From Fischerella sp. PCC 9605 (GTDB lineage Bacteria; Cyanobacteriota; Cyanobacteriia; Cyanobacteriales; Nostocaceae): DNA of 64,000 bases. The position numbers were made by a program, and so were the translations under genes. Location of the stretch: assembly GCF_000517105.1 (NCBI RefSeq), contig NZ_KI912149.1, forward strand, positions 1,878,235 through 1,942,234. The letters are read 5' to 3'. Positions within the stretch are counted from its first letter, which is position 1; every line of letters starts with the position of its first letter. The notes beneath the pieces were generated by a model, which was not told where the DNA came from, searched no databases, and saw nothing but the letters and a program-made list of their open reading frames with translations. This document shows, piece by piece, positions 1 through 64,000 of this stretch.

Positions 1-497
1 CTCATGCCGTTCATCCCCTTTCAGCGTTGGAAACAGAATATTCCCTCTGGAGCCGTGAGCCAGAAGATGAGATTCTGCCTACAGTGCGGGAATTGGGTAT
101 CGGATTTATGCCCTACAGCCCACTGGGTCGAGGATTCCTGTCAGGACGGTTTACCAGCCCGGATGATTTTCCAGCAGACGACTTTCGCCGCTTCTTCCCT
201 CGCTTCCAGGGAGAGAATTTCTACAAAAATCTGCAACTGGTGGAGCAGGTGAAAACGATCGCCGCTGAAACAGGAGTGACCCCTAGTCAGCTCGCCCTGG
301 CATGGCTATTAGCTCAGGGAGAAGACATCGTTCCAATTCCAGGCACCAAGCAGCGCAAATATCTGGAGGAGAATGTTACTGCAACAGATATTCAGCTTAC
401 AGCAGAAGATCTGAGCCGGATTGAAGCCGTTGCACCAAAAAGCATAGCCGTGGGCGATCGCTACCCCAGTTCAGGAATGAGTGAAGTGAACCGCTAG
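1..497 (+). CDS. Aldo/keto reductase, C-terminal part (gene begins before window)
   Basis: NADPH-dependent oxidoreductase of the aldo/keto reductase superfamily. The frame is open from base 3, and the residues before the first possible start (a TTG at 27) already fit the family, so the true start lies upstream. Visible family hallmarks are [15 protein letters not shown] (barrel strand region), [13 protein letters not shown], the [18 protein letters not shown] nucleotide-binding stretch and RKYLEENV near the C-terminus. The catalytic Asp/Tyr/Lys/His region would lie outside the window. This matches the AKR13-like group; the substrate cannot be inferred. It ends 19 bases before the SnoaL-like gene, so the two may be co-transcribed. 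Confidence 0.88.
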
Positions 498-516
498 AAC
501 TCAAAGGAGAAAAACC

Positions 517-939
517 ATGAATGAACAAGCAAATAGGCAATTGGTGCAACAGGCGTATCAATATCAAAGCGAAGGCGACGTGCAATCGCTCTTGAATTTG
601 TTGACCGAAGATGTTCAATGGCAACTGCCCGAAATGGAAAACGTGCCGTTTGCCGGAACGTGGCGCGGACGGGAACAAGTCGGACAATTCTTCAGCACAC
701 TTGCCCAAGTGCAAGATGTTGTCGAATTTGAGCCGGAGGAGTTTATCGCGCAAGGCAACAAAGTGGTGGTTTTGGGCCGTTTCTCTATGCGCGTCAAATC
801 TACGGGCAGAATTTCCGCCTCAGCTTGGACGCACGTTTGGATCATCAAAAGTGGCAAAGTAACCCATTTTCGCGAATACGTAGACACCGCCGCCGTAAGC
901 AGAGCACACACCGCCGCGCAGACGGTTAACAGATCCTAA
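517..939 (+). CDS. SnoaL/NTF2-like domain protein
   Basis: A 140-residue single-domain protein of the NTF2/SnoaL fold (alpha+beta barrel with a pocket). The pattern is an N-terminal helix (LVQQAYQYQSEGDVQSLLNL), then LTEDVQWQLP, a GTWRGREQVGQFF segment, and the C-terminal SAWTHVWIIKSGKVTHFREYVDTA strand pair, all typical of stress-related SnoaL-like proteins. An AAGGAG ribosome site precedes the ATG. It directly follows the aldo/keto reductase. No catalytic function can be assigned; members act as small-molecule-binding proteins, isomerases or cyclases. Confidence 0.8.
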   Translation: MNEQANRQLVQQAYQYQSEGDVQSLLNLLTEDVQWQLPEMENVPFAGTWRGREQVGQFFSTLAQVQDVVEFEPEEFIAQGNKVVVLGRFSMRVKSTGRISASAWTHVWIIKSGKVTHFREYVDTAAVSRAHTAAQTVNRS

Positions 940-1211
940 ATAATCGATGCGATCGCGGCTGTGCCAGAGTGAAGCACACGGAAGGGCCTTGCTTAATTGG
1001 TGATTAAAGAGAAAGTAAGTTGCTTGAATACTGACTAAATGGCTGGAGCCACCAAAGTAGAAATATTTGAGTCAGCAGAGCAATTGCATGAGCTGCTGAG
1101 AAAACAAAAAACAGCGTTATACCAATTTAAAAAATGATTGCGGCAGATGCATTCATGAAACCCAGACACAGAAGGCAATTTCCAATCCAAAATCCACAAT
1201 CTAAAATGGCA

Positions 1212-1592
1212 TCACACTGACCTACCAATCAATGCCTGTAGCACTTGATCGGATAAGGTAAAAGGGTCATAGGGCTTGGTAATTACCGCCGCTACCTTGA
1301 GTTGAGTAAACTGACGTTGTTCAGCAGCCTGTGCTTTTGCTGTCAGCAAAACTACCGGAATATTTTGGGTTTTCGGATTTTTCTGGAGGTTTTGCAAGGT
1401 TGTCAACCCATCCATATCCGGCATCATCACATCTAAGAGAATGACATCAGGTTTTTCTGCCGCAGCTTTGACCAGACCTTCTTTACCGGAAACTGCTGTT
1501 AGGACTTCCCATCCGCCAGCTATCTCTAGACACATCTGAGTAGTTTCTCGGATATCCTGTTCATCATCAATAATCAAAATGCGTTTTGTCAT
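1212..1592 (-). CDS. rfpC: RfpC-like single-domain CheY response regulator
   Basis: A 126-residue stand-alone receiver domain. The acidic pocket is DDE near residues 9-11, the phosphoacceptor is Asp54 in LLDVMMPDMDG, and the TAKA and ITKPYDP segments supply the conserved Thr and Lys. There is no output domain. It lies downstream of and co-directional with a phytochrome kinase and a winged-helix regulator, the arrangement of the far-red regulatory genes rfpA/rfpB/rfpC, in which RfpC is taken to be a phosphate shuttle between kinase and DNA-binding regulator. The assignment rests on context; by sequence alone it is only a CheY-like protein. Confidence 0.83.
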   Translation of the reverse strand: MTKRILIIDDEQDIRETTQMCLEIAGGWEVLTAVSGKEGLVKAAAEKPDVILLDVMMPDMDGLTTLQNLQKNPKTQNIPVVLLTAKAQAAEQRQFTQLKVAAVITKPYDPFTLSDQVLQALIGRSV

Positions 1593-1599
1593 TTGTAAT

Positions 1600-1657
1600 T
1601 TGTTGGTTGTTGGTTGTTGGTTGTTGGTTGTTAGTTGTTAGTGGTTAGTGATTGGTA
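1600..1657. repeat. Short tandem heptamer repeat (TTGGTTG then TTAGTGG class)
   Basis: About five tandem TTGTTGG/TTGGTTG units followed by degenerate TTAGTGG-type units fill most of the 92-bp space between rfpC and rfpA. The same repeat classes recur at about 9.13, 9.27, 10.99, 44.4, 48.14 and 63.44 kb. These are cyanobacterial short tandemly repeated repetitive sequences without a known coding role. Confidence 0.85.
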
Positions 1658-1684
1658 TTTTACCCTTTCCCCTTTCCCCAATCA

Positions 1685-4348
1685 CTAACCAATAGGTAAC
1701 GTGAAATAAAAAGTGCTACCCTTCCCTAAAGTGCTCTCTGCCCAGATTTTGCCTCCATGCTGTTGTATTATGCTGCGACAAATTGCTAATCCCAAGCCAG
1801 TACCCCCTTGATGACGGGAGTTAGAAGCATCGACTTGCTGAAAGCGATCAAAAATTGTTTCTAGTTTATCTTCAGGAATACCTCGCCCTTGATCTTTGAT
1901 TTGGAACAAGAGATACGAGGTAGGGGGAGTAATAAGTTTATTTTCCAATTTATTTTCCTCCACATCCCCCACTTTCTTCACTTCCCCTTCTTGTTCAAGT
2001 TCAACACTCAGACATACAGTGCTACCTGGAGGCGAAAATTTAATGGAGTTGCTGAGTAAGTTGGTAATTGTCTGGATTATGCGGTCTGGATCTGCCCATA
2101 ACTGCACTGATGCTGGTGTCAGTTCTAGGTGAATTTCTGCTTTCTCAGCCATTGCTCGCATCTCATCTACAGCCTGAATCATCAAGTCTGCGGCGTTACA
2201 TATCTGTTTGTGCATCGTCACTTTGCCTGAATTGATGCGCTCAATATCAAGGATGTCATTAATCAAGCGTACTAAACGGTTGGTGTTATCAAAGGCAATT
2301 TCTAACATCCGTTGACTTTTTTCAGGTTGATTGTTTAAGGAACCCCGTGCCAACAAACCCAAGGCACTACGAATTGAGGTCAAAGGTGTTCGCAATTCAT
2401 GGCTGACGACAGAGACAAATTCATCCTTCATCCGTTCTATTATTTGTCGTTCGGTAATATCCTTAAAGATAACTACAGCACCAACAATTGTTTTTTGTTC
2501 TCGAATTGGTGTAGAGACGTATTCGACTGGAAATTTTGACCCATCGCGGCGGTAGAATATGTCGTCAGTGATATGTTGTACTGTTCCATCTTGCAAGGTG
2601 GCATAGATGGGATTGTCTTCTAAAAAATAGCGAACACCGTCGGCTCTAGAATGCTTAACAATTTCGTGCATAAATTGATTGATTAGTTCTTTCACCCCAT
2701 ATCCGAGCATTCTTGCTGCTGCTGGATTTACGAAAGTAATTTTGCCCTGACAATTTAAACCGTAAATTCCCTCGCCGGCTGAGTTTAAAATTAACTCGCT
2801 TTGCCGACTCAGACGTTCTAGTGAGGCTTGTGTTTGCTTGCGATCGCGAAGTGCGCGTTCTCGTTCGTTAATTTCTTCCAACAATCGCGTATTGGCTCGT
2901 CGTAACTCTGTGGTTCGCTCTTGGACTCGTTGCTCTAATTCGGCATTCAATGCACAGATTTTTTTCTCAGCTTGCTTGCGCTCTTCAATATCGCACTGTA
3001 AGTCGGCGTTGAGAGCATTGACTTGCTGATACAGTTGATATTGATGAATTGCCATTGCAAAGTGACTAGCCAAAGCTTGGGCGAGTTCAATTTCCGTAGT
3101 TTTCCATTCTTGGACTTGACCTCGCTTCAACTCTCGCCACACCTCAAAGGATTTAATCGGGGACAAATGTCTCTCATCATCGCGGTCTGGTCGTCGCGCC
3201 CAGATAGTTTCTACGTCTATTTCGTTACGAAAAATACTTAAATAACCCAAAATCTGCTGCCGATATTGCAAACGAACGATCAGCAAACTACGAATTCTAG
3301 CCCTCAAAAACGCTTGTGCTAAATCTGACTGTAGTGCCGCTTGATACAAATCATTAACAGCCCAAATTTGGCTTCCCTCAACAACAGTTGCTTCCATATT
3401 TAGCCATTCTCGCCAGCTGGGATGTTCTTCGAGGGGGGAAAATGAAGAATTTATTACTCCCCCTTGTCCTCTTTGTTTCCTTTGTCTCCTGCTCCCCTGA
3501 TTAACAGGAAAAATCGGCTGTTCTCCGATGGTGAACAACTGTGCTTCTTCAGCAGGGTTCTGGGGGGTGATGCAAATTCTGCCACCTGCGCCTTGTAGCG
3601 CTGATACAGTTAACTCTAGTGCTTGTTGCAGTTGCATCTCAGTCATGGAGTGCAGCAGCTTGGCAACGCGATTAATTGTGGCTTCTTGTTGGGCTTGGAG
3701 GCGGCTTTGTTCGAGGAGAGTAGATTGAGCGATCGCAATTGATAATTGATCTGCGACTAACTGCACCGCCTGTAATTCTTGCTCTGTTATTTGACGCGGT
3801 AAACTATGATGGGAAACTAATAAACCCCATAATTGCTCGCGATGCAAAATTGGCACTACTAAAGAAGATAGCACTCCCATTGAGGTGAGGTATTCTACAT
3901 GACAGGGGTCTACCGAGCGAAACCGAATATCATTTTTGAGTTCGATGGATTCGTCAGCTTCTGGAAGAGGACTCAGTCCAATTTGTTGTGCTGCTACATC
4001 TACAATTGAACGCTGACGAGCCAACAAAAATAATTCTCGAGCTTCAGATGGAATATCCTGAGCAGGGAAGTGTTGCCCTAGTAAAGATGGCAGACGTTCT
4101 TTATCAACCGACTCTGCCACAACTTCACCACTGCCATCTGTATCAAATCGATAGATTTTAACGCGGTCAGTCTCCAAGAATCCACGTATTTCAGCAACAG
4201 TTATTGAGAGTATCGCTGGTAATTCCACAGATTGACGGATGCGATTCATCATCCGATGTAGCAGAACTTCCAAGGAAGTGATTTGCTTTTCACCAGCAGT
4301 GCTAGTGTCATTTAACGCCTTTGAATGGGGATTATTCGATGGCATCAT
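1685..4348 (-). CDS. rfpA: RfpA, knotless phytochrome histidine kinase (far-red sensor)
   Basis: An 887-residue sensor kinase that should bind a bilin and start the far-red response. Domains in order are: phytochrome GAF (about 25-208) with FPAQDIPSEAR (PASDIP-type motif) and a Cys149-His150 pair for bilin attachment; a PHY-like domain (about 215-445) with a tongue-like SPIKSFEVWREL, corresponding to the PRxSF motif; a coiled coil (about 445-515); PAS (about 518-635); HisKA with His650 in VSHELRTPL; and an HATPase with N, G1 (DQGRGIP) and G2 (GGTGLGL) boxes. No N-terminal PAS is present, so it is knotless, as described for RfpA. Its start overlaps the end of rfpB by 17 bases, implying one operon rfpB-rfpA-rfpC. 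Confidence 0.9.
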   Translation of the reverse strand: MMPSNNPHSKALNDTSTAGEKQITSLEVLLHRMMNRIRQSVELPAILSITVAEIRGFLETDRVKIYRFDTDGSGEVVAESVDKERLPSLLGQHFPAQDIPSEARELFLLARQRSIVDVAAQQIGLSPLPEADESIELKNDIRFRSVDPCHVEYLTSMGVLSSLVVPILHREQLWGLLVSHHSLPRQITEQELQAVQLVADQLSIAIAQSTLLEQSRLQAQQEATINRVAKLLHSMTEMQLQQALELTVSALQGAGGRICITPQNPAEEAQLFTIGEQPIFPVNQGSRRQRKQRGQGGVINSSFSPLEEHPSWREWLNMEATVVEGSQIWAVNDLYQAALQSDLAQAFLRARIRSLLIVRLQYRQQILGYLSIFRNEIDVETIWARRPDRDDERHLSPIKSFEVWRELKRGQVQEWKTTEIELAQALASHFAMAIHQYQLYQQVNALNADLQCDIEERKQAEKKICALNAELEQRVQERTTELRRANTRLLEEINERERALRDRKQTQASLERLSRQSELILNSAGEGIYGLNCQGKITFVNPAAARMLGYGVKELINQFMHEIVKHSRADGVRYFLEDNPIYATLQDGTVQHITDDIFYRRDGSKFPVEYVSTPIREQKTIVGAVVIFKDITERQIIERMKDEFVSVVSHELRTPLTSIRSALGLLARGSLNNQPEKSQRMLEIAFDNTNRLVRLINDILDIERINSGKVTMHKQICNAADLMIQAVDEMRAMAEKAEIHLELTPASVQLWADPDRIIQTITNLLSNSIKFSPPGSTVCLSVELEQEGEVKKVGDVEENKLENKLITPPTSYLLFQIKDQGRGIPEDKLETIFDRFQQVDASNSRHQGGTGLGLAICRSIIQQHGGKIWAESTLGKGSTFYFTLPIG

Positions 4349-5495
4349 CTAAAACATCGTGGCAAAGTATTTTCTCTAGTTCTGCAAACGCAGGCTGCTG
4401 TATTTCTTGCTTCAAGGCTATAACCAAGTTGTACAAATGCAACACTTGACTTTGATTAATGCTCATTTGCGATCGCAACATCTGCTCAACTTCAAAAGCC
4501 AAACGTGAACCTTTGGTAAAACCAAAGATGCCCAAAGCCCCCGCCAGTTTATGTGCAGCTTGTTGTGCTTGTTGTCTTAATTCGTCTCCCAAGTTGTTTT
4601 CTAGTAATGCTGCTGTAGCTTGCTCTAGGATGATGATGCGATCGCAACTCTTAACTTTCAGCTTCTCCCATAATTTAGTTAGCGCTGCTTTAGTTTGTTG
4701 TATACCATTCTGTAAATCTTTAGTCTCGTAACATAAATCTCTTGTCTGTTGTTTTGTACTTGGTTTTACACCATTCAATCTGTGATTTTCTTTTGTCTGT
4801 TGTGGCAATTTTTGAGAAGATGTAGGTACTTTCAGGCGATAACCCAGACCATACACCGTTTCAATAAAATTATTCTCCGCTCCTGCTTGTTTGAGTTTTT
4901 GTCGCAAACCTTTGATGTGAGCTGTAACTGTATCCTCTTGGGGAGCTTCTTCTATTGACCACAGGTGTTCTAAAATGTCGCCGCGGCTAAAAACTTGATG
5001 TCCGTTGCGAAGGAAAAGCTCTAGCAAACGATATTCCTTGGGAGTCAAATTTAGAAGATGACTGTTATAGGTAACTTCACATTTACCAGGATCAAGACGC
5101 AGGTTTTCCCATTCCAAAACTGTTTGTATAGGTGAATGACGCCGCCGCAATAAAACCCGAATTCGAGCTAATAATTCTGACATGTCAAAAGGTTTAACAA
5201 GATAATCATCTGCTCCAGCATCTAAGCCCATCACTTTATGAGTGCTAGAATTTTGCGCTGTTAATAACAGCACGGGAGCTTGATAGTTATGAGAACGTAA
5301 CTTTTGACAAAGCTGAATACCGTCCAACTTCGGTAGCATGACATCCAACAAAATTAAGTCATAGTTGAAAGCCTCTACAAGCTCCCAACCCAATTCTCCA
5401 TCATTGGCAACATCGACAACATAATGGTGATTCCCAAGGATATTTTCTAGAGTATTGGCAATACACTCATCATCTTCAACTAATAAAAGTCTCAT
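4332..5495 (-). CDS. rfpB: RfpB-like response regulator: receiver, winged helix, Hpt
   Basis: A 387-residue transcription factor. The receiver (1-118) has phosphoacceptor Asp51, Thr79 and Lys101. An OmpR/PhoB winged-helix domain (about 126-223) has the LTPKEYRLLELF and VYGLGYRLK hallmarks. After a polar linker comes a histidine phosphotransfer domain (about 268-375) with candidate His315 in AHKLAGALGIFGF. It sits first in the rfpB-rfpA-rfpC operon and is divergent from the far-red structural genes, its expected targets. As I recall, published RfpB proteins carry a second, C-terminal receiver. None is visible here, since the stop follows the Hpt domain directly, so phosphorelay wiring may differ. 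Identity as RfpB is by position and architecture. Confidence 0.83.
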   Translation of the reverse strand: MRLLLVEDDECIANTLENILGNHHYVVDVANDGELGWELVEAFNYDLILLDVMLPKLDGIQLCQKLRSHNYQAPVLLLTAQNSSTHKVMGLDAGADDYLVKPFDMSELLARIRVLLRRRHSPIQTVLEWENLRLDPGKCEVTYNSHLLNLTPKEYRLLELFLRNGHQVFSRGDILEHLWSIEEAPQEDTVTAHIKGLRQKLKQAGAENNFIETVYGLGYRLKVPTSSQKLPQQTKENHRLNGVKPSTKQQTRDLCYETKDLQNGIQQTKAALTKLWEKLKVKSCDRIIILEQATAALLENNLGDELRQQAQQAAHKLAGALGIFGFTKGSRLAFEVEQMLRSQMSINQSQVLHLYNLVIALKQEIQQPAFAELEKILCHDVLDDAIE

Positions 5496-6830
5496 GAAAT
5501 ATCGCCCTGTTATTAATCGGAATATATGAAATCACACGCTTGTCTTTGGGCTTTAACAATGCGGAGATATGTTTAATAAAAATTTTCCGCTTTTCCATGC
5601 CGATTTATCAAGCGTGACATTCGCAATTAATCAGTTGACTTTTCCGATCATCTTTCGATGATGTCAAAGAAAGAATTCAAGAGAAAGATAAACAGGGAAT
5701 ATTCGCCTTTTCACCTTTCACTTTTTTAACAAGCAGCGTTGTAGAATTGCCATGCGATCGCCCCACTCCCTTTGAAAAGGCTCGGTCTACAAAAGGAAAG
5801 TATTTTGTTAAAATGCGTAAGTTATGAATTAATTCAGAGATAATAGCCAGAAAATCAAAATCAGGAGAATCAAAAAATTTGGTTAATAAAAAAATAACTG
5901 ATTGTTCACAACAACTGTTACTAACATTTTCCGAGTTTAGGAGAATTGAGCTACTAAATGTATTATCCCTCCTCTAATAAACAGAAATGTTTCTTTACAT
6001 CAATTGGTCAGGCGATCGCTTTCCTCGGACGCTTTTGTTACTAAGAGGAGAGAAAAATACTGGTTGTATCTTGAGCCTTAAACATTATCATGAATTGCGC
6101 CAGCCTCCCAAAGGGAGGAGCTACGAAGATCGCATCCCAGCTTTGTCATTTAAATCCTCTTATTGAAAAAAATACGTAAAAAAGGGGTTTCAGATTATTC
6201 TCGGTCTAAAGTAACAAAAGAGAAGGATTATGGTGTTTACGATTACAATCATTATTAACAGATTTCTCACAAAACTAGTTAATTAGCTTCAAGAAAGTTT
6301 TAGTTTCTTTACTTATTTTTATAACTTCTAGAGTACTTTAAGGCGAAAAATCTTTAAAGATCCCCGACTTCTTAAAGGATGCAGCTGGCGAGTCAGGGGT
6401 GACACCCCTCATCAACGAGAAATAAACAACTAGGGGCTATTCCAGGACGCGATCGCACCATGAATGTTGTCCGAAAAACCTATAAAATCGTTGGGGTGAG
6501 GGGTCAGCCCACCCACCATTTGCCAACAGTATCCGCAAGCGTTGTCGGGGATCTTGTGTGGCAAAGAAGCACTAAAGTTCTGACTGCGAACCACTATTGA
6601 AAATCTGCTCAGATTTACTTAATCAACTATTATTTTGTGAAGTTTTGTAAATAAAATTAATTCCTTCATTAGTTCTTCATGTTTTTTCACTATTCTGCTT
6701 TTCATCAATCTTGAATAATATTTTCGTCGTAGCTGATGAAGGTTTGACTGCAAATATATAGCCCATCGCCTCTGGTGTGAGAATGTGCTGCGATGGAAAC
6801 TCCTGCCCATTCAGTGAGGATGTATTGAGT
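5496..6830. promoter_or_regulatory. Divergent regulatory region between rfpB and chlF
   Basis: About 1.3 kb without a credible gene; the short open frames here are not family-like and have poor composition. It must contain the leftward rfp promoter and the rightward promoter for chlF and the far-red genes. Visible structure: an 8-bp inverted repeat CACGCTTG/CAAGCGTG (5535-5542 and 5609-5616) just upstream of rfpB; a CTCCC/GGGAG hairpin near 6104-6120; the left copy of the 28-bp flanking repeat (6128-6155); a perfect AGGGGTG-A-CACCCCT dyad near 6397-6412; and several HIP1 octamers. I could not identify an RfpB site with confidence. Confidence 0.5.
6128..6155 (+). repeat. Left copy of 28-bp inverted repeat flanking the structural block
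   Basis: This 28-base stretch, which begins GATCGCATCCCAGC, is the exact reverse complement of 21595-21622. The two copies bracket chlF through the Roadblock gene. It follows immediately after a GGGAGGAGCTACGAAG hairpin-type repeat, so it could also be part of a dispersed genomic repeat. Confidence 0.8.
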
Positions 6831-7961
6831 ATGAAGCTAGAGTCAGACCATGTAATTGCAACCTCAGATAGTAGCGATTACACTTCTGAGCCAACAGCAA
6901 ACAAACTCTCAGAAAGACGCAAAAAAGTTAATCATTGGGAAAAATTTTGTTCATGGGTTACTAGCACAGAAAACAGGCTATATATTGGCTGGTTTGGTGT
7001 GTTGATGATTCCATGCATCTTAACAGCAACGACTGTTTTTATCATCGCCATCATCGCTGCTCCTCCTGTAGACATGGATGGAATAGGTGCGCCCATTTCC
7101 GGTTCAATACTTTCTGGGAATAACATTATCACTGCTGCTGTTGTGCCAACATCGGCTGCAATTGGTCTGCATTTTTATCCGATTTGGGAAGCTGCTTCTC
7201 TTGATGAGTGGCTTTACAATGGCGGGCCATATCAAATGATTGTGCTGCATTTTTTGATTGGCATCATCGCCTATCAAGACCGGGAATGGGAACTGAGCTA
7301 TCGCTTGGGAATGCGTCCGTGGGTTTCTTTAGCATTTACCGCTCCCGTTGCCGCAGCTGTCTCAGTGTTGTTAATCTACCCAGTTGGACAGGGTAGCTTA
7401 TCTGCGGGAATGCCTTTAGGAATATCTGGCACATTTCACTTCATGTTGCAGTTTCAAGCAGACCACAACATCTTGATGAGTCCTTTGCATCAGTTAGGAG
7501 TGATTGGGGTTTTGGGTGGTGCTTTTGCGGCTGCAATGCACGGTTCCTTAGTCACATCTACCCTAACTCGCAGCCATAATCACAGCGAGTCTGAATCAAT
7601 TAACAAAGGGTACAAACTTGGTCAACAACACCCAACCTATAATTTTAGGTTTGCCCAAGTTTACCTATGGCACTTGATATGGCATCGTGTCAGTTTTCCT
7701 AACTCTCGCACATTGCACTTCTTCTTGGCAGCTTTACCAGTAGCAGGAATTTGGTCTGCGGCTTTAGGTGTAGACATCGCTGCGTTTGACTTTGACTACT
7801 TGCAATTCCATCAGCCTGAGATCAAAAGCCAAGGGCAGATTATTCACACTTGGGCAGACACAATTGATTGGGCTTCTTTAGGGATAAAAATTTTAGATGA
7901 ACGCCATATTTATGACTTCCCTGAAAACTTAACAGCAAGTGAAGTAGTGCCTTGGAAGTAG
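6831..7961 (+). CDS. chlF: ChlF, chlorophyll f synthase (super-rogue PsbA4)
   Basis: A D1-like five-helix membrane protein that acts as a light-dependent chlorophyll f synthase, converting the C2 methyl of chlorophyll a. D1 hallmarks are kept ([40 protein letters not shown]). Residues for water oxidation are lost: the D1 Asp170 position is Ala in GSLSAGMP, Glu189 is Asp, and the C-terminal ligand region reads [14 protein letters not shown], so His332, His337, Asp342 and Ala344 are all replaced. Tyr161 is retained in IYPVGQ. The N-terminus is extended and the start at 6831 was preferred to a GTG at 6777, though the upstream start cannot be excluded. It is the first gene of the rightward far-red block, 30 bases before psbA3. 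Confidence 0.92.
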
Positions 7962-7991
7962 GCATCTTGAATTTTCAATTTGGAATTTTTT

Positions 7992-9077
7992 ATGACTACT
8001 ATTTCCACACGACCAACGAGCCGTTTCCCAACGTGGGATAGGTTTTGCAATTGGGTAACAAGTACCGAAAATCGTCTGTATATTGGCTGGTTCGGCGTCT
8101 TGATGATTCCTTTGTTAGGAGTTTCTATCTGCGTCTTTACGATCGCCTTTATTGCCGCTCCCCCAGTGGATATTGACGGCATCCGCGAACCAGTATCTGG
8201 TTCACTACTCTACGGCAACAATATCATTACCGCCGCCGTAGTTCCTATGTCCAACGCGATTGGACTGCACTTTTACCCCATTTGGGAAGCAGCTTCTATG
8301 GACGAATGGCTCTACAACGGCGGGCCATATCAAATGATTGGTTTCCACTACATTCCAGCCCTTGCTTGCTACATGGGGCGTGAGTGGGAATTATCATACC
8401 GTCTGGGAATGCGTCCTTGGATTGCAGTTGCCTACAGCGCCCCTCTTGCCGCTACAACTTCAGTATTCTTGATTTACCCAATTGGACAAGGCAGCTTCTC
8501 TGACGGTCTGCCTATGGGTATCAGCGGCACTTTCAATTTTATGTTTGTGTTCCAAGCCGAACATAACATTCTCATGCATCCCTTACACATGATTGGAGTC
8601 GCTGGAGTCTTGGGAGGTTCGCTGTTCTGTGCAATGCACGGTTCACTAGTGACATCTAGTCTCATCCGTGAAACCACAGAATTAGAATCGCAGAACTACG
8701 GTTATAAATTTGGTCAAGAACAAGAGACCTATAACATCGTTGCAGCACATGGTTACTTCGGTCGCCTAATTTTCCAGTACGCCAGCTTTAACAATAGCCG
8801 TTCATTGCACTTTTTCCTTGCAGCTTGGCCAGTGATTTGTATTTGGGGTACTGCTATAGGCATCAGCACAATGGCGTTTAACCTGAATGGCTTCAACTTC
8901 AATAATTCCATTCTTGATTCTCAGGGACGTGTACTCCCCAGTTGGGCTGATGTGTTGAACCGAGCAAACTTAGGTTTTGAAGTGATGCACGAACGGAATG
9001 CTCATAATTTCCCACTGGATCTTGCTGGTGGTGAAGCTGTTCCTGTAGCAATCACAGCGCCTTCCATCACTGCCTAG
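7992..9077 (+). CDS. psbA3: Far-red D1 protein of photosystem II
   Basis: A 361-residue D1 paralogue and photosystem II reaction-centre subunit. All Mn-cluster ligands are present: Asp170 in GSFSDGLP, Glu189/His190 in [11 protein letters not shown], and the C-terminal [14 protein letters not shown] set. The D1 Glu130 position is Glu ([11 protein letters not shown]). The tail after the processing site is [16 protein letters not shown]. The start was taken at ATG 7992 (MTTISTRP), matching D1 N-termini, rather than the in-frame upstream ATG at 7980. Sequence differences from house-keeping D1 (for example [14 protein letters not shown] and FHYIPALA) fit the far-red form, and the context is decisive. 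It lies directly downstream of chlF and a perfect dyad follows the stop. Confidence 0.93.
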
Positions 9078-9084
9078 TCGGTTT

Positions 9085-9118
9085 TCAGTTGTCAGTTTGA
9101 TTCCTCCCTGACAACTGA
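9085..9118 (+). terminator. Perfect dyad after psbA3, possible terminator
   Basis: TCAGTTGTCAG (9085-9095) and CTGACAACTGA (9108-9118) form an 11-bp perfect stem with a 12-base loop, 8 bases after the psbA3 stop. There is no strong T-run, so it may instead act as an RNA 3' stabiliser. Confidence 0.5.
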
Positions 9119-9127
9119 ACCATTTCC

Positions 9128-9312
9128 TAATCGATTTGTTGTTAGTTGTTGGTTGTTGGTTGGTTGGTTGTTGTTTGTAAGCTACTAACAACTGTACGGG
9201 CAAAGCATTTGTATGGATATTTTGAATTCAAAATGAAATATTTTCGTACAAATGCTTCGCCCCTACCAACTACCAACTACTAACCACTAACTACTAACCA
9301 CTAACCACTAAC
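9128..9312. repeat. Repeat block: heptamer STRRs around a 65-bp hairpin
   Basis: TTGTTGG/TTGGTTG-type tandem repeats (about 9137-9178) and TAACCACTAACTAC-type repeats (about 9264-9315) flank a hairpin. Its arms, GGGCAAAGCATTTGTA (9198-9213) and TACAAATGCTTCGCCC (9247-9262), match with one mismatch, and a perfect 16-bp palindrome ATTTTGAATTCAAAAT sits at the centre (9219-9234). The GGGCGAAGCATTTG arm is a familiar dispersed palindrome in filamentous cyanobacteria. The block separates psbA3 from the phycobiliprotein genes. Confidence 0.75.
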
Positions 9313-9332
9313 TAAAAAATCAGGAGTAATTA

Positions 9333-9809
9333 ATGAGCGTCATCACCGAATTAATTCTGAATGCTGATAGTGAATCTCGCTATCCTGCTCCTAAAGAGCT
9401 AAGAATTTTTCAAGACTTTGTGAAAACAGGAGACCAACGAATTCGGATTGCAAAAATCTTGGCAGAAAATGAACAACTCATTGTGCAACGTGGCAGCCAG
9501 AGATTCTGGGAACGCTGTCCTAATACTCCTAGTAATAGTGGCAACGAGCGGAAAACAGCTTCCTGTCAGCGTGACCAGGGTTGGTATGTTCGCTTAGTTG
9601 CTTACTCAATCTTAGCGGGCAGTGAGAAACCCTTGGAAGAAATAGGCACTGTTGGCATTAAAGAAATGTACAACAATTTAGAGATCCCACTCAGAAATAT
9701 AGTGGAAGCAATGCGCTGCATTAAAGAAGAAGCTGTATCCATGATGAGTGAGGAAGATGCTGTTGAGGTAGGTCCATATTTCGACTACATCATTAGAGCG
9801 TTGTCATAG
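9333..9809 (+). CDS. apcD: Far-red allophycocyanin alpha subunit, ApcD type (first copy)
   Basis: A 158-residue phycobiliprotein alpha subunit. A bilin would bind at Cys78 in TASCQRDQGWYVRLV. Other marks are the alpha-type FWERCPNTPSNSG and the C-terminal VGPYFDYIIRAL. It is closest to the fourth copy downstream (about 13.5 kb), sharing RKTASCQRDQGWY. It belongs to the ApcD2/D3/D5 set of far-red clusters, which with ApcB2 forms cores absorbing beyond 700 nm; I cannot say which of the three it is. GGAG precedes the ATG. It starts a run of apcD-apcB-apcD-apcE genes. Confidence 0.88.
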   Translation: MSVITELILNADSESRYPAPKELRIFQDFVKTGDQRIRIAKILAENEQLIVQRGSQRFWERCPNTPSNSGNERKTASCQRDQGWYVRLVAYSILAGSEKPLEEIGTVGIKEMYNNLEIPLRNIVEAMRCIKEEAVSMMSEEDAVEVGPYFDYIIRALS

Positions 9810-9924
9810 AACAAAGGAACGGATGAAGAATGAAGTATGAAAAATAAAAAATAAATTTATACTTCATTTTTCGTCTTTTCTTAAATATCTATTACTCGAA
9901 TACTCAAATTAAGGACACAAGATT

Positions 9925-10410
9925 ATGCAAGACGCAATTACTTCTTTGATTAATTCTTCTGACGTTCAAGGCAGATACCTAGATAACAATTCTTTAGACA
10001 AGCTACAACATTACTATCATACTGGTGATATGCGAGCGCGTGCTGCTACTACGATTAGTGCTAATGCCAAAACTATCGTTACTCAGACAGTAGCCAAATC
10101 TCTGCTTTATACAGATATCACGGCTCCTGGTGGCAATATGTATACTTGTCGTCGTTATGCTGCTTGTGTTCGAGACTTAGATTACTTTTTGCGCTATGCT
10201 ACCTACGCCATGTTGGCTGGCGATCCCTCAATTTTAGACGAGCGCATTCTGAATGGTTTGAGGGAAACTTATAACTCGTTGGGTGTTCCCATTGGTGCAA
10301 CTATACGATCAGTGCAAGCAATGAAGGAAGTAACTAATAGCATGATAGGTGCTGATGCAGGTAAAGAAATGGGTGTTTATTTCGACTACATTGCTTCTGG
10401 CTTGAGCTGA
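9925..10410 (+). CDS. apcB2: Far-red allophycocyanin beta subunit ApcB2
   Basis: A 161-residue beta subunit. Evidence is the [23 protein letters not shown]-type core, given here by residues: Asn71 is the methylated-asparagine position of beta subunits and Cys81 is the phycocyanobilin attachment site. The C-terminus [12 protein letters not shown] is typical of ApcB. It is the only beta subunit in the cluster, so it should partner all three ApcD-like alpha subunits. It lies 115 bases after the first apcD gene and 103 before the next. Confidence 0.92.
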
Positions 10411-10513
10411 AGACCAATAAATAGGGAATAGGGAAAAACGATTAATCATCAACTCCCATTCCCAATTTCCAATTCATACTTTTTTACTAGCAATTAACAA
10501 TTTCCTATTTCCA

Positions 10514-10993
10514 ATGAGCATTATTATAAAATCAATTGTAAATGCCGATCGCGAAGCTCGGTATCTCAACGCGGGTGAGTTACGCGCAATTCAAGAGTTT
10601 TATGAAAGTGGAGTTTCTCGGCTGAATCTTGCCGTGACTCTGACGGAAAATGAACAAAAAATTGTAGAAAAGGCAAGTCTAAAATTTTGGGAACGCTGTC
10701 CAAATACGCCTAGTAATAGCGGCAATAGAATGTATCGGAATTCGTGCTTGCGCGATCAAAGTTGGTACATTCGTTTGATTACTTATGCTGTGGTAGTGGG
10801 AGATGTAGAGCCTCTAGCAGAAATTGGCACTATTGGAGTTAAAGAAATGTACGAATCTCTAGAAATTCCCCTACCCAATCTAGTGGAAGCAATTCGTTGC
10901 CTTAAAGAAGTATCTTTAGACTTATTTACCTTAGAAGATGTCACCGAAGTAGCACCTTATTTTGACTATTTGATTCAGAGTTTGATGCCTTAA
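10514..10993 (+). CDS. apcD: Far-red allophycocyanin alpha subunit, ApcD type (second copy)
   Basis: A 159-residue alpha phycobiliprotein with bilin Cys78 in RNSCLRDQSWYIRL, the FWERCPNTPSNSG segment, and C-terminus VAPYFDYLIQSLMP. It is distinct from its two relatives in the cluster at the chromophore flank (MYRNSCLRDQS in place of RKTASCQRDQG), so the three ApcD-like proteins fall into two types. It belongs to the ApcD2/D3/D5 group; the exact paralogue is unresolved. A weak ribosome site precedes ATG 10514. Next gene downstream is apcE2. Confidence 0.87.
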   Translation: MSIIIKSIVNADREARYLNAGELRAIQEFYESGVSRLNLAVTLTENEQKIVEKASLKFWERCPNTPSNSGNRMYRNSCLRDQSWYIRLITYAVVVGDVEPLAEIGTIGVKEMYESLEIPLPNLVEAIRCLKEVSLDLFTLEDVTEVAPYFDYLIQSLMP

Positions 10994-11080
10994 TTGGTTA
11001 GTAGTTAGTAGTTAGTGGTTAGTAGCTAATACTAACAACCAACAAACAACAAATAACAAACAACAACCAACAAATAAGAA
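10993..11080. repeat. Heptamer STRR block between apcD and apcE2
   Basis: TTAGTAG/TTAGTGG units followed by (C)AACAA-rich units occupy nearly all of the 88-bp gap. No ribosome-binding consensus is evident in front of apcE2, although the A-rich repeat lies where one would be expected. Confidence 0.7.
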
Positions 11081-13315
11081 ATGAGTGCTAAAGCAAGTAG
11101 TAGTAGTTCAGTTGCTCATCCACAACTATATCAAACTGTACCTATTGCAGTTATTTCACAAGCAGAACAACAGGAGCGTTGTTTAAAGCGTACTGAACTT
11201 CAAGAGCTAAAGTCATTTTTTAGTTCTGGTAATAAGCGTTTAGAAATTGTAGAAACGCTAACTAAAAATGCAGACGAAATTGTATCTGTGGGGGCAAATC
11301 GGATTTTTGTTGGCGGTTTTCCAATGGATTACTTGGAAAAACCTCAAGATCTTTTAGGATTGCCAGGTTCTGGTTACTATGTGGGTGAGGATTTCCTGAG
11401 TGCAGCACGCAGAAATGGTAATGTTCTGGATAAGGAACGGCTGAATTTAATACCAACGCCAAGATTTTTCAATCCTTTGAGGAGTTGGTGGGAACAAGCG
11501 CGTACCCTCTTCACTGATAGAGATCCACTTCCGGAGGGTTTCCGTTTTATCAATATTTCTCGCTACGGGCCGACGAGAATGAAACGGTCTATGCGAGACT
11601 TAGCATGGTTTTTACGGTATATAACTTTTGCAATTGTTGCTGGTGATACTAGTATTTTGTCAGCCAATGCCAGAGGCTTGCGCGGCATCATTCCAGAAGA
11701 TGTAACAGATGCTACTGTTGTTGCTCTTAAGGAAATGCAACGTCAATCCCTCAGCTACTTTGCAAATGATGCTGAGGCACAGGAAATTATCAAGCATAAT
11801 TTTGAAGTATTGATATCGGAATACCTTGTTGAAAAACCTCCAGCCCAACTAAGAATAGGGGTTTCCAACGAGCAGCAGGGTTTGGTATTGCCTCAAAGTT
11901 ATGCGATCGCCTCACTCGTGCGACTCAAGTATGTGATGAAGTCGGTCTTACCAGAGACAGAAAAGCAAGCAGTAATTAAAGCTGCCTATCGGCAAGTCTT
12001 TGAGCGCGATGTGACTGCTACCTATGGTTTCCCTGTAGATGAATTGGAGTCCCAAGTCAAGGGTGGACAAATTTCCATGAAGGAATTTGTTCGTCGTTTG
12101 GGTAAATCTCGCCTCTACCGCAGACTTTTCTGGGAGCCTTATACCATCAGTCGCGTGATTGAATTGGCAATGCGTCACTTTTTGGGACGGGGATTGAGTT
12201 CTCTAGAAGAGTTCCAAGAATACTTTGCTGTAGTTACCAAAGGTGGTTTACCCAAGCTAGTTGACACTTTGGTAGATTCCCAAGAATACGCTGACTACTT
12301 TGGCGAGGAAACAGTACCATATCTGCGTGGCTTGGGACAAGAAGCTCAGGAGTGCCGTAATTGGGGGCCGCAGATAGATTTGTTTAAGTACAGCGCTGCT
12401 GTGCACAAAGTACCCCAGTTTGTGACACTGTTTGGCAAATACACCAAACCATTACCCAATCAGCATCCTTACGGTTCTGGTAACGACCCCCTCGAAATTC
12501 AATTTGGTGCAATTTTCCCTGTAGATACTTTACCCGCAACGACTCTCCACAGTCCTGCACCCTTTGGTAAAGATAACCGCCGCATTCTGATTAGCTCGAA
12601 TGGCTTGGGACAAGTTCCAGGCACTGTGGGAAGGGTAATCAAGTTAGATCATCCAGTAAATGGTAAACAAGCACCACCCAATGTCAGCCTAACGAAAAAT
12701 TCCCTGTCCGCAGTGATTCAGGGTGCTTATCGGCAGGTATTTGGACGCGATGTCTTTGAGGGTCAGCGTATAACAGTTGCAGAATCAGCGCTCCTAAGTG
12801 GTGCAATTACAATGCGGGAGTTTATCCGCCAGTTAGCCAAATCTAAATTATTCCGCAGTATGTTTTGGGAACCACTGTACGTAACTAAGGCGATTGAATA
12901 CATCCATCGGCGCTTGTTGGGTCGTCCTACCTATGGGCGACAAGAAATGAATCATTACTACGACATCTCTGCAAATCAAGGCTTTTACGCGCTGATTGAT
13001 GAAATGATCGATAGCCCAGAATATATGCAAACTTTTGGAGAAGATACGGTTCCTTATGAACGCTATGTTACCCCCAGAGGTTTTGCAATGCGATCGCCTA
13101 AAGCGTCTTACGCTGTAAATCTGTCGGAAAAATCTTTGCTGTCATCCCCATCAGAATTAGACAGGTTTGTTCCCAACCACCGCAACGGAGAAACACAAAC
13201 TTTGCCAGAGTTGGTAAATGGGTGTGAGACTAACCTCCAAGAACAAAAGCTGGAAGCAGAATTAACTCCAGTGATTGAGTCTGAAAGCGAAGAAAGCTAT
13301 ATCAATCCTGTCTGA
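11081..13315 (+). CDS. apcE2: ApcE2, far-red phycobilisome core-membrane linker
   Basis: A 744-residue core-membrane linker anchoring the bicylindrical far-red phycobilisome core to photosystem II. The phycobiliprotein-like domain (about 20-235) is interrupted by a loop insertion (about 75-150). The region that carries the chromophore Cys in ordinary ApcE reads IIPEDVTDATV (203-213) with no Cys, the known ApcE2 signature for a non-covalently held, strongly red-shifted bilin. Two linker repeats follow (about 300-425 and 545-670), each starting AYRQVF.RDV, then a 70-residue acidic tail. Two repeats fit a two-cylinder core. A hairpin follows the stop, and a further apcD lies 150 bases downstream. 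Confidence 0.94.
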   Translation: MSAKASSSSSVAHPQLYQTVPIAVISQAEQQERCLKRTELQELKSFFSSGNKRLEIVETLTKNADEIVSVGANRIFVGGFPMDYLEKPQDLLGLPGSGYYVGEDFLSAARRNGNVLDKERLNLIPTPRFFNPLRSWWEQARTLFTDRDPLPEGFRFINISRYGPTRMKRSMRDLAWFLRYITFAIVAGDTSILSANARGLRGIIPEDVTDATVVALKEMQRQSLSYFANDAEAQEIIKHNFEVLISEYLVEKPPAQLRIGVSNEQQGLVLPQSYAIASLVRLKYVMKSVLPETEKQAVIKAAYRQVFERDVTATYGFPVDELESQVKGGQISMKEFVRRLGKSRLYRRLFWEPYTISRVIELAMRHFLGRGLSSLEEFQEYFAVVTKGGLPKLVDTLVDSQEYADYFGEETVPYLRGLGQEAQECRNWGPQIDLFKYSAAVHKVPQFVTLFGKYTKPLPNQHPYGSGNDPLEIQFGAIFPVDTLPATTLHSPAPFGKDNRRILISSNGLGQVPGTVGRVIKLDHPVNGKQAPPNVSLTKNSLSAVIQGAYRQVFGRDVFEGQRITVAESALLSGAITMREFIRQLAKSKLFRSMFWEPLYVTKAIEYIHRRLLGRPTYGRQEMNHYYDISANQGFYALIDEMIDSPEYMQTFGEDTVPYERYVTPRGFAMRSPKASYAVNLSEKSLLSSPSELDRFVPNHRNGETQTLPELVNGCETNLQEQKLEAELTPVIESESEESYINPV

Positions 13316-13343
13316 TTGAGAAAAATTTGTTTCTCTTGGTGTC

Positions 13344-13400
13344 TTTGTGTCTTGGTGTTTCAAAAAAGATTTTTTCACCACCAAGACGCTAAGACACAAA
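13344..13400. repeat. Hairpin repeat after apcE2 (CTTGGTG/CACCAAG family)
   Basis: GTCTTGGTG (13349-13357) and CACCAAGAC (13379-13387) form a stem around a loop ending in TTTTTT. An alternative outer pairing, TTTGTGTCTT (13344-13353) with AAGACACAAA (13391-13400), is also possible. A near-identical hairpin occurs at 45419-45470, so this is a dispersed repeat; here it may also help end apcE2 transcripts. Confidence 0.7.
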
Positions 13401-13465
13401 GAAGTTACTGATATTTGGGTTAGTTTCCTACCCCTAATTGCTCAAATCCAAAATCCAAAATTGAT

Positions 13466-13987
13466 ATGAGTCTCGTAAAGCAAGTAATTGATAACGCTGA
13501 CGAACAGATGCGCTATCCTACTCCCGGAGAAATCCGCATGATTCAAAATTTTTGCCATTCGGGGGACAAACGGATTCGCATTGCTACAACTTTGGCTAGT
13601 AACCAAAATCGGCTTGTAGAAACAGCTAGTCAGAAGTTCTGGAAGCGGTGTCCAGTGACACCCAGTAATAGCGGCAACATGAGGAAAACAGCTTCCTGTC
13701 AACGCGATCAAGGTTGGTATATCCGCTTAGTTGCCTATTGTGTTTTGGCAGGAAATGAGCAGCCCCTAACAGAAATTGGCACAGTTGGAATGCAACAAAT
13801 GTATCAATCTTTAGGAATTCCGCTCTCTAATTGGGTTGAGGCAGTGCGTTGTATTAAAGAAGAAGCTCAAGCACTGCTTGGTGATGAAGATGCTGCGGAA
13901 GTCACTCCTTATTTCGACCACATTATTCAAACCCTCTCCTTTCCAGGTGCTCCTTATTTTATGAATGATGGTCGGTCGGATTGGTGA
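13466..13987 (+). CDS. apcD: Far-red allophycocyanin alpha subunit, ApcD type (third copy)
   Basis: A 173-residue alpha phycobiliprotein with Cys78 in TASCQRDQGWYIRLV, FWKRCPVTPSNSG and VTPYFDHIIQTL. Compared with the other two copies it carries an extra 14-residue tail (FPGAPYFMNDGRSD plus W). The tail runs into a GATCGGGG repeat, so it probably arose by stop-codon loss into repeat DNA; whether it affects trimer packing is unknown. It belongs to the ApcD2/D3/D5 group. It lies between apcE2 and psbD3. Confidence 0.87.
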   Translation: MSLVKQVIDNADEQMRYPTPGEIRMIQNFCHSGDKRIRIATTLASNQNRLVETASQKFWKRCPVTPSNSGNMRKTASCQRDQGWYIRLVAYCVLAGNEQPLTEIGTVGMQQMYQSLGIPLSNWVEAVRCIKEEAQALLGDEDAAEVTPYFDHIIQTLSFPGAPYFMNDGRSDW

Positions 13988-14152
13988 TGGGGGATCGGGG
14001 ATCGGCGATCGGGGATTGGGGGACAAGGAGGACAAGGGGGACAAGGGGGACTTATCAATTCAAAATTCAAAATTGGTAAGAGAAGGGAGACAAGGGGGAC
14101 AAGTCTAATTCTTTACCTTTCCCCGATCCCCAATCCCCGATCCCCGATCCCT
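13985..14152. repeat. Low-complexity GATCGGGG / GACAAGGGG repeats
   Basis: Direct units of GATCGGGGATCGG and GACAAGGGG followed by inverted-sense CCCCGATCCC units about 100 bases later, so the region can fold back on itself. The same GATCGGGG class is seen after psbC2 (16750-16866). It separates the apcD and psbD3 genes. Confidence 0.7.
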
Positions 14153-14186
14153 AGTTCAAAGTTTTTTAGCAAAAGGATAAGTTCTT

Positions 14187-15248
14187 ATGACGATTGCAAT
14201 TAGACCCTCACGGACAAGGGGGTTTGAATGGTTTTATGTCCTCGATGACTGGCTGAAACGCGATCGCTTTGTTTTTATCGGTTGGTCAGGTTTGTTACTC
14301 TTCCCCTGTGCTTACCTGGCGATTGGAGGTTGGTTTACTGGTACGACTTTCGTTACTTCTTGGTACACTCACGGTATAGTGAGTTCTTACTTGGAAGGCT
14401 GTAACTTCCTGACTGCGGCTGTTTCCACTCCCGCTGATAGCATGGGACATTCCTTGCTGTTTTTGTGGGGACCGGAGGCGCAGTGGGATTTTACTCGTTG
14501 GTGTCAAATTGGTGGTTTGTGGACTTTTGTCGCCCTACATGGTGTCTTTGGTTTAATCGGCTTCATGCTGCGCCAATTTGAGATTGCTCGTGCAGTTGGC
14601 GTTCGACCCTACAATGCGATCGCTTTTTCTGCTCCCATCTCCGTATTTGTTTCTGTCTTCCTCATTTATCCATTAGGACAATCTTCCTGGTTTTTTGCGC
14701 CCTCGTTTGGAGTCGCTGCAATTTTCCGTTTCTTACTATTCTTCCAAGCTTTCCACAACTATACGCTGAACCCGTTTCACATGATGGGAGTCGCTGGTGT
14801 ATTAGGAGGTGCGCTGTTGTGTGCCATTCACGGCGCGACAGTAGAAAACACCTTGTTTAGAGACAGCAGAGGCTTTAACACTTTCGGAGGTTTTTCTCCT
14901 ACTCAAGCAGAAGAAACCTATTCATTTGTGACTGCTAACCGCTACTGGTCGCAGATTTTCGGGATTGCCTTTTCTAACAAGCGATGGTTGCATTTCTTTA
15001 TGTTGTTTGTGCCCGTCACAGGCTTGTGGATGAGTTCTATTGGCATGGTGGGCTTAGCGTTTAACCTGCGGGCTTATGACTTTGTATCCCAGGAAATCCG
15101 CGCAGCCGAAGACCCGGAATTTGAAACATTCTATACCAAAAACATCCTGCTGAATGAGGGAGCCAGAGCCTGGATGGCGACTCAAGACCAGCCCCATGAA
15201 AAGTTTCAATTCCCTGAAGAGGTACTGCCCCGTGGAAATGCTGAATGA
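14187..15248 (+). CDS. psbD3: Far-red D2 protein of photosystem II
   Basis: A 353-residue D2 reaction-centre subunit. Family marks are [75 protein letters not shown] and [11 protein letters not shown]. The C-terminus now reads LPRGNAE because a 91-bp tandem duplication shifts the frame. The expected ending LPRGNAL still exists in the second copy of the duplication, where psbC2 starts. AAAGGATAAG precedes the ATG. It forms a transcription pair with psbC2. Confidence 0.94.
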
Positions 15249-15331
15249 GGGAGCCAGAGCCTGGATGGTGACTCAAGACTAGCCCCATGAAAAGTTTCAA
15301 TTCCCTGAAGAGGTAATACCCCGTGGAAACG
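15150..15331 (+). repeat. 91-bp tandem duplication across the psbD3/psbC2 junction
   Basis: Copy 1 is 15150-15240 and copy 2 is 15241-15331; they differ at only a handful of positions, mostly transitions. The unit covers the last codons of psbD plus the psbC start region. Since 91 is not a multiple of three, psbD3 stops at 15246-15248, just inside copy 2, and the ancestral overlapping stop (CCCCGTGGAAACGCC then CTTTGA) remains unused in copy 2. Confidence 0.95.
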
Positions 15332-16747
15332 CCCTTTGATTCTACAGTTTCAAAACCAAAAGACGAAGTTCAGAAACCTGCTTATATCGTCAATTCACCA
15401 AGCGAAGGCCGTGATGAAGCCTCCACTGGATATGCTTGGTGGGCTGGTAACGCTCGTTTTATTAACCAATCTGGTCGGTTTTTAGGTGCTCATGTTGCCC
15501 ATGCAGGGCTGATTGCCTTCTGGGCAGGAGCGATGTTGCTGTTTGAAGTCGCTCACTTTGTCCCGGAAAAACCGATGTATGACCAAGGTCTGATCTTAAT
15601 GCCTCACATTGCTGCCCTTGGTTTTGGTGTCGGGCCAGGAGGTCAGGTAGTAGATATCTTTCCATTTTTTGCGATCGCTGTAGCTCACCTCATCGGCTCT
15701 GCTGTTTTGGGTTTTGGTGGCATCTATCACTCCCTCAAAGGCCCGCAAAAACTTCCTGGTTTCTTTAACTTTGATTGGAGCGATAAAGATAAAGTCACTA
15801 GCATTTTGGGATATCACCTTATTGCTCTGGGTGTCGCCGCCTTCTTACTTGTCGGTAAGGCGATGTTGTGGGGTGGGTTGTATGACACCTGGGCACCTGG
15901 AGGTGGTGCTGTACGCCTTGTTACCAATCCTACTCTTGACCCCAGAATCATCTTTGGTTATCTGTTCAAAGGTTTTACAGGTGGAGCAGGTAATATTGCT
16001 AGTGTTGACAACCTAGAGGATTTAGTCGGCGGTCATATTTGGATCGGTTCGCTGCTGATACTTGGTGGTATTTGGCACATTGTTACCAAGCCTTTTAAGT
16101 GGACTCACAAAGCCTTTATTTGGTCGGGTGAAGCTTACCTTTCACAAAGCTTGGGTAATGTAGCCGGACAAGCATTTATTGCCACGATGTTCATCTGGTT
16201 TAACAACACTGCCTATCCCAGCGAATTTTACGGGCCGACAGTTGCTGAATCTTCCAATGCTCAGGCGCTAGTCTTTCTCGTGCGTGACCAAAATTTAGGA
16301 GCAAATGTCGCTTCAGCGCAAGGGCCAACAGGTCTAGGGAAATATTTAATGCGATCGCCAACCGGAGAAATTATCTTTGGTGGGGAAACCATGCGCTTTT
16401 GGGATGTCAAAGCCCCCTGGCTAGAACCTCTGCGTGGCCCAAATGGTCTAGATATTGACAAACTTCAGCATGATGTCCAGCCTTGGCAAATTCGCCGTGC
16501 TTCTGAATACATGACCCATGCGCCCATTGGTTCCCTGAATTCTGTCGGCGGCTTAGCAACTGAACTCAACTCCTTTAACTTTGTTGGGCCCCGTGCCTGG
16601 CTAGCTTCTGCACATTTTGTCTTTGCTCTCCTTTTCTTAGTTGGTCATCTCTGGCATGCCGGTCGCGCCCGAGCAGCCGCAGCAGGCTTTGAAAGGGGTA
16701 TAGACCGAGAAGATGAGCCAGTTCTATCCATGCCTCCATTAGATTAG
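15323..16747 (+). CDS. psbC2: Far-red CP43 antenna protein of photosystem II
   Basis: A 474-residue six-helix chlorophyll protein. It starts with GTG at 15323 (reads METPFDST), the conserved psbC start, with GAAGAGG upstream. The lumenal loop keeps GGETMRFWD, which carries the CP43 Glu354 and Arg357 that serve the Mn cluster, followed by [13 protein letters not shown]. Chlorophyll-binding His residues occur in the helices ([33 protein letters not shown]). In ordinary genomes psbC overlaps the end of psbD; here 74 bases separate the two because of the tandem duplication. Confidence 0.94.
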
Positions 16748-17074
16748 TTGGCGATCGGGAATTAGGGATCGGGGATCGGGAATAGGGAATTACTTAATCC
16801 TTAAACTCTCCCTTCCCTTCCCATTTCCCAATCCCCAATCCTCTATCACCAATCCCCGATCTCCCCACTCCCCATTAGGACTATGCAGTATTTGCTAAAA
16901 AATCAAATCATTGACTCCGTGGTTCACATAACTTTGTTGATGTTTTTTTGTGTGATTTTGTTTTTTTGAAAAATTTTTTTCCTGATTCAGCATCAGGTAC
17001 ATACCTACGACTTTTGTTCTAAATAAGAGTTTAATACTCTTGACTTTTGACTTTTGACTAAGGAAGCACAATCA
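16748..17074. other. psbC2-psbB2 intergenic region with GATCGGGG repeats
   Basis: About 330 bases without a gene. The first 120 contain GATCGGGG/CCCCAATCCCCGATC direct and inverted repeats, the rest is AT-rich with long T-runs (16930-16985). Just upstream of psbB2, TGACTTTTGAC units repeat in tandem (17039-17059); a similar TTTTGAC repeat occurs at 37891-37944. A psbB2 promoter probably lies here but I cannot assign -10/-35 boxes. Confidence 0.5.
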
Positions 17075-18607
17075 ATGGGATTACCTTGGTATAGAGTTCA
17101 TACAGTGGTCTTAAATGACCCGGGACGACTTATTGCTGTACACCTGATGCACAATGCCCTTTGTGCAGGCTTTGCTGGTTCGATGCTTTTGTTTGAACTA
17201 GCTTTGTACGATCCTAGCGATCCACTACTCAATCCCATGTGGCGGCAGGGATGTTTTTTAATGCCGTTCGTAGCACGCTTGGGAGTGACAAATTCTTGGC
17301 AAGGCTGGAGCGTTACAGGTGAAACCTTCGCAGATCCTGGTTTTTGGACGTTTGAAACTGTAGCCATAGCTCACATTGTCTTTTCAGGTCTTCAGTTTCT
17401 GGCTGCTTGCTGGCACTGGTTTTACTGGGATCTCGCCACATTCTTCGACTCCAAAACGGGCGAACCAACTTTAGATTTGCCCAAAATTTTTGGCATTCAC
17501 CTATTCTTAGCTGGTTTACTCTGCTTTGGTTTTGGTGCTTTTCATCTCACCGGTATTTTTGGCCCGGGTATGTGGGTTTCTGACCCATATGGGCTAACTG
17601 GTCATGTTCAAGGAGTTGCACCAGTATGGGGGCCAGAGGGTTTTAATCCCCAAAATCCTGGTGGGGTTGTTGCTCACCACATTGCAGCGGGTATTGTGGG
17701 AATTATTGGCGGACTTTTCCATATAGTTGTTCGACCCCCCGAGGTACTGTACAGGGGGTTAAGGATGGGAAATATTGAAACCGTCCTTGCCAGTGCGCTT
17801 GCCACTTTCTTTTTTGCAGGTTTTGTGGCTGCTGGCAGTATGTGGTATGGAACTGCTACCACACCAATTGAACTGTGGGGACCAACTCGTTATCAGTGGG
17901 ATCAAAACTACTTCAAACAAGAGATTGATAGGCGAGTGCAAGCTGGTTTAGACGAGGGTAAAACTCTCTCACAATCTTGGTCAGCTATCCCAGAGAAACT
18001 GGCTTTCTATGACTATATTGGCAATAATCCTGCCAAGGGTGGTTTATTCCGAGTGGGTCGAATGGTCGATGGAGATGGAGTTGCTCAAAGCTGGCTTGGT
18101 CATCTAGTATTCAAAGACCGTGAAGGACGGGAATTGACAGTTCGTCGAATGCCTACTTTCTTTGAAACCTTCCCAGTTGTTCTGACTGACAAAGATGGTG
18201 TAGTGCGTGCAGATATTCCCTTCCAGCGAGCAGAGGCAAAATATAGCTTTGAGCAAACTGGCGTTAATGTCAGCTTCTTTGGCGGGACACTTGATGGTCA
18301 AACGTTTACAGACCCTATGACGGTGAAGAAGTACGCACGTCAGGCTCTACTGGGTGAACCTTTTAAATTTGACCGCACAATCCACAATTCCGATGGAGTT
18401 TTCCGAACTAGTAACCGGGGCTTTTTTGCCTTTTTCCACACTTGCTTTGCTTTGGTGTGGTTTTTCGGACACATCTGGCATGGTTCTCGTGCCATCTACC
18501 GGGATGTATTTGCTGGCATTGACCCAGAACTTGATGAACAGGTAGAGTTTGGTGTTTTCCAGAAAGTGGGAGATACAACCACACGTAAGAAGCAAGCAGT
18601 TATCTAA
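17075..18607 (+). CDS. psbB2: Far-red CP47 antenna protein of photosystem II
   Basis: A 510-residue six-helix core antenna protein. It starts at ATG 17075 ([18 protein letters not shown], the invariant CP47 N-terminus) with AAGGAAG upstream; the in-frame TTG at 17054 is rejected because it precedes this N-terminus. Conserved segments include [47 protein letters not shown] and the C-terminal [21 protein letters not shown]. The lumenal loop is full length. It is followed by a 12-bp-stem hairpin and psbH2. Confidence 0.94.
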
Positions 18608-18616
18608 AACCCAAGA

Positions 18617-18650
18617 CTGTAGAGACGCTTCAAATAGCGCGTCTCTACAG
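18617..18650 (+). terminator. GTAGAGACGC-type hairpin between psbB2 and psbH2
   Basis: CTGTAGAGACGC (18617-18628) pairs perfectly with GCGTCTCTACAG (18639-18650), 10 bases after the psbB2 stop, loop 10. This dispersed GTAGAGACGC palindrome also occurs at 34623-34650 in this window. It could attenuate or stabilise the psbB2-psbH2 transcript; no T-run follows. Confidence 0.6.
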
Positions 18651-18700
18651 AATGCTTACACAGAAGGAAAAAATACCATCAAAAATAGTCGGAGGAATTT

Positions 18701-18907
18701 ATGCAAGCACAAAAGTTTCAACCCAAAAAAGTCGCACCTTTACAATATTTATTCAAAAAATTAAATACTGAGGCAGGTAAAGTTACCCCTGGTTGGGGTA
18801 CTACACCACTAATGGCTGCCTTGATGCTGTTGTTGTTTATTTTCTTATTAATGATTTTAGAGATTGTCAATTCCTCAATTTTGCTTGAAGGAATCAATAT
18901 GAGTTGA
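18701..18907 (+). CDS. psbH2: Far-red PsbH small subunit of photosystem II
   Basis: A 68-residue one-helix subunit. The [25 protein letters not shown] segment (residues about 14-38) is the diagnostic PsbH motif, followed by one membrane helix and [10 protein letters not shown] strong GGAGGAATTT ribosome site precedes the ATG. It is downstream of psbB2 as in other far-red clusters. In known clusters the photosystem I genes psaA2/psaB2 follow; here they do not. Confidence 0.92.
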
Positions 18908-19026
18908 ACAAGCTTAAGCAACTCATCACAGGTGGGAGGTAGGAAAAGTAGGGGAAGTAGATCTAAATAATTACTAACCACCAGCAATCAACTATTAACT
19001 ACTAATCAATAAACTGAGGTATTTAA

Positions 19027-19170
19027 ATGCAACACATTTATTTAGCGTATGGTGAGGGGCAATTTGCCTCAACTGCAACCGGAGTTTTCTTTGGTTTGAT
19101 AACAGCTGTATCTTTTTGCGCTCTCTTGATAATTTATGCAGCCAACACTTATCCAGCAAATCGAAGGTAA
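19027..19170 (+). CDS. Unrecognised 47-residue one-helix protein
   Basis: A small ORF with an in-frame ATG, preceded by CTGAGG about ten bases upstream. It reads MQHIYLAYGEGQFAST..., then one hydrophobic helix (about residues 18-40, GVFFGLITAVSFCALLIIYAA), ending NTYPANRR. It lies between psbH2 (119 bases away) and psaF2 (67 bases), exactly where psaA2, psaB2, psaL2 and psaI2 are normally found. It does not resemble PsaI, PsaJ, PsaM, PsaX, PsbT or PsbN as I know them. It could be a divergent small photosystem subunit; function unknown. Confidence 0.6.
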   Translation: MQHIYLAYGEGQFASTATGVFFGLITAVSFCALLIIYAANTYPANRR

Positions 19171-19237
19171 TGTCTAAATGTCAAAAAAACAACTACTACT
19201 AACCACTAACTACTAACAACCAACAATCAACAAAATT

Positions 19238-19717
19238 ATGAAAAGAATATTTGCTCTGATTCTAGCAATTTTTATTTGGTTTAGCGCTGTTTATACTGCA
19301 TTGGCAGAAAATACCACATTGGTTCCTTGTTATAATTCACCTGCATTTGTAGAAAGGATGAAAAATGCTCCTGACAGTTATTACACTACAAAGCCATTAA
19401 AAGCTTATTCGCAGTTACTTTGTGGTGAGGATGGTCTACCTCGTATCACTCTTGACCGCCTTAGTCTTGCTGTTGACGTAGCAATCCCTATCGCCATATT
19501 TCTGTATACTGCTGGTTTTATTGGCTGGAGTGGTCGGTCTTACCTACAGGCAATTAAAAAACAAGATAAAGCAGAAGAAAAAGAAGTGTTTATTGATGTA
19601 CCGTTGTTCATCAGTTGTATGGTAATGGCTTTATTTTGGCCTATAGCAGCAATCAAAGAATTACTAGCTGGTGAATTAGTTGCTAAGGATGAAGAAATTT
19701 CTATTTCAGTTCGCTGA
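19238..19717 (+). CDS. psaF2: Far-red PsaF subunit of photosystem I
   Basis: A 159-residue plastocyanin/cytochrome c6-docking subunit. A cleavable signal peptide (about 1-23, ending ALA-E) is followed by the PsaF pattern LVPCYNSPAF, YSQLLCGEDGLPRI (with the two conserved Cys), a helix AIPIAIFLYTAGFIGWSGRSYL and a final hydrophobic segment MALFWPIAAIKEL. Paired with psaJ2 142 bases downstream, as in the usual psaF-psaJ operon. It is odd that no psaA2/psaB2 lies upstream. Confidence 0.92.
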   Translation: MKRIFALILAIFIWFSAVYTALAENTTLVPCYNSPAFVERMKNAPDSYYTTKPLKAYSQLLCGEDGLPRITLDRLSLAVDVAIPIAIFLYTAGFIGWSGRSYLQAIKKQDKAEEKEVFIDVPLFISCMVMALFWPIAAIKELLAGELVAKDEEISISVR

Positions 19718-19858
19718 AATAATGTTGAGAGGATATCTGAAAAGTTTGTAACATTACATCAAGTAATTGAGGCAAGATAATTTATACTTCAAGAGATATT
19801 CTCTCAACAGTCAGAATAAAAATACAAATTCAATTTAATTGATGTTGGAGAAACCACG

Positions 19859-20011
19859 ATGGAAGCACGTTATTTATTCAGATATCTTTCCAGTGCTCCT
19901 GTAGTTGCTACATTGGCATTGATTATTATTTCTGTGATTTTGATCGTATTGAATTATCTATTTCCTGGTTTGCAATACGGCACTTTTTTCCATTCTTTGC
20001 CATCGCGCTAA
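19859..20011 (+). CDS. psaJ2: Far-red PsaJ subunit of photosystem I
   Basis: A 50-residue single-helix subunit, too short for ordinary gene calls. It reads MEARYLFRYLSSAPVVATLA, then a helix LIIISVILIVLNYLFPGL, then QYGTFFHSLPSR. The YLSSAPVVAT and LNYLFPGL segments correspond to the YLSTAPV and FNRFFPDL segments of PsaJ. GGAG precedes the ATG. It ends the rightward far-red block; the next genes are leftward. Confidence 0.88.
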   Translation: MEARYLFRYLSSAPVVATLALIIISVILIVLNYLFPGLQYGTFFHSLPSR

Positions 20012-20115
20012 CGTCTAGGCTTTTTCAATGATTTCACTTTTTTACGTACTCCCGTTCTAGGCGATCGCCCTTTGGAAAAACTTTTCGATTTACTGAATTT
20101 AGCTGAATCAATGCT

Positions 20116-20628
20116 CTAGAAAAGCTTTTTTGTACTAATCGCTATGACAGAATATTCTAGCAGATCATAAGTACCGCCACGCAAAACGGACTCGCTTTGT
20201 TGCCCCCGCAAGCGCTTATTCAACACAGTTTCCAAAAAACCTTGAATAACGCCTAAAGTATAGCTACACTTTCTCGATGAGCCTTGGGATTCTCCGGCAG
20301 AACAAAAAGTTTCTTTAGTGTAGACTTTGTAGACGTCTTCAGAGAGTTCTATCTTGTCAATTATGCACAGACGAGTTCCTTGTTTTCCTAAAATCTGATT
20401 CATCTTTTCTTTCATTTCTGCCAGAGATAGGGCTGCACCTTTGTTTACTAAATTTAGCTCAAGAGCTAAATTTTTACCTAGTTTGCGACCCGAGGCATTG
20501 AGTGCAATTTCAGTAGTTTTTTCACCGAGAGCTTCTTCAAAACCTGTAAGTATTGCTTTGAGAAAGACAATGCTACTGAAATCTCCAAGTTCTGAGCGCA
20601 AAGTAACATTTGTAGTGTTTGACATCAT
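20116..20628 (-). CDS. V4R (4VR) domain protein, putative small-molecule sensor
   Basis: A 170-residue cytosolic protein. The pattern fits a V4R hydrocarbon/bilin-binding-type fold: an N-terminal helix region (FLKAILTGFEEALGEKTTEIALNASG), a middle acidic segment, and the C-terminal CSAGESQGSS..CSYTLGVIQGFLETVLNKR, which corresponds to the Cys-x-GxxxC-xxxxGfleG signature. It sits convergently to psaJ2 and downstream of a Roadblock/LC7 gene on the same strand. V4R proteins bind small hydrophobic ligands or metals; the ligand here is unknown. Confidence 0.65.
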   Translation of the reverse strand: MMSNTTNVTLRSELGDFSSIVFLKAILTGFEEALGEKTTEIALNASGRKLGKNLALELNLVNKGAALSLAEMKEKMNQILGKQGTRLCIIDKIELSEDVYKVYTKETFCSAGESQGSSRKCSYTLGVIQGFLETVLNKRLRGQQSESVLRGGTYDLLEYSVIAISTKKLF

Positions 20629-21183
20629 ATTAATATCCCTCCATTTGTATGTTCAGTGAAATAACAAATATTATTCTGAATTTGAAATTTTGAATTGGAA
20701 TCTAAAATCTAAGTGCCGAATTTGTGGAGATCCCGTCCTAGCTAAGATTTTGAAATTGTCTGGCAATGGGAGCAACACCAGATTTGGAATTGGAATCTAA
20801 TATTAGATAGAACGTGCACCAAGCTATTTCAGTAGTATGAACTTCTGACTTTAAGCCTTAGTTAAATTTGTCTGTGAAGTTGGAAGCTAAGGCACAAGCC
20901 CGCGAAAAAAATCCCAGCCTTATTAATTCTTCAAGTGTGAGAGATCCCTCGTGGAGATGGCAACAGGCAATAGCCTTGCTGATGAGGAGCCAAAAAAACT
21001 GAAAAACAGGCAGGCTTAATAAAACTTTTCGAGTAGCTATGTAGTTGTTTCGACTAACCCAAAAAGCCTGCCTGTTTTTTGCGGCAAAATTCGTTCTTGG
21101 CTGGGATTTTTTTAAAGGCTCCCTTCTAAGATGTAAAATCGGCAATCCAAATATCAGTGTAGGGACTATTTTGAATCGAAGCG
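20629..21183. other. Nested inverted-repeat element between the V4R and Roadblock genes
   Basis: This 555-bp gap has no supported gene. It holds two nested perfect inverted repeats. The outer arms are AAAAAAATCCCAGCC (20905-20919) and its complement (21099-21113). The inner arms are AAAAACAGGCAGGCTT (21002-21017) and its complement (21064-21079). The total span is about 209 bp. It may be a small non-autonomous mobile element or a structured RNA region. The AAACAGRCAGGC theme recurs near 21640. Confidence 0.65.
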
Positions 21184-21552
21184 TCAAGCTAACAAGGGTG
21201 CAATCCTAGAAACAGCGCGTTTAATTTGCAAAAATAATAAGCCTTGCTTAACTTCGGCGCCAGCGAGTACCAATAAAACTGCATCAGCGCCACAACTAAC
21301 CAATACGCCATAGCCTTTTTCACCCTCTACGACAATACGCTCTACAATACCACGAACTAGTTCACCACCAATGCGTTCGCTCAGTGATAGCATGGATGCA
21401 GCCATGGCGGCGGTGCGTTCTTCATCCATACCAGCTGGTAGGATAGAAGCTAAAGCTAAGCCATCAGGGCTTGCCAGAGTTGCACCTTGAACATCAGCGC
21501 TGTTTAAAACGAAGTTTTGCAGCTCATCTTGTAGCATAGAAACGTTAATCAT
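21184..21552 (-). CDS. Roadblock/LC7 domain protein
   Basis: A 122-residue single Roadblock/LC7 domain. The pattern is an N-terminal helix (MLQDELQNFVLNSADVQGATLASPDGLALAS, described here by positions 6-36), then MDEERTAAMAASMLSLSERIGGEL and the beta strands VVEGEKGYGVLVSCGADAVLLVLA. Bacterial members act as regulators of Ras-like GTPases (MglB-like) or as scaffolds. No GTPase gene is adjacent; the V4R gene downstream on the same strand is the likely functional partner. The 555-bp gap between the two weakens an operon claim. Confidence 0.85.
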   Translation of the reverse strand: MINVSMLQDELQNFVLNSADVQGATLASPDGLALASILPAGMDEERTAAMAASMLSLSERIGGELVRGIVERIVVEGEKGYGVLVSCGADAVLLVLAGAEVKQGLLFLQIKRAVSRIAPLLA

Positions 21553-22429
21553 AACTCTTTAACCCCTATTTTGACGTTTTTTCTCAATAATCTGATTTAA
21601 ATGACAAAGCTGGGATGCGATCGCACTTTGGCAAGAAAAAACAGACAGGCAGCCGTAGCCAAAACTAAATATTTTTGATTTAAAGGCATTTTCTTATTCC
21701 TGCACTTGATGCTAAGGGCTGAAAAAATCAAACCGATATGAGACGGCTTCATCTTTTTTGATGCATGAGAAATGCGTGACAATCGCTGTTGCGATCGCTC
21801 TTTTGTTGTCGTTGTTCCCCAGAAATATTCGCGCCAAACTCTCCTAAGATGGTTTGATATTTGTCGGCTAGTTTAGGAGAAGCCTTTCAACTATAATTTC
21901 TGATTTACTGACAGTAAGTGGAGTGAACAGTGGGCGGAATTGATTTGATTTCATGTTTGGCTTTTTGAGTAGATAGAGTAAGTTTAACTGACTGGAAATA
22001 TTGGGAATAACTTTAGTTATTTCAGATATGAAAATTGTATTGTTAAAAAGTGACAAACTTGGAACAATTAAATAATCAAATAATTAAGTTTTCACAAATA
22101 AATAAAGTTTTTAATTGTCAATTGTTTTAGTTTTTTGAAGAGATAATGTCAAGATGAATTGAAGAGTGTACTAATACCAATTCTCTGTAAACTAGAGCTT
22201 AATACTTGTTAACGATTAACCAGATAAACTAAGGTAGGACTTACGCCAATACCGCTCGGTTAAGGGAGCAGACACTACGCTTCAATTAAAAATGAAAAAT
22301 GAAAAATAAAAAAATTAATTACTGAAGGTTTTAAATTTTAAATTTTAAATTACCGAAGGGCGATCCACTCCGTGGGAGGGAAGAGGCGGAGGGGCGGGGA
22401 GCCTCTTAGCAGAGGGAGGAAATTTCCCC
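21553..22429. other. AT-rich intergenic region containing right copy of the 28-bp repeat
   Basis: About 880 bases without a supported gene. The right copy of the 28-bp repeat is at 21595-21622. Further right are AT-rich stretches with AAATGAAAAATGAAAAA and TTTAAATTTTAAATTTTAAA repeats (22286-22350) and a GGAGGGAAGAGGCGGAGGGG run. No RNA gene or promoter can be recognised. Confidence 0.5.
21595..21622 (-). repeat. Right copy of 28-bp inverted repeat flanking the structural block
   Basis: Exact reverse complement of 6128-6155; the two are 15.4 kb apart. The sequence continues into a HIP1 octamer (GCGATCGC) here, whereas the left copy diverges after GATC. Confidence 0.8.
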
Positions 22430-22770
22430 TTTGCTAAGATATCCCAACTCCCTGCTTCTTTTTTTTCCACCTGCCGCATGTTGGTGGGCACGGATCACTG
22501 TTGCGTCAACGGGCCGGAACCTGCCAATCGAGCTTTCCTTGCTCATCTGCGTTAGCGAAGCTCCTCCTTTAGGAGGCTCGCTTGCAGATGTTCTAAGATT
22601 TGGTTCCAAATTCCCGCTTTTTGCTACCGATCAAATCTTGTGGCCGCACTCTCCCACTTTCCATAACGTTCTGGCAAGTCTCGCCACGGCGGTACTCCGC
22701 TTCTCTGTATCCAAACAATGCCATTCACACGTAAGAACCAACTCAATTCGCTTATTGACAAGCAGCGAAA
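22430..22770 (-). pseudogene. IS5-type transposase remnant
   Basis: Read leftward, the fragment gives [33 protein letters not shown] (about 22740-22625), matching the N-terminal region of IS5/IS427-group transposases ([19 protein letters not shown]). Then after a frame change comes KAGIWNQILEHLQA, followed by a second fragment VDATVIRAHQHAAGGKK (about 22508-22455). Stops, frame changes and an inserted 41-bp hairpin show it is dead. The catalytic domain beyond AHQHA is missing. Confidence 0.75.
22548..22588. repeat. Palindromic repeat inserted in the dead transposase
   Basis: The arms CATCTGCGTTAGCGAAGCTCC and the partner ending GCTCGCTTGCAGATG pair with small bulges around CTCCTCC/AGGAGG. 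It interrupts the transposase reading frame right after EHLQA. This is the dispersed GCGTTAGCGAAGCTCC palindrome class of filamentous cyanobacteria. Confidence 0.7.
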
Positions 22771-22773
22771 TTG

Positions 22774-22792
22774 TATGTATGATGCATACATT
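22774..22792. promoter_or_regulatory. Palindromic operator upstream of marR gene
   Basis: TATGTAT-gatgc-ATACATT, 31 bases before the marR ATG. The arms and 5-base spacer match the palindrome upstream of the arginase-family gene (23510-23528), which points to one regulator binding both. The MarR-family product next door is the obvious candidate. Confidence 0.7.
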
Positions 22793-22822
22793 ATAGTGAG
22801 TCGAGCGACTAATTGACCCAAT

Positions 22823-23359
22823 ATGGCTGTTATCAGAGAACACCAGCGCACCTTAAACCTTCTAGGAGCTTTAGCTTTGGGGTTAAGCGATCGCTTTCAG
22901 TCTGCGGTCGAAGCCTCGACTGGACATGGCGGAGAAACCCCTGCGGCGCTCGTCACGCTGGGGATGGAACCTGGCATTTCCATCAATACGCTAAGGCAAA
23001 TTTTGAAATTGTCGCATCCCGGAACGGTACGCTTGATTGATCGACTGGAAAAAGATGGATTCGTTGAGCGACGAGCAGGAGCCGATGGGCGAACGCTCGC
23101 TTTATTTCTAACTGAGGCAGGGCAACAGCGACGTAAGGAAATCTTAGCTCAACGACGGCAGCAGTTACAGCTTGCATTGGATTGTTTAACCGAGCAAGAG
23201 CAGCAGCAGCTTACAACGTTAGTTGAGAAGATGCTGACTGCAATCACAACGGATGAAACTCAGTCTGACGTAATTTGTCGACTGTGTGAAATCGAAGTTT
23301 GTCCACAAGCGTGCTGTCCAGTTGGGCAGCAACATCTTCAGTACGTGGCAAAGGCTTGA
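22823..23359 (+). CDS. MarR-family transcriptional regulator
   Basis: A 178-residue winged-helix regulator. The N-terminal dimerisation helices span about 1-50, then come the [36 protein letters not shown] (residues 52-84) and the wing [16 protein letters not shown]. An unusual C-terminal segment after the helical bundle reads [20 protein letters not shown], with five Cys in about 15 residues, which may bind metal or sense thiol oxidation. Upstream is the TATGTAT-N5-ATACATT dyad; the same dyad precedes the arginase-family gene 222 bases downstream. It probably represses itself and that gene. Confidence 0.87.
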
Positions 23360-23509
23360 ATGCGGCAGCGGCGATCGCGTTCGTCTGGCGGTTTTGGAGA
23401 ATGGTTTCAAAACCCCAAGCGATGCAACTATCTATTGATATCGAACGCAATGCCTAGCTAAACGACTCGAAAGCTATCTCAAAACTTCCATCAACGAGTT
23501 GTTCTTAAA

Positions 23510-23528
23510 TATGTATATCGCATACATA
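23510..23528. promoter_or_regulatory. Palindromic operator upstream of arginase-family gene
   Basis: TATGTAT-atcgc-ATACATA, a perfect 7-bp inverted repeat with a 5-base spacer, 52 bases before the ATG. It matches the dyad in front of marR in arms and spacing. Confidence 0.72.
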
Positions 23529-23580
23529 TAGCTGCAACTATCAAAGCAATCATTTATCCATTTAGTAGAGGACAGGAAAC

Positions 23581-24528
23581 ATGACACGCAAGATCGAAAT
23601 CATCAGCATTCCTTCAAGTGCTGGTGCTTACCGTGCTGGGATCGAGCAAGCGCCAGCAGCGATACGTGCAGTTGGACTTGCCGCCTCGCTTCGCAACGTG
23701 GGTTACGACGTAATTGAGCGGAAAGATGATCCGCCGATCTGGCCATCGCGGTACAATCCCGGCGAACTTACGGCATCGAACATCGAGCCTACAGTTGAGT
23801 ATGTCGGTCACACCCGCTCGCGCGTTGCCCGCGCGCTGGCATCAGGACATCTGCCGCTCGTCATCGGGGGAGATTGCAGCATAGAGATCGGTGTGGTCGC
23901 GGCGAACCTTGATGCTGGACATCGGGTTGGACTCGTTTACTTCGACGGACACGCAGACATGAACGTTCCAGGTTCAGTGCCGGATGGGACGGGGGAGTTT
24001 TCCGAGTCGCTCGATTGGATGGGGGTCGCCCATATGCTGGGCTTAGAGGGAGCAGTGCCCGCGCTCACCGAGATCGGATCTCGCTGTCCGCTGCTCAGAT
24101 CGTCTGACGTAGCGATCGTGGGGTTCATCCCGGAGCAGGCATCCGATTTCGAGCGTCAACAGATCCAGACACTTGGCATTCGTGTGGTCGGTTGGGAGAC
24201 GGTCGCGCGCGATCCATCTGGTGAGAGTGAGAGGCTTCTAGAGACCTGGGGTCATGATCTTGACCATCTTCTCGTTCACTTCGACGTCGACGTTCTTAAT
24301 TTCCTAGACACGCCAATCGCGGATACAACCGCGTCGCGTGATGTTGGATTGACGCTTCACCAAGCTACGCGCGTGCTTGAGGTACTCATTGCGGATTCAC
24401 GTTTTTCGGGACTCACAATCACGGAGGTCAATCCCACGCACGGGGCAGAGGATGGTTCCTCAACCCGTGCGCTGCGCGCCTTCGTCCAAAACCTAGCCCA
24501 AGCCTTCAGCCGACCTGTTGGAGACTGA
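23581..24528 (+). CDS. Arginase/agmatinase-family ureohydrolase
   Basis: A 315-residue protein of the binuclear-Mn ureohydrolase superfamily. Metal-binding motifs are GGDCS (family GGDHS, with the His replaced by Cys), YFDGHADMN (family DAHxD) and HFDVDVLNFLDTP (family SxDxDxxDP), with ITEVNPTH near the end. The His-to-Cys change in the first motif and Gly in DGHAD are unlike classic arginases, so the substrate may not be arginine. GC content is visibly higher than in its neighbours, which suggests horizontal acquisition together with the MarR gene. AGGAAAC precedes the ATG and a shared operator suggests MarR control. Confidence 0.85.
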   Translation: MTRKIEIISIPSSAGAYRAGIEQAPAAIRAVGLAASLRNVGYDVIERKDDPPIWPSRYNPGELTASNIEPTVEYVGHTRSRVARALASGHLPLVIGGDCSIEIGVVAANLDAGHRVGLVYFDGHADMNVPGSVPDGTGEFSESLDWMGVAHMLGLEGAVPALTEIGSRCPLLRSSDVAIVGFIPEQASDFERQQIQTLGIRVVGWETVARDPSGESERLLETWGHDLDHLLVHFDVDVLNFLDTPIADTTASRDVGLTLHQATRVLEVLIADSRFSGLTITEVNPTHGAEDGSSTRALRAFVQNLAQAFSRPVGD

Positions 24529-24596
24529 GGTGGTCTTAGCAAGGTGACGATCTTGATAGGAGGAAATACAATCTCATCTCGCGATCGCTTTCATAA

Positions 24597-24803
24597 GTTA
24601 TCGAACAGATTATTGGCTCTGAATGCTTTCCAGTGGTTTTGGGAGGAGACTGTAGCATCTTGCTAGGAAATCTCTTGGCTCTACGACGTTTCGGACGCTA
24701 TGGCTTATTTTTTCTTGACGAATATCCAGATTTTTATTCGCCAGAAAATGATGTTTATGGAGAGGTTGCCTCAATGGATCTGGCGATCGCAACCGGACAT
24801 TAG
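24597..24803 (+). pseudogene. Fragment of a second arginase-family gene
   Basis: One frame gives IEQIIGSECFPVVLGGDCS, then ILLGNLLALRRFGRYGLFFL, then DEYPDFYSPENDVYGEVAS and MDLAIATGH before a stop. This matches the GGDCS and following strand region of arginase-family proteins, but the metal motif that should read FFDxHxD is FLDEYPD, so it is inactive. No start and no C-terminal half are present. It lies about 70 bases after the intact family member but is not its duplicate, since base use is different (AT-richer). Confidence 0.72.
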
Positions 24804-24917
24804 CGACAGTTCGGCTTGAATATGATTCTATAAATTGGCGATCTCATGATACACAAATTAAGACGTGCTCGACATAATTGAGGTATTGACTGTTGAGTTC
24901 TAGTTTTTCGATCTGTT

Positions 24918-25802
24918 CTAGATGATGCATTGATGCTGCTTGGTCAAATACATTGCAATCCCTTTCTCGTAGTAAGCAGCTTCGTTAATAAAGACAGGAA
25001 AAACGATTGATTCACCTTCATAGGTGATTGTCTGTCCATCAAAGGTTAAAAATATCGGGTCGCCAGGATGTAGGGCTTTGTAATCTTTAAACTGCAACTG
25101 AGGATGAATCATTGCCTTGAGATCTCCAGTTTCATTTCTGGGATAGTCAACACTCTCAATAGTTTGATAAATGGTGAGTGTATTCTCTCTAGAAAGCGGG
25201 GTTCGGTGGTTACAAGCTTCTACATAATCCAGAATTGAATCAACCAGTGCTTCCATTTGTTGAAATAAAGTGGCATCTAGTACACCCTGAGCCACAGGCC
25301 CTACTTCAAAAACGCAGCCGAATTGACTAATTGAGTCTAGGTAAGGCGGATTTTCTAGATTCTGTGTGGGCGGACAAAGTATCTTGATGCTTGGATGGAT
25401 TGATGTCAGATAGGACGCTAACTGTAAGTTGAATAGATGCTGAAGAGCAACAATCAGGGTGAGACCCATATTGGCGGTTGTGGTGTGCAAATCAACAATT
25501 AAATCGGCTGGCTGGCTACCCTGTGACCCAAATCTGCGGTAAATTTCTTTGGCTCGTTGTGCTTCGTAAGTAGATAGGCTAGTGTTCTCCAAATCCTGTT
25601 GACGAAAACAGCGGTTGAGATCGGTATCCACATACCGTTTCATCAGTTGATGTGCTCTAGGATTAGCAAGCAGCGTACAACTTTCAAAGCCCGAACGCGC
25701 AAGTCTCTGGGGCGAGCGTTCATATTTTTTGACCAGATAGATTCCGTTTAGTTCATTGCCGTGGGTGGAACCCACGACTACAACACGCGAGATTTTGCTC
25801 AT
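24918..25802 (-). CDS. Aspartoacylase-family zinc amidohydrolase
   Basis: A 294-residue M14-type hydrolase of the aspartoacylase (ASPA)/succinylglutamate desuccinylase family, which deacylates N-acetylaspartate-like substrates. The zinc motif GSTHGNELNG gives His and Glu near residues 14-17, followed by NPRAHQLMKRYVDTDLNR (substrate-binding Asn/Arg), DLHTTTANMG (third zinc ligand His) and FEVGPVAQGVL with the catalytic Glu. Length matches cyanobacterial ASPA proteins, which are about 300 residues. It stands alone, between the arginase fragment and a dead IS1. Expected reaction: N-acyl-aspartate to aspartate plus acid. Confidence 0.9.
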   Translation of the reverse strand: MSKISRVVVVGSTHGNELNGIYLVKKYERSPQRLARSGFESCTLLANPRAHQLMKRYVDTDLNRCFRQQDLENTSLSTYEAQRAKEIYRRFGSQGSQPADLIVDLHTTTANMGLTLIVALQHLFNLQLASYLTSIHPSIKILCPPTQNLENPPYLDSISQFGCVFEVGPVAQGVLDATLFQQMEALVDSILDYVEACNHRTPLSRENTLTIYQTIESVDYPRNETGDLKAMIHPQLQFKDYKALHPGDPIFLTFDGQTITYEGESIVFPVFINEAAYYEKGIAMYLTKQHQCII

Positions 25803-25849
25803 GTGAATAACGATTCCTTTTCTCAGATGAAGATTCGCACTGAGAATGT

Positions 25850-26645
25850 AATGGTGTTGCTACATCAACAATCAAAACAAAATCCGGCGTTGCATAATAG
25901 AGGGATGAATTGAGGTGATCTACTGTGGAATGTCCATAGTGTGGGTCTAGGGAAATTCGTAAGAACGGAAAGCGTAGAGGTAAGCTGCGGGCAAATTTGT
26001 ATCAAATGCGACCGCCAGTTGCTCGACCTGTACGATCCGCCGAAAGGATATTCAGAAGAGATCAAAAAAGAATGCGTAAAAATGTACCTCAACGGTATGG
26101 GTTTTCGCGCGATTGAACGAGTCAAAGGTGTGCATCATACTAGCATCATTTATTGGATTAAACAATTGGGAGAAAAACTGCCGGATGTACCAAAAGAAGA
26201 TATAGTTCCAAAGGTTGGAGAACTAGACGAATTAGAGACATTCATCGGTTCAAAAAAAACAAAATTTGGTTGTGGACAGCACTAAATCATTTTAGTCAAG
26301 GTATTTTAGCGTGGGTTTTAGGAGACCACAGTGCTGAAACGTTTGAGCCATTGTGGGAAATTGTTAAACAGTGGAAAAGTTATTTTTATCTTACCGATGG
26401 CTGGAAAGTTTACCCAAGTTTTATCCCTGATGGAGACCAAATTATCAGTCAAACATATATGACGCGAGTGGAAAATGAAAACACCCGATTGCGTCATTAT
26501 CTTGAACGCCTTCACCGAAAAACTTTATGCTCTTCTAAGACCGAAGAAATGCGCTCGATACTCACTTAAATTATTACTTCACTACTTGAAGTATCAAATT
26601 GTACCTACATCAATGATATCATCCCTTCATTCAGCAACGGGCAAA
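25850..26645 (+). mobile_element. Degenerate IS1-family insertion sequence
   Basis: Transposase pieces lie in three frames. VECP-stop-CGSREIRKNGKRRGK (from 25925) has a stop at codon 5. Next, in another frame, comes CIKCDRQLLDLYDPPKGYSEE through to VHHTSIIYWIKQLGE (about 25995-26280). Then comes LNHFSQGILAWVLGDHSAETF, YLTDGWKVYPSFIPDGDQI and TYMTRVENENTRLRHYL (26270-26569). Finally YSLKLLLHYLKYQIVP in a third frame ends near 26607. The zinc-finger, HTH and DDE regions all match IS1. Ends near GTTGCT (left) and AGCAAC (right) may be the terminal repeats. It is inactive. Confidence 0.83.
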
Positions 26646-26698
26646 ATCCTTATATAATGTCTACGGTTATTTGATTATAATAAATTAACTTAAAACTT

Positions 26699-27658
26699 AT
26701 GATAGCCAGATCGGCGATCAACTTTCGACACCTCAGCAAATTTGAATTGAGACAGATAGGTTATTTCATGGAGATCGTTGATGCAGAGCACAGTTTCAGT
26801 GAAGCATCTCAACGTCTAAACATTGAACAACCCGCTCTCAGTCAAAGGATTAAATCGCTTGAAACAGTGCTTGGAGTAAAACTGTTCAATCGCAAGCGGC
26901 GACCGCCTGAGCTTACAGAAGCCGGGAAAGTTTTCTTCCAACAGGCGCAGCTTGGTTTAACTTACATCGACCGGGCAATTACTCAAGCACAACGAGCGAG
27001 TCGAGGTGAGATCGGACACTTAACAGTCGGTATAGGTAGTATAATCGCAAATGGCATTCTTCCTGATGTTCTACGACAGTTCACAAAGAATTTCCCAGAT
27101 GTGGAACTGGAACTGCGCGAACTCACGGTGGAGCAGGAAATTCAACAACTGCGGGAGCATCGGCTGGATATGGGGTTTGAAAGCATTCCCAGTCCCTACG
27201 AGCAGGATACAAGCTTGAGCTTTGAACCAATTATTCAAGAACCCTTTGTGATTGCGCTGCCACAAACCCATCCCCTTGCTACCCAAACCCAAATTCCCTT
27301 AAAAGCGTTAGAGAATGAACCGTTTATTTTGCCCTCACTTGATGTTATGCCCTTCTATAAAAAGGTTTTGACGCTTTGCGAGCAGGCAGGCTTTCAACCC
27401 AAGATTCAAAACGTACAAGCAACCTGGACAATGACTATTCTCAGCTTGGTTGCATCTGAGCTTGGGGTCGCGATCTTGCCTAGCAATATCCAAAATCTTC
27501 AGCGCCAGGGTGTGGTTTATCGCGCCATTCAAAACGCAAATTTGACTCGCCAGATCGCAGTTGTTTGGCAACGAGATAATTCATCAACTGCCTTGCACAA
27601 CTTCCTTAAAGTCATTAAAGATGTGACACAGCAAAGCGAGTTCCGCCCTCATTCATGA
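26699..27658 (+). CDS. LysR-family transcriptional regulator
   Basis: A 319-residue LTTR. The N-terminal winged HTH is FMEIVDAEHSFSEASQRLNIEQPALSQRIKSLE (about residues 22-55) followed by LGVKLFNRKRRPPELTEAGKVF. The effector-binding domain spans about 100-305 (GHLTVGIGSIIANGILPDVL and IQEPFVIALPQTHPLA). The N-terminus is a little longer than usual. It has no intact divergent target gene: upstream lies a dead IS1 and downstream only a fragment, so its regulated gene may have been lost. Confidence 0.88.
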   Translation: MIARSAINFRHLSKFELRQIGYFMEIVDAEHSFSEASQRLNIEQPALSQRIKSLETVLGVKLFNRKRRPPELTEAGKVFFQQAQLGLTYIDRAITQAQRASRGEIGHLTVGIGSIIANGILPDVLRQFTKNFPDVELELRELTVEQEIQQLREHRLDMGFESIPSPYEQDTSLSFEPIIQEPFVIALPQTHPLATQTQIPLKALENEPFILPSLDVMPFYKKVLTLCEQAGFQPKIQNVQATWTMTILSLVASELGVAILPSNIQNLQRQGVVYRAIQNANLTRQIAVVWQRDNSSTALHNFLKVIKDVTQQSEFRPHS

Positions 27659-27808
27659 GGAGGAATTAAATTTTCTCGCACTCCCAGTTGGGGGCAGTTA
27701 GCAGCTGCATTTAGCTATGCAGAGGCTTTTCAACAAATTATCAAAACTTATGTTGAAACATATCCCAACCCAAAACTTAAAGGCACCACATTTGAGTTAA
27801 ATTTCTAA
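27659..27808 (+). pseudogene. C-terminal gene fragment of unknown family
   Basis: An open frame without a start continues from the LysR stop. It reads KFSRTPSWGQLAAAFSYAEA, then FQQIIKTYVETYPNPKLKGTTFELNF and a stop at 27806-27808. Composition is protein-like and it probably is the tail of an enzyme gene whose 5' part was deleted next to the LysR gene. I do not recognise the family. Confidence 0.35.
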
Positions 27809-27969
27809 TAGTTGGGGTCTTTTGTCACGTTTGGGTGCGATCCATCCTTAACTTTCTTCTAACAATGAAGGGCGATCGCTCAGTTTCCCCATAAGCAAAG
27901 GAAAACTGGGATAAATAGGGGCAATTACTTGAGTAGACTTTTATTTGATGCAATCAAAGCCCTACTGAA

Positions 27970-28173
27970 ATGTCCGATAGTTTTCCTTTCTCTAATTCTG
28001 AGCAACAGCGCCAATGGCATCAGGGTATAAAAGATGCAAATCGCAATAATATTTTCTGCCACTGTCGTACTTGCGGCTATGAATGGATGGATTCAATATT
28101 TGACTGTGCGTGTACTAGATGTAACAGCAAAGACATTGAACGTATCTCAGCTTGGCAATTTCCTGATGATTGA
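27970..28173 (+). CDS. Small zinc-ribbon protein, function unknown
   Basis: A 67-residue protein. Two cysteine pairs, FCHCRTCGYEW and CACTRCNSKD, form a rubredoxin/zinc-ribbon-like knuckle pair, with a Trp/Gln-rich polar N-terminus and an acidic end (SAWQFPDD). Small proteins of this type occur across cyanobacteria without assigned function. No operon partner: the next gene is leftward and a LysR gene lies upstream. The ATG lies 8 bases after a TACTGAA stretch, without a clear ribosome site. Confidence 0.6.
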   Translation: MSDSFPFSNSEQQRQWHQGIKDANRNNIFCHCRTCGYEWMDSIFDCACTRCNSKDIERISAWQFPDD

Positions 28174-28210
28174 ATAGTGCGATCGCCTATATCGAGAGTC
28201 GCGTTCGGTA

Positions 28211-28627
28211 TCAGAAATACTGACAGTGATCTGCCTTAATCGCCTTCTCTTCCAAGAACCAGAGCGAATCTACAATGCCCTCTGCCTCTGGGATAAGCTG
28301 TGATTCGGTCACGTCAAACGTGGCTGCTGCAAGTTGACATCCGTAGAATCGCACGTTACCCGTCCGTTTCACCAACTTGATGAAATCATAGATCGCAAGC
28401 GGATCGCCGTCACGCCGCACTCTGTCCTTGAACCACTCTTCTTCTGTAGCGTGCTGGCGATCGATTTTGACCGCCTTAGCACCCTGCTCTGTTAGAACCC
28501 GCACTGCCCATAGCACAAACAAAATGTTAACTTCAACGCCCTGTTTCGCTGCAACATAAGCAAATGTCAATGGCGTGTAAAGCCGATCGTATGCGTCATC
28601 TCGAATAACAATAGCCATCTTTTTCAT
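28211..28627 (-). CDS. DsrE-family protein
   Basis: Start taken at the ATG at 28627 (MKKMAIVIRDDAYDRLYTPL) because AAGGAA lies just upstream; an in-frame ATG at 28690 would add 21 unlike residues. The 138-residue product has the DsrE/DsrF-like Rossmann-type pattern: strand KMAIVIRDD, helix LTFAYVAAKQGV, strand VNILFVLWAVRVL and a Cys in FYGCQLAAATFDV, the usual position of the active-site or sulfur-carrier Cys. Role in sulfur relay or redox is possible, not shown. It stands alone, divergent from the AraC gene. Confidence 0.78.
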   Translation of the reverse strand: MKKMAIVIRDDAYDRLYTPLTFAYVAAKQGVEVNILFVLWAVRVLTEQGAKAVKIDRQHATEEEWFKDRVRRDGDPLAIYDFIKLVKRTGNVRFYGCQLAAATFDVTESQLIPEAEGIVDSLWFLEEKAIKADHCQYF

Positions 28628-29000
28628 GGTGATTTTCCTTCGATTGGTCAACAGATATCGCAAAAAACTAGCAATCAGAATTGAGCGCATTGAACTGTAG
28701 GTTAACCCTGAATTGCTCAGGCTTATAGAACTTCTCCCACGTCGCCTATCGCCGTAACTCTATACTTGACTATTTGCCTTAAATATGCAATGACTAAGAC
28801 ACTAGGATTTTTGACTAAAGCTCCAGGCGATACCTGCTGGTACAGCCAGGTTACTTCCACTAGCACCGTGGAAAAAATCTGCACAAATTGCAACCATTCG
28901 AGTGGATTGTTGCGAAAACCCGATCGCGAGTGAGAAACCACCCCCAATTGGAATCCGCCAAGCCAAGGAATTAAAAGGTTTGCTCGTTTTGTGTGTATTT

Positions 29001-29990
29001 ATGCGTTCCCCATCACCCTATCACCCTATGGATGTGCTTTCGGATATACTGCGGGTCATCCGATTTTCTGGGGTCATTGACCTGCGTCCAGAGTTTTCTG
29101 CCCCCTGGCTCATTGAGACCCCCTCTTGCTCAAACTTCGCGCACACGATCCAGTCTGATACAACCCATATTGTTCCTTTTCACATTGTTGCGGAGGGGAA
29201 CTGCTGGGTAAAAGCTAAAACCAATATCTGTCAGGCACTTTCCCCTGGTGATATCATTATTTTTCCGCACGGAGATGCTCACATTTTGGGCGATCGCCTT
29301 GAGGGAGCACCGATCCCGATTGCTGAATTGCTGCCTGCTCCACCCTGGCAAGAACCCCCAACCCTGACCTATGGCGGTGGTGGGAAGATAACTCGCCTAG
29401 TGTGCGGATTTTTGCAATGTGAGCAACTGGTACTGCATCCCTTCCTAAAAAGCTTGCCAGGGTTCATGCACATTCAGGTGTTTGCAGATCTGACTGCACC
29501 ACTCCTGAAAACTGGTGTCCAGTACATTATTCAAGAAGCAGACTGTGTTCAACCAGGAAGTGTGTGTTTATTGACCCGACTGGTGGAACTCATGTTTATT
29601 GAAATTCTGCGGAACTACATGCAAAATTCCCCGAAAGAACAAATGGGTGGGGTACTTGCCCTGAACGATCCAATCATCGGTCAAGCACTGAACTGGATAC
29701 ATGCAGATCCTGCTCATCCCTGGACGGTTTCTGAACTAGCTAGACAGGTTGGTGTTTCCCGTTCAGCCTTGGCGACCCGCTTTAGTGAACTTCTAGGGCA
29801 ACCGCCGATGCAATACCTCACACAATGGCGGCTCCAGTTAGCAGCTCACCACCTGCAAAATACAGACGAGAGCATTGCCAAAATTGCCAGTCAAGTCGGT
29901 TACGAGTCAGAAGCCGCTTTTAATCGTGCGTTTAAGCGCTATGCAGGAAAGCCTCCTGGGGCATGGCGTCATCACTGGGGGTTAATGTAA
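29001..29990 (+). CDS. AraC-family regulator with cupin-type sensor domain
   Basis: Start set at ATG 29001 (MRSPSPYHPMDVLSDILRVI); an ATG at 28902 would add unrelated residues. The N-terminal cupin_6-type domain (about 10-190) has FHIVAEGNCWV and PGDIIIFPHGDAH. The C-terminal tandem HTH (about 215-320) has WTVSELARQVGVSRSALATRF and IAKIASQVGYESEAAFNRAFKR. These regulators often control a neighbouring oxidoreductase or quinone-related gene. The DsrE gene is divergent, 374 bases away, and is the only plausible local target. Confidence 0.87.
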   Translation: MRSPSPYHPMDVLSDILRVIRFSGVIDLRPEFSAPWLIETPSCSNFAHTIQSDTTHIVPFHIVAEGNCWVKAKTNICQALSPGDIIIFPHGDAHILGDRLEGAPIPIAELLPAPPWQEPPTLTYGGGGKITRLVCGFLQCEQLVLHPFLKSLPGFMHIQVFADLTAPLLKTGVQYIIQEADCVQPGSVCLLTRLVELMFIEILRNYMQNSPKEQMGGVLALNDPIIGQALNWIHADPAHPWTVSELARQVGVSRSALATRFSELLGQPPMQYLTQWRLQLAAHHLQNTDESIAKIASQVGYESEAAFNRAFKRYAGKPPGAWRHHWGLM

Positions 29991-30759
29991 GCAATTTCAT
30001 CCTAATAGGGGTAAAAGTGGCGTAACGGCTCTTAGTCTTACTAACAAAGGGTTACAAAAATAAAATTGCTCTTTAACCCAAAATTCTCACAATGCGATCG
30101 CTATCCTTGCAATTACTTGTTGGAGTCGTAGCCTTGGGCATATTCAGTATCGGTCAATCCCAGGTTGTGGATGTTGGTCATGGGTGATGGGGTGTGAAGG
30201 GCGATCGCACTTGAACTAAATTACTCTTGCTGCTACTTTACCTAATGCTGTCTCCAAATGGTTGGTAAATTGGGAGGAGCGATCGCACCCGAACATAAAC
30301 CCCTATTTGTCAAACTCTTGATGTCAGACACTCTTAGCCTGGCCTGAAAACTTTTATTCGAGTTGAATCAGAACGCCAAATTCTCAAGCACAATCATTAG
30401 GACTAGTATTTGATTTTTGAAAAGATACGTAGGGGAGGCAAAAAGGGGTGTGGATTTTCCTCCCCCTTTATTGCCGTTGCGTTACGCCAAAGGCTAACGC
30501 ACCATTCTATATTTTTGGTGCCGTACTCTCGCCGATCGCACACTTTACGTGTACTTAGATTTTTTCAATCATCAAACCGGATTCCTATATCGAGACCAAA
30601 TGTTTGAGAACATGGCGCAAGCTCAGCGACTCTGCTCTTTTGGACTAGACACACTTAAGCAACTTTTTAGAATGAAATAACCCTGCATTTAACTAAGTTT
30701 TACTCAGTTTGAAAAATCACTGGGGTAATTTATGACGCCTAGTTTTTTGTTCGCGAACA
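29991..30759. other. Non-coding stretch with HIP1 sites and possible gene debris
   Basis: About 770 bases without a supported gene. A 31-codon frame at 30092-30187 begins like a signal peptide (MRSLSLQLLVGVVALGIFS) but then stops, so it may be gene debris. Several GCGATCGC sites and a GCGTTACGCCAAAGGCTAACGC hairpin-type repeat (written in parts: GCGTTACGCC at 30479, GGCTAACGC at 30491) are present. No RNA gene seen. Confidence 0.45.
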
Positions 30760-30960
30760 TCATCCGGGAATCAGCTTCTTTTTGTCCAAAGTCCAAAAAC
30801 AGGGAAGCCCAGGAGGGTCATCAATAGGGTCTACAGGTGAAGTTCCTCCACCACCTACGATTTTTACAGCTTCCGCAGCTGTAATTTCTTGCTCAATAAT
30901 TGATTCACTATGGTCTAAATCCAAGATTTGTAGTTTAGAGGAATGATTCATGATAATCAC
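30760..30960 (-). CDS. Small peptide with double-glycine-type leader, possible secreted peptide precursor
   Basis: A 66-residue ORF; ATG 30951 (MNHSSKLQIL) is the more likely start than 30960. The N-terminal half is acidic with LQILDLDHSES and EQEITAAEAVKIVGGGG, the shape of a leader ending in Gly-Gly recognised by C39 peptidase exporters. The remaining 27-29 residues are TSPVDPIDDPPGLPCFWTLDKKKLIPG, Pro-rich with one Cys. Cleaving exporters are encoded at 34.8-40.3 kb on the same strand, though a large exoprotein gene lies between. It lacks the NHLP leader of the 53.5-kb precursor. Function inferred. Confidence 0.55.
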   Translation of the reverse strand: MIIMNHSSKLQILDLDHSESIIEQEITAAEAVKIVGGGGTSPVDPIDDPPGLPCFWTLDKKKLIPG

Positions 30961-31084
30961 TCAATAGACTATGTTCACCTTAGAGGTAAAATCACTTCTG
31001 TTTAATTTTCTCTCAAAGCGTAATTTTTTTTACCAATTATGTCATTTATTCACAAAAGTTTATATCTTTAACTAGGCTGTAAAT

Positions 31085-34052
31085 TTAACCAGCGCAGCTA
31101 GTTGATCTCTGCCAATAACTGTAAGTCGTGACAGTAGGCGCACTAGCAACGAGGATTACCTCCCCTTTGGAATTTTTTACCCACCCAGCAGCTTCAATAA
31201 TTTTTAGTGGTGTGGGATTAGGAGAATTTTTTACAACAACTCGACTGTTACCATTGTTATGGTAACGAGTGAGTGTTACCCAATCAACTTGGGGTGTGTC
31301 ACTGTTAAAAGCAACTCTTGGATTAAGTGGCAAGCCACCACGTCCGGTGACTACAAATTGGCTTTGATTTTTAGCAGTAGTTACTTGGCAGCCTTGGGCA
31401 ATTTGCGGTTCACTTAGTTCGGTTGGCAAGTTTATTAATCCTCGATTGGGGTTAATATCGGGAGTGTTGATGGTTATTTGACCATTTAAATTTGGGTTTG
31501 TTTGAGAAATTGCCGTAATGTCGCTAGTTACTAAGCTTTGAGGGTCTAGTTGAGTTGGGTCGTTGTTTCCCAAAAGTCTCACAAGGTCTTCTCGACTACG
31601 CGGTGTTAGACCAAAAATACCAGTAGCGTTGATTGTGACTATTCCCCCTTCACCATCGTAGGCATTGGCAGTGATGTCGTTGTTTTCATCAGGGATGGTA
31701 ACGATAAAGCCATTAGGGGCATTGATGGTGATGTTACCCCCGTCTCCACCCTGTTGGTTAGTGCCTGCGGTAGCAGATATCCGACTGTTACCGTTTAGTA
31801 ACAATAAATTTGGGTTTTGTAACGAAATATTGCCGCCATTACCGGATGCCGTTTCAGCGGTAATTTCCCCAAGGTTGTCCAAGCGAATGGAACGAGATCG
31901 TAACTGAAGGTTGCCTGCACTCCCTGACCCTTGAGAGCGAACAAACAAGCCACTGTTAGCAGATTCATCCTCAACAAAATTGTTACCAATTCGGACAAAC
32001 CGTTTAAAGGGAGCACTGCCAGATATAGTGACCCTATCAGTAGTATTAACTGTGATATTACCTGCAAAGCCACTGCTGCCTGTGAAAGCATTGGTAAGGA
32101 TTTGTCCACCATTAACAGCTTCCAAAGTATTTGCATTCACCGTGATATTGCCAGCATTTCCCTCACCTATAGTGCGGGCATCTACAACTCCATTGTCTGC
32201 TACCCGAACGAAAAGCACTGGTATCAATAGTGATGTTTCCTCCCTGTCCCTCATTAGTGCTACGTGAAAATAATCCACTTGCTGTTCTATTAATGCCAAC
32301 TCCAAAAACATTAACTGCATCGGAAGCATTAACCCATATCTGTCCACCCTTTCCTTGACCAAAAGCAGCAGTAGATATCTGCGCCCCATTTCCCACAATT
32401 AACTGCCCAGTAGTAATTGTTAAGTCTCCGGCATTGCCAACATTTTCTGTTTGAGTAAATAAAGCGCTAGGAATTTGCTGCCCATTCGCTAATGTTCCTG
32501 TTCCCTGCAATTCCACCAAATCACTAGCAGTCACCAACAAATTTCCTCCCTGCCCTTGATCGAGAGTACGAGTTAATATTTGTGCCCCATCCCGGACACT
32601 CAAGCGACTGGTCTGAATTGTTAAGTTCCCAGCACCTTTAGCACCTAAAGTTTGAGTAGATAAGCTGCTACCAGCACCAACTAGTTCCACGGAATCGGCA
32701 GCGGTTACAGATAAATCTCCCCCCTGTCCCTTGCCTAGAGTAGCAGTTGATACTCGCGCTCCATTCTGAGAACTTAACCGTCGAGTGGTAATCGTCAAAT
32801 TTCCAGCATCTCCCTCACCTTGAGTTTGAGTAAACAAGCCGCTTTTTGTTTTTCCTGCTAGTTCCACAAACTCCGAGGCTCGAATGCTAAGATTTCCTCC
32901 CTGTCCCTTGCCTAAGGTACCAGCTCTTATCCTTGACTCATCTCCCTGGATACTCAACTGCCCGGTTTCAATTGTTACGTCTCCCCCAGATCCAGTCGCT
33001 TCTTCTAAAACATCGGCAGTAATCTGCGAATCTTCAGTGAGAGTAACCCCCTTTATTGTGCGGATAAACACTTCTCCACCAGTCTCTGTACCTTGTGTGT
33101 CGGCAAAAATCAACGAGCCTTGAGTTAAAGCCAAATTATTGCCCTGAATCTGAACATCACCACCGCCAGCACCGCTAACATCGATATACGCTCCGTCTTC
33201 CAACCGAATATTACCAAAATTATTTACAGAGCCGTACCCCAGTACCCAATCGTTATCTTTCTGGTTTAAGCTCACTTCTCCAACAGCAGCTACACTACCT
33301 AGTTCAACCCGTCCTCCTGAAGCTGTCAGATTCGGTTGTTCTAAAGCCGCTTGCCGATCTCCCTGCAACGTCATATCACCGCCCACTAGTGCCAAAGTTT
33401 TACCAGGTTGCACTTTTAGGTCAGATCCCTGTACGCTAATACCTCCTGCTATTTCCCCAAATTGCAAGCCAATGGGAACACTCACAGTTAGCAAAGGTGT
33501 ACTTTGGGGAGCGATCGCACTAAACAAAGTGCCATCTGCAAACTTGAGGTGACTTGCTGTACTTGCAATCAATGAACCCTTGATGTCTAATTGGGCATTT
33601 GGTCCAAAAATAATTCCATTCGGATTGAGAAAAAACAGGTTAGTCGAGCCATTGGCTGTAATCAGACCGTCAATGATAGAAGCAGATTTACCCCTGACGC
33701 GATTGATGATGTTTTGAATATCTGGAGCATTGTTGAAGTTAGCCTGAGTGCCAGTGGGTATAGAAAACTGCTCAAAACTGTGGAAAAGATTACTGCCAGC
33801 TTGAGTTCCTCCTTCAATAGTCCTAATATTCTCCTCTAATTTGACAGTGGAATTATTGGGTAGAGTGTCATCAGGGGTAATTTGAGCAAAGGTGCAATCC
33901 CAAGAATAGATGTATGCACTACTAATTGATAAAGAAATTACTAATTTTAAAAGCCAGTAAGAACCGCGTAAGTTTTCAGCCATTTTTTCTGAGTAGATAA
34001 TATTTTTGGCAAAGGGCACCCAGAAACAGGAGAATCCATCGTCGTTCTTCAA
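31085..34052 (-). pseudogene. Two-partner-secretion exoprotein (haemagglutinin-type), broken by a frameshift
   Basis: Upstream part 34052-32163 and downstream part to 31085 lie in different frames but join seamlessly: NITIDTSAF then VRVADNGVVDARTIGEGNAG. The break is in an A4 run at about 32211-32214 (T4 on the coding strand), where removing one base restores about 965-988 residues. MAENLRG (33983) is the likely start, followed by a signal peptide and the TPS domain (NIINRVRGK, ANGSTNLFFLNPNGIIFGP, KGSLIASTASHLKF), then beta-helix repeats (GQGGNL, GNAGDLTITT). The cognate TpsB transporter is not in the window. Such proteins are secreted adhesins. The frameshift may be real decay or a sequencing error. 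Confidence 0.85.
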
Positions 34053-34779
34053 TTAAGATTGGTAACTACTAACCCTACTACTCTGTCAAGCTAGAACCCC
34101 AGAGACTTTTCGCCCACAACGAGGGAATGAAAATCTCTTTCCCTTTCCCCTTTCCCCTTTCCCCTATTTTCAAGCTAGTTTTGAGGGTTTGTAGTAAGCA
34201 CCAAGCGTGCTTAAAAATTCAGGACTAAAGTCCTGACTACGAACTTTGCGATCCATCAATTCAAATTTGACAAACTACTACTCTACAAGAAGCCCTTCGG
34301 GTACTCTACCTTGAGCCGTGCTGCGCGCGTTTACACCAGTCGCACCCTGCCTTAAGCCGCCCTGCGGCACTGGCTCACTACTAACAGCCATAACGCGAAA
34401 TTACGTTTAATCAACCCGATCAACTTATCAACAAACTACCTAATCAAAGGTTATCTAAGTTAATTCATAAGCACCACTTTTTCCCAAACTTCGATCATCA
34501 TATCAGATGACTGCAAGCCCATTTCTGGAAACTTTTAAAGAATGTAGAGACCGTAAATTTACGGTCTCTATAAGAATTTTTGGTAATACCATTTCACAAA
34601 AACTCTGATACAAATACAGAGAGTAGAGACGCGAAATTTCGCGTCTCTACAAAATTTATATGTATTGTGATTAACGTGAAACGGTATAACGCATAATTAA
34701 TTGCTGGAGATGTCTAATGCAAATCTTTGATAGAGCTGTCGCTGCTGTCCCACGAGATTTTAGATGATTTCTCCACCAA
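34053..34779. other. Intergenic region with two perfect palindromes
   Basis: About 730 bases without a supported gene. Two perfect palindromes of the same dispersed class stand 52 bases apart: a 26-bp one at 34545-34570 (half-site TAGAGACCGTAAA) and a 28-bp one at 34623-34650 (half-site GTAGAGACGCGAAA). There is also a TTTCCCCTTTCCCC run (34141-34165) and AAGCCCTTCGGG/CCTGCGGCACTGGC repeat debris near 34280-34380. Promoter of the downstream TPS gene should lie near 34000-34100. Confidence 0.6.
34545..34650. repeat. Pair of perfect GTAGAGAC-class palindromes
   Basis: The first palindrome (34545-34570) is perfect over 26 bp around AAATTT; the second (34623-34650) is perfect over 28 bp around AAATTT. 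Their outer arms share TAGAGAC. They sit downstream of the ABC exporter gene and could end the leftward lanthipeptide operon, although the exporter stop is at 34780, 130 bases away. Confidence 0.8.
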
Positions 34780-37662
34780 CTACGCCATTTGTCTTTGCAT
34801 TAACTCGGCAAATAATCCTTCGCGTGAAGCCAGTTCTTCAAAACTTCCCTGTTGCACAATTCGACCTGCTTGGAGTACATAGATGCGTGTAGCCGAACGA
34901 ATTGTACTCAGTCGGTGAGCGATCGCGATTCGAGTAACCTTCAGCTGCTCTAAACTTTCACTGACAATCGCCTGAGTCCTATTATCTAAAGCACTAGTAG
35001 CCTCATCAAAGAGCAAAATCCGGGGTTTCAATGCCAAAGCACGAGCAATCAATAGTCGCTGGCGTTGTCCTCCAGAAAGATTACCACCACCTTCACTAAC
35101 CACAGTATGCATCTCCATTGGCATGACAGCGATATCTTCGGCTAATCCAGCCATCCGTGCTGCTTCCCAAGCTTCATCGAATGTAATCTGTGCGCCACCA
35201 GCAATATTCTCGAAAATCGATGCTGACTGAAGTTGACCATTTTGCAACACCACACCCAGCTGTCGGCGCACAGCATCTACATCTAACCCAGATAGGTCTT
35301 GACCATCGTAAAATATGCTACCTGCCTCTGGAGTTTCAAATCCAAGTAATAATCGGAATATAGTCGATTTACCGCTTCCAGAACCGCCAACAAGAGCAAT
35401 AAACTCCCCAGGGTCTGCATAAATATTGACATCATCCAGTATCAGTGGCCCATCATTGCGGTAGCGAAAAGTAACGCGATCCACAACAATTCTGCCAATG
35501 AGTTTACCAGGATCGGTTTTGCTGAGATCCACTTCTGGTATAGTTTGCAGAATTGGCTGGGTACGTTTCCACTGCGGGACAACTTGTAAAATTTCAGTAA
35601 CTGTATTGCTCAGGTTTGTTGTTCCTCTAGTAAAGTTGCCAAAGGCTGTGTGAAAAGCCAGGAAAGTGCCAAGGGATAGTCCGATCTCTCCTTGAGTCTG
35701 AGATTCTTCTAGCAGTTTGGCGGTAAACCAGAACAGTACTCCAGAAGTGACTAAAGGCATCACTGTATTGAAAAAAACAACCGCGTCTTCCACTTTTTGC
35801 GTGCTCAGTTCGAGCTTCACTTGCCGAGTGTAGTTTTTACTCCACGCGGCGAAGGCACGTTCTTGTCCTCCAGCAACATGCAGTTTAGAAATGCCATTGA
35901 TGAGCTGCACTGTCTGTCCAAAAATATTTCCTCGCACTTCCAGTAGCGGATGCATTTTGCGGACTAGAAGTAAACCAGAAATTATCGTCACAGCGATCGC
36001 CACTATGGTGACAGCAACAGCAACTAGGGCTAATTTGACGTTGTAGTAAAATAACTGCCCCAAGTAGAACAATGTGAAGAAACTGCTAATGAGATTAATC
36101 AGGGTTCTGCCACTGAGTTGACGACGGATCGTACTCACTGATGATACGCGAGCTTGCAGATCTCCTGTTGTGTACTGCCGAAAAAAGGATATCGGCAAGT
36201 TCAGCAACCGATCCCATACAGCTGCCTGAGTCGAAGCGTCCCCAGCTGTTTCCATCCGCAAGATCGCAAACCCCTGAGTTAGCTGAAATAGGGCTGTGCC
36301 CAAAGCAGCAACCAACAACCCCAATCCAATTTGCAGCAATAACCCCCTGTCACTATCTGGAATTGCGTTGTCCATGATAATTGCAGTGGCTTGGGGTGTA
36401 AGCATTCCCAAAAGCGTGACGACAATACCAGTAAATACAATGACAAGCAAGTCTCTCTTACGTCCTTTCAGAGCAAACAAGAGTATATCGAAAGCTTTGA
36501 TTGCTCGATCGGGCAAAGACCGATAAAACGTATAAGCAACGGGAGCCAGTGTAGAGGCTATGTGCTCATCTACCCTGACGCGGTTTTGCTCAACTGGGTC
36601 AAAGATTTCATAGCTAGTTGGAGTTAGGGGCAGCAACGCCATCGGTCGGTTATCTTGGTGGGTGTAAGCTACTAGTGGGCCGCAATCCTTCTGCCACCAG
36701 TTGTCCCGCAACAGTACCCGCCGCATTCGTACCCTTGAAGCCCGGACAATTGCCTCCAAAGGCTCCTTTACTCGTTTAAGATTTTCGGAGCGAGCAGGAG
36801 GGCGAATTTTCACGCCCATAGCTTTGCCTACCGCACCAGCAGCAACCAACAAAGGTGCACCTTCTAGAAAAAAATCGACCTTTTGGTAATTTAGCGTTGA
36901 TGCCAGTTCTCCTAGAGCTTCCGCTGTTACTTGATGATTTAAACGCTGGCGATCGCGCAACCGTTCCAATTCTTCCTGTGCTTCTTGTTCATCTAAGAAA
37001 TGAATGCAGTAGAGTATTTGAGTATGAAGTTGGGATAATCCTGCAAAAATAGTCTCTGGGTTGCGAATTTCTGAAGTAGCAACAGTTGTAAGTTGCACCT
37101 CCTCTTGAGCTTCTAACCACATCGCACAAGTGAGAGGAAAAATTCTAGCTGCACTTGTTAAAGCCAGTTCCTCATACCCCAGAAAGCGGACAGTCCCTTG
37201 CCGCAACTGTACCCAACAGACAACACCTAATTCAGGTTGGAAAGTCTGACCTTGATTGAGAGTAAATCGTGCTGGCAAAGCAGCCTTGACTTGAATTGCA
37301 GGTGTAGCAACATAAGAGAGTGCAGTACTAAGTTGCCGCAACCAATTTTCAATCCAAGCGATCGCCCTATCATCTGCATTGGTTGTTAATTCTCTGAAAT
37401 ATTCAGGCTGTAGGTGTAGCAATTGTGTCTCCCCTATTGGCACTGCCAAAATTTGATGGTGCTGAAAAGAATTGGCAGCAGTTCCGAAAAGAGCCTCTCC
37501 CCGACCAATGCTACATAGATAACGACGAGTGCCTTTAATCACACCATTTTTAATAGTGACGACAAACAATGCTATGGAACCGGACTGAACTACCCAAACC
37601 CTAGAAGGATCATCCAGCAGTATTGGTTCATTGGCTTTAATTTCGTATATTTGCCCCCGCAT
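34780..37662 (-). CDS. NHLM-type ABC exporter without peptidase
   Basis: A 960-residue half-transporter of the NHLM bacteriocin-export family. An N-terminal cyclic-nucleotide-binding/cupin-like domain (about 1-110) and a linker region come first, then the membrane domain (about 400-690, starting DLLVIVFTGIVVTLLGM), and an ATPase domain with Walker A GGSGSGKST near 757, LSGGQRQRLLIARAL and Walker B ILLFDEATSALD. There is no C39 peptidase, so it should pair with the peptidase-bearing exporter encoded directly upstream, making a heteromeric exporter. It is the last gene in the leftward lanthipeptide operon. Confidence 0.92.
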   Translation of the reverse strand: MRGQIYEIKANEPILLDDPSRVWVVQSGSIALFVVTIKNGVIKGTRRYLCSIGRGEALFGTAANSFQHHQILAVPIGETQLLHLQPEYFRELTTNADDRAIAWIENWLRQLSTALSYVATPAIQVKAALPARFTLNQGQTFQPELGVVCWVQLRQGTVRFLGYEELALTSAARIFPLTCAMWLEAQEEVQLTTVATSEIRNPETIFAGLSQLHTQILYCIHFLDEQEAQEELERLRDRQRLNHQVTAEALGELASTLNYQKVDFFLEGAPLLVAAGAVGKAMGVKIRPPARSENLKRVKEPLEAIVRASRVRMRRVLLRDNWWQKDCGPLVAYTHQDNRPMALLPLTPTSYEIFDPVEQNRVRVDEHIASTLAPVAYTFYRSLPDRAIKAFDILLFALKGRKRDLLVIVFTGIVVTLLGMLTPQATAIIMDNAIPDSDRGLLLQIGLGLLVAALGTALFQLTQGFAILRMETAGDASTQAAVWDRLLNLPISFFRQYTTGDLQARVSSVSTIRRQLSGRTLINLISSFFTLFYLGQLFYYNVKLALVAVAVTIVAIAVTIISGLLLVRKMHPLLEVRGNIFGQTVQLINGISKLHVAGGQERAFAAWSKNYTRQVKLELSTQKVEDAVVFFNTVMPLVTSGVLFWFTAKLLEESQTQGEIGLSLGTFLAFHTAFGNFTRGTTNLSNTVTEILQVVPQWKRTQPILQTIPEVDLSKTDPGKLIGRIVVDRVTFRYRNDGPLILDDVNIYADPGEFIALVGGSGSGKSTIFRLLLGFETPEAGSIFYDGQDLSGLDVDAVRRQLGVVLQNGQLQSASIFENIAGGAQITFDEAWEAARMAGLAEDIAVMPMEMHTVVSEGGGNLSGGQRQRLLIARALALKPRILLFDEATSALDNRTQAIVSESLEQLKVTRIAIAHRLSTIRSATRIYVLQAGRIVQQGSFEELASREGLFAELMQRQMA

Positions 37663-37945
37663 TGTCGCTTCGCTCCAATTTTAAATACAAAAATTGATTT
37701 TTAATTTTTAATTACGTCTAATGTAAATTAGCCGAACTCACTTTAAGCCGCACCAATTAATAGATTGATTGCAAAATTCAGTTTTATGGTAGTAACGACC
37801 ACAGATAAAATTGGTCATTGGTCATTGGTAGCTTTATTCCCTATTACCTATTACTGACCTTTATAAATTCATATTAGACATAAATTATTTTTGACTTTTG
37901 ACCCTTCGCTGCGCCCCTTGGGCATGCTTTTGACTTTTGACTTTT
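37663..37945. other. Spacer between the two exporter genes
   Basis: 283 bases, AT-rich, with a GGTCATTGGTCATTGG repeat (37812-37828) and a tandem TTTTGACTTTTGAC run (37891-37944), the same class as before psbB2. No gene; no clear terminator. Confidence 0.5.
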
Positions 37946-40258
37946 TTAAAGTGCTTCTCCTTCAGTGCGGATTAACCGCGAGTAAACACCTTCGACTTGC
38001 CACAATTGTTGGTGAGTGCCGCGTTGTACTACTTTTCCGCGTTCCAAAACAATGATTTCATCACAGTCGCGGATAGTACTTAAGCGGTGTGCCACAATAA
38101 TGCAGGTGCATCCCCGTCGCCGCAGATTTTCATCAATAATTTTTTCTGTCTCCACATCTAAAGCGCTGGTCGCTTCATCCATGATGAGAATGGAGGGATT
38201 GTTTACCAAAGCACGGGCAATTTCCAAACGTTGTCTTTGACCACCACTTAAGTTAGCAGCACCTTCTATTAGTTCTGCATCTAATCCTCCAGCCATTGAG
38301 AGAATCACATTGTCAATAGCTGCATCTTCACAAGCTCGCATCAGGTTTTTGTCTGATATCGTGACATCCCATAGGGTTAAATTATCTCTGACAGTGCCGC
38401 CAAATAGGAGGATTTCTTGTTCCACCATTGTGACAGAGTTAGTAAGTAATTGGTGGGGAATCTGCTCTTTTGGTTTACCATCAAACAGAATTTCGCCTGC
38501 CCAAGGTTGGTAAAGTCCGCTTAAGAGTTTAGCAATGGTAGACTTACCAGAACCGCTTCCACCTACTAAAGCTACTCGCTGTCCTGGTTTAATTGAGAGG
38601 TTAAAGTTTTCAATCAGTGGTGCTTCTAGACGACTATAGCCAAATACGATGTTTCGCAACTCCACATAACCCTGTAATTTGGGTAGAAGCGAGTGGTCAG
38701 AGGACGGAGAAAGGGCAAGGGGTAAAGGCAAAAGGGAAGAATCTTCCCCTTGTCCTTTAACCTTTTCCGTTTTCCCTGTATTTATGCTCCTCTGCTCTAC
38801 TTGTGGCGCGATGGGGTTATTTAGCACATCATCTAAGCGAATTAAATTACCCTCTAGTTCTTGAAGATTACTGCCAAAGTTGACGAGATTGTTGACGGGG
38901 TCTTGGAAATTTTGCATCAGGCCTTGAAAGGCTATGAGCATACCGATACTGAGATGCCCATTCATCACCCGTAAACCGCCTACAACCAACAAAAACATTG
39001 AAGAGAGGGCGGACATGAGCATGGGTAAGACAGAAAATATCTGGTTTGTTGTCCCCAGTTCTTGCTGAGAATTGATAGCTTTGGTGTAGTAACCTGACCA
39101 CCGGGAAAAGAAATCAGATTCTAACCCAGATGCCTTAAGAGTTTCTATACTTTGGAGAGCAGCAATGGATGTGCCAGCAGCTTTACCATACTCTTGTATC
39201 AATCGCTGATTAGCGTCTGTGCGCTGTCGGGAAATCCATCGTAAAGTTATTATATTTACAGCAGCAAAGCTGGCTGTAATCAAAGTCAGTACCCAATCAT
39301 ATTGGAACATAATTAGGGCATAAAAAATTACCATAACTGCATCAATGGCAGTAGTCGCCAACTTTCCCGAAAGGACATCAGCGACTTGGTCGTTAAGAGT
39401 GGTGCGATAACTGATTTCTCCAGCAAATCGTTGGGCATAAAAACTAATAGGTAAGCGCAGGATGTGCCAGAGAAAGCGGCTGGACATTCCGACAGCTAGC
39501 TTAATTTTCAGGCGGCGCAGGTAGCGTAGCCGCAGTAGGGTTAGCGACCCTTGGAGTATTGCGGCGATCGCCATTGCCAAGAGTAATGGACGCAGCCAAT
39601 GCTGACGTTGCTGCACCAAGATATCATCTACAAATATCTGGCTAAATACGGGAATCGCCATCCCAATCGTGGTTAAGAAAAATCCCGCAATCATGCAGTA
39701 AACTAAAGCACCAGCAGAACCCTGGAGTCTTTCCCATAGCGATAAAATTATGCTGGGTTGGCGACCACCTTTAGTGAACTCCTCGCCTGGTTCCATCACC
39801 AGCACTACTCCGGTATACCCCTCGTCAAATTCCTGTAGGGAGACATGACGCGGGCCTGTAGCAGGGTCATTGAGATAAACACGCTGTTTGCTAAATCCCT
39901 CTACTACCAGAAAGTGGTTGAAGTTCCAGAAGACAATATAGGGAGGGTGCAGATCCTGAAGTTGCTTCAGTTCCTTCTTAAAACCTTTCGCCTGGAGTCC
40001 ATAATTTCTAGCGGCTTTGAGCATGTTAGATGCCTTACTACCATCACGAGAAACGCCGCACTCTCGACGCAATTCTGGCAGTGGCACAATTCTTCTGTAG
40101 TAACCTAAAATAATGCCCAAAGCAGCAGCACCACATTCCACTGCCTCCATTTGCAACAATGTAGGAGTTTTGACGCGCAAGACTCTAGCTTGTAGTAGTT
40201 TTTGTAGGTACTGCCAAGGATGAATCGGTGTTGCTAACGTTGGATTAGTAGATACCAC
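37946..40258 (-). CDS. NHLM-type peptidase-containing ABC exporter (PCAT)
   Basis: A 770-residue exporter that should cut leader peptides after Gly-Gly and export the core. The C39 peptidase domain (about 28-165) keeps its triad: Cys42 in VECGAAAL, His115 in WNFNHFLVVEGF and Asp131 in NDPATG. A six-helix membrane domain follows (about 180-470), then a linker rich in Ser/Pro, and the ATPase (GGSGSGKST, LSGGQRQRLEIARAL, ILIMDEATSALD). It overlaps the HlyD-like gene by 14 bases. Likely substrates are the NHLP precursor at 53.5 kb and perhaps the small GG peptide at 30.8 kb. Confidence 0.94.
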   Translation of the reverse strand: MVSTNPTLATPIHPWQYLQKLLQARVLRVKTPTLLQMEAVECGAAALGIILGYYRRIVPLPELRRECGVSRDGSKASNMLKAARNYGLQAKGFKKELKQLQDLHPPYIVFWNFNHFLVVEGFSKQRVYLNDPATGPRHVSLQEFDEGYTGVVLVMEPGEEFTKGGRQPSIILSLWERLQGSAGALVYCMIAGFFLTTIGMAIPVFSQIFVDDILVQQRQHWLRPLLLAMAIAAILQGSLTLLRLRYLRRLKIKLAVGMSSRFLWHILRLPISFYAQRFAGEISYRTTLNDQVADVLSGKLATTAIDAVMVIFYALIMFQYDWVLTLITASFAAVNIITLRWISRQRTDANQRLIQEYGKAAGTSIAALQSIETLKASGLESDFFSRWSGYYTKAINSQQELGTTNQIFSVLPMLMSALSSMFLLVVGGLRVMNGHLSIGMLIAFQGLMQNFQDPVNNLVNFGSNLQELEGNLIRLDDVLNNPIAPQVEQRSINTGKTEKVKGQGEDSSLLPLPLALSPSSDHSLLPKLQGYVELRNIVFGYSRLEAPLIENFNLSIKPGQRVALVGGSGSGKSTIAKLLSGLYQPWAGEILFDGKPKEQIPHQLLTNSVTMVEQEILLFGGTVRDNLTLWDVTISDKNLMRACEDAAIDNVILSMAGGLDAELIEGAANLSGGQRQRLEIARALVNNPSILIMDEATSALDVETEKIIDENLRRRGCTCIIVAHRLSTIRDCDEIIVLERGKVVQRGTHQQLWQVEGVYSRLIRTEGEAL

Positions 40259-41693
40259 TGAATTCCCTCAAGATAGGTAAAACAAAGGTGATAGGAGCGC
40301 GTTCTTCTACCTTGACTCGCACAACAGTAGTAGTCCCAGGAGATATTTTGAGATGCGGCCCGGTGGAAGAAGACCACTTGTAGCCACTAAAAGTTTGAGA
40401 ATCTAGTTCCAAATCAGAGAATACTTGCATTAAACCAGCTTGTTTTTCAGATACCAAACCTTCCACCACTTCTGGATTGCCTACCTCAGACGCAGCGGCT
40501 TGTTTTGTAATTGGAAACCGAGAGATACTGTTTACAGAACCCACAATACCGCCAAAGCGTTCCCGCTTAACTGTTTGAGGGGTAATTTGGATTGTCATAC
40601 CTGCCTGAATTTTCTTGCCATCGGCGACCGGAAAATAGGTTACACTAACTAGCTTACTAGATGGTGTCTCGGCATCTATGCTTGCTAGGCGGGTTCCTCT
40701 ATCGACAACCTGTCCTGGTGTAACGGTTATTTCCAGAATGCGTCCTGAGTGTTGACTGATAATTTGGCTATTGTTGCCTAGTTCTAGTTCTAATTTGGCA
40801 ATCTCTCGCTTGACTTCTTGAATCTCTTTTTTCCGGGTAGTTGCATTTTCCAGGTCTTGTTGAGCCACAGAAGCTTGTTTGCTATCCAGTTCTTTCAACT
40901 TAGCTTGCAGTTCAGAGATTGAACTGAGGTTTTCGCGATAGTCTTTCTCTTGTTCAGTCTCCTTAACATCTAGTTCTTTTAACTTGGCTTGAAGTTCAGA
41001 GATTTTTTCAAGATTTTGCAAATATTGCTGTTCTGCCTCTAAAGCATCATCACCTGAAATTGCTCCTTCTGTCTTGAATAGCTGTCTGCGGATTTCCATT
41101 CTCTGCTTGTAAACGGAAGTCAATGCTTGGGCTTCTCGGAGACGTTGCTGCAAGCCTTGGCGTTGCAACCTAATAGAGACACTGCCTTTAGTTTTAAGGA
41201 GAGGCGTCAGGGCTTGCAATTCGCGGATGCGTTGCTGAAGATATAAGCGTTGTTGCTGCATCGACCGTTTATCTTGTTCCAGCCGCAATCCTTGCAGCGA
41301 ACCTGCGGCTTTATCTTGTGACTCTAGTTCTGTCAATTTAGATTGCTGTTGCTGTAGCTGCTTGCGGAGTTCAGTTTGGTCAATCGTCGCCAGCACCTGC
41401 CCCTTTTTGACGATATCTCCAACTTTGACATTGAGAGCTATTAACTGCCCTGAACTTTTCGATTGCAGCGGTACAACTTTGCTTGGGTAAATTAGTACCC
41501 CTCGACCCTCAACAGTGATAGGGATGCGTCCATAAATACTCCAGATGACAGCTACTCCTACCAAGGAACCCAAGGTGACTAGAGGTAGCCAGCTTCTGGG
41601 GCTGACTACCTGCATGAGCTGGTCTAGTCTTTCAGGAGAGGATAGGCGGTCTAGTGATTCTTTTCTGAACAGGTTGCGCTTTTGGTTTAACAT
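40245..41693 (-). CDS. HlyD-type adaptor of the NHLM export system
   Basis: A 482-residue periplasmic adaptor linking the inner-membrane exporter to an outer-membrane channel. One N-terminal helix (about 35-55, SWLPLVTLGSLVGVAVIWSIYG), a biotinyl-lipoyl-like segment (VVPLQSKSSGQLIALNVKVGDIVKKGQVLATID), a very long coiled coil (about 105-310, with two near-identical KISELQAKLKELD and SISELQAKLKELD segments) and a C-terminal beta domain (TPGQVVDRGTRLA). No TolC gene is nearby; the cell's general one would be used. Overlaps the peptidase exporter gene. Confidence 0.93.
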   Translation of the reverse strand: MLNQKRNLFRKESLDRLSSPERLDQLMQVVSPRSWLPLVTLGSLVGVAVIWSIYGRIPITVEGRGVLIYPSKVVPLQSKSSGQLIALNVKVGDIVKKGQVLATIDQTELRKQLQQQQSKLTELESQDKAAGSLQGLRLEQDKRSMQQQRLYLQQRIRELQALTPLLKTKGSVSIRLQRQGLQQRLREAQALTSVYKQRMEIRRQLFKTEGAISGDDALEAEQQYLQNLEKISELQAKLKELDVKETEQEKDYRENLSSISELQAKLKELDSKQASVAQQDLENATTRKKEIQEVKREIAKLELELGNNSQIISQHSGRILEITVTPGQVVDRGTRLASIDAETPSSKLVSVTYFPVADGKKIQAGMTIQITPQTVKRERFGGIVGSVNSISRFPITKQAAASEVGNPEVVEGLVSEKQAGLMQVFSDLELDSQTFSGYKWSSSTGPHLKISPGTTTVVRVKVEERAPITFVLPILREFSGIY

Positions 41694-42045
41694 TTTTCTT
41701 CGCCCCCTAAATCTTTAGATAACCACCCACCGAATAGGGGGAAAAACTTTCTTAGAAAGTATTTCCATTTATCACGATTCTCGCAACACTAAAAGTAGGG
41801 TGTTCTTATTGCTTAAACAATGCTTTTTCTAAGGTTTACTTTCTCAATATTAGGAGCTAAATAATTAATAAACAATGCAAAAATTTTAGGTAGATACCCG
41901 CAATTTTTTTGATTTTAATGATTCATTGAATGTGTTCTATTTATCTGAAGCATATGAACTTTAAAACGACAAAATTGAGCGTTGTCTTTAACAACGCCCA
42001 AAGTTTAAGTGGACTATTTTTGCAATTAATTAATAGCCCTAAATT
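41694..42045. other. Spacer before the HlyD gene
   Basis: 352 bases without a gene. AT-rich; includes CTTTCTTAGAAAG (a short dyad near 41747-41759) and long A/T runs. An internal promoter for the exporter genes could lie here, but no boxes are convincing. Confidence 0.45.
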
Positions 42046-43146
42046 TTATACTGAAACATTTTTTAGATGTTCCTGCATCCAATCAAATCTTTTTCCAGCC
42101 AGTGCCATGCTATCTAAGATATTTAACTCCAATTCATCTTCATATTCAATATTTTCATCTAGTGGCTGACCTTGGCTATAAACTCGCCGACTATAACCCA
42201 ATCGGGTGTACATTCCCTGCAATCTATTGGAAAGCAAAGTAGCAATCACTCGATAAAAACGAGATGCAAATCCTACATCTTGCTGCAATTTTGCTGCTAG
42301 TTGCTGCCGGGAAATTGATAAAACAAGGGTATCTTCAACTGTCTTGATAGTTGCAGAGGGTAGACGACCATCGATAAAGGGTGTTTCCCCTACGATTTCG
42401 CCTTTCGATAATCTTGCTATCTCTCGACTGATAATTTCGCTATCCTCGATCGCTGCAAAAGCACGAGCCAAGGGATTGCGCTCATCAAGAGAAATAGACA
42501 GTGACATTGTTCCACCTAAGAGAATATACAGCGCATCTACAGGGCCTCCTTCACGGATAAGTACTGTGTTAGCAGCAATTTTTTGCTGAGTTCCACACGC
42601 CATCATCCAATCGATGTCACTACCGTGCAATTCCCCTAAAACACACAGCACATCCTTTAGTGGTTGACCTTGTGCGAGGTTACTACGACCGAATTGATTG
42701 ATGATGCTTTGCAATCTGTCTGAGAGCATAATCGCGATCGCTCGATAAAAGCGCGTCGCAAAACCTACATCATGCTGCAATTTAACTGCTAATTGTTGTT
42801 GGGAAATCGACATCACAAGCGACTTTTCTACAGCCTTAACTGTAGTGGCGATCGGACAGATACCAACAAAGGGAACTTCTCCAACTACCTCGCCGCTTGA
42901 TAACCTAGCAATTTCCCGACTTGAAGATTCACTACCCTCTATGACTGCAAAAGCACGAGCTAAAAAATTATTATCAGATTGGGATACATTAACTGTTAAA
43001 GTTCCATCTAGTAGGATATGTAGGGAATCGGCAGCTTTTCCTTCCTGGATGAGTACAGTACCAACAGGTATTTCTCTTTGGCGACCTGTCGCAATCATCC
43101 ATTCTATATCACTGTTAGTTAATTCTTTGAGCAAAACTTCTGTCAT
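42046..43146 (-). CDS. Tandem cyclic-nucleotide-binding protein associated with bacteriocin transport
   Basis: A 366-residue protein from ATG 43146 (MTEVLLKELTNSDIEWMIATG); an ATG at 43176 is less likely. It contains two copies of a cNMP-binding domain (about 5-150 and 180-320), each with IEWMIATG/IDWMMACG, PVGTVLIQEG/AANTVLIREG, REIARLSSGEVVGEVPFV/REIARLSKGEIVGETPFI and KLQHDVGFATRFYRAIA/KLQQDVGFASRFYRVIA. This doubled form is known as a component next to NHLM exporters (TIGR03896-type). No HTH, so it probably gates the exporter or another protein rather than DNA. The C-terminus carries an acidic tail. Confidence 0.9.
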   Translation of the reverse strand: MTEVLLKELTNSDIEWMIATGRQREIPVGTVLIQEGKAADSLHILLDGTLTVNVSQSDNNFLARAFAVIEGSESSSREIARLSSGEVVGEVPFVGICPIATTVKAVEKSLVMSISQQQLAVKLQHDVGFATRFYRAIAIMLSDRLQSIINQFGRSNLAQGQPLKDVLCVLGELHGSDIDWMMACGTQQKIAANTVLIREGGPVDALYILLGGTMSLSISLDERNPLARAFAAIEDSEIISREIARLSKGEIVGETPFIDGRLPSATIKTVEDTLVLSISRQQLAAKLQQDVGFASRFYRVIATLLSNRLQGMYTRLGYSRRVYSQGQPLDENIEYEDELELNILDSMALAGKRFDWMQEHLKNVSV

Positions 43147-43236
43147 AACTTCAACTTTCCTATGTTCTATTAACAAAAACTTGGAGAAAAATCTCAGAGG
43201 CGCACCAGAACGCAGAGAAAGTTTGAAACTCTATAA

Positions 43237-44400
43237 TTACAAACTTTTCTGTAATTTCTCTAGAGTTTTCTGAATGCGAATATTTGCCTCTGCTGAAGCT
43301 AATTCTTCTAAGGTTAAGTAGGTCAAGCTCATTAACATTAGAGGTTGAATATTGCTGTTGATCAACTCGTCTACATGTTCACTATCAAAGCACTCCAAAT
43401 TCTCTGCGGCAGTTTTCAGCAATGCTTGTAGAATCTTAAAAGCGCCATCTGAAAGCGGTGGCTGACCTCGGTAATTTTCCAGCCTCCCTCCTTCTCGATA
43501 ATTGGGAAATGACTCCAATCCCAGAAAGCGCAAAAACCAATCGGCTCGATAGTACCCACAAGCAGCAACAATCCCCCTGTAGTCAGCAATTAGTTCATCG
43601 AGCATATTATTTCGCATCGAGTTAAACATGCGACGCGTGAAGTAGTGGGTACATTCATGTTCCAGCCGAATTGTTAGGGAATAGCGCAGCCATTCGGTTT
43701 CTTCAAGTCCCATATCACTGGCTGAAACATTGCTATAGGGGCCATCACTTAAAATAATCAACCTATCCTGATAAAGCTCTTTTTGGGATTTAATTCGCTG
43801 AAATTCTTCCTTCCATCTACTTTCGGAACAATTACCAGCATTGCGAGTTTCCCATTGTTGGCGAAAGGCGCGAATTCTGTCCCAGTTATTAAACCCACTG
43901 ATCGTGCAGGCTCCCATAGAAGCAGAAACTGGTAATGGTTCATTCCGCATAGCCAGCGCCTGTACCAGAGAAACAAAGTCCTCTCGGTTCCCAGCAAGTA
44001 AAACCGGAATTGCTCCTGCGAGGCTTTGATGCACAAACAATTGCAGTTTATCTGGTTGTTGCAAAACCAAACCAGTCGCCTCAGCCATCCCATCCACCGA
44101 CATCCCTTTACGAGTAGCAGCATTATAGGGAATAGTTTGACTGATACTTGCTTTGATCGGAAAGCGAAACTGTACCAGTCGCTGTTTCAGGGTTTCAAAT
44201 GCTCCTATATCTCTAGCTTCAAGAGCGTATTTTTCCCAAGCCGAAACATGGGCTTCTGGTGGAAGCGGAAAATTAATGGGATGGTTGAAGTTGTTGCAAT
44301 TAAAAACGTTATGATTGTATGCCAATAATTCCTCTACTTCTGAAGCATTGGCTCCGAAGTAGGCAAGAACATTAGCACGAAATAATTTTTGATTGAACAT
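43237..44400 (-). CDS. Putative HExxH metalloprotease-like protein of the lanthipeptide locus
   Basis: A 387-residue protein I do not recognise by name. A zinc-peptidase signature is visible: HECTH at 248-252 (His-Glu-x-x-His), followed 16 residues later by DELIADYRG (268-276), where the second Glu or Asp could be the third ligand, as in gluzincin-like enzymes. The N-terminus reads MFNQKLFRANVLAYFGA; no signal peptide or membrane segment. It lies between the MinD-like and the cNMP-binding genes, all on the same strand, so it is probably part of the peptide system. It might trim or degrade the peptide inside the cell; inferred only. Confidence 0.65.
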   Translation of the reverse strand: MFNQKLFRANVLAYFGANASEVEELLAYNHNVFNCNNFNHPINFPLPPEAHVSAWEKYALEARDIGAFETLKQRLVQFRFPIKASISQTIPYNAATRKGMSVDGMAEATGLVLQQPDKLQLFVHQSLAGAIPVLLAGNREDFVSLVQALAMRNEPLPVSASMGACTISGFNNWDRIRAFRQQWETRNAGNCSESRWKEEFQRIKSQKELYQDRLIILSDGPYSNVSASDMGLEETEWLRYSLTIRLEHECTHYFTRRMFNSMRNNMLDELIADYRGIVAACGYYRADWFLRFLGLESFPNYREGGRLENYRGQPPLSDGAFKILQALLKTAAENLECFDSEHVDELINSNIQPLMLMSLTYLTLEELASAEANIRIQKTLEKLQKSL

Positions 44401-44530
44401 GGTTAGTAGTTAGTGGTTAGTGGTTAGTAGTTAGTAGTTAGTAGTTCATGGAGAAAATCATGAACCATCAACAACTAACACCCAAAAACTAACAATTAAC
44501 AAATGACCAATGACTAATGACTAATGACTA
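44401..44530. repeat. Heptamer STRR spacer
   Basis: TTAGTGG/TTAGTAG units (44404-44446), then AACTAACA-type units and a GACTAATGACTAATGACTAA run (in part 44511-44529). It fills the gap between the HExxH gene and the MinD-like gene. Confidence 0.75.
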
Positions 44531-45302
44531 AACCAGCAATCTGCTCAGTAATTCCTTTCATTGTTTTACTGATAGGATGCTTGGAGTAACGCAGACAGAA
44601 TATTCCCTTGCTCCCTAGCTGCACCATCTCTTCTGACAAGGGCAAAATACCTGCTACTGAAATGTTGTAGGTTTTTTCTACCTGTTTTTGCAAGTCTGTA
44701 AAATCAAACGCTGGTAGCGCTTTATTAACTACTAACAGCATTTTTGGTACTTTCAGCTTACGAGCTACATCGACTGTCACAGCGGTTCCCTGGAAGTCTT
44801 GACTGTCTGGACGTAAGATGACTACCAAAACATGAGAGATACCAATAGAAAGTAAGGTTTCTTCATTAAGACCAGGGTGAGTATCAATGAACAAGTAGTC
44901 TAGTTTAAGACAACGGATGAGTTCCTGAAAACCATCGTTAAGTCGGACTACATCATATCCCTCGCGCAGAACTCTGGCTATTTCACCAGCCTTAATACTA
45001 GAGGGAATCAAGTAAAGATTACCTTTTACTACACCTGTTTCCCCTGACTCTGCTATCAGAGTATGACTGACATCGTAGGCAGTGTCCTTAATATTACAAC
45101 GTCCCCAGAGGTAGTCATTGAGGGAATGGTTAATTTTTTCTTCGTTTAGACCGAAGAGAACATGAATTCCTGGTGACTGAATGTCAGTATCAATAATGCC
45201 TACACGTTGTCCTCGGCATGCCATAGTAGCAGCTAGATTGGCTGTTAAGTTGGATTTACCAGTTCCACCACGGAAAGAGTGAACGGCGATAATTTGTGTC
45301 AT
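44514..45302 (-). CDS. MinD/ParA-like ATPase of the lanthipeptide locus
   Basis: A 262-residue SIMIBI-class ATPase. The deviant Walker A motif is HSFRGGTGKSN (residues 8-18): the signature Lys of KGGxxK[S/T] is Arg11 here, while Lys16 is kept. A switch segment GIIDTDIQSPGIHVLFGL (about 35-52), Walker B-like LDYLFIDTHPGLNEE and VVNKALPAFDF are present. No C-terminal amphipathic MinD helix is evident. MinD-like ATPases are recurrent companions of NHLM genes but their role is not known to me; positioning of the exporter or of the synthetase at the membrane is a reasonable guess. Confidence 0.85.
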   Translation of the reverse strand: MTQIIAVHSFRGGTGKSNLTANLAATMACRGQRVGIIDTDIQSPGIHVLFGLNEEKINHSLNDYLWGRCNIKDTAYDVSHTLIAESGETGVVKGNLYLIPSSIKAGEIARVLREGYDVVRLNDGFQELIRCLKLDYLFIDTHPGLNEETLLSIGISHVLVVILRPDSQDFQGTAVTVDVARKLKVPKMLLVVNKALPAFDFTDLQKQVEKTYNISVAGILPLSEEMVQLGSKGIFCLRYSKHPISKTMKGITEQIAGLVISH

Positions 45303-45418
45303 AGTTTACCTCGTAATATAATTCAGGGGAAAGGGTAAGGGGTAGCCCTGTCAAGGTGGGTTCTTAGTAGAGAAGACTATTTTCCTGTTTGTGTCCCTTC
45401 GCTGCGCTCGAGGGCAAG

Positions 45419-45470
45419 CTTAGTGTCTTGGTGTTTCCAGAATTCTTTTTTTCACCACCAAGACACTAAG
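45419..45470. repeat. Perfect 15-bp hairpin, CTTAGTGTCTTGGTG class
   Basis: CTTAGTGTCTTGGTG (45419-45433) pairs perfectly with CACCAAGACACTAAG (45456-45470). The same family of hairpin follows apcE2 (13344-13400). It lies between the permease-like gene and the MinD-like gene and could affect read-through between them. Confidence 0.8.
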
Positions 45471-45524
45471 ACACCAAGAAAAATCCATTCGGTGATAATG
45501 TCTTCCCTCTTTTCCCCTTCCCCT

Positions 45525-48128
45525 TCAAAATCTGAACTTCAAGCAGCACTCATCGTTAACTAGAGGAAGCAAAACTCTTCCACTGGATAGCTTTAAATCA
45601 AACTGCATATTCTTGTCTCCACTCTCGATTTCTACAAGTGCGGGCAAATTTTTGAAGTCATTTCTACTGGAATTGCTTGTATGTGTCCATACTCTCAGCT
45701 CTTTTTCTCGCTTGGTTGGTAGATGGAAGATAGCATATTGCAGTGACTGAAGTGATGGAATTTCGACAGTAGAAGCTTGGTGATGTTGTTCACCCTCAGC
45801 ATATCCCAGTCGCACCTCTGCTATCTTCGGTTGTCCACCAGCAGCAATTTTAAAGAGCGATCGCCCTCCTGGTTGCTCAGTCAGCAGTTCTACTACCACA
45901 CGGGAAGCAAAAGCTCCATAGCGCTTCATCACAAAGGTGGTTGCTAGTGATAGCAAAGCGATGCTCAATGCACACAGACGCGCCACAGGATTTTCCCAAA
46001 TGAACAAACCGTGAATAAACAAGATAGCTAAAAACAGACTGTATATACCGACGCTGAAAACTGGATGATTCAGGATACCGAAGACTACTCCCGGTATCAG
46101 TTCGCCTTTTTGCCGGCTAGAAACTAACAGGAGAATTGGGAAAATACCACCTACAATTGTGTTGCCAAGTACACCCGCAAATGCTAATATGCCAGCGAAT
46201 GATTGTGCATCAGTAAAGATAAGCCATTCTGTCAAAATTAAGACTAATATTAACGGACTAATAGATAGGAAAAAGCGACGCTGGGAAAGTAAATTAGATA
46301 GGCATTTAAATGCTATGGGTCTTTTGACAAGATTACTAACCCGCCTGGAATTGTGTGTAGTATTTATGACATCTGTCTTTAACCCTCCCTCATAGACGAG
46401 AATCATTGGTGAGGTGATTTGCACGCAGACGCTATCTTGATTAGGCGATCGCACTGAGAGCATGAGGTGAATGTTCCACTTGCGTAAGTCCGGAAACTCC
46501 TCAAGTAGTTCTTTAATCTCCCAGCGCTCAGCAACTGTTATCTCTACATGATGTATGTTCCCGCTCGACTGGATATCTAAACGAAATTTTGGCTGATTCT
46601 CTTCCAATCCTAGATAAGTTAAACCAAAACGAGATACGCAACTGGGATCGCCACAAGGGTGCAATATCAATGTTCCCTGTTGACGGTGTAGCATCAAAAC
46701 GGGTCGAGGTTGAGCAGGCAACCATTCTTTTGCTAAGTTGAGCAAGAGACTGGAACTACGCAGCCAAGCCATTCCCAACAGAAGAATGACTAAAACTATT
46801 CCCAAGACTGGAACGACCGGGCCAATTTGAATAGCTAGTGGCTCTAGAACTGTGCCTGACTGTCCTGCTAACAATTGCGGTGGAATAGCTCCGTTGACTG
46901 CCAATACCCAAATGCAAAAAAGAACAGTTAAGAAAGCAGTTCCCGCCACGCTACCCCAGATCAGCGATCCAGCACTAGGATCGCGCGGGAGTATCACTTT
47001 CGCACACTCACCTACATATACATGCCCAAAGTAGAGCATGAGGCCAACACCAAAAACCCGTTGTAGCATCCAAGGTTGGAAAGGATGGCGAGCATGAAAA
47101 GGCAAGTTGATGTATAAAAGGTTGTCTAGTTGCAGGTGGCGAAATGCCAAAAGTGAGAGGATGAGCAGCAAGCTAACGTTGATAGCTGCAAGCAATATCA
47201 TCACAGCAACAGTGAAACTGAGCGATCGCCGTGAAAGCAGATACAATCCAGCTAAGAAAAGCAATATCGCCCATAGTGCTGCTGGTATGTGTGTTAGATT
47301 TGCCATAGTAGCTGACAAACCGATGTAACAAGCCAAAGCTATGAGAAAAACACGGATGCCTACAGCTATTGATAGTATAAAAGAACCAGCGTTTCCTAAG
47401 TAATTAGATACTAATTGTTTGATAAAAGCATTGCCATAACGGAAGTCGCCACTGCGACCGATCGCTTCAGCCATGCAAGCCATAGTCAAGATATTAACAA
47501 TGCCGATGATGATTACAAAAGCAACAGTAGCCAAGGGGCCAATATCGACTACAGCAATGGGCAAGGCTAAGAAAGCTTGAGGTAGACCTAAAGCAACAGT
47601 TACCAAAGAGGCAAGCCAGAAAGGAGGGAGAGACTCAAGCCGGTGTGCGATCGCCGCGAAAGTCCATCGTAACTGTTCTGTTAAAGGTAGTCTGGATGCA
47701 AAGATTTTCAATAGCTGTCTTCTGTATAAGCGGAGGTAAGCCACTTGTACTGCTTTCTCATCTAAACCTAAAGCTGCCCGGATGTTAGGGACTACTTCAT
47801 AGGTGAAAGCGTACTTCTCACCGAGAGCATGAGCAATAGCGGCTTTGAGTTTGGGATTTTCTGGCACTAGAGGTGTCCATTGCAGGGCATGGCGTTCCAA
47901 ATGCTGGATCGTGGGATGAAATGGTGGTGCGTGACCTGAAGCAAAGGCTTCCAAGTAAGCCAGATCGCGCTCATTCGCAGCTTGCTCTGTGAGGGAAAAT
48001 TCCACCAGCGATCGCGCTACTATCTGCGCTGTTCGACTCTCAATCAAAAACAATAGTGTATTTGCTCGTCTAGCAGGTAAACCCGCCAATACTTCTTCAC
48101 GCGAGATTAGTTCTTCGTCATTTGTCAT
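45525..48128 (-). CDS. Large permease-like membrane protein of the lanthipeptide locus
   Basis: An 867-residue protein. The first 170 residues are soluble (LISREEVLAGLPARRANTLLFLIES, helical). Then about ten or eleven membrane helices (about 172-470) resemble the amino-acid permease (APC/LeuT) fold, a soluble beta-rich domain of about 150 residues follows (HRQQGTLILHPCGDPSCVSRFGL on), then three or four more helices (about 625-745) and a C-terminal soluble beta domain. The fused soluble parts are unlike ordinary permeases. It could import an amino acid or peptide, or sense one. It follows the Cache receptor gene and precedes the MinD gene. Confidence 0.75.
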   Translation of the reverse strand: MTNDEELISREEVLAGLPARRANTLLFLIESRTAQIVARSLVEFSLTEQAANERDLAYLEAFASGHAPPFHPTIQHLERHALQWTPLVPENPKLKAAIAHALGEKYAFTYEVVPNIRAALGLDEKAVQVAYLRLYRRQLLKIFASRLPLTEQLRWTFAAIAHRLESLPPFWLASLVTVALGLPQAFLALPIAVVDIGPLATVAFVIIIGIVNILTMACMAEAIGRSGDFRYGNAFIKQLVSNYLGNAGSFILSIAVGIRVFLIALACYIGLSATMANLTHIPAALWAILLFLAGLYLLSRRSLSFTVAVMILLAAINVSLLLILSLLAFRHLQLDNLLYINLPFHARHPFQPWMLQRVFGVGLMLYFGHVYVGECAKVILPRDPSAGSLIWGSVAGTAFLTVLFCIWVLAVNGAIPPQLLAGQSGTVLEPLAIQIGPVVPVLGIVLVILLLGMAWLRSSSLLLNLAKEWLPAQPRPVLMLHRQQGTLILHPCGDPSCVSRFGLTYLGLEENQPKFRLDIQSSGNIHHVEITVAERWEIKELLEEFPDLRKWNIHLMLSVRSPNQDSVCVQITSPMILVYEGGLKTDVINTTHNSRRVSNLVKRPIAFKCLSNLLSQRRFFLSISPLILVLILTEWLIFTDAQSFAGILAFAGVLGNTIVGGIFPILLLVSSRQKGELIPGVVFGILNHPVFSVGIYSLFLAILFIHGLFIWENPVARLCALSIALLSLATTFVMKRYGAFASRVVVELLTEQPGGRSLFKIAAGGQPKIAEVRLGYAEGEQHHQASTVEIPSLQSLQYAIFHLPTKREKELRVWTHTSNSSRNDFKNLPALVEIESGDKNMQFDLKLSSGRVLLPLVNDECCLKFRF

Positions 48129-48240
48129 TGGTCATTGGTTATTTGTTAGTAGTTAGTAGTTAGTAGTTAGTGGTTAGTGGTTAGTGGTTAGTGGTTATTC
48201 TCCCACTCTCCTCATCTCCTACTCTCCCCCTCTCCCCCTC
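48129..48240. repeat. Heptamer STRR spacer
   Basis: TTAGTAG units (48146-48168) and TTAGTGG units (48169-48197), followed by a CTCTCCCC pyrimidine run. Lies between the receptor and the permease genes. Confidence 0.8.
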
Positions 48241-49637
48241 TCCTTGAGGGATTTTACTTGAGTTTGCAATCGTTGATAGTACTCAGTTTCTGTTTCGCCT
48301 GTACTAACAGCAGAAGCTCTAAGTTTCTGAATCTTTCTCTGTAATTCTTGAAAGTGTTCATTATCAGTAATCTCCGCAAACTCTCTAGCTCTCTTGGTTT
48401 CGTCAATCTCAATCTTTAGCTCAATTACCTGCTGTTTCAGCTTTTGTTCTCTATCCCTAACCTTATCAGACATGTGTAAAAAGACACCTACTAGCTGTCC
48501 CATGTCATCATTCCGGGAAGGCAGCTCAAGCAACGGCTCAGAATTAAAATTCCCCTGCTCTAGTGTTTGTGCTACGGCTGTAAGGGCGCGAATTGGTCGG
48601 GAAATGCTTCGTGCAAGGAGCAGTGCAATGATTGCGGTAATTCCTCCTACCATCACAACAATACTGCCGTGCTGCCAAATGAGGCGATTTAAAGGAGCTT
48701 TAAATTCTGTTTTGGGTTGACTAACCCCCAATACCCAAGGTTGCACTTGCAAAGGTGCGAAGCCAACTATCCGGGACATCTGCTCACTTGGAAAATGATA
48801 GCCGCTGTGACCCGGCTCTTTTGCTTTCACCATCAACTCCAACTCTGGAATATTCAAGCTTTTAATCTCATCAAGTCCATAGCGTCTATCAGTTACGACC
48901 TGTTTAAGAGTTTCTGGTGGCAAAGGGTTGAGGCTATGGTAAAGGAGAGATTGATCGGGATGGCTGATGATTACTCCATGCTGGTCAATGAGGAAGGCGT
49001 AGCTTAAGGAGCCTACTTGCAATGCATTAACTATTGCCCAGATATCTTCTCCTCTAATCTTGAGTACCGCCACTCCGACAATTTCGCCTTTGGGCGATCG
49101 CACAGGGTGAGAGAGGAAAAGTCCTGGTCGTTTAGTTGTTGTACCCACTAAGATACTAGAAACGTGAGAGTGTCCCTGAATTGACTGTTGAAAGTATTCA
49201 CGGAAAGCATAGTTTTGACCAACAAATGATGGATCGGTGGAAGCGAGACACTCACCGTCTTTATCCATGAAAAAGACAGCATCAAAGTCGGGGTTAGAAT
49301 GAAAGACATTTAATAGTGTTTGTTGCAAGTTGGGGCGGAAAGCTTCTCGCTTTGCAGATGTTGTAGCAGCAAGGAAACTCACCACACCTGCATCATTACT
49401 GACTTGCGTTAAAACGCGCTGAATATCGATAATTAGTTGGTCAAGGCGGCTAGCAGCACTGGTAGCTGATAATTCTAGTTTGCGGTATTCACCAGCCTCC
49501 AGACTTTCTAAACTTTGTTGCAAATTGTAGTAGGCAGTGAAGCTCATCGGCGCGATCGCCACAGCAAGCAAAGCTGCTGAAAGTTTAGCAGCAATAGACC
49601 AGGCAGGCGGGTAAAGTAACCGATGTAAGCGCTTCAT
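48219..49637 (-). CDS. Cache-HAMP receptor without an output domain
   Basis: A 472-residue membrane sensor. Helix 1 (about 15-35), an extracytoplasmic double-Cache domain (about 45-315) with FMDKDGECLASTDPSFVG, GLFLSHPVRSPKGEIVGVAV and DQHGVIISHPD, helix 2 (about 330-350), HAMP (ISRPIRALTAVAQTLEQGNF) and a coiled coil (about 395-465). No histidine kinase, methyl-accepting or cyclase domain follows. The signal must pass to a separate protein by the coiled coil. It lies directly downstream of lanM, so a ligand outside the cell may control peptide production or release. Confidence 0.87.
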   Translation of the reverse strand: MKRLHRLLYPPAWSIAAKLSAALLAVAIAPMSFTAYYNLQQSLESLEAGEYRKLELSATSAASRLDQLIIDIQRVLTQVSNDAGVVSFLAATTSAKREAFRPNLQQTLLNVFHSNPDFDAVFFMDKDGECLASTDPSFVGQNYAFREYFQQSIQGHSHVSSILVGTTTKRPGLFLSHPVRSPKGEIVGVAVLKIRGEDIWAIVNALQVGSLSYAFLIDQHGVIISHPDQSLLYHSLNPLPPETLKQVVTDRRYGLDEIKSLNIPELELMVKAKEPGHSGYHFPSEQMSRIVGFAPLQVQPWVLGVSQPKTEFKAPLNRLIWQHGSIVVMVGGITAIIALLLARSISRPIRALTAVAQTLEQGNFNSEPLLELPSRNDDMGQLVGVFLHMSDKVRDREQKLKQQVIELKIEIDETKRAREFAEITDNEHFQELQRKIQKLRASAVSTGETETEYYQRLQTQVKSLKERGRGGE

Positions 49638-49728
49638 TCTGATTTTAGATTTTAGATAATGTTGGTTGTTGATGGTTCATGGTTTTGTTCTATAAACTAT
49701 TAACCACTAACCAATTTCAATTTCTCAT

Positions 49729-52700
49729 TCACTCCCACAGCAACACCGAAGGAAGTGATTCTGGATACGCCAGCCTCAGTAGTTCATAACCGATTCCAGC
49801 AGTACCTTGAAAAAAACCAGGGTTGTAAACATCTGCCGGAAATTCAGGAAATAGATAAAAAGCACCGACTTGCTTTGCCCTTGTTACAAGCCATGCCGCC
49901 TGTTTTTGGATAGTATTCCAGAGTTCTGAACTTGATAGCTTGGAGGCAGCAATCAATAGCACCTCCATCCTGCCAAAGTTACCGCAACAAAGATGGTCGA
50001 GGTTCTGTAAACCAAACTGTTGGGTTGTATTTATGGCAACTGCAATTTCTTGGCGGATTTCTGGAGTATCAAGGATTGCCAGACCCCCCAAACGACCTAA
50101 ACCTATGCCAGGAGCACCATGACACCAACTGGTCATAAAAGCAGGCTGATCTTCTCTCACGTCTTGCCAATTTCCAGCGCTGGGAGAAAATACGCTGCGC
50201 TCGTAGGCAATTGCTTCCTCGGCTGCTTCCAGAAAAACTGTTTCTTGCGTGGTTTTGTACAATCGCAGTAAGGCGTAGGCAATACCTGCCGCGCCATGAG
50301 AAAATCCCGTCGCTAACTTGCCTGCTAGGGTTGCCCAAGCTCTAAATCCAGAATCGCTCTTAGTGCGGTTAATCAGTAGGTGATAACCTAAGGCTGTGGC
50401 TTGCTCCAGAACAGCTGGATCTGCTTTTGCTTGATATAAACTCAGTAACCCTAGTATTGCCCCTGCTGCTCCACCGATCGTGTCAAACTGGCGATCGCCC
50501 GCAATGCTTTCCTGAGTGATTAGGGACGCTCCCCGGCTCGCAACATCCAAAAGCTCAGGTTCATCTAGAAACTGACTTATCTGTACTAAAGTATAAATAA
50601 TAGACCCTAATCCAATGCCTCCACCAATACCCATTTGCTTGGTAATTTTAGCCTGAAAGCTTGGGTCTGTGTCCTGCAAAGTTTTTCTCAGGTCTTGCAA
50701 GGCACTTTTTGCTAAATCTCGAAATCCTACGTCACCAGTAATTTTTGCCAACGCTCCTAAAAACAAAGCAACCCCGCAAATACCGTCGTATAATCCATAG
50801 CTCAATGGCTGAAGTTGCATCCGTTGAGCTTTAGGCAGGTATCCCATACCAATCCAAGTAAAACCACCGTCAACAGCTTGAATTGCTCGTTGTTGGAGTT
50901 CTTTGCCAATCTCTACCGCCTCTTGCACTAGCTGTGCTTGTGTCAAAGGAGCTGTTTCATCTAGTTTTAAACTAGTATTATCACCTAGGTTAGATGTGAT
51001 AGTGGTTATGCCACGAGCCACCCGCGAGTAAAAAGAACCACGAATAATGGCAATTTGTTGGGCTAAATCTGCATCATTAAGCTGTTGCAGACGAGAAATC
51101 ATCTGGTCGTAGCTAGGTTGTTTGAAATATGCCTGAATTCTCAAGTCAGGGTTGACACAGAGAGCATCGCTGCTTGAATCAGCAGCGAAGTAAGGAATAT
51201 CCATTTGTTCTAAGGCTTGTAGTTCCACTACTAGCAGCAACCAGACGGAAGGTTTTGTATCGGCTGCCAAAAAAGCCCGACTTAGCACATCCAGTTCAAT
51301 ACTACGGTCTACACCATGCCGTAGGAATTTTGGGTGCAGGGTTTTACCCAAAATATGAGAGTAAATGTGGGTAGGGCGGAACAAAAATCGTACTCTTTGA
51401 TGAGCCAAGATGTTTAAAGGACTATCAGTCGTCAGAAGCGCTTCTCGCTGTTCTGTCAGGAACTGATACATCTGCCGGAAACCGTCTACAAGTTGATTAA
51501 CGTAATCATTGGGTGATAGGGTGATATCTTTGAGAAAAGGTGTATTGGCTGCGGGTGGCATGATACCAAGCTCGTACTCCAATACCATGTTGTCAGTGTT
51601 GATATTTTGCCACTTTGGCATTCTAAAAGGGATTTCCCCACCAACTCCCCCTAACCCACTAACATCGTGAGCTTTCCCTCCATCTGCTCCCAATTCCCAT
51701 CTCGGCAGTAGTCCAGTCCACAACACGGAATCTTCAAAAAGTTGCTGATTCGCTAGGGATTGCGCCCCTACTTCATTTGTGGGGTTAATCTCGTGGGCAT
51801 GAGGATGAAGAAGGGTTTCTAGGTCTATCAGTACTGGGTGTTCTCCACTAGCAATCAGATTTTCATCATGGAAGTCATTACCTTGCAGTACGTAGAGTAG
51901 ACATAGAAGCATTCCAGCACGTTGGTAGTATCGCTGCACTGCTGCTTCGTTCTCACAGGGCAAATACTCTACATACTCCATCCAGCCATGAGTTTTGCAG
52001 TCGATAACTTTGAGTAACTTGAACGGCAGCAGAACTTGCTGTTGATTACACCAAGCTAGTAACTGAAAATACGCAGCTTCCAAACCTAAGCCTCTAGGTT
52101 TGTATATCAGTTTCAATCCAGAGGCAAAGGATAATGCTATTACCGAGCGTCCCTGATTGTGAGAATCGGAGAGATTTAATTGAATGGCAACAACCTGACC
52201 TGTATCTTCTGAGAAGTTTTCCTGGATGGTTGACAAGTCTGATGCCAGTCGTTGGAGAAATTCTGCTTTTTCCTCCACCCAGAAATCCATCGTCGTTGCC
52301 ACCAAGCGAGCTAAGACGCTGTACTTTTGGAAAAAAGAGAGTATATTGCCTGTTTTCAGGTCTTGGACAAAGGTTTGGTACTGCCGATCGGAACCTAAGT
52401 CTTGCCCTCGTCCCCATAAGAGGGTAAAAGCAGATTGCTTCAGCGCTTTAAATAGTGAAAACTCAACCTGTAAACACTGGGCGCAAAGAGATGCTAAGCG
52501 CAATAACAGTTGACGTTCCAGACATATGCAAGCTGCTTCCGACAGCAGTTGCCAACTAGCACCCACCTGTATAATGAGTTTCTGCCGCGCTACGTGAACA
52601 AAGGGCAGATAAACTTCTTCAAAGGGAATTGGTTTTTCGCCATCCAAACAGCGAGATACAGCTGCATACGCTGTTTTCCAGTCGGTTTGCAAAGCTTCCC

Positions 52701-52980
52701 GCAAAGATTCAGTCCAGGAGGGGAGTTGCTGTGCATCGGCAAGACGAGTATCACTGAGAACATTATCGATACTGCTAGAATCTAGTCCATCCCAAGCGAG
52801 GCGTTTGGCAAATTTTTCTGGATTCCCCTGTGCCACAACCTGACGCCACGCTTCCAAGCGAGAGTTAATCAGCTTTTCATTGACTTTTGCCTCATCAAAG
52901 ATAAAGCGCTTGTCCAATGTTTCGGTCAGGGTAGTAGCTGCCTCCACTATTTTGATTAAATCTTGCTGTGAAACTTCCAT
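49729..52980 (-). CDS. lanM: LanM class II lanthipeptide synthetase, ProcM-like
   Basis: A 1083-residue bifunctional enzyme that phosphorylates and dehydrates Ser/Thr of the precursor and then makes thioether rings. The dehydratase domain (about 90-620) has kinase-like SGLKLIYKPRGLGLEAAYF, GNDFHDENLIASGEHPVLIDLE. The LanC-like cyclase domain (about 700-1083) has GLYDGICGVALFLGAL, SHGAAGIAYALLRLY, WCHGAPGIGLG (Cys953) and LCCGNFGRMEVL (Cys998-Cys999). Having CCG rather than CHG gives three Cys zinc ligands, the pattern of ProcM and relatives with broad substrate tolerance. It is the first gene of the leftward operon and is divergent from the NHLP precursor. Confidence 0.95.
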   Translation of the reverse strand: MEVSQQDLIKIVEAATTLTETLDKRFIFDEAKVNEKLINSRLEAWRQVVAQGNPEKFAKRLAWDGLDSSSIDNVLSDTRLADAQQLPSWTESLREALQTDWKTAYAAVSRCLDGEKPIPFEEVYLPFVHVARQKLIIQVGASWQLLSEAACICLERQLLLRLASLCAQCLQVEFSLFKALKQSAFTLLWGRGQDLGSDRQYQTFVQDLKTGNILSFFQKYSVLARLVATTMDFWVEEKAEFLQRLASDLSTIQENFSEDTGQVVAIQLNLSDSHNQGRSVIALSFASGLKLIYKPRGLGLEAAYFQLLAWCNQQQVLLPFKLLKVIDCKTHGWMEYVEYLPCENEAAVQRYYQRAGMLLCLLYVLQGNDFHDENLIASGEHPVLIDLETLLHPHAHEINPTNEVGAQSLANQQLFEDSVLWTGLLPRWELGADGGKAHDVSGLGGVGGEIPFRMPKWQNINTDNMVLEYELGIMPPAANTPFLKDITLSPNDYVNQLVDGFRQMYQFLTEQREALLTTDSPLNILAHQRVRFLFRPTHIYSHILGKTLHPKFLRHGVDRSIELDVLSRAFLAADTKPSVWLLLVVELQALEQMDIPYFAADSSSDALCVNPDLRIQAYFKQPSYDQMISRLQQLNDADLAQQIAIIRGSFYSRVARGITTITSNLGDNTSLKLDETAPLTQAQLVQEAVEIGKELQQRAIQAVDGGFTWIGMGYLPKAQRMQLQPLSYGLYDGICGVALFLGALAKITGDVGFRDLAKSALQDLRKTLQDTDPSFQAKITKQMGIGGGIGLGSIIYTLVQISQFLDEPELLDVASRGASLITQESIAGDRQFDTIGGAAGAILGLLSLYQAKADPAVLEQATALGYHLLINRTKSDSGFRAWATLAGKLATGFSHGAAGIAYALLRLYKTTQETVFLEAAEEAIAYERSVFSPSAGNWQDVREDQPAFMTSWCHGAPGIGLGRLGGLAILDTPEIRQEIAVAINTTQQFGLQNLDHLCCGNFGRMEVLLIAASKLSSSELWNTIQKQAAWLVTRAKQVGAFYLFPEFPADVYNPGFFQGTAGIGYELLRLAYPESLPSVLLWE

Positions 52981-53492
52981 TTAAATAACTACGTTATAGA
53001 TACTGAAACTTAGAGTTTTAGCTTAGGGGATACAAACCCCAAGTCACAATCCAATTTTTTTTGGTAAAACTAACAATTTTTCAGATCTTGTTTGCTACTT
53101 AGTAGTGAACATTTATCCTTGGGCAATTCATTAGATATTTGTTTGCTTAATTTTTAAGTATCTAAATAGTTTTTTAGAGGTGATTTATAAAGTTAATATT
53201 AAGGATCTCTAACCCTTTCGTCGATTGTAGATCCCCCCTTAATCCCCCCTTTTTAAGGGGGTCTATAAATTACTTCCCCCATTTTAAGGGGGGTTGGGGG
53301 AATCGGATTTTCTTTATAAATGAACTCTTATTGTTTGATTTTTCCTCAATTTACGTTTTACATTCTCAGATATTTAGTCGCATTTTTTTAGATTTCATTC
53401 CTAAATAATTTGCATTGACTGTTTAGTTTATGCATCGATATTCTGGTTAATGTCAACTCGAAATTGACATAAGTAAGTAAGGAGAAAAGAAA
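52981..53492. promoter_or_regulatory. Divergent promoter region of lanM and the precursor gene
   Basis: 512 bases with no gene. The middle (53231-53302) contains an AATCCCCCCTTTTTAAGGGGG-type repeat, given here as CCCCCCTT and AAGGGGGG blocks, a common dispersed cyanobacterial inverted repeat. The flanks are very AT-rich and should hold the promoters. AAGGAG (53479-53484) is the ribosome site of the precursor. Confidence 0.55.
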
Positions 53493-53870
53493 ATGCACGA
53501 AGAACTGAAAAAAATCGTCTCTCAGGCAATGAACACTCGGTTTGAGTTTGAGCAGAAGCTCATTCAGCAGGCTTGGGAAAATGAGACCTTCAAGCAAGAA
53601 TTGCTCAGCAATCCCAGAGCAGTTTATGCGAGAGAGTCAAAAGAAGAACTACCAAAAGAGCTTGAAATTGAAGTAATCCAGGAAAGTGCAAACAAGATCT
53701 ACTTAGTACTGCCAAATAACCCGGCTCCAGCAACTACTAGTGGAGAATTATCTGAGGCAGATCTAGAAACAGTAGCAGGCGGTAGTTGCAGGTATAGTTC
53801 TAGAGAGTACGAAGAAAGCTGTTCTTGGTTTAGTGCTAGTAAAAAGCGTAGTGCTGAAGGATTAGTGTAA
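53493..53870 (+). CDS. lanA: NHLP-leader lanthipeptide precursor
   Basis: A 125-residue peptide. The leader (1-97) resembles a nitrile-hydratase alpha-subunit leader: FEQKLIQQAWENETFKQELL, NPRAVYARESKEELPKELEI, VIQESANKIYLVLPNNPA; it ends ELSEADLETVAGG with Gly96-Gly97. The core (98-125) starts SCRYSSREYEES, then CSWFSASKKRSAEGLV. It has two Cys (99 and 110), eight Ser and no Thr, so at most two lanthionine rings. The RBS AAGGAG is ideal. A divergent LanM and the C39 exporter gene make it the natural substrate. Neither structure nor activity is known. Confidence 0.92.
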   Translation: MHEELKKIVSQAMNTRFEFEQKLIQQAWENETFKQELLSNPRAVYARESKEELPKELEIEVIQESANKIYLVLPNNPAPATTSGELSEADLETVAGGSCRYSSREYEESCSWFSASKKRSAEGLV

Positions 53871-53917
53871 GCATAAGCTTAGCTTTCTAGTAGCTACTTG
53901 AAAATCTAAGCTATTTT

Positions 53918-53961
53918 AACCCAGTGAGCTTTGGTAGAAGGTTTTTGATGTTCACTGGGTT
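53918..53961 (+). terminator. Stem-loop after the precursor gene
   Basis: AACCCAGTGA (53918-53927) and TCACTGGGTT (53952-53961) form a perfect 10-bp stem, loop 24, starting 48 bases after the precursor stop. A T-rich stretch follows (TTACTTTCT). It could separate the abundant precursor transcript from the subtilase gene. Confidence 0.55.
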
Positions 53962-54089
53962 TACTTTCTAAACACTAACTGGTTATTTTCCCGTAATTTA
54001 AGAGTTTTTTTATGAAGGATTTCAAAGTAAAAACTAATTAATTACAGGAAAGATACTACATCGTTAAACGAGACTAAGGCAAAGAGAAA

Positions 54090-55625
54090 ATGAACCCTAC
54101 AGATAAATTGTCTACGTTCACACCTAGCCAAGATGTGGGATTAGTTGAAAGTCAAGGTGCTATAGCTATTAATGCTGACAAAGCTCGCGAACTCTTTGGT
54201 GTGGATGGAACTGGTGTCACAATAGGTGTAATTTCGGACAGCTTTAATAATCTTGGTGGAGCAGAAGCTGATGTTGCTAGTGGTGACTTGCCATCAGGTA
54301 TTAAAGTGCTAGAAGATGCTCCTGGTGTGGGCGAAGATGAAGGTCGTGCCATCATGCAACTTATTCATGATGTGGCTCCTGGTGCTAACTTTGTATTTCA
54401 TACATCAGGCCCGGGTCAACCTGAAGAATTTGCTGATGCCATTTTTAAGTTAGCAGATGCAGGAGCTGACATCATAGTATCTGATGTAGGTATCATCCAT
54501 GAACCTATGTTCCAAGATGGGATTATAGCTCAGGCTATTGATGAAATATCGTCTAGACCTGGTGACTCTGCTGTCTCCTTTTTTGCTTCTGCTGGTAACG
54601 AAGGTCGTCGCTCCTATGAAAGTTCCTTTAATCCTAGTGGTGTGATTGAACCGACTTCAGGGGGAGAGTTCCATGATTTTGAACCAGGATCTGGAGTAGA
54701 TACATTCCAGAGCATTACAATTCCCTCAGGTGCTGGAATTGATATCTCTTTCCAATGGGACTCTCCTTTCGCTTCGGTTAGTGGTGGTGCTGGTTCTCTC
54801 AACGATCTCGATATTTTCTTGTATGACAGTTCCGGTACTAAGGTTTTGGTTAGCAGCACCGAGTCTAACATTGGTAACGATCCAGTAGAGGTTCTTACCT
54901 TTAACAATGAAGGACAGACAAGTGAATTTAACCTAGCAATCTCAAAAAAAGGTGGTTATGACCCTGATTTGATGAAGTACATAGTGTTTGGAGGAGGCAA
55001 AAACTTTAAAATTAACGAGTTTGACACTGCTAGCGGAACTATTTTTGGGAATCCCAATGCTGAGGGAGCAGCGGCAGTTGGGGCAATTTCATACCTTGAA
55101 ACTCCAGCATTTGGAACAGATCCAGGTGAACTACGGTTTTTTTCTTCGGCTGGCGGTACACCAGTTTTGTTTGATCAAGATGGCGATCGCTTGTTCATTC
55201 CCGATTATTGGAGGAGCAAGCCTGCATTTGTAGCTCCAGATGGCGTTAATACCACTTTCTTTGGAGACGACATTCCTGAAGATTCAGACAATTACCCCAA
55301 CTTTGCTGGAACATCAGCTTCAGTCGCATATCCAGCGGGAGTGGCCGCTCTAATGCTTGATGCTAATCCCAATCTCTCTGCTGACGAAATCTACTCAATT
55401 CAGGAAGCAACTGCTCTTGACATGGACGATCCAAGCACTCCAGAATTTGACATCGGCTTTGACTATGCCAGTGGCTACGGATTGATCCAGGCCGATCGAG
55501 CGTTAGGTTTAGTCACAACACCTTTCCCCTGCCACAATTCTGCATTAGATACTTTGGCTTTTGCTAACCCAGGAGCCTCTTTTGGCTTGAGTTCATCAGG
55601 GAGTAACAAAGGTATCCTATATTAA
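54090..55625 (+). CDS. Atypical subtilase (S8/S53-like peptidase)
   Basis: A 511-residue serine peptidase-like protein. Catalytic candidates are Asp50 in GVISDSF and Ser in FAGTSASVAYPAGVAALML. At the usual His position the sequence is GEDEGRAIMQLIHDVAPGA, giving Glu84 in place of the HGT His, a sedolisin-like arrangement. ASAGNEG gives the oxyanion Asn. No signal peptide; the N-terminus reads MNPTDKLSTFTPSQDVG. A PKD/CBM-like insert (about 190-300) is present. It lies 219 bases after the precursor, on the same strand, and may process the exported peptide or its leader, but it lacks a visible export signal. Confidence 0.8.
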   Translation: MNPTDKLSTFTPSQDVGLVESQGAIAINADKARELFGVDGTGVTIGVISDSFNNLGGAEADVASGDLPSGIKVLEDAPGVGEDEGRAIMQLIHDVAPGANFVFHTSGPGQPEEFADAIFKLADAGADIIVSDVGIIHEPMFQDGIIAQAIDEISSRPGDSAVSFFASAGNEGRRSYESSFNPSGVIEPTSGGEFHDFEPGSGVDTFQSITIPSGAGIDISFQWDSPFASVSGGAGSLNDLDIFLYDSSGTKVLVSSTESNIGNDPVEVLTFNNEGQTSEFNLAISKKGGYDPDLMKYIVFGGGKNFKINEFDTASGTIFGNPNAEGAAAVGAISYLETPAFGTDPGELRFFSSAGGTPVLFDQDGDRLFIPDYWRSKPAFVAPDGVNTTFFGDDIPEDSDNYPNFAGTSASVAYPAGVAALMLDANPNLSADEIYSIQEATALDMDDPSTPEFDIGFDYASGYGLIQADRALGLVTTPFPCHNSALDTLAFANPGASFGLSSSGSNKGILY

Positions 55626-55754
55626 TTTTTTCGATCGCACTCTTACTCGACCAACGCAAAATTGGCGGGTGGAGACTGACACGGGGACGCGGTGAATTTT
55701 TAACCCGGCAGAGTTGACTTGCCAGACCACGCTTAGTAACAACAGAGGTGAGCT

Positions 55755-57203
55755 ATGCAAATTCACATGATTGGACATGCTTCAATATTTGTGGAAACGC
55801 AAGATTGCAAAATTCTCATGGATCCAGTGCTTTGGGACCCACACAATGAAGGAATCGAGGATGTATGTCCAAAGCGAGAAGTAATTCATGAATTACTTCC
55901 AGAATTTGATTTACTAATCATATCCCATCAGCATCTGGATCACTTTGACATTCGCTCTCTTGCCTATCTACCGAAAACAGTTGATGTCCTAATTCCTAAT
56001 GACAAACTGATAGAAACTTGTCTTCGTCAATTGGGATATTCTCAAATCTATCATTTGAATGACTTTAGTGAAGTTAAGCTTGGCTCCACAAGTCTGTTGG
56101 CAACCCGTTCAGAAAACCGCGTCCCTGAATATGGCATAGTATTTGCCGATAAATCAGGGGTTTGCTGGAATCAAGTAGATACGGTAGTCAGCCTAGATAC
56201 AATTCGTTTTGTAAAATCTTACTATCCACAAATTGACTTCTTATTGGCAACTTGGCAGCCAATGCTAGAGGTTAACTACCAAACTAATCAGAGTTTGTCC
56301 TTTCCTTACTCTGAATACAGCCAGTCGCTTGAGCAAATCAGTTTAATTCAACCAAAGGCGATCGCTCCCGGAGCCAATGGCTTCAAATTAATTAATGGCT
56401 CATCTTGGCTAAACCAGATTGTATTCCCAGTAACGCGAGAACAATTTTGTAAAGATGTAAGGATGGTTTATCCAGAAATAGGAGACAACGTCTTTGCTTT
56501 CGATCCAGGAGACATCATAGCCTTTAAAAACGGCGAGTTTAGTCATCTCAAACAGATGAGTCAATTTGTCAAAAAGGTGGAAGACGATAGAGAAAACTTG
56601 GATTTTTCGCCAGTAAAGGTAGGGAGTAACTTAATTGACGACAATCCAGATAATTATAATCTCGATGAGATGAAAGAGGCAATTAAAGAAGAAGTATGCT
56701 TAAATTTGCCTCAGTTTTTCATGGAAAAAAAAGATTCCCTTTTTATAGAACATTGTCGTTGGAAAGTTATTTATCAACTAGAAATAGTTTTTCCAGATTC
56801 CTGTGAACAATGGGTTTTTGATTTTGCAGAAGAGAATATTCAAGCACAAGTAGGACGAAATCCCTTGGCTAATTTCTGTACCAGCATTACAGCGTCAAGC
56901 TTTTACAGCATTTTGAAACAGATGAAAGGCTGGGACTATGCTAGCCTTGGGGGCAATTGTCGCAGCTTCAAAAAAATATATATACCAACTCAATATGGAA
57001 TTATTCAACCCAAAGAAACTTCAATACAAGAACCTCTTGTCTTAAAATTTCCACCTAAGAAAGTTTTCGAGAGCGTTCGGTATCAAGAAGTAAAAAAATG
57101 GATTCAAATTAATAGCAATAGTTCAATTTCACATAAAAGAAATACTTACATGATGAAGCTAGGAAATCATCTTGTTAGGCAATTGCAGGAACCTAAAAAC
57201 TGA
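55755..57203 (+). CDS. Metallo-beta-lactamase-fold protein with C-terminal extension
   Basis: A 482-residue protein. The N-terminal MBL fold has MIGHASIFVET, a HxHxDH-type motif SHQHLDHFD and a second metal region DFLLATWQPMLE. It is most like UlaG/CMP-NeuAc-hydroxylase-type MBL proteins. The C-terminal 200 residues (from about 280) include MKEAIKEEVCLNLPQFF and YASLGGNCRSFKKIY, which I do not recognise. The start ATG 55755 has GAGGTGAGCT upstream. It lies 45 bases before the oxygenase gene, so the two are probably cotranscribed with the subtilase gene. Reaction unknown. Confidence 0.78.
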   Translation: MQIHMIGHASIFVETQDCKILMDPVLWDPHNEGIEDVCPKREVIHELLPEFDLLIISHQHLDHFDIRSLAYLPKTVDVLIPNDKLIETCLRQLGYSQIYHLNDFSEVKLGSTSLLATRSENRVPEYGIVFADKSGVCWNQVDTVVSLDTIRFVKSYYPQIDFLLATWQPMLEVNYQTNQSLSFPYSEYSQSLEQISLIQPKAIAPGANGFKLINGSSWLNQIVFPVTREQFCKDVRMVYPEIGDNVFAFDPGDIIAFKNGEFSHLKQMSQFVKKVEDDRENLDFSPVKVGSNLIDDNPDNYNLDEMKEAIKEEVCLNLPQFFMEKKDSLFIEHCRWKVIYQLEIVFPDSCEQWVFDFAEENIQAQVGRNPLANFCTSITASSFYSILKQMKGWDYASLGGNCRSFKKIYIPTQYGIIQPKETSIQEPLVLKFPPKKVFESVRYQEVKKWIQINSNSSISHKRNTYMMKLGNHLVRQLQEPKN

Positions 57204-57247
57204 GAGAGTAAGGATTTATGTCAAACTAATAAATATAAATTGAAACT

Positions 57248-57928
57248 ATGGCAATAATCTCAAATTCATATTACTGGCTCAGGTCAAAAACATTCCTTCT
57301 TGACTACCTGGACTCCTTGCGAATGCAGATCCTGTCTTCCCCCTATTTAGCAGCGAGTCAATTAAGCGAAAGCTTTGCAGGAACGAAGGGATTCTCTATA
57401 GTCTTTAAAAACTCAAGCATCAGTGAAGTTGAACGGCACTTTCCCTTCTTTCAACCGTATTTGAGAGTTGCGCTGATGTCTGCCTGCAATGCATTTTATC
57501 TCAATCCCCTAGTCATAGAGGGGGGATCTTGTGTAGAGCCACACGTTGACTGTAGCCTTTCTGAACCAGGTAAGTTTATGGCTATTCCAACTATTGTGAG
57601 TGTACTCTACGTCCAAGTGCCGCCTGATTTGCAAGGAGGAGAACTGGTACTCCAGGAGCGCGATCGCAAAGTTGGTAAGATTCAGCCTCAAACCAACACT
57701 TTACTTTATTTTCGGGGTAATCTGACACATTCAGTGAATGAAGTCAAAAGTTCACAAGCTCGTATCAGTTTAGTCTGCGAGCAGTACAATTTAAGTAAAA
57801 CTCGACTTCAGCAGATTCCGGAGTTTGAGATACAATCTAGGGCTGTTCAAAGGAAGTATCACATTGAATTCTGTCTTTTGGGTTTATTAATTCCAACAGC
57901 AAAAAAAGGTGGTCGTAAGCGTAGGTAG
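57248..57928 (+). CDS. 2-oxoglutarate/Fe(II)-dependent oxygenase
   Basis: A 226-residue oxygenase. The iron triad is visible as His99 and Asp101 in EPHVDCSLS and His161 in GNLTHSVNEV; Arg172 in ARISLVCEQY is the 2-oxoglutarate anchor. PPDLQGGELVL and NTLLYFRG are the family's strand and turn. The C-terminus is Lys/Arg-rich (KKGGRKRR). It is 45 bases after the MBL gene. As it belongs to the same rightward unit as the lanthipeptide precursor, hydroxylation of the peptide, for example of a Lys or Asp, is a reasonable guess, but not shown. Confidence 0.86.
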   Translation: MAIISNSYYWLRSKTFLLDYLDSLRMQILSSPYLAASQLSESFAGTKGFSIVFKNSSISEVERHFPFFQPYLRVALMSACNAFYLNPLVIEGGSCVEPHVDCSLSEPGKFMAIPTIVSVLYVQVPPDLQGGELVLQERDRKVGKIQPQTNTLLYFRGNLTHSVNEVKSSQARISLVCEQYNLSKTRLQQIPEFEIQSRAVQRKYHIEFCLLGLLIPTAKKGGRKRR

Positions 57929-58025
57929 AGATCTAGGTGATCGCCAATGCAATACTATATATTTTGTGTGCGGTTTTGCGTGGCAGATGCTCCCGTTTCA
58001 GGCTCTATTGAAAATGGATATTTCT

Positions 58026-58835
58026 TCAGTTGTGTTTGGTGTTTGATTGAGTACGTTGTGCGTTTCGCCAAGTTTGAGGAGTCATTCCTAAGCTTTGGCG
58101 AAACTGACGAAAGAAACATCCTACATAGCGATAGCCCACTGCTTCGGCAATTTGCTCGACTGACTGGTTAGTCTCTTGCAGTAGAGAACAGGCTGCTGAC
58201 ATCCGGCGCTGGATAATCCAACGATGCAGTGGTTGTCCCGTTTGGCGTCGTACTAGGTCGGTTAAGTAAGCTGCGGAGTAACCAACCGCCTGGGCAACAT
58301 CACGTAGCCCAATTGGTTGATGATAATTAGCTTCAACAAAGTTGAATACTTCTTGCAACTGAGGGCTGTAAGGAAAGAGCGATTGAGAAGTTACCGCTTC
58401 CTCAATTTCGCTATTTTCTGGTGCTGGACTTTGCTGTGATTGAATAGCACACCAGCTTGTCAGGACTGTTTCTTTTTCTAGGCGGACAGCGATCGCCCGC
58501 AGTAATTCCTTGAGTTGCAAAGCCTGGGTAAGGTTGTCGCCTGCCTTCAGATCCATACCTTGGCATCGCTTGGATTTGCTAGCTTTAGCAGTGAGAAAAA
58601 TCAAGGGAATAATTGCTTTGAGAGAGCCTTGATGCAAATTGGTTAGAACGGCGTAACCATTGAGATTTGGCATTCTAATTTCGCAAATCACGAAATCTGA
58701 TAGCTGTTCTCCTATCTTCTTTGTACCGACAAAATCATTTTCTTCAGAGATTTGATCTAATCCTTCTTCCTCCAGGCATTTTAACAAGATTTTGCAGACT
58801 TGTTCTTCATCTGAAATTGTCAAAACTTTTGTCAT
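58026..58835 (-). CDS. AraC-type response regulator with non-canonical receiver
   Basis: A 269-residue protein. The receiver-like domain (1-118) keeps ISDEEQVCK and FLTAKASKS, but the phosphoacceptor position in VICEIRMPNLNG is Glu52 instead of Asp. Asp-to-Glu changes can mimic a phosphorylated, constitutively active state, so it may be phosphorylation-independent. The AraC HTH pair (about 165-265) is intact: IGLRDVAQAVGYSAAYLTDLVRR and VEQIAEAVGYRYVGCFFRQFR. It converges with the oxygenase gene and has no adjacent kinase. Targets unknown; the NHLP locus is adjacent. Confidence 0.85.
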   Translation of the reverse strand: MTKVLTISDEEQVCKILLKCLEEEGLDQISEENDFVGTKKIGEQLSDFVICEIRMPNLNGYAVLTNLHQGSLKAIIPLIFLTAKASKSKRCQGMDLKAGDNLTQALQLKELLRAIAVRLEKETVLTSWCAIQSQQSPAPENSEIEEAVTSQSLFPYSPQLQEVFNFVEANYHQPIGLRDVAQAVGYSAAYLTDLVRRQTGQPLHRWIIQRRMSAACSLLQETNQSVEQIAEAVGYRYVGCFFRQFRQSLGMTPQTWRNAQRTQSNTKHN

Positions 58836-59112
58836 TGTCTTCCTCTGATATTGAAATATTGATTGTCAAATAGACCAATGTTCATTTGGCTGATACGCTG
58901 AGCGATCGCCTACAAACGTTATGAAAAATAAATAGCCTTCGAGACGTAGAGAAATAGAGAGATAAAGTGCAAAGAAAATTTGGGTGTAAGTCTTAGTTTT
59001 ATTTGTTTGACTTACAAGTATTGTGGTAGATACAAAACCTATGTAGTGTTAATTCAATCTCTTTCTGAAGCAATACATTGCTCTACATGTTTCTCTCGTC
59101 ACTGCGGCTTCT

Positions 59113-59209
59113 TTTCTGCAAAGCCTGAGTTATTGTTACAAAGTTTTACACTTAACTGTAAAAACTGATTATGTAAACCTTTGTAACAAATATAGTTGTT
59201 TTGCAGAAA
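59113..59209. promoter_or_regulatory. Triple nested inverted repeat upstream of the sigma-like gene
   Basis: Three stems nest inside about 97 bp: TTTCTGCAAA (59113-59122) with TTTGCAGAAA (59200-59209); TTGTTACAAAG (59133-59143) with CTTTGTAACAA (59179-59189); and GTTTTACA with TGTAAAAAC in the centre (about 59143-59166). All arms are perfect or almost so. It ends 71 bases before the sigma-like gene. It could be a regulatory RNA structure or protein-binding site. Confidence 0.7.
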
Positions 59210-59279
59210 GCGCTACACAGGAACGCGAGAGAGAAATAGAAGTTCAACTTCGGCTTTTCCAAAACTTTTGGAGTTTCAA

Positions 59280-59909
59280 ATGACGAGGAGATATGAACTA
59301 GATTCTCATCTACTACAGTTAGCGAAAACAGCACAGCAATATCCACCGCGTTCTTGGGAACGGCAGATTGCTTTAACAAAATTAGTTAACGCCATTGTCG
59401 ACTCTGGCAATCTTTGGCGTCCTTCAAGAAGCCAGTTTTCAGGTATTTATCAAGATATTTATAATGAAGCACGTCAGGAACTGTTTCTGTATATTTGCCA
59501 AAATATTGACAAGTATGAACCAGAACGCGCTAACGTGATGGCGTGGGTTAATTTTCTCTTAGAAAGGCGATTTTTTAAAGACGCTATTCGTAAATTTTAC
59601 GAGCATCCTTCAGTAGTAAAAGTAACTACTACTTATTGGGAAAATCTTCCTCAAGCCGAAGAAGAAAAAGACCTAAGAGAAATACTGAAAGAATTTATAG
59701 ATTTAGATCCAGAAGATATTTTCAAAAATGAACATATAGAAGAATGTCCTCAAGCTAACTTTCAAGCATTAGTTCAGCGACGAATATGGGGAAAGTCTTG
59801 GAAAGAAATTGCAGCAGAATTTGAAATCAAAATTTCCACTGTTAGCAGCTTTTATTACCGATGTATAAATAAATTTTCCTCTCAGTTAAAAGAGTACTGC
59901 GATCGCTAA
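59280..59909 (+). CDS. Sigma-70-like factor of a cyanobacterial CHASE2/DUF1822 operon
   Basis: Start set at ATG 59280 (MTRRYELDSHLLQLAK), since residues before it look non-coding. The 209-residue protein has a region-2-like segment (IYNEARQELFLYICQNIDKYEPERANVMAWVNFLLERRFF) and a C-terminal region-4 HTH (LVQRRIWGKSWKEIAAEFEIKISTVSSFYYRCINKF). It is like the small sigma factors seen upstream of DUF1822 genes in cyanobacteria. It is 27 bases upstream of the DUF1822 gene, forming an operon with the next genes. The long nested repeat lies in its 5' region. Confidence 0.78.
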   Translation: MTRRYELDSHLLQLAKTAQQYPPRSWERQIALTKLVNAIVDSGNLWRPSRSQFSGIYQDIYNEARQELFLYICQNIDKYEPERANVMAWVNFLLERRFFKDAIRKFYEHPSVVKVTTTYWENLPQAEEEKDLREILKEFIDLDPEDIFKNEHIEECPQANFQALVQRRIWGKSWKEIAAEFEIKISTVSSFYYRCINKFSSQLKEYCDR

Positions 59910-59936
59910 GTAAATTGATGAACAGGTGAATAAGTA

Positions 59937-60911
59937 ATGATAAACTCAAGAGAATCTTTAACTTTTACTGTACCGCTTGGCTTAGAGGCTCATACTAAAG
60001 CAAAAGAGTTACTAACCAAGTATGGCAACCCGAATATTGCCAAACAGGTTTATCTCAATATTTTGGCAGTATATGCTGTAAGATTTTACCTCATTTGCAT
60101 GGGAATTGAAACGAATTGGGAAACTAGTTCTGTTTGGAATCCAGTCATGCAAAGTCTCATGGATGTTGCTGATTTAGAAGTTATTAGTTTGGGAAAGATA
60201 GAGTGTCGTCCGGTATTACCAGCTCAAAAAATGATTTACTTTCCACCAGAGGTTTGCTCAGACAGAATTGGCTACGTGGCCGTTCTTCTTGACGAATCAC
60301 TTATGGAAGCAACTCTGCTAGGATTTGTGAAAACTGTTCCAGAAAGCGGTGAGTTACTTATAACTGAATTGCGATCGCTCGCAGATTTGTTACATCTAAC
60401 TCAACCTACCGTAGAGACGCGATTCATCACATCTGTACCACCGCCAATTAATTTGAGCCAGTGGCTGAAGAATGTTATTGATACTGGTTGGCAGACTGTA
60501 GAATCACTTGTGAATTCGCAACAACAAGCTGAGCTAGTTTTGAAATTTAGATCTGCTGAACGCCTGATTGCTCTCGATCTAGAAAATTCAAACTTTAGCA
60601 TACAGAAGGGCAAACTGTTTGACTTAGGACAAGAATCAGAAAGTATACCAATCGCCTTAGTAGTAGGATTAATACCAGCCTCTGAACGAGAAATAAATAT
60701 CTGTGCGAAAGTATGTCCACTTGGAGGTAAAAATTATCTCCCAGAAGAACTTGAGCTAATGGTGTTAGATGAAAAAGGAATAGCTGTTATGCAAGCTACT
60801 GCTAGAAACACTAAGAGTATTCAATTAAACTTTAGTAGCGAAATTGGAGAACGTTTTAGCGTGAAAGTGATATTGGGCGATGTCAGCCATACAGAAGCTT
60901 TTATAGCTTGA
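59937..60911 (+). CDS. DUF1822 family protein
   Basis: A 324-residue protein. Typical DUF1822 sequence is visible: LTFTVPLGLEAHTKAKEL, NPNIAKQVYLNILAVYAVRFYL and the SSVWNPVMQSLMDVADLEV segment, and a C-terminal beta-rich part (SIPIALVVGLIPASE, VCPLGGKNYLPEELELMVLDEKG). Its function is unknown. It forms a conserved unit with a sigma-like gene upstream and a CHAT-CHASE2 gene 146 bases downstream. Confidence 0.88.
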   Translation: MINSRESLTFTVPLGLEAHTKAKELLTKYGNPNIAKQVYLNILAVYAVRFYLICMGIETNWETSSVWNPVMQSLMDVADLEVISLGKIECRPVLPAQKMIYFPPEVCSDRIGYVAVLLDESLMEATLLGFVKTVPESGELLITELRSLADLLHLTQPTVETRFITSVPPPINLSQWLKNVIDTGWQTVESLVNSQQQAELVLKFRSAERLIALDLENSNFSIQKGKLFDLGQESESIPIALVVGLIPASEREINICAKVCPLGGKNYLPEELELMVLDEKGIAVMQATARNTKSIQLNFSSEIGERFSVKVILGDVSHTEAFIA

Positions 60912-61057
60912 AGCATGGTAAAAAAATACTGGTGCTGATTTTAACAGTCATAATTAAATTATTACGACTTTAAAACAATGTGAAAACAATTTCCAATATT
61001 TTCAGTGTTTGATAGGGTGAATTAGATCATACAAACCTCCAAATCTCAAATGGGTAT

Positions 61058-63421
61058 ATGACGAAGTTAGTTGTTCTCAAACTAGATGGTGATTTAGAAC
61101 ATCAGGGATTTTGGGTGACACTGGAGATTGGTTCAGATTTTGCTCGTCCGGAAATAGAAATTACTGGTAATCTCCCACCATATCCCGACTTGGTTACATG
61201 CTTAAATCAGTGGCAGTTGAACTATCGCAGTTTGGGAATTCCTAGTCGCATAAAACCTCAAGAAATTATTTATGATGGCTCTATCACAAAGCGAATTTCA
61301 GAATGCCACCAAACAGCCAAAATTTTGAGAGATCGCCTGCAAAAATGGTTAGCATCCGCAGATTTTCGCCAGATCAACAACACATTACGGGAAGAATTAA
61401 CACGAGATGAAACAATTAGAGTATTAATCCGTACCGACAATCATCAATTACAAAGTCTCCCTTGGCAAGAGTGGGATTTTTTTGATAGATACCCATTTGC
61501 AGAATTTGCCCTCACTGCCACAGCATTTGAAACTCCTCCAAAACCATCACGTAAACCCAAAGTTAGAATTTTAGCGATTCTAGGTGATAGTACTGGAATT
61601 AACATTCAACCAGACCGTCAACTGCTAGAAAGTTTACCAAATTCTGAAACAGTTATTTTAGTAGAACCACAACGCCAAGAGCTAAATAATTATCTGTGGC
61701 AGCAATGGGATATTCTATTTTTTGCTGGACATAGTGAAACTGCCGATCGTACTGGTCGTATTTATATCAATAAAAGCGATAGTTTAACAATTGACGAATT
61801 AAGATATGGTTTAACAAGAGCGATCGCACAAGGGTTGCAACTGGCGATTTTTAACTCTTGTGATGGTTTGGGATTAGCGCGACAGCTTGCCTGTTTACAA
61901 ATACCGCAAATGATTGTCATGCGGGAACCAATACCCGATGAGGTAGCGCAGAAATTTTTAAAGTATTTTCTGGTAGCTTTTGCTGATGGTAAATCTCTAT
62001 ATTTGGCATCGCGGGAAGCAAGGGAAAAGCTGCAAGGGTTGGAAGATAAATTTCCCAATGCTACTTGGTTGCCAGTAATTTTTCAGCATCCGAATACAGT
62101 ACCACCGACTTGGAAAGATTTATTTATTCAAAATACCAAGCCCAGACAGAATTTTCTGACCATAATTATCACAAGTATACTTGTGACCGCATTGGTAATG
62201 GGAATGCGTCATCTAGGGATGTTGCAACCTTGGGAATTGCAAGCATACGACCATTTAATGCAGATACAACCAGCAATTGAAAGGTTAGATCCGCGCCTGT
62301 TAATAGTCACTGTTGATGAAGCAGACATTTATTATCAGAACCAGCAAAAAATGAAGAGAACAGGGTCACTATCGGATCTGGCACTTCTGCAACTTTTGCA
62401 AAAACTAGAACAATATCAACCAACAACTATTGGTTTAGATGTTTATCGTGATTTTTCTGTAGATCCCGATAATCCAAATTTAGCCACTCGCCTCAATCAG
62501 GATGACCGGATTTTTGCAGTATGCAAAGTTTCTGCTGATTTTGATGATGCATCTGATGGCATTCACCCTCCTGATGAAGTCCCAAAAAACCGCCAAACCT
62601 TTAGTGATTTTGTCGTAGATAGCGATGATATTCTCCGTCGCCAGTTATTGCAATTAAATCCGCCAGTGGAGTCTCCCTGTACCGCAGAATATGCTTTTAG
62701 CCTTCAGATTGCACGGCATTATTTGCTTTCCAAAGGTGCGATCGCAGATATTACAAGCCAAGGGTATTTACAAATTGGCAAAGTTGCGTTCAAGCCATTA
62801 AAAGAACACTCTAGCGGCTATCAAGGGGTGGATGCATCAGGTTATCAAGTGCTGCTAAATTATCGTTCCTTGCGCGATCGCGAAAATATTGCTGAGTCAG
62901 TATCTCTCAAAGATGTTTTGAATGACCGGATTAACCTAGACTCATTAAAGAATCGTATCGTTCTGATTGGCGTTACTGCCCCAAGCACCAGTGATTATTG
63001 GAAAACTCCTGTCACCAACAAGAAAATACCAGGAGTGTTTGTGCAAGCCCATATGATCAGCCATATCCTTAGTGCTGTTCTCGATGGTAGAGCTTTATTG
63101 TGGTGGTGGTCTGGATGGGTGGAAGCAGTTTGGGTTTTGGGATGGTCATTGGTAGGAGGAATCATAGCGTGGTGTTTCTCAAAACCAATGCACTTGGGGT
63201 TAGCAGTAGTAACAGGGCTTTTGACACTATTTGGAATTTGCTTTAGCATCTTTACACAGGCAGGGTGGATACCACTGGTTCCACCTGCTTTAGTATTTAT
63301 GTTTACAGCTACTGCAACCGTGTGGATAAGGGGAAGGGGAAAGGGGAGATGGGGAGATGGGGAGAGTGGGAGAGTGGGGGCTAGGGGTCCCCTCTGGGGT
63401 TGGGGGCTGTGGGGGAAGTGA
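61058..63421 (+). CDS. CHAT-CHASE2 protein
   Basis: A 787-residue protein. A CHAT caspase-like domain (about 120-345) with His225 in FFAGHSET and Cys268 in FNSCDGLGLA, an intact dyad, is followed by a membrane helix (about 367-387), the extracytoplasmic CHASE2 sensor (about 395-670, PAIERLDPRLLIVTVDEADI, VFVQAHMISHILSAVLDG), and three membrane helices (about 690-770). The last 25 residues run into repeat-like Gly/Arg-rich sequence (GRGKGRWGDGESGRVG), so the C-terminus may be extended by repeat DNA. It probably senses an outside signal and controls the CHAT protease; the target is unknown. Confidence 0.88.
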   Translation: MTKLVVLKLDGDLEHQGFWVTLEIGSDFARPEIEITGNLPPYPDLVTCLNQWQLNYRSLGIPSRIKPQEIIYDGSITKRISECHQTAKILRDRLQKWLASADFRQINNTLREELTRDETIRVLIRTDNHQLQSLPWQEWDFFDRYPFAEFALTATAFETPPKPSRKPKVRILAILGDSTGINIQPDRQLLESLPNSETVILVEPQRQELNNYLWQQWDILFFAGHSETADRTGRIYINKSDSLTIDELRYGLTRAIAQGLQLAIFNSCDGLGLARQLACLQIPQMIVMREPIPDEVAQKFLKYFLVAFADGKSLYLASREAREKLQGLEDKFPNATWLPVIFQHPNTVPPTWKDLFIQNTKPRQNFLTIIITSILVTALVMGMRHLGMLQPWELQAYDHLMQIQPAIERLDPRLLIVTVDEADIYYQNQQKMKRTGSLSDLALLQLLQKLEQYQPTTIGLDVYRDFSVDPDNPNLATRLNQDDRIFAVCKVSADFDDASDGIHPPDEVPKNRQTFSDFVVDSDDILRRQLLQLNPPVESPCTAEYAFSLQIARHYLLSKGAIADITSQGYLQIGKVAFKPLKEHSSGYQGVDASGYQVLLNYRSLRDRENIAESVSLKDVLNDRINLDSLKNRIVLIGVTAPSTSDYWKTPVTNKKIPGVFVQAHMISHILSAVLDGRALLWWWSGWVEAVWVLGWSLVGGIIAWCFSKPMHLGLAVVTGLLTLFGICFSIFTQAGWIPLVPPALVFMFTATATVWIRGRGKGRWGDGESGRVGARGPLWGWGLWGK

Positions 63422-63525
63422 TGAATAAGGAAATCACCACCAAGCAACAACCACCAACCACCAACCAACAACCAACAACCAACAAACAACCACTAACCAC
63501 TAACAAATAACCAATTACCACATCC
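63422..63525. repeat. Heptamer STRR spacer
   Basis: CAACCACCAACCACCAACCAACAACCAAC-type units (63446-63485, in the CCAACAA class) and AACCACTAAC units (63487-63501). Lies between the CHAT-CHASE2 and DUF928 genes. Confidence 0.75.
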
Positions 63526-63534
63526 AAAATCGCT

Positions 63535-64000
63535 ATGGTCAGGAATAACCAACCTGAAAAACAGATGAAACTTGCTTGCGTTATCCCTTTGCTTCTCCTG
63601 AGTCTTGTGAATAATCCTCTACAAGTTCAAGCACAGGTAGCTCAACCAATTACAAACCGTTCTGCTAGCACGCAAAACAACCTCAGCGAATTGAAATTTC
63701 CACATAACGGCGCACCCATTGGTCGCCGTCAAGGCGGAGCAAGACGCAATGGTTGTCCCAACCTAAATCAACCTCTCACTGCCTTAGTGCCTGGAGAAGA
63801 AACACCAGAAGAATCAAAATCTTTCTTAGCATTAACAGTTTCTGAATATCCCACTTTTTGGGTTTATTTGCCACAATTGCCCACAAATCTACGCTCTGGA
63901 GAATTTATTTTTCAGGATGAATCTGGCAAAGACATTTACCGCACACTGGTTTCGCTGCCTCAACAGGCTGGTATTATTGGCATCAACCTACCATCAAATC
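63535..64000 (+). CDS. DUF928 family secreted protein (cut by window end)
   Basis: The first 155 residues of a DUF928 protein. ATG 63565 (MKLACVIPLLLLSLVNNPLQ) may be the better start, giving a signal peptide cut after VQAQ. DUF928 marks are visible: PIGRRQGGARRNGCPNLNQ, LTALVPGEE and EYPTFWVYLPQLP followed by EFIFQDESGKDIYRT. These proteins usually follow CHASE2 and TPS-related genes in cyanobacteria and are thought to be exported. Function unknown. The C-terminal part lies beyond the window. Confidence 0.87.
   Translation, partial: MVRNNQPEKQMKLACVIPLLLLSLVNNPLQVQAQVAQPITNRSASTQNNLSELKFPHNGAPIGRRQGGARRNGCPNLNQPLTALVPGEETPEESKSFLALTVSEYPTFWVYLPQLPTNLRSGEFIFQDESGKDIYRTLVSLPQQAGIIGINLPSN

Follow-up and report, generated by a model that had tools for sequence, protein, structure and literature searches.

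The window analysed here, a 64,000-nucleotide stretch of the Fischerella sp. PCC 9605 genome, holds an NHLM RiPP export cluster, since both the exporter trio and an NHLP-leader precursor score above their cut-offs. The trio was identified by family scans on the minus strand and comprises NHLM exporter 2 (TIGR03797; 34780-37662; 1062.8 bits against an NCBIfam cut-off of 709.4), NHLM exporter 1 with a C39 peptidase (TIGR03796; 37946-40258; 1200.5 against 853.3) and the NHLM HlyD protein (TIGR03794; 40245-41693; 504 against 156.2). The class II lanthipeptide synthetase LanM (TIGR03897; 49729-52980) lies on the same strand, and the precursor, an ORF ending in ...ETVAGG plus a core, lies on the plus strand at 53493-53870 (TIGR03793; 89 bits against a cut-off of 50.9, E-value 1.3e-25). 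By inspection, we also noted a subtilisin-like (S8-type) protein at 54090-55625 on the plus strand, relatives of which adjoin precursors in seven related loci (L006, L007, L008, L010, L012, L015 and L021), and a receiver domain plus AraC-type regulator at 58026-58835 on the minus strand, with relatives in many related loci.

A preliminary description of this DNA had reported five additional genes between lanM and the exporter, and the ORF list of the window confirms all five, on the minus strand and at exactly the coordinates given. In the direction of transcription they encode a dCache_1-HAMP membrane sensor of 472 aa (48219-49637), a transporter-like (permease-like) protein of 867 aa (45525-48128), a MinD-like ATPase of 262 aa (44514-45302), a DUF7005 HExxH protein of 387 aa (43237-44400) and a tandem cNMP-binding protein (42046-43176). 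A terminator-like hairpin, assigned by consensus match only, separates the cNMP gene from hlyD on the minus strand (42001-41975; 12 pairs followed by TTTTG); it is the longest found in a scan of the whole window that returned 15 sites against 10.6 expected. A promoter scan was uninformative (18 sites against 20.4 expected).

The order sensor, transporter-like protein, MinD-like ATPase, DUF7005, cNMP protein was intact in 20 of the 24 loci that hold the transporter-like gene, and an NHLM exporter gene was visible in 16 of the 24, counts that rely on a greedy ORF picker that lost real ORFs in GC-rich DNA and may miss genes, as do the absences of transporter relatives, the fusions and the glutaminase neighbours described below. 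Because the order recurs in this way, the arrangement is not due to chance. LanM was nearby in 9 of the 24 loci, radical SAM proteins in L005, L013 and L017, and SagB/TOMM in L005. An NHLM HlyD was present in all 15 genomes with DUF7005. These results support the earlier proposal that the five genes are an accessory module, conserved at NHLM export loci, and they divide it into two halves. The link to exporters that was to be expected from the preliminary description held for the transporter-like gene, DUF7005 and TIGR03896, but not for the MinD-like ATPase and the tail-bearing sensors described below, which lie mostly elsewhere (in a draw of genomes from the phylum, 8 of 40 MinD genes had an NHLM HlyD gene at a distance of 10 kb or less). 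The latter pair is thus a more general system that is found also at exporters.

Within the exporter-linked half, the 867-aa protein matched no sequence family in Pfam and NCBIfam scans and no PDB sequence relative. Its structure model, of low confidence (pLDDT 59.1), suggests an N-terminal helical part, a LeuT/APC-like bundle and beta-rich soluble domains, both internal and C-terminal; Foldseek searches with this model gave 35 matches at E<=0.001 to APC transporters (best 1.3e-5), namely amino-acid, auxin and Nramp-type transporters and one KimA. The next protein matched DUF7005 (PF22541) at 7.7e-172, with 571.6 bits against a gathering cut-off of 27. An alignment of DUF7005 proteins places a HECTH motif (H248-E249-x-x-H252) at 43645-43659 on the minus strand, with E269 downstream, and H248, E249, H252 and E269 are invariant in 17 of 17 sequences. 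The DUF7005 model (pLDDT 66.8) had no Foldseek match at E<=0.001, and VIA comparison of this model gave Z values of at most 3.6, with some HExxH peptidases among the rows. Alpha-ketoglutarate HExxH enzymes are described from RiPP clusters in the accessible part of one report (PMC12636437), and PDB searches gave no link between these enzymes and DUF7005. The cNMP protein is a full member of TIGR03896 (cyc_nuc_ocin, 'bacteriocin-type transport-associated protein'; 396.3 bits against 161.05, 1.1e-118) and does not differ from that family. The preliminary description had called the module undescribed, but this component was already known by name as NHLM-associated.

The sensor matched dCache_1 (1.6e-24) and HAMP (9.8e-11) and no other family, and the scans found no kinase, MCP or cyclase domain. 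The preliminary description had accordingly credited it with no output domain; a catalytic one is indeed absent, but a conserved C-terminal tail is present. In the alignment this tail spans residues 399-441 (48315-48443, minus strand; genome-search match G000:C7:1926552-1926677), with the consensus LKxQVxxLxIEIDExKxxxQVAEITxxxxFQxLQxKAxxLR, and is followed by a second half-repeat, ETETEYYQRLQTQVKSLKER, at residues 448-467 (48237-48296, minus strand), which is present in all but one (L020) of 23 aligned module sensors. The same tail is found in at least 10 other sensor architectures; the proteins that carry it comprise dCache-HAMP, Cache-HAMP-PAS, Tll0287-HAMP, CHASE2, CHASE2-kinase, cyclase-kinase, FHA-GAF, PAS, cNMP and HisKA/receiver proteins. 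In two genomes a tail sensor is fused to a RiPP leader with a GG site, a Nif11 leader at the N-terminus in G167 and an NHLP leader at the C-terminus in G197 (TIGR03793, 3.9e-23). The tail is likely the output of the sensor, and sensing is a fair reading of the module.

The MinD-like ATPase belongs, by its sequence, to the ParA/MinD family with Walker motifs (Pfam ParA 2.2e-20, AAA_31 1.3e-15 and also CbiA; PDB 1hyq, 5e-12). Its Walker A motif, FRGGTGKS (45252-45275, minus strand), has Arg (R11) at the position of the signature lysine, and this replacement was found in all 69 aligned rows, which represent 68 distinct genes, one having been entered twice (L041 and L168). In MinD-bearing genomes, 14 of 35 NHLM HlyD loci had a MinD gene within 10 kb, against 0.2 expected. 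On the tree of the same 69 rows, 6 changes of the NHLM label were counted, of which at least 4 are by starred branches, with gains and losses counted together. The enrichment at NHLM loci is seen in several distinct lineages of MinD. The MinD gene adjoins a glutaminase in 16 genomes of the collected loci, and family scans identified as glutaminase the gene of ∼343 aa between MinD and sensor in L233, L240 and L248, which rules out the general reading of that gene as radical SAM suggested by L143. Radical SAM was confirmed by Pfam in L143 and L224, with BLAST relatives in L213, L214 and L237.

The tail and this MinD family occur together across genomes. Among 194 genomes of the phylum in a first draw, 29 had both, none had only one and 165 had neither; a second draw of 184 genomes gave 76, 4 and 104, and the 140 genomes new to it gave 60, 4 and 76, although P values for this co-occurrence are too small because the genomes are related. 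The exceptions were G205, G243 and G255, with a tail and no MinD match, and G223, with MinD and no tail. In the first draw 22 of 49 tails had no MinD gene within 10 kb, yet MinD is present in each of the 13 genomes that carry these tails. The tail model was trained on proteins from MinD loci, so linked matches arise partly by construction, whereas the unlinked and non-cyanobacterial matches do not. A six-frame search found the tail close to MinD on Deinococcus and Rhizobium plasmids, at loci chosen by MinD alone, which rules out a restriction of the tail to cyanobacteria; the same search found no tail at a Streptomyces locus (MinD 37% identical). In G319 (749 aa) and G283 (720 aa), HisKA, HisKA, receiver, tail and MinD are fused in a single chain. 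Tail and MinD distances were correlated (Mantel r 0.72, 0 of 5000 permutations) for 37 linked pairs outside the clade of the window, a set that excludes L001-L004 and enters one gene twice (L041 and L168), and such a correlation can arise from shared history alone. The pairing is less tight at some exporters. No tail was found within 10 kb on the contig of the NHLM-linked MinD in G224, G256, G109 and G119, and in G284 and G316 the closest tail is ∼12 kb away; DUF7005 and NHLM genes lie far from MinD in G129 and are present in G257, where MinD had no match. Overall, the association of the module with exporters and the pairing of tail and MinD are well supported.

One explanation for these results, to which we give an even chance of being correct, is that the NHLM exporter is gated by a MinD-like ATPase, which acts as a switch under the control of the sensor tail. 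The Cache-HAMP protein would sense a periplasmic ligand, and the signal would leave it through the ∼43-residue tail and the half-repeat rather than a kinase or chemotaxis domain, passing to the ATPase, whose gene is the second one downstream. In the manner of MinE, ParB and McdB peptides, the tail may dock on the nucleotide-bound MinD dimer and alter its ATP state; MinD would then act on its co-encoded membrane client, which in this case would be the HlyD/ABC exporter along with the APC-like protein, TIGR03896 and DUF7005, each with a putative role in export control, and peptide release would follow the outside signal. More broadly, it is as easy to believe as to doubt that at least 10 sensor types with one interchangeable tail, and an Arg-type MinD that switches adjacent clients, form a distinct signalling class. 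The sensors of this proposed class would include Cache, Tll0287, CHASE2, FHA-GAF, PAS and cNMP proteins, phosphorelay receivers and Ser/Thr kinases, and the clients peptide exporters, transporter-like proteins and glutaminase, with gating of lanthipeptide export as the use in the window.

The preliminary description favoured a positioning apparatus, in which the role of the MinD-like ATPase would be to place or cluster the exporter, with the sensor as its partner or landmark. We consider this unlikely, even though exporter loci show an excess of MinD genes and the ParA-like ATPases PpfA (with TlpT) and ParC work with receptors in chemotaxis arrays (PMC9178275). Those systems act on chemoreceptors, whereas the tail sensors belong to many unrelated classes and no MCP signalling domain was found in the Pfam tables of those scanned; moreover, the partner peptides described in the accessible part of that review are N-terminal, whereas the tail is C-terminal or, in fusions, internal. 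The match to the MinD model TIGR01968 stopped at position 238 of 261, before the C-terminal end, no membrane-targeting end was visible by eye in 18 MinD-family C-termini, and soluble neighbours such as glutaminase are hard to picture as positioned cargo. Together with the arginine in every aligned row, this coverage may speak against positioning.

It is less likely still that the sensor-MinD pair serves the transporter-like protein alone, for example in nutrient or signal uptake, and that the exporter is merely adjacent and uncontrolled. Consistent with such a role, the pair adjoins SulP-STAS-cNMP genes in L239 (Pfam) and L243 (BLAST relative) and TLC/MFS-like genes in L143 and L226 (weak matches, under curated cut-offs), and the hairpin precedes hlyD. 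However, no relative of the transporter gene was detected at the Cache-MinD-DUF7005-cNMP-HlyD-ABC1-ABC2 locus of G167 (L133), as is also the case where MinD lies by NHLM genes in G019, G109, G119, G210, G224, G256, G283, G284 and G316, and the RiPP leaders fused to tail sensors point to peptide export.

BcsQ is a structural subunit in cellulose secretion, and we know of no tail sensor for it. That the MinD-like protein is likewise a fixed subunit of the secretion machine, the sensor having a separate job, is very doubtful despite the likeness to BcsQ, which is MinD-like, has Arg at the signature position (RGGVGTT) and is tied to cellulose production and c-di-GMP (PMC9178275), because tail-MinD co-occurrence and fusions link MinD to sensors, for the most part at sites other than exporter loci, because 21 of 35 NHLM HlyD loci lack a MinD gene within 10 kb even though their genomes have one, and because no MinD match was obtained in 24 of 54 genomes with NHLM, so that export in general does not need MinD. 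The two proteins also differ at the catalytic lysine, which is kept in the window family (RGGTGKS) and is Thr in BcsQ; McdA, like BcsQ, is without the signature lysine (PMC9178275).

With MinD-MinE, ParA-ParB and McdA-McdB, the proposed tail-controlled switch has in common an ATPase with a deviant Walker A motif, a partner sequence dedicated to it and ATPase genes that adjoin their clients; the window family differs in its signature Arg, in the apparent lack of a membrane-targeting end by model coverage and in a partner that is a C-terminal tail, swapped among sensor types and fusible to the ATPase. LanM, the precursor and the three exporter genes all belong to the standard make-up of the NHLM/NHLP-Nif11 cassette, whose export genes were named as the TIGR03794/TIGR03796/TIGR03797 trio by Haft et al. 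2010 (PMC2887384), and to which the window adds the sensor, the transporter-like protein, MinD and DUF7005. The accessible part of the main text of that paper does not mention MinD or TIGR03896. Searches of the open-access literature found no mention of DUF7005, TIGR03896, 'bacteriocin-type transport-associated' or KGGVGR, nor of the Walker strings FRGGTGKS, YRGGTGKS and RGGTGKS; no title or abstract on the system was found for MinD-like proteins with such sensors or, among the matches listed (the best 10 of 31), for MinD-like proteins with lanthipeptide or Nif11.

If the switch operates as proposed, ParA/MinD-type ATPases would be outputs of environmental sensors and not positioning devices alone, and a set of cyanobacterial receptors without apparent output would gain a testable partner. 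It would also offer a possible reason for a RiPP cluster that is silent in culture, as release may need the Cache-sensor signal. Tests of binding, ATPase activity and tail swapping are straightforward, given how small and transferable the tail is. Outside cyanobacteria, a gammaproteobacterial contig of 3,181 bases (L024) was collected that may be misbinned. The MinD family was found in 0 of 95 genomes of the phylum to which its genome belongs, a result of little weight because the search had no positive control, and the Deinococcus MinD as query gave no match in phages. A SpoIIE phosphatase lies near MinD at all three non-cyanobacterial loci and is another possible partner of MinD.

ORF inspection and family scans confirmed five minus-strand ORFs lying, as in the preliminary description, between lanM and the exporter (window 42046-49637). 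The scans assigned their products as a dCache_1-HAMP receptor, a ParA/MinD-type ATPase, a DUF7005 protein and a TIGR03896 tandem cNMP protein, the exporter genes beside them as the NHLM trio, and a gene on the plus strand, beyond lanM, as an NHLP-leader precursor; the remaining ORF encodes an 867-aa transporter-like protein. The order Cache, transporter-like, MinD, DUF7005, cNMP was intact in 20 of 24 loci (the window and loci L005-L027, which include the near-copies L005/L014 and L008/L015); L009 and L024 stop at a contig border, L016 has no DUF7005 match and L020 no cNMP gene. An NHLM exporter gene was visible in 16 of the 24 loci, and the other eight showed none in the fetched stretch, mostly because the stretch or contig ends there. 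LanM was found near the module in nine of the 24 loci, radical SAM genes in L005, L013 and L017, and SagB/TOMM in L005. Because the modification chemistry differs in this way, we conclude that the module tracks the exporter and not modification. A terminator-like hairpin precedes hlyD in the window, so a single transcript of module and exporter is not to be assumed. Between the transporter-like gene and minD, the intergenic DNA (window 45300-45525, minus strand) includes a stretch resembling part of a repeat (caccaagacacta...), which we take to be similar to the dispersed repeats of Nostoc genomes.

These genes had been interpreted as an undescribed apparatus for sensing and positioning around peptide export, a reading that our results support in part. 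The accessory module is real and linked to export, but its sensor-MinD half is part of a more general system, a result that we judge more interesting than the module itself. Two genome draws (194 from the phylum and 184 from the class) comprised 334 genomes with their overlap, as judged from genome numbering, counted once. DUF7005 was over the cut-off in 15 of these, two with fragments only, and NHLM HlyD, which was present in 54 genomes altogether, was over the cut-off in all 15. Full-length DUF7005 occurred in 13 genomes, 12 with the MinD family and 11 with it within 10 kb; MinD lies elsewhere in genome G129, and G257 has no MinD match. Since HExxH and a downstream Glu were invariant in 17 of 17 diverse aligned members, the alignment suggests that DUF7005 is a metal enzyme, although its predicted structure, searched along with the sequence, found no placement among known folds. 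The gene for the 867-aa protein was detected in 3 of the 194 genomes of the phylum draw, in 1 of 72,556 plasmid records and at 19 loci in a one-genome-per-species collection. Its product scored no hit to Pfam or NCBIfam families with an E-value of 0.01 or lower and models, with low confidence (pLDDT 59.1), as a possible APC/LeuT-type transporter with soluble domains.

A profile made from the Cache sensors of the module hit the C-terminal regions of MinD-adjacent proteins outside NHLM loci as well, with Tll0287-HAMP, CHASE2, FHA-GAF or cNMP domains; the exception is the FHA-GAF protein of genome G019 (L149), which adjoins an NHLM operon. The part in common is a tail of ∼43 residues, in which I411, F429 and L432 of the window's sensor are conserved; in the module sensors it is followed by a second half-repeat (L020 being the sole exception among 23 aligned). 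A whole-genome search extended the carriers of the tail to PAS, Cache-HAMP-PAS, CHASE2-kinase, cyclase-kinase and HisKA/receiver proteins. With thresholds of E≤1e-3 for the tail and E≤1e-40 for the MinD family, both were found in exactly the same 29 genomes of the 194-genome draw. The 184-genome draw contained 76 genomes with both, 3 with the tail alone, 1 with MinD alone and 104 with neither (60, 3, 1 and 76, respectively, among the 140 genomes new to this draw). The genomes are related and not independent, so the P values obtained for these co-occurrences are too small. The distribution is patchy inside families (for example, 9 of 25 genomes of the window's own family), and thus tail and MinD are not the mark of one clade. 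Because the tail model was derived mostly from tails beside MinD, unlinked tails provide the fair test: 22 of 49 tails in the 194-genome draw lay >10 kb from any MinD gene, spread over 13 genomes, all of which carry MinD, and nine genomes carry solely such distant tails. Furthermore, genomes G319 and G283 encode HisKA, HisKA, receiver, tail and MinD as a single chain. Taken together, the sequence comparisons argue that the sensor tail and the MinD-like ATPase belong together.

The exporter appears to be one of several possible clients of this ATPase. A MinD gene lay within 10 kb at 14 of 35 NHLM HlyD loci of MinD-bearing genomes, where 0.2 were expected. Other neighbors were SulP-STAS-cNMP transporters, radical SAM genes with a weakly TLC-like transporter, and outer-membrane efflux proteins. 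A glutaminase, possibly a nitrogen-signalling client, adjoined MinD in 16 genomes among the loci examined (Pfam-confirmed in three, by BLAST in the others), often between MinD and the tail sensor (L233, L234, L235, L238, L240-L242, L244, L247-L249 and others). On a tree of 69 MinD rows, the NHLM label, assigned by hand and from synteny at incompletely covered loci, underwent six switches, of which starred branches support at least four, with bootstrap unsettled; the label of L201, whose 3.8-kb stretch stops short of the exporter, came from its position among relatives. These changes indicate that the exporter link was gained or lost several times. Walker A read [FY]RGGTGKS in 67 of the 69 rows, and Arg occupied the signature-lysine position in all 69 (68 distinct genes), as R11 in the window protein. 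BcsQ also has Arg at this position, and the signature lysine is likewise absent from McdA (PMC9178275).

Outside cyanobacteria, plasmid loci of Deinococcus and Rhizobium that were found by MinD alone have the tail nearby. In Deinococcus, it belongs to a HAMP protein encoded 0.6 kb downstream from MinD, immediately before a second, divergent MinD-like gene, and in Rhizobium it lies within a gene overlapping the MinD start; a search of the Streptomyces plasmid locus found no tail. A SpoIIE phosphatase gene is near MinD at all three loci, and partner switching may therefore be an older link of the ATPase. In Deinococcus and Streptomyces (L226 and L228), the MinD relative follows this phosphatase within an AGE epimerase-STAS-GlgX-STAS cluster, continued by GlgB in Streptomyces, possibly a glycogen-control version of the sensor-MinD system. 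A second, divergent MinD-like gene near a tail sensor and a transporter-like gene was seen at L226 (8389-9156) and L224 (2039-3142).

Two tail sensors are fused in frame to RiPP leaders with double-glycine sites. A Cache-HAMP sensor of G167 (L133, 7607-9418), at a locus matching plasmid pn1 of Nostoc sp. UHCC 0926, a strain with the Cache-MinD-DUF7005 version of the module, has an N-terminal Nif11 domain ending in ELDAIAGG, and a cNMP sensor of G197 (L230, 4241-5434) has a C-terminal NHLP leader ending in DAVAGG with a short core. In these families the C39 exporter and the modifying enzymes are known to recognize leaders of this kind, so the two fusions suggest that tail sensors may come into physical contact with the RiPP machinery.

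We propose that a ligand binding the Cache domain would act through HAMP on the tail, which would alter the ATP state of MinD and thereby exporter activity. The sensor-MinD pair is assigned to the ParA/MinD type, an ATPase with a partner peptide. Known partners bind the ATPase dimer via a charged peptide, described as N-terminal (PMC10241942), and the sensor tail could be its C-terminal counterpart. There is a real chance that the sensor-MinD system is a signalling class of its own. At six NHLM loci with MinD (G109, G119, G224, G256, G284 and G316), no tail was found within 10 kb, so that the sensor for these loci would have to be one encoded at a different genomic site. It is possible instead that the ATPase positions the exporter, or that the pair controls the transporter-like protein alone; by analogy with BcsQ, the MinD-like protein might also be a fixed structural part.

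Elsewhere in the window, a phytochrome-like kinase and two response regulators precede psbA-, allophycocyanin-, ApcE-, psbD-, psbC- and psbB-like genes (1212-18607), presumably a far-red light photoacclimation cluster as judged by ORF inspection. An Rfam IsrR match (15776-15962, minus strand, 144 bits) lies antisense to a psbC-like gene (15323-16747) instead of isiA; the match may stem from the shared ancestry of psbC and isiA, or the antisense RNA may be genuine. A haemagglutinin-type secreted protein, recognized by inspection (31085-34052, minus strand), is divided between ORFs 31085-32398 and 32163-34052, which overlap and differ in frame, possibly owing to a frameshift.
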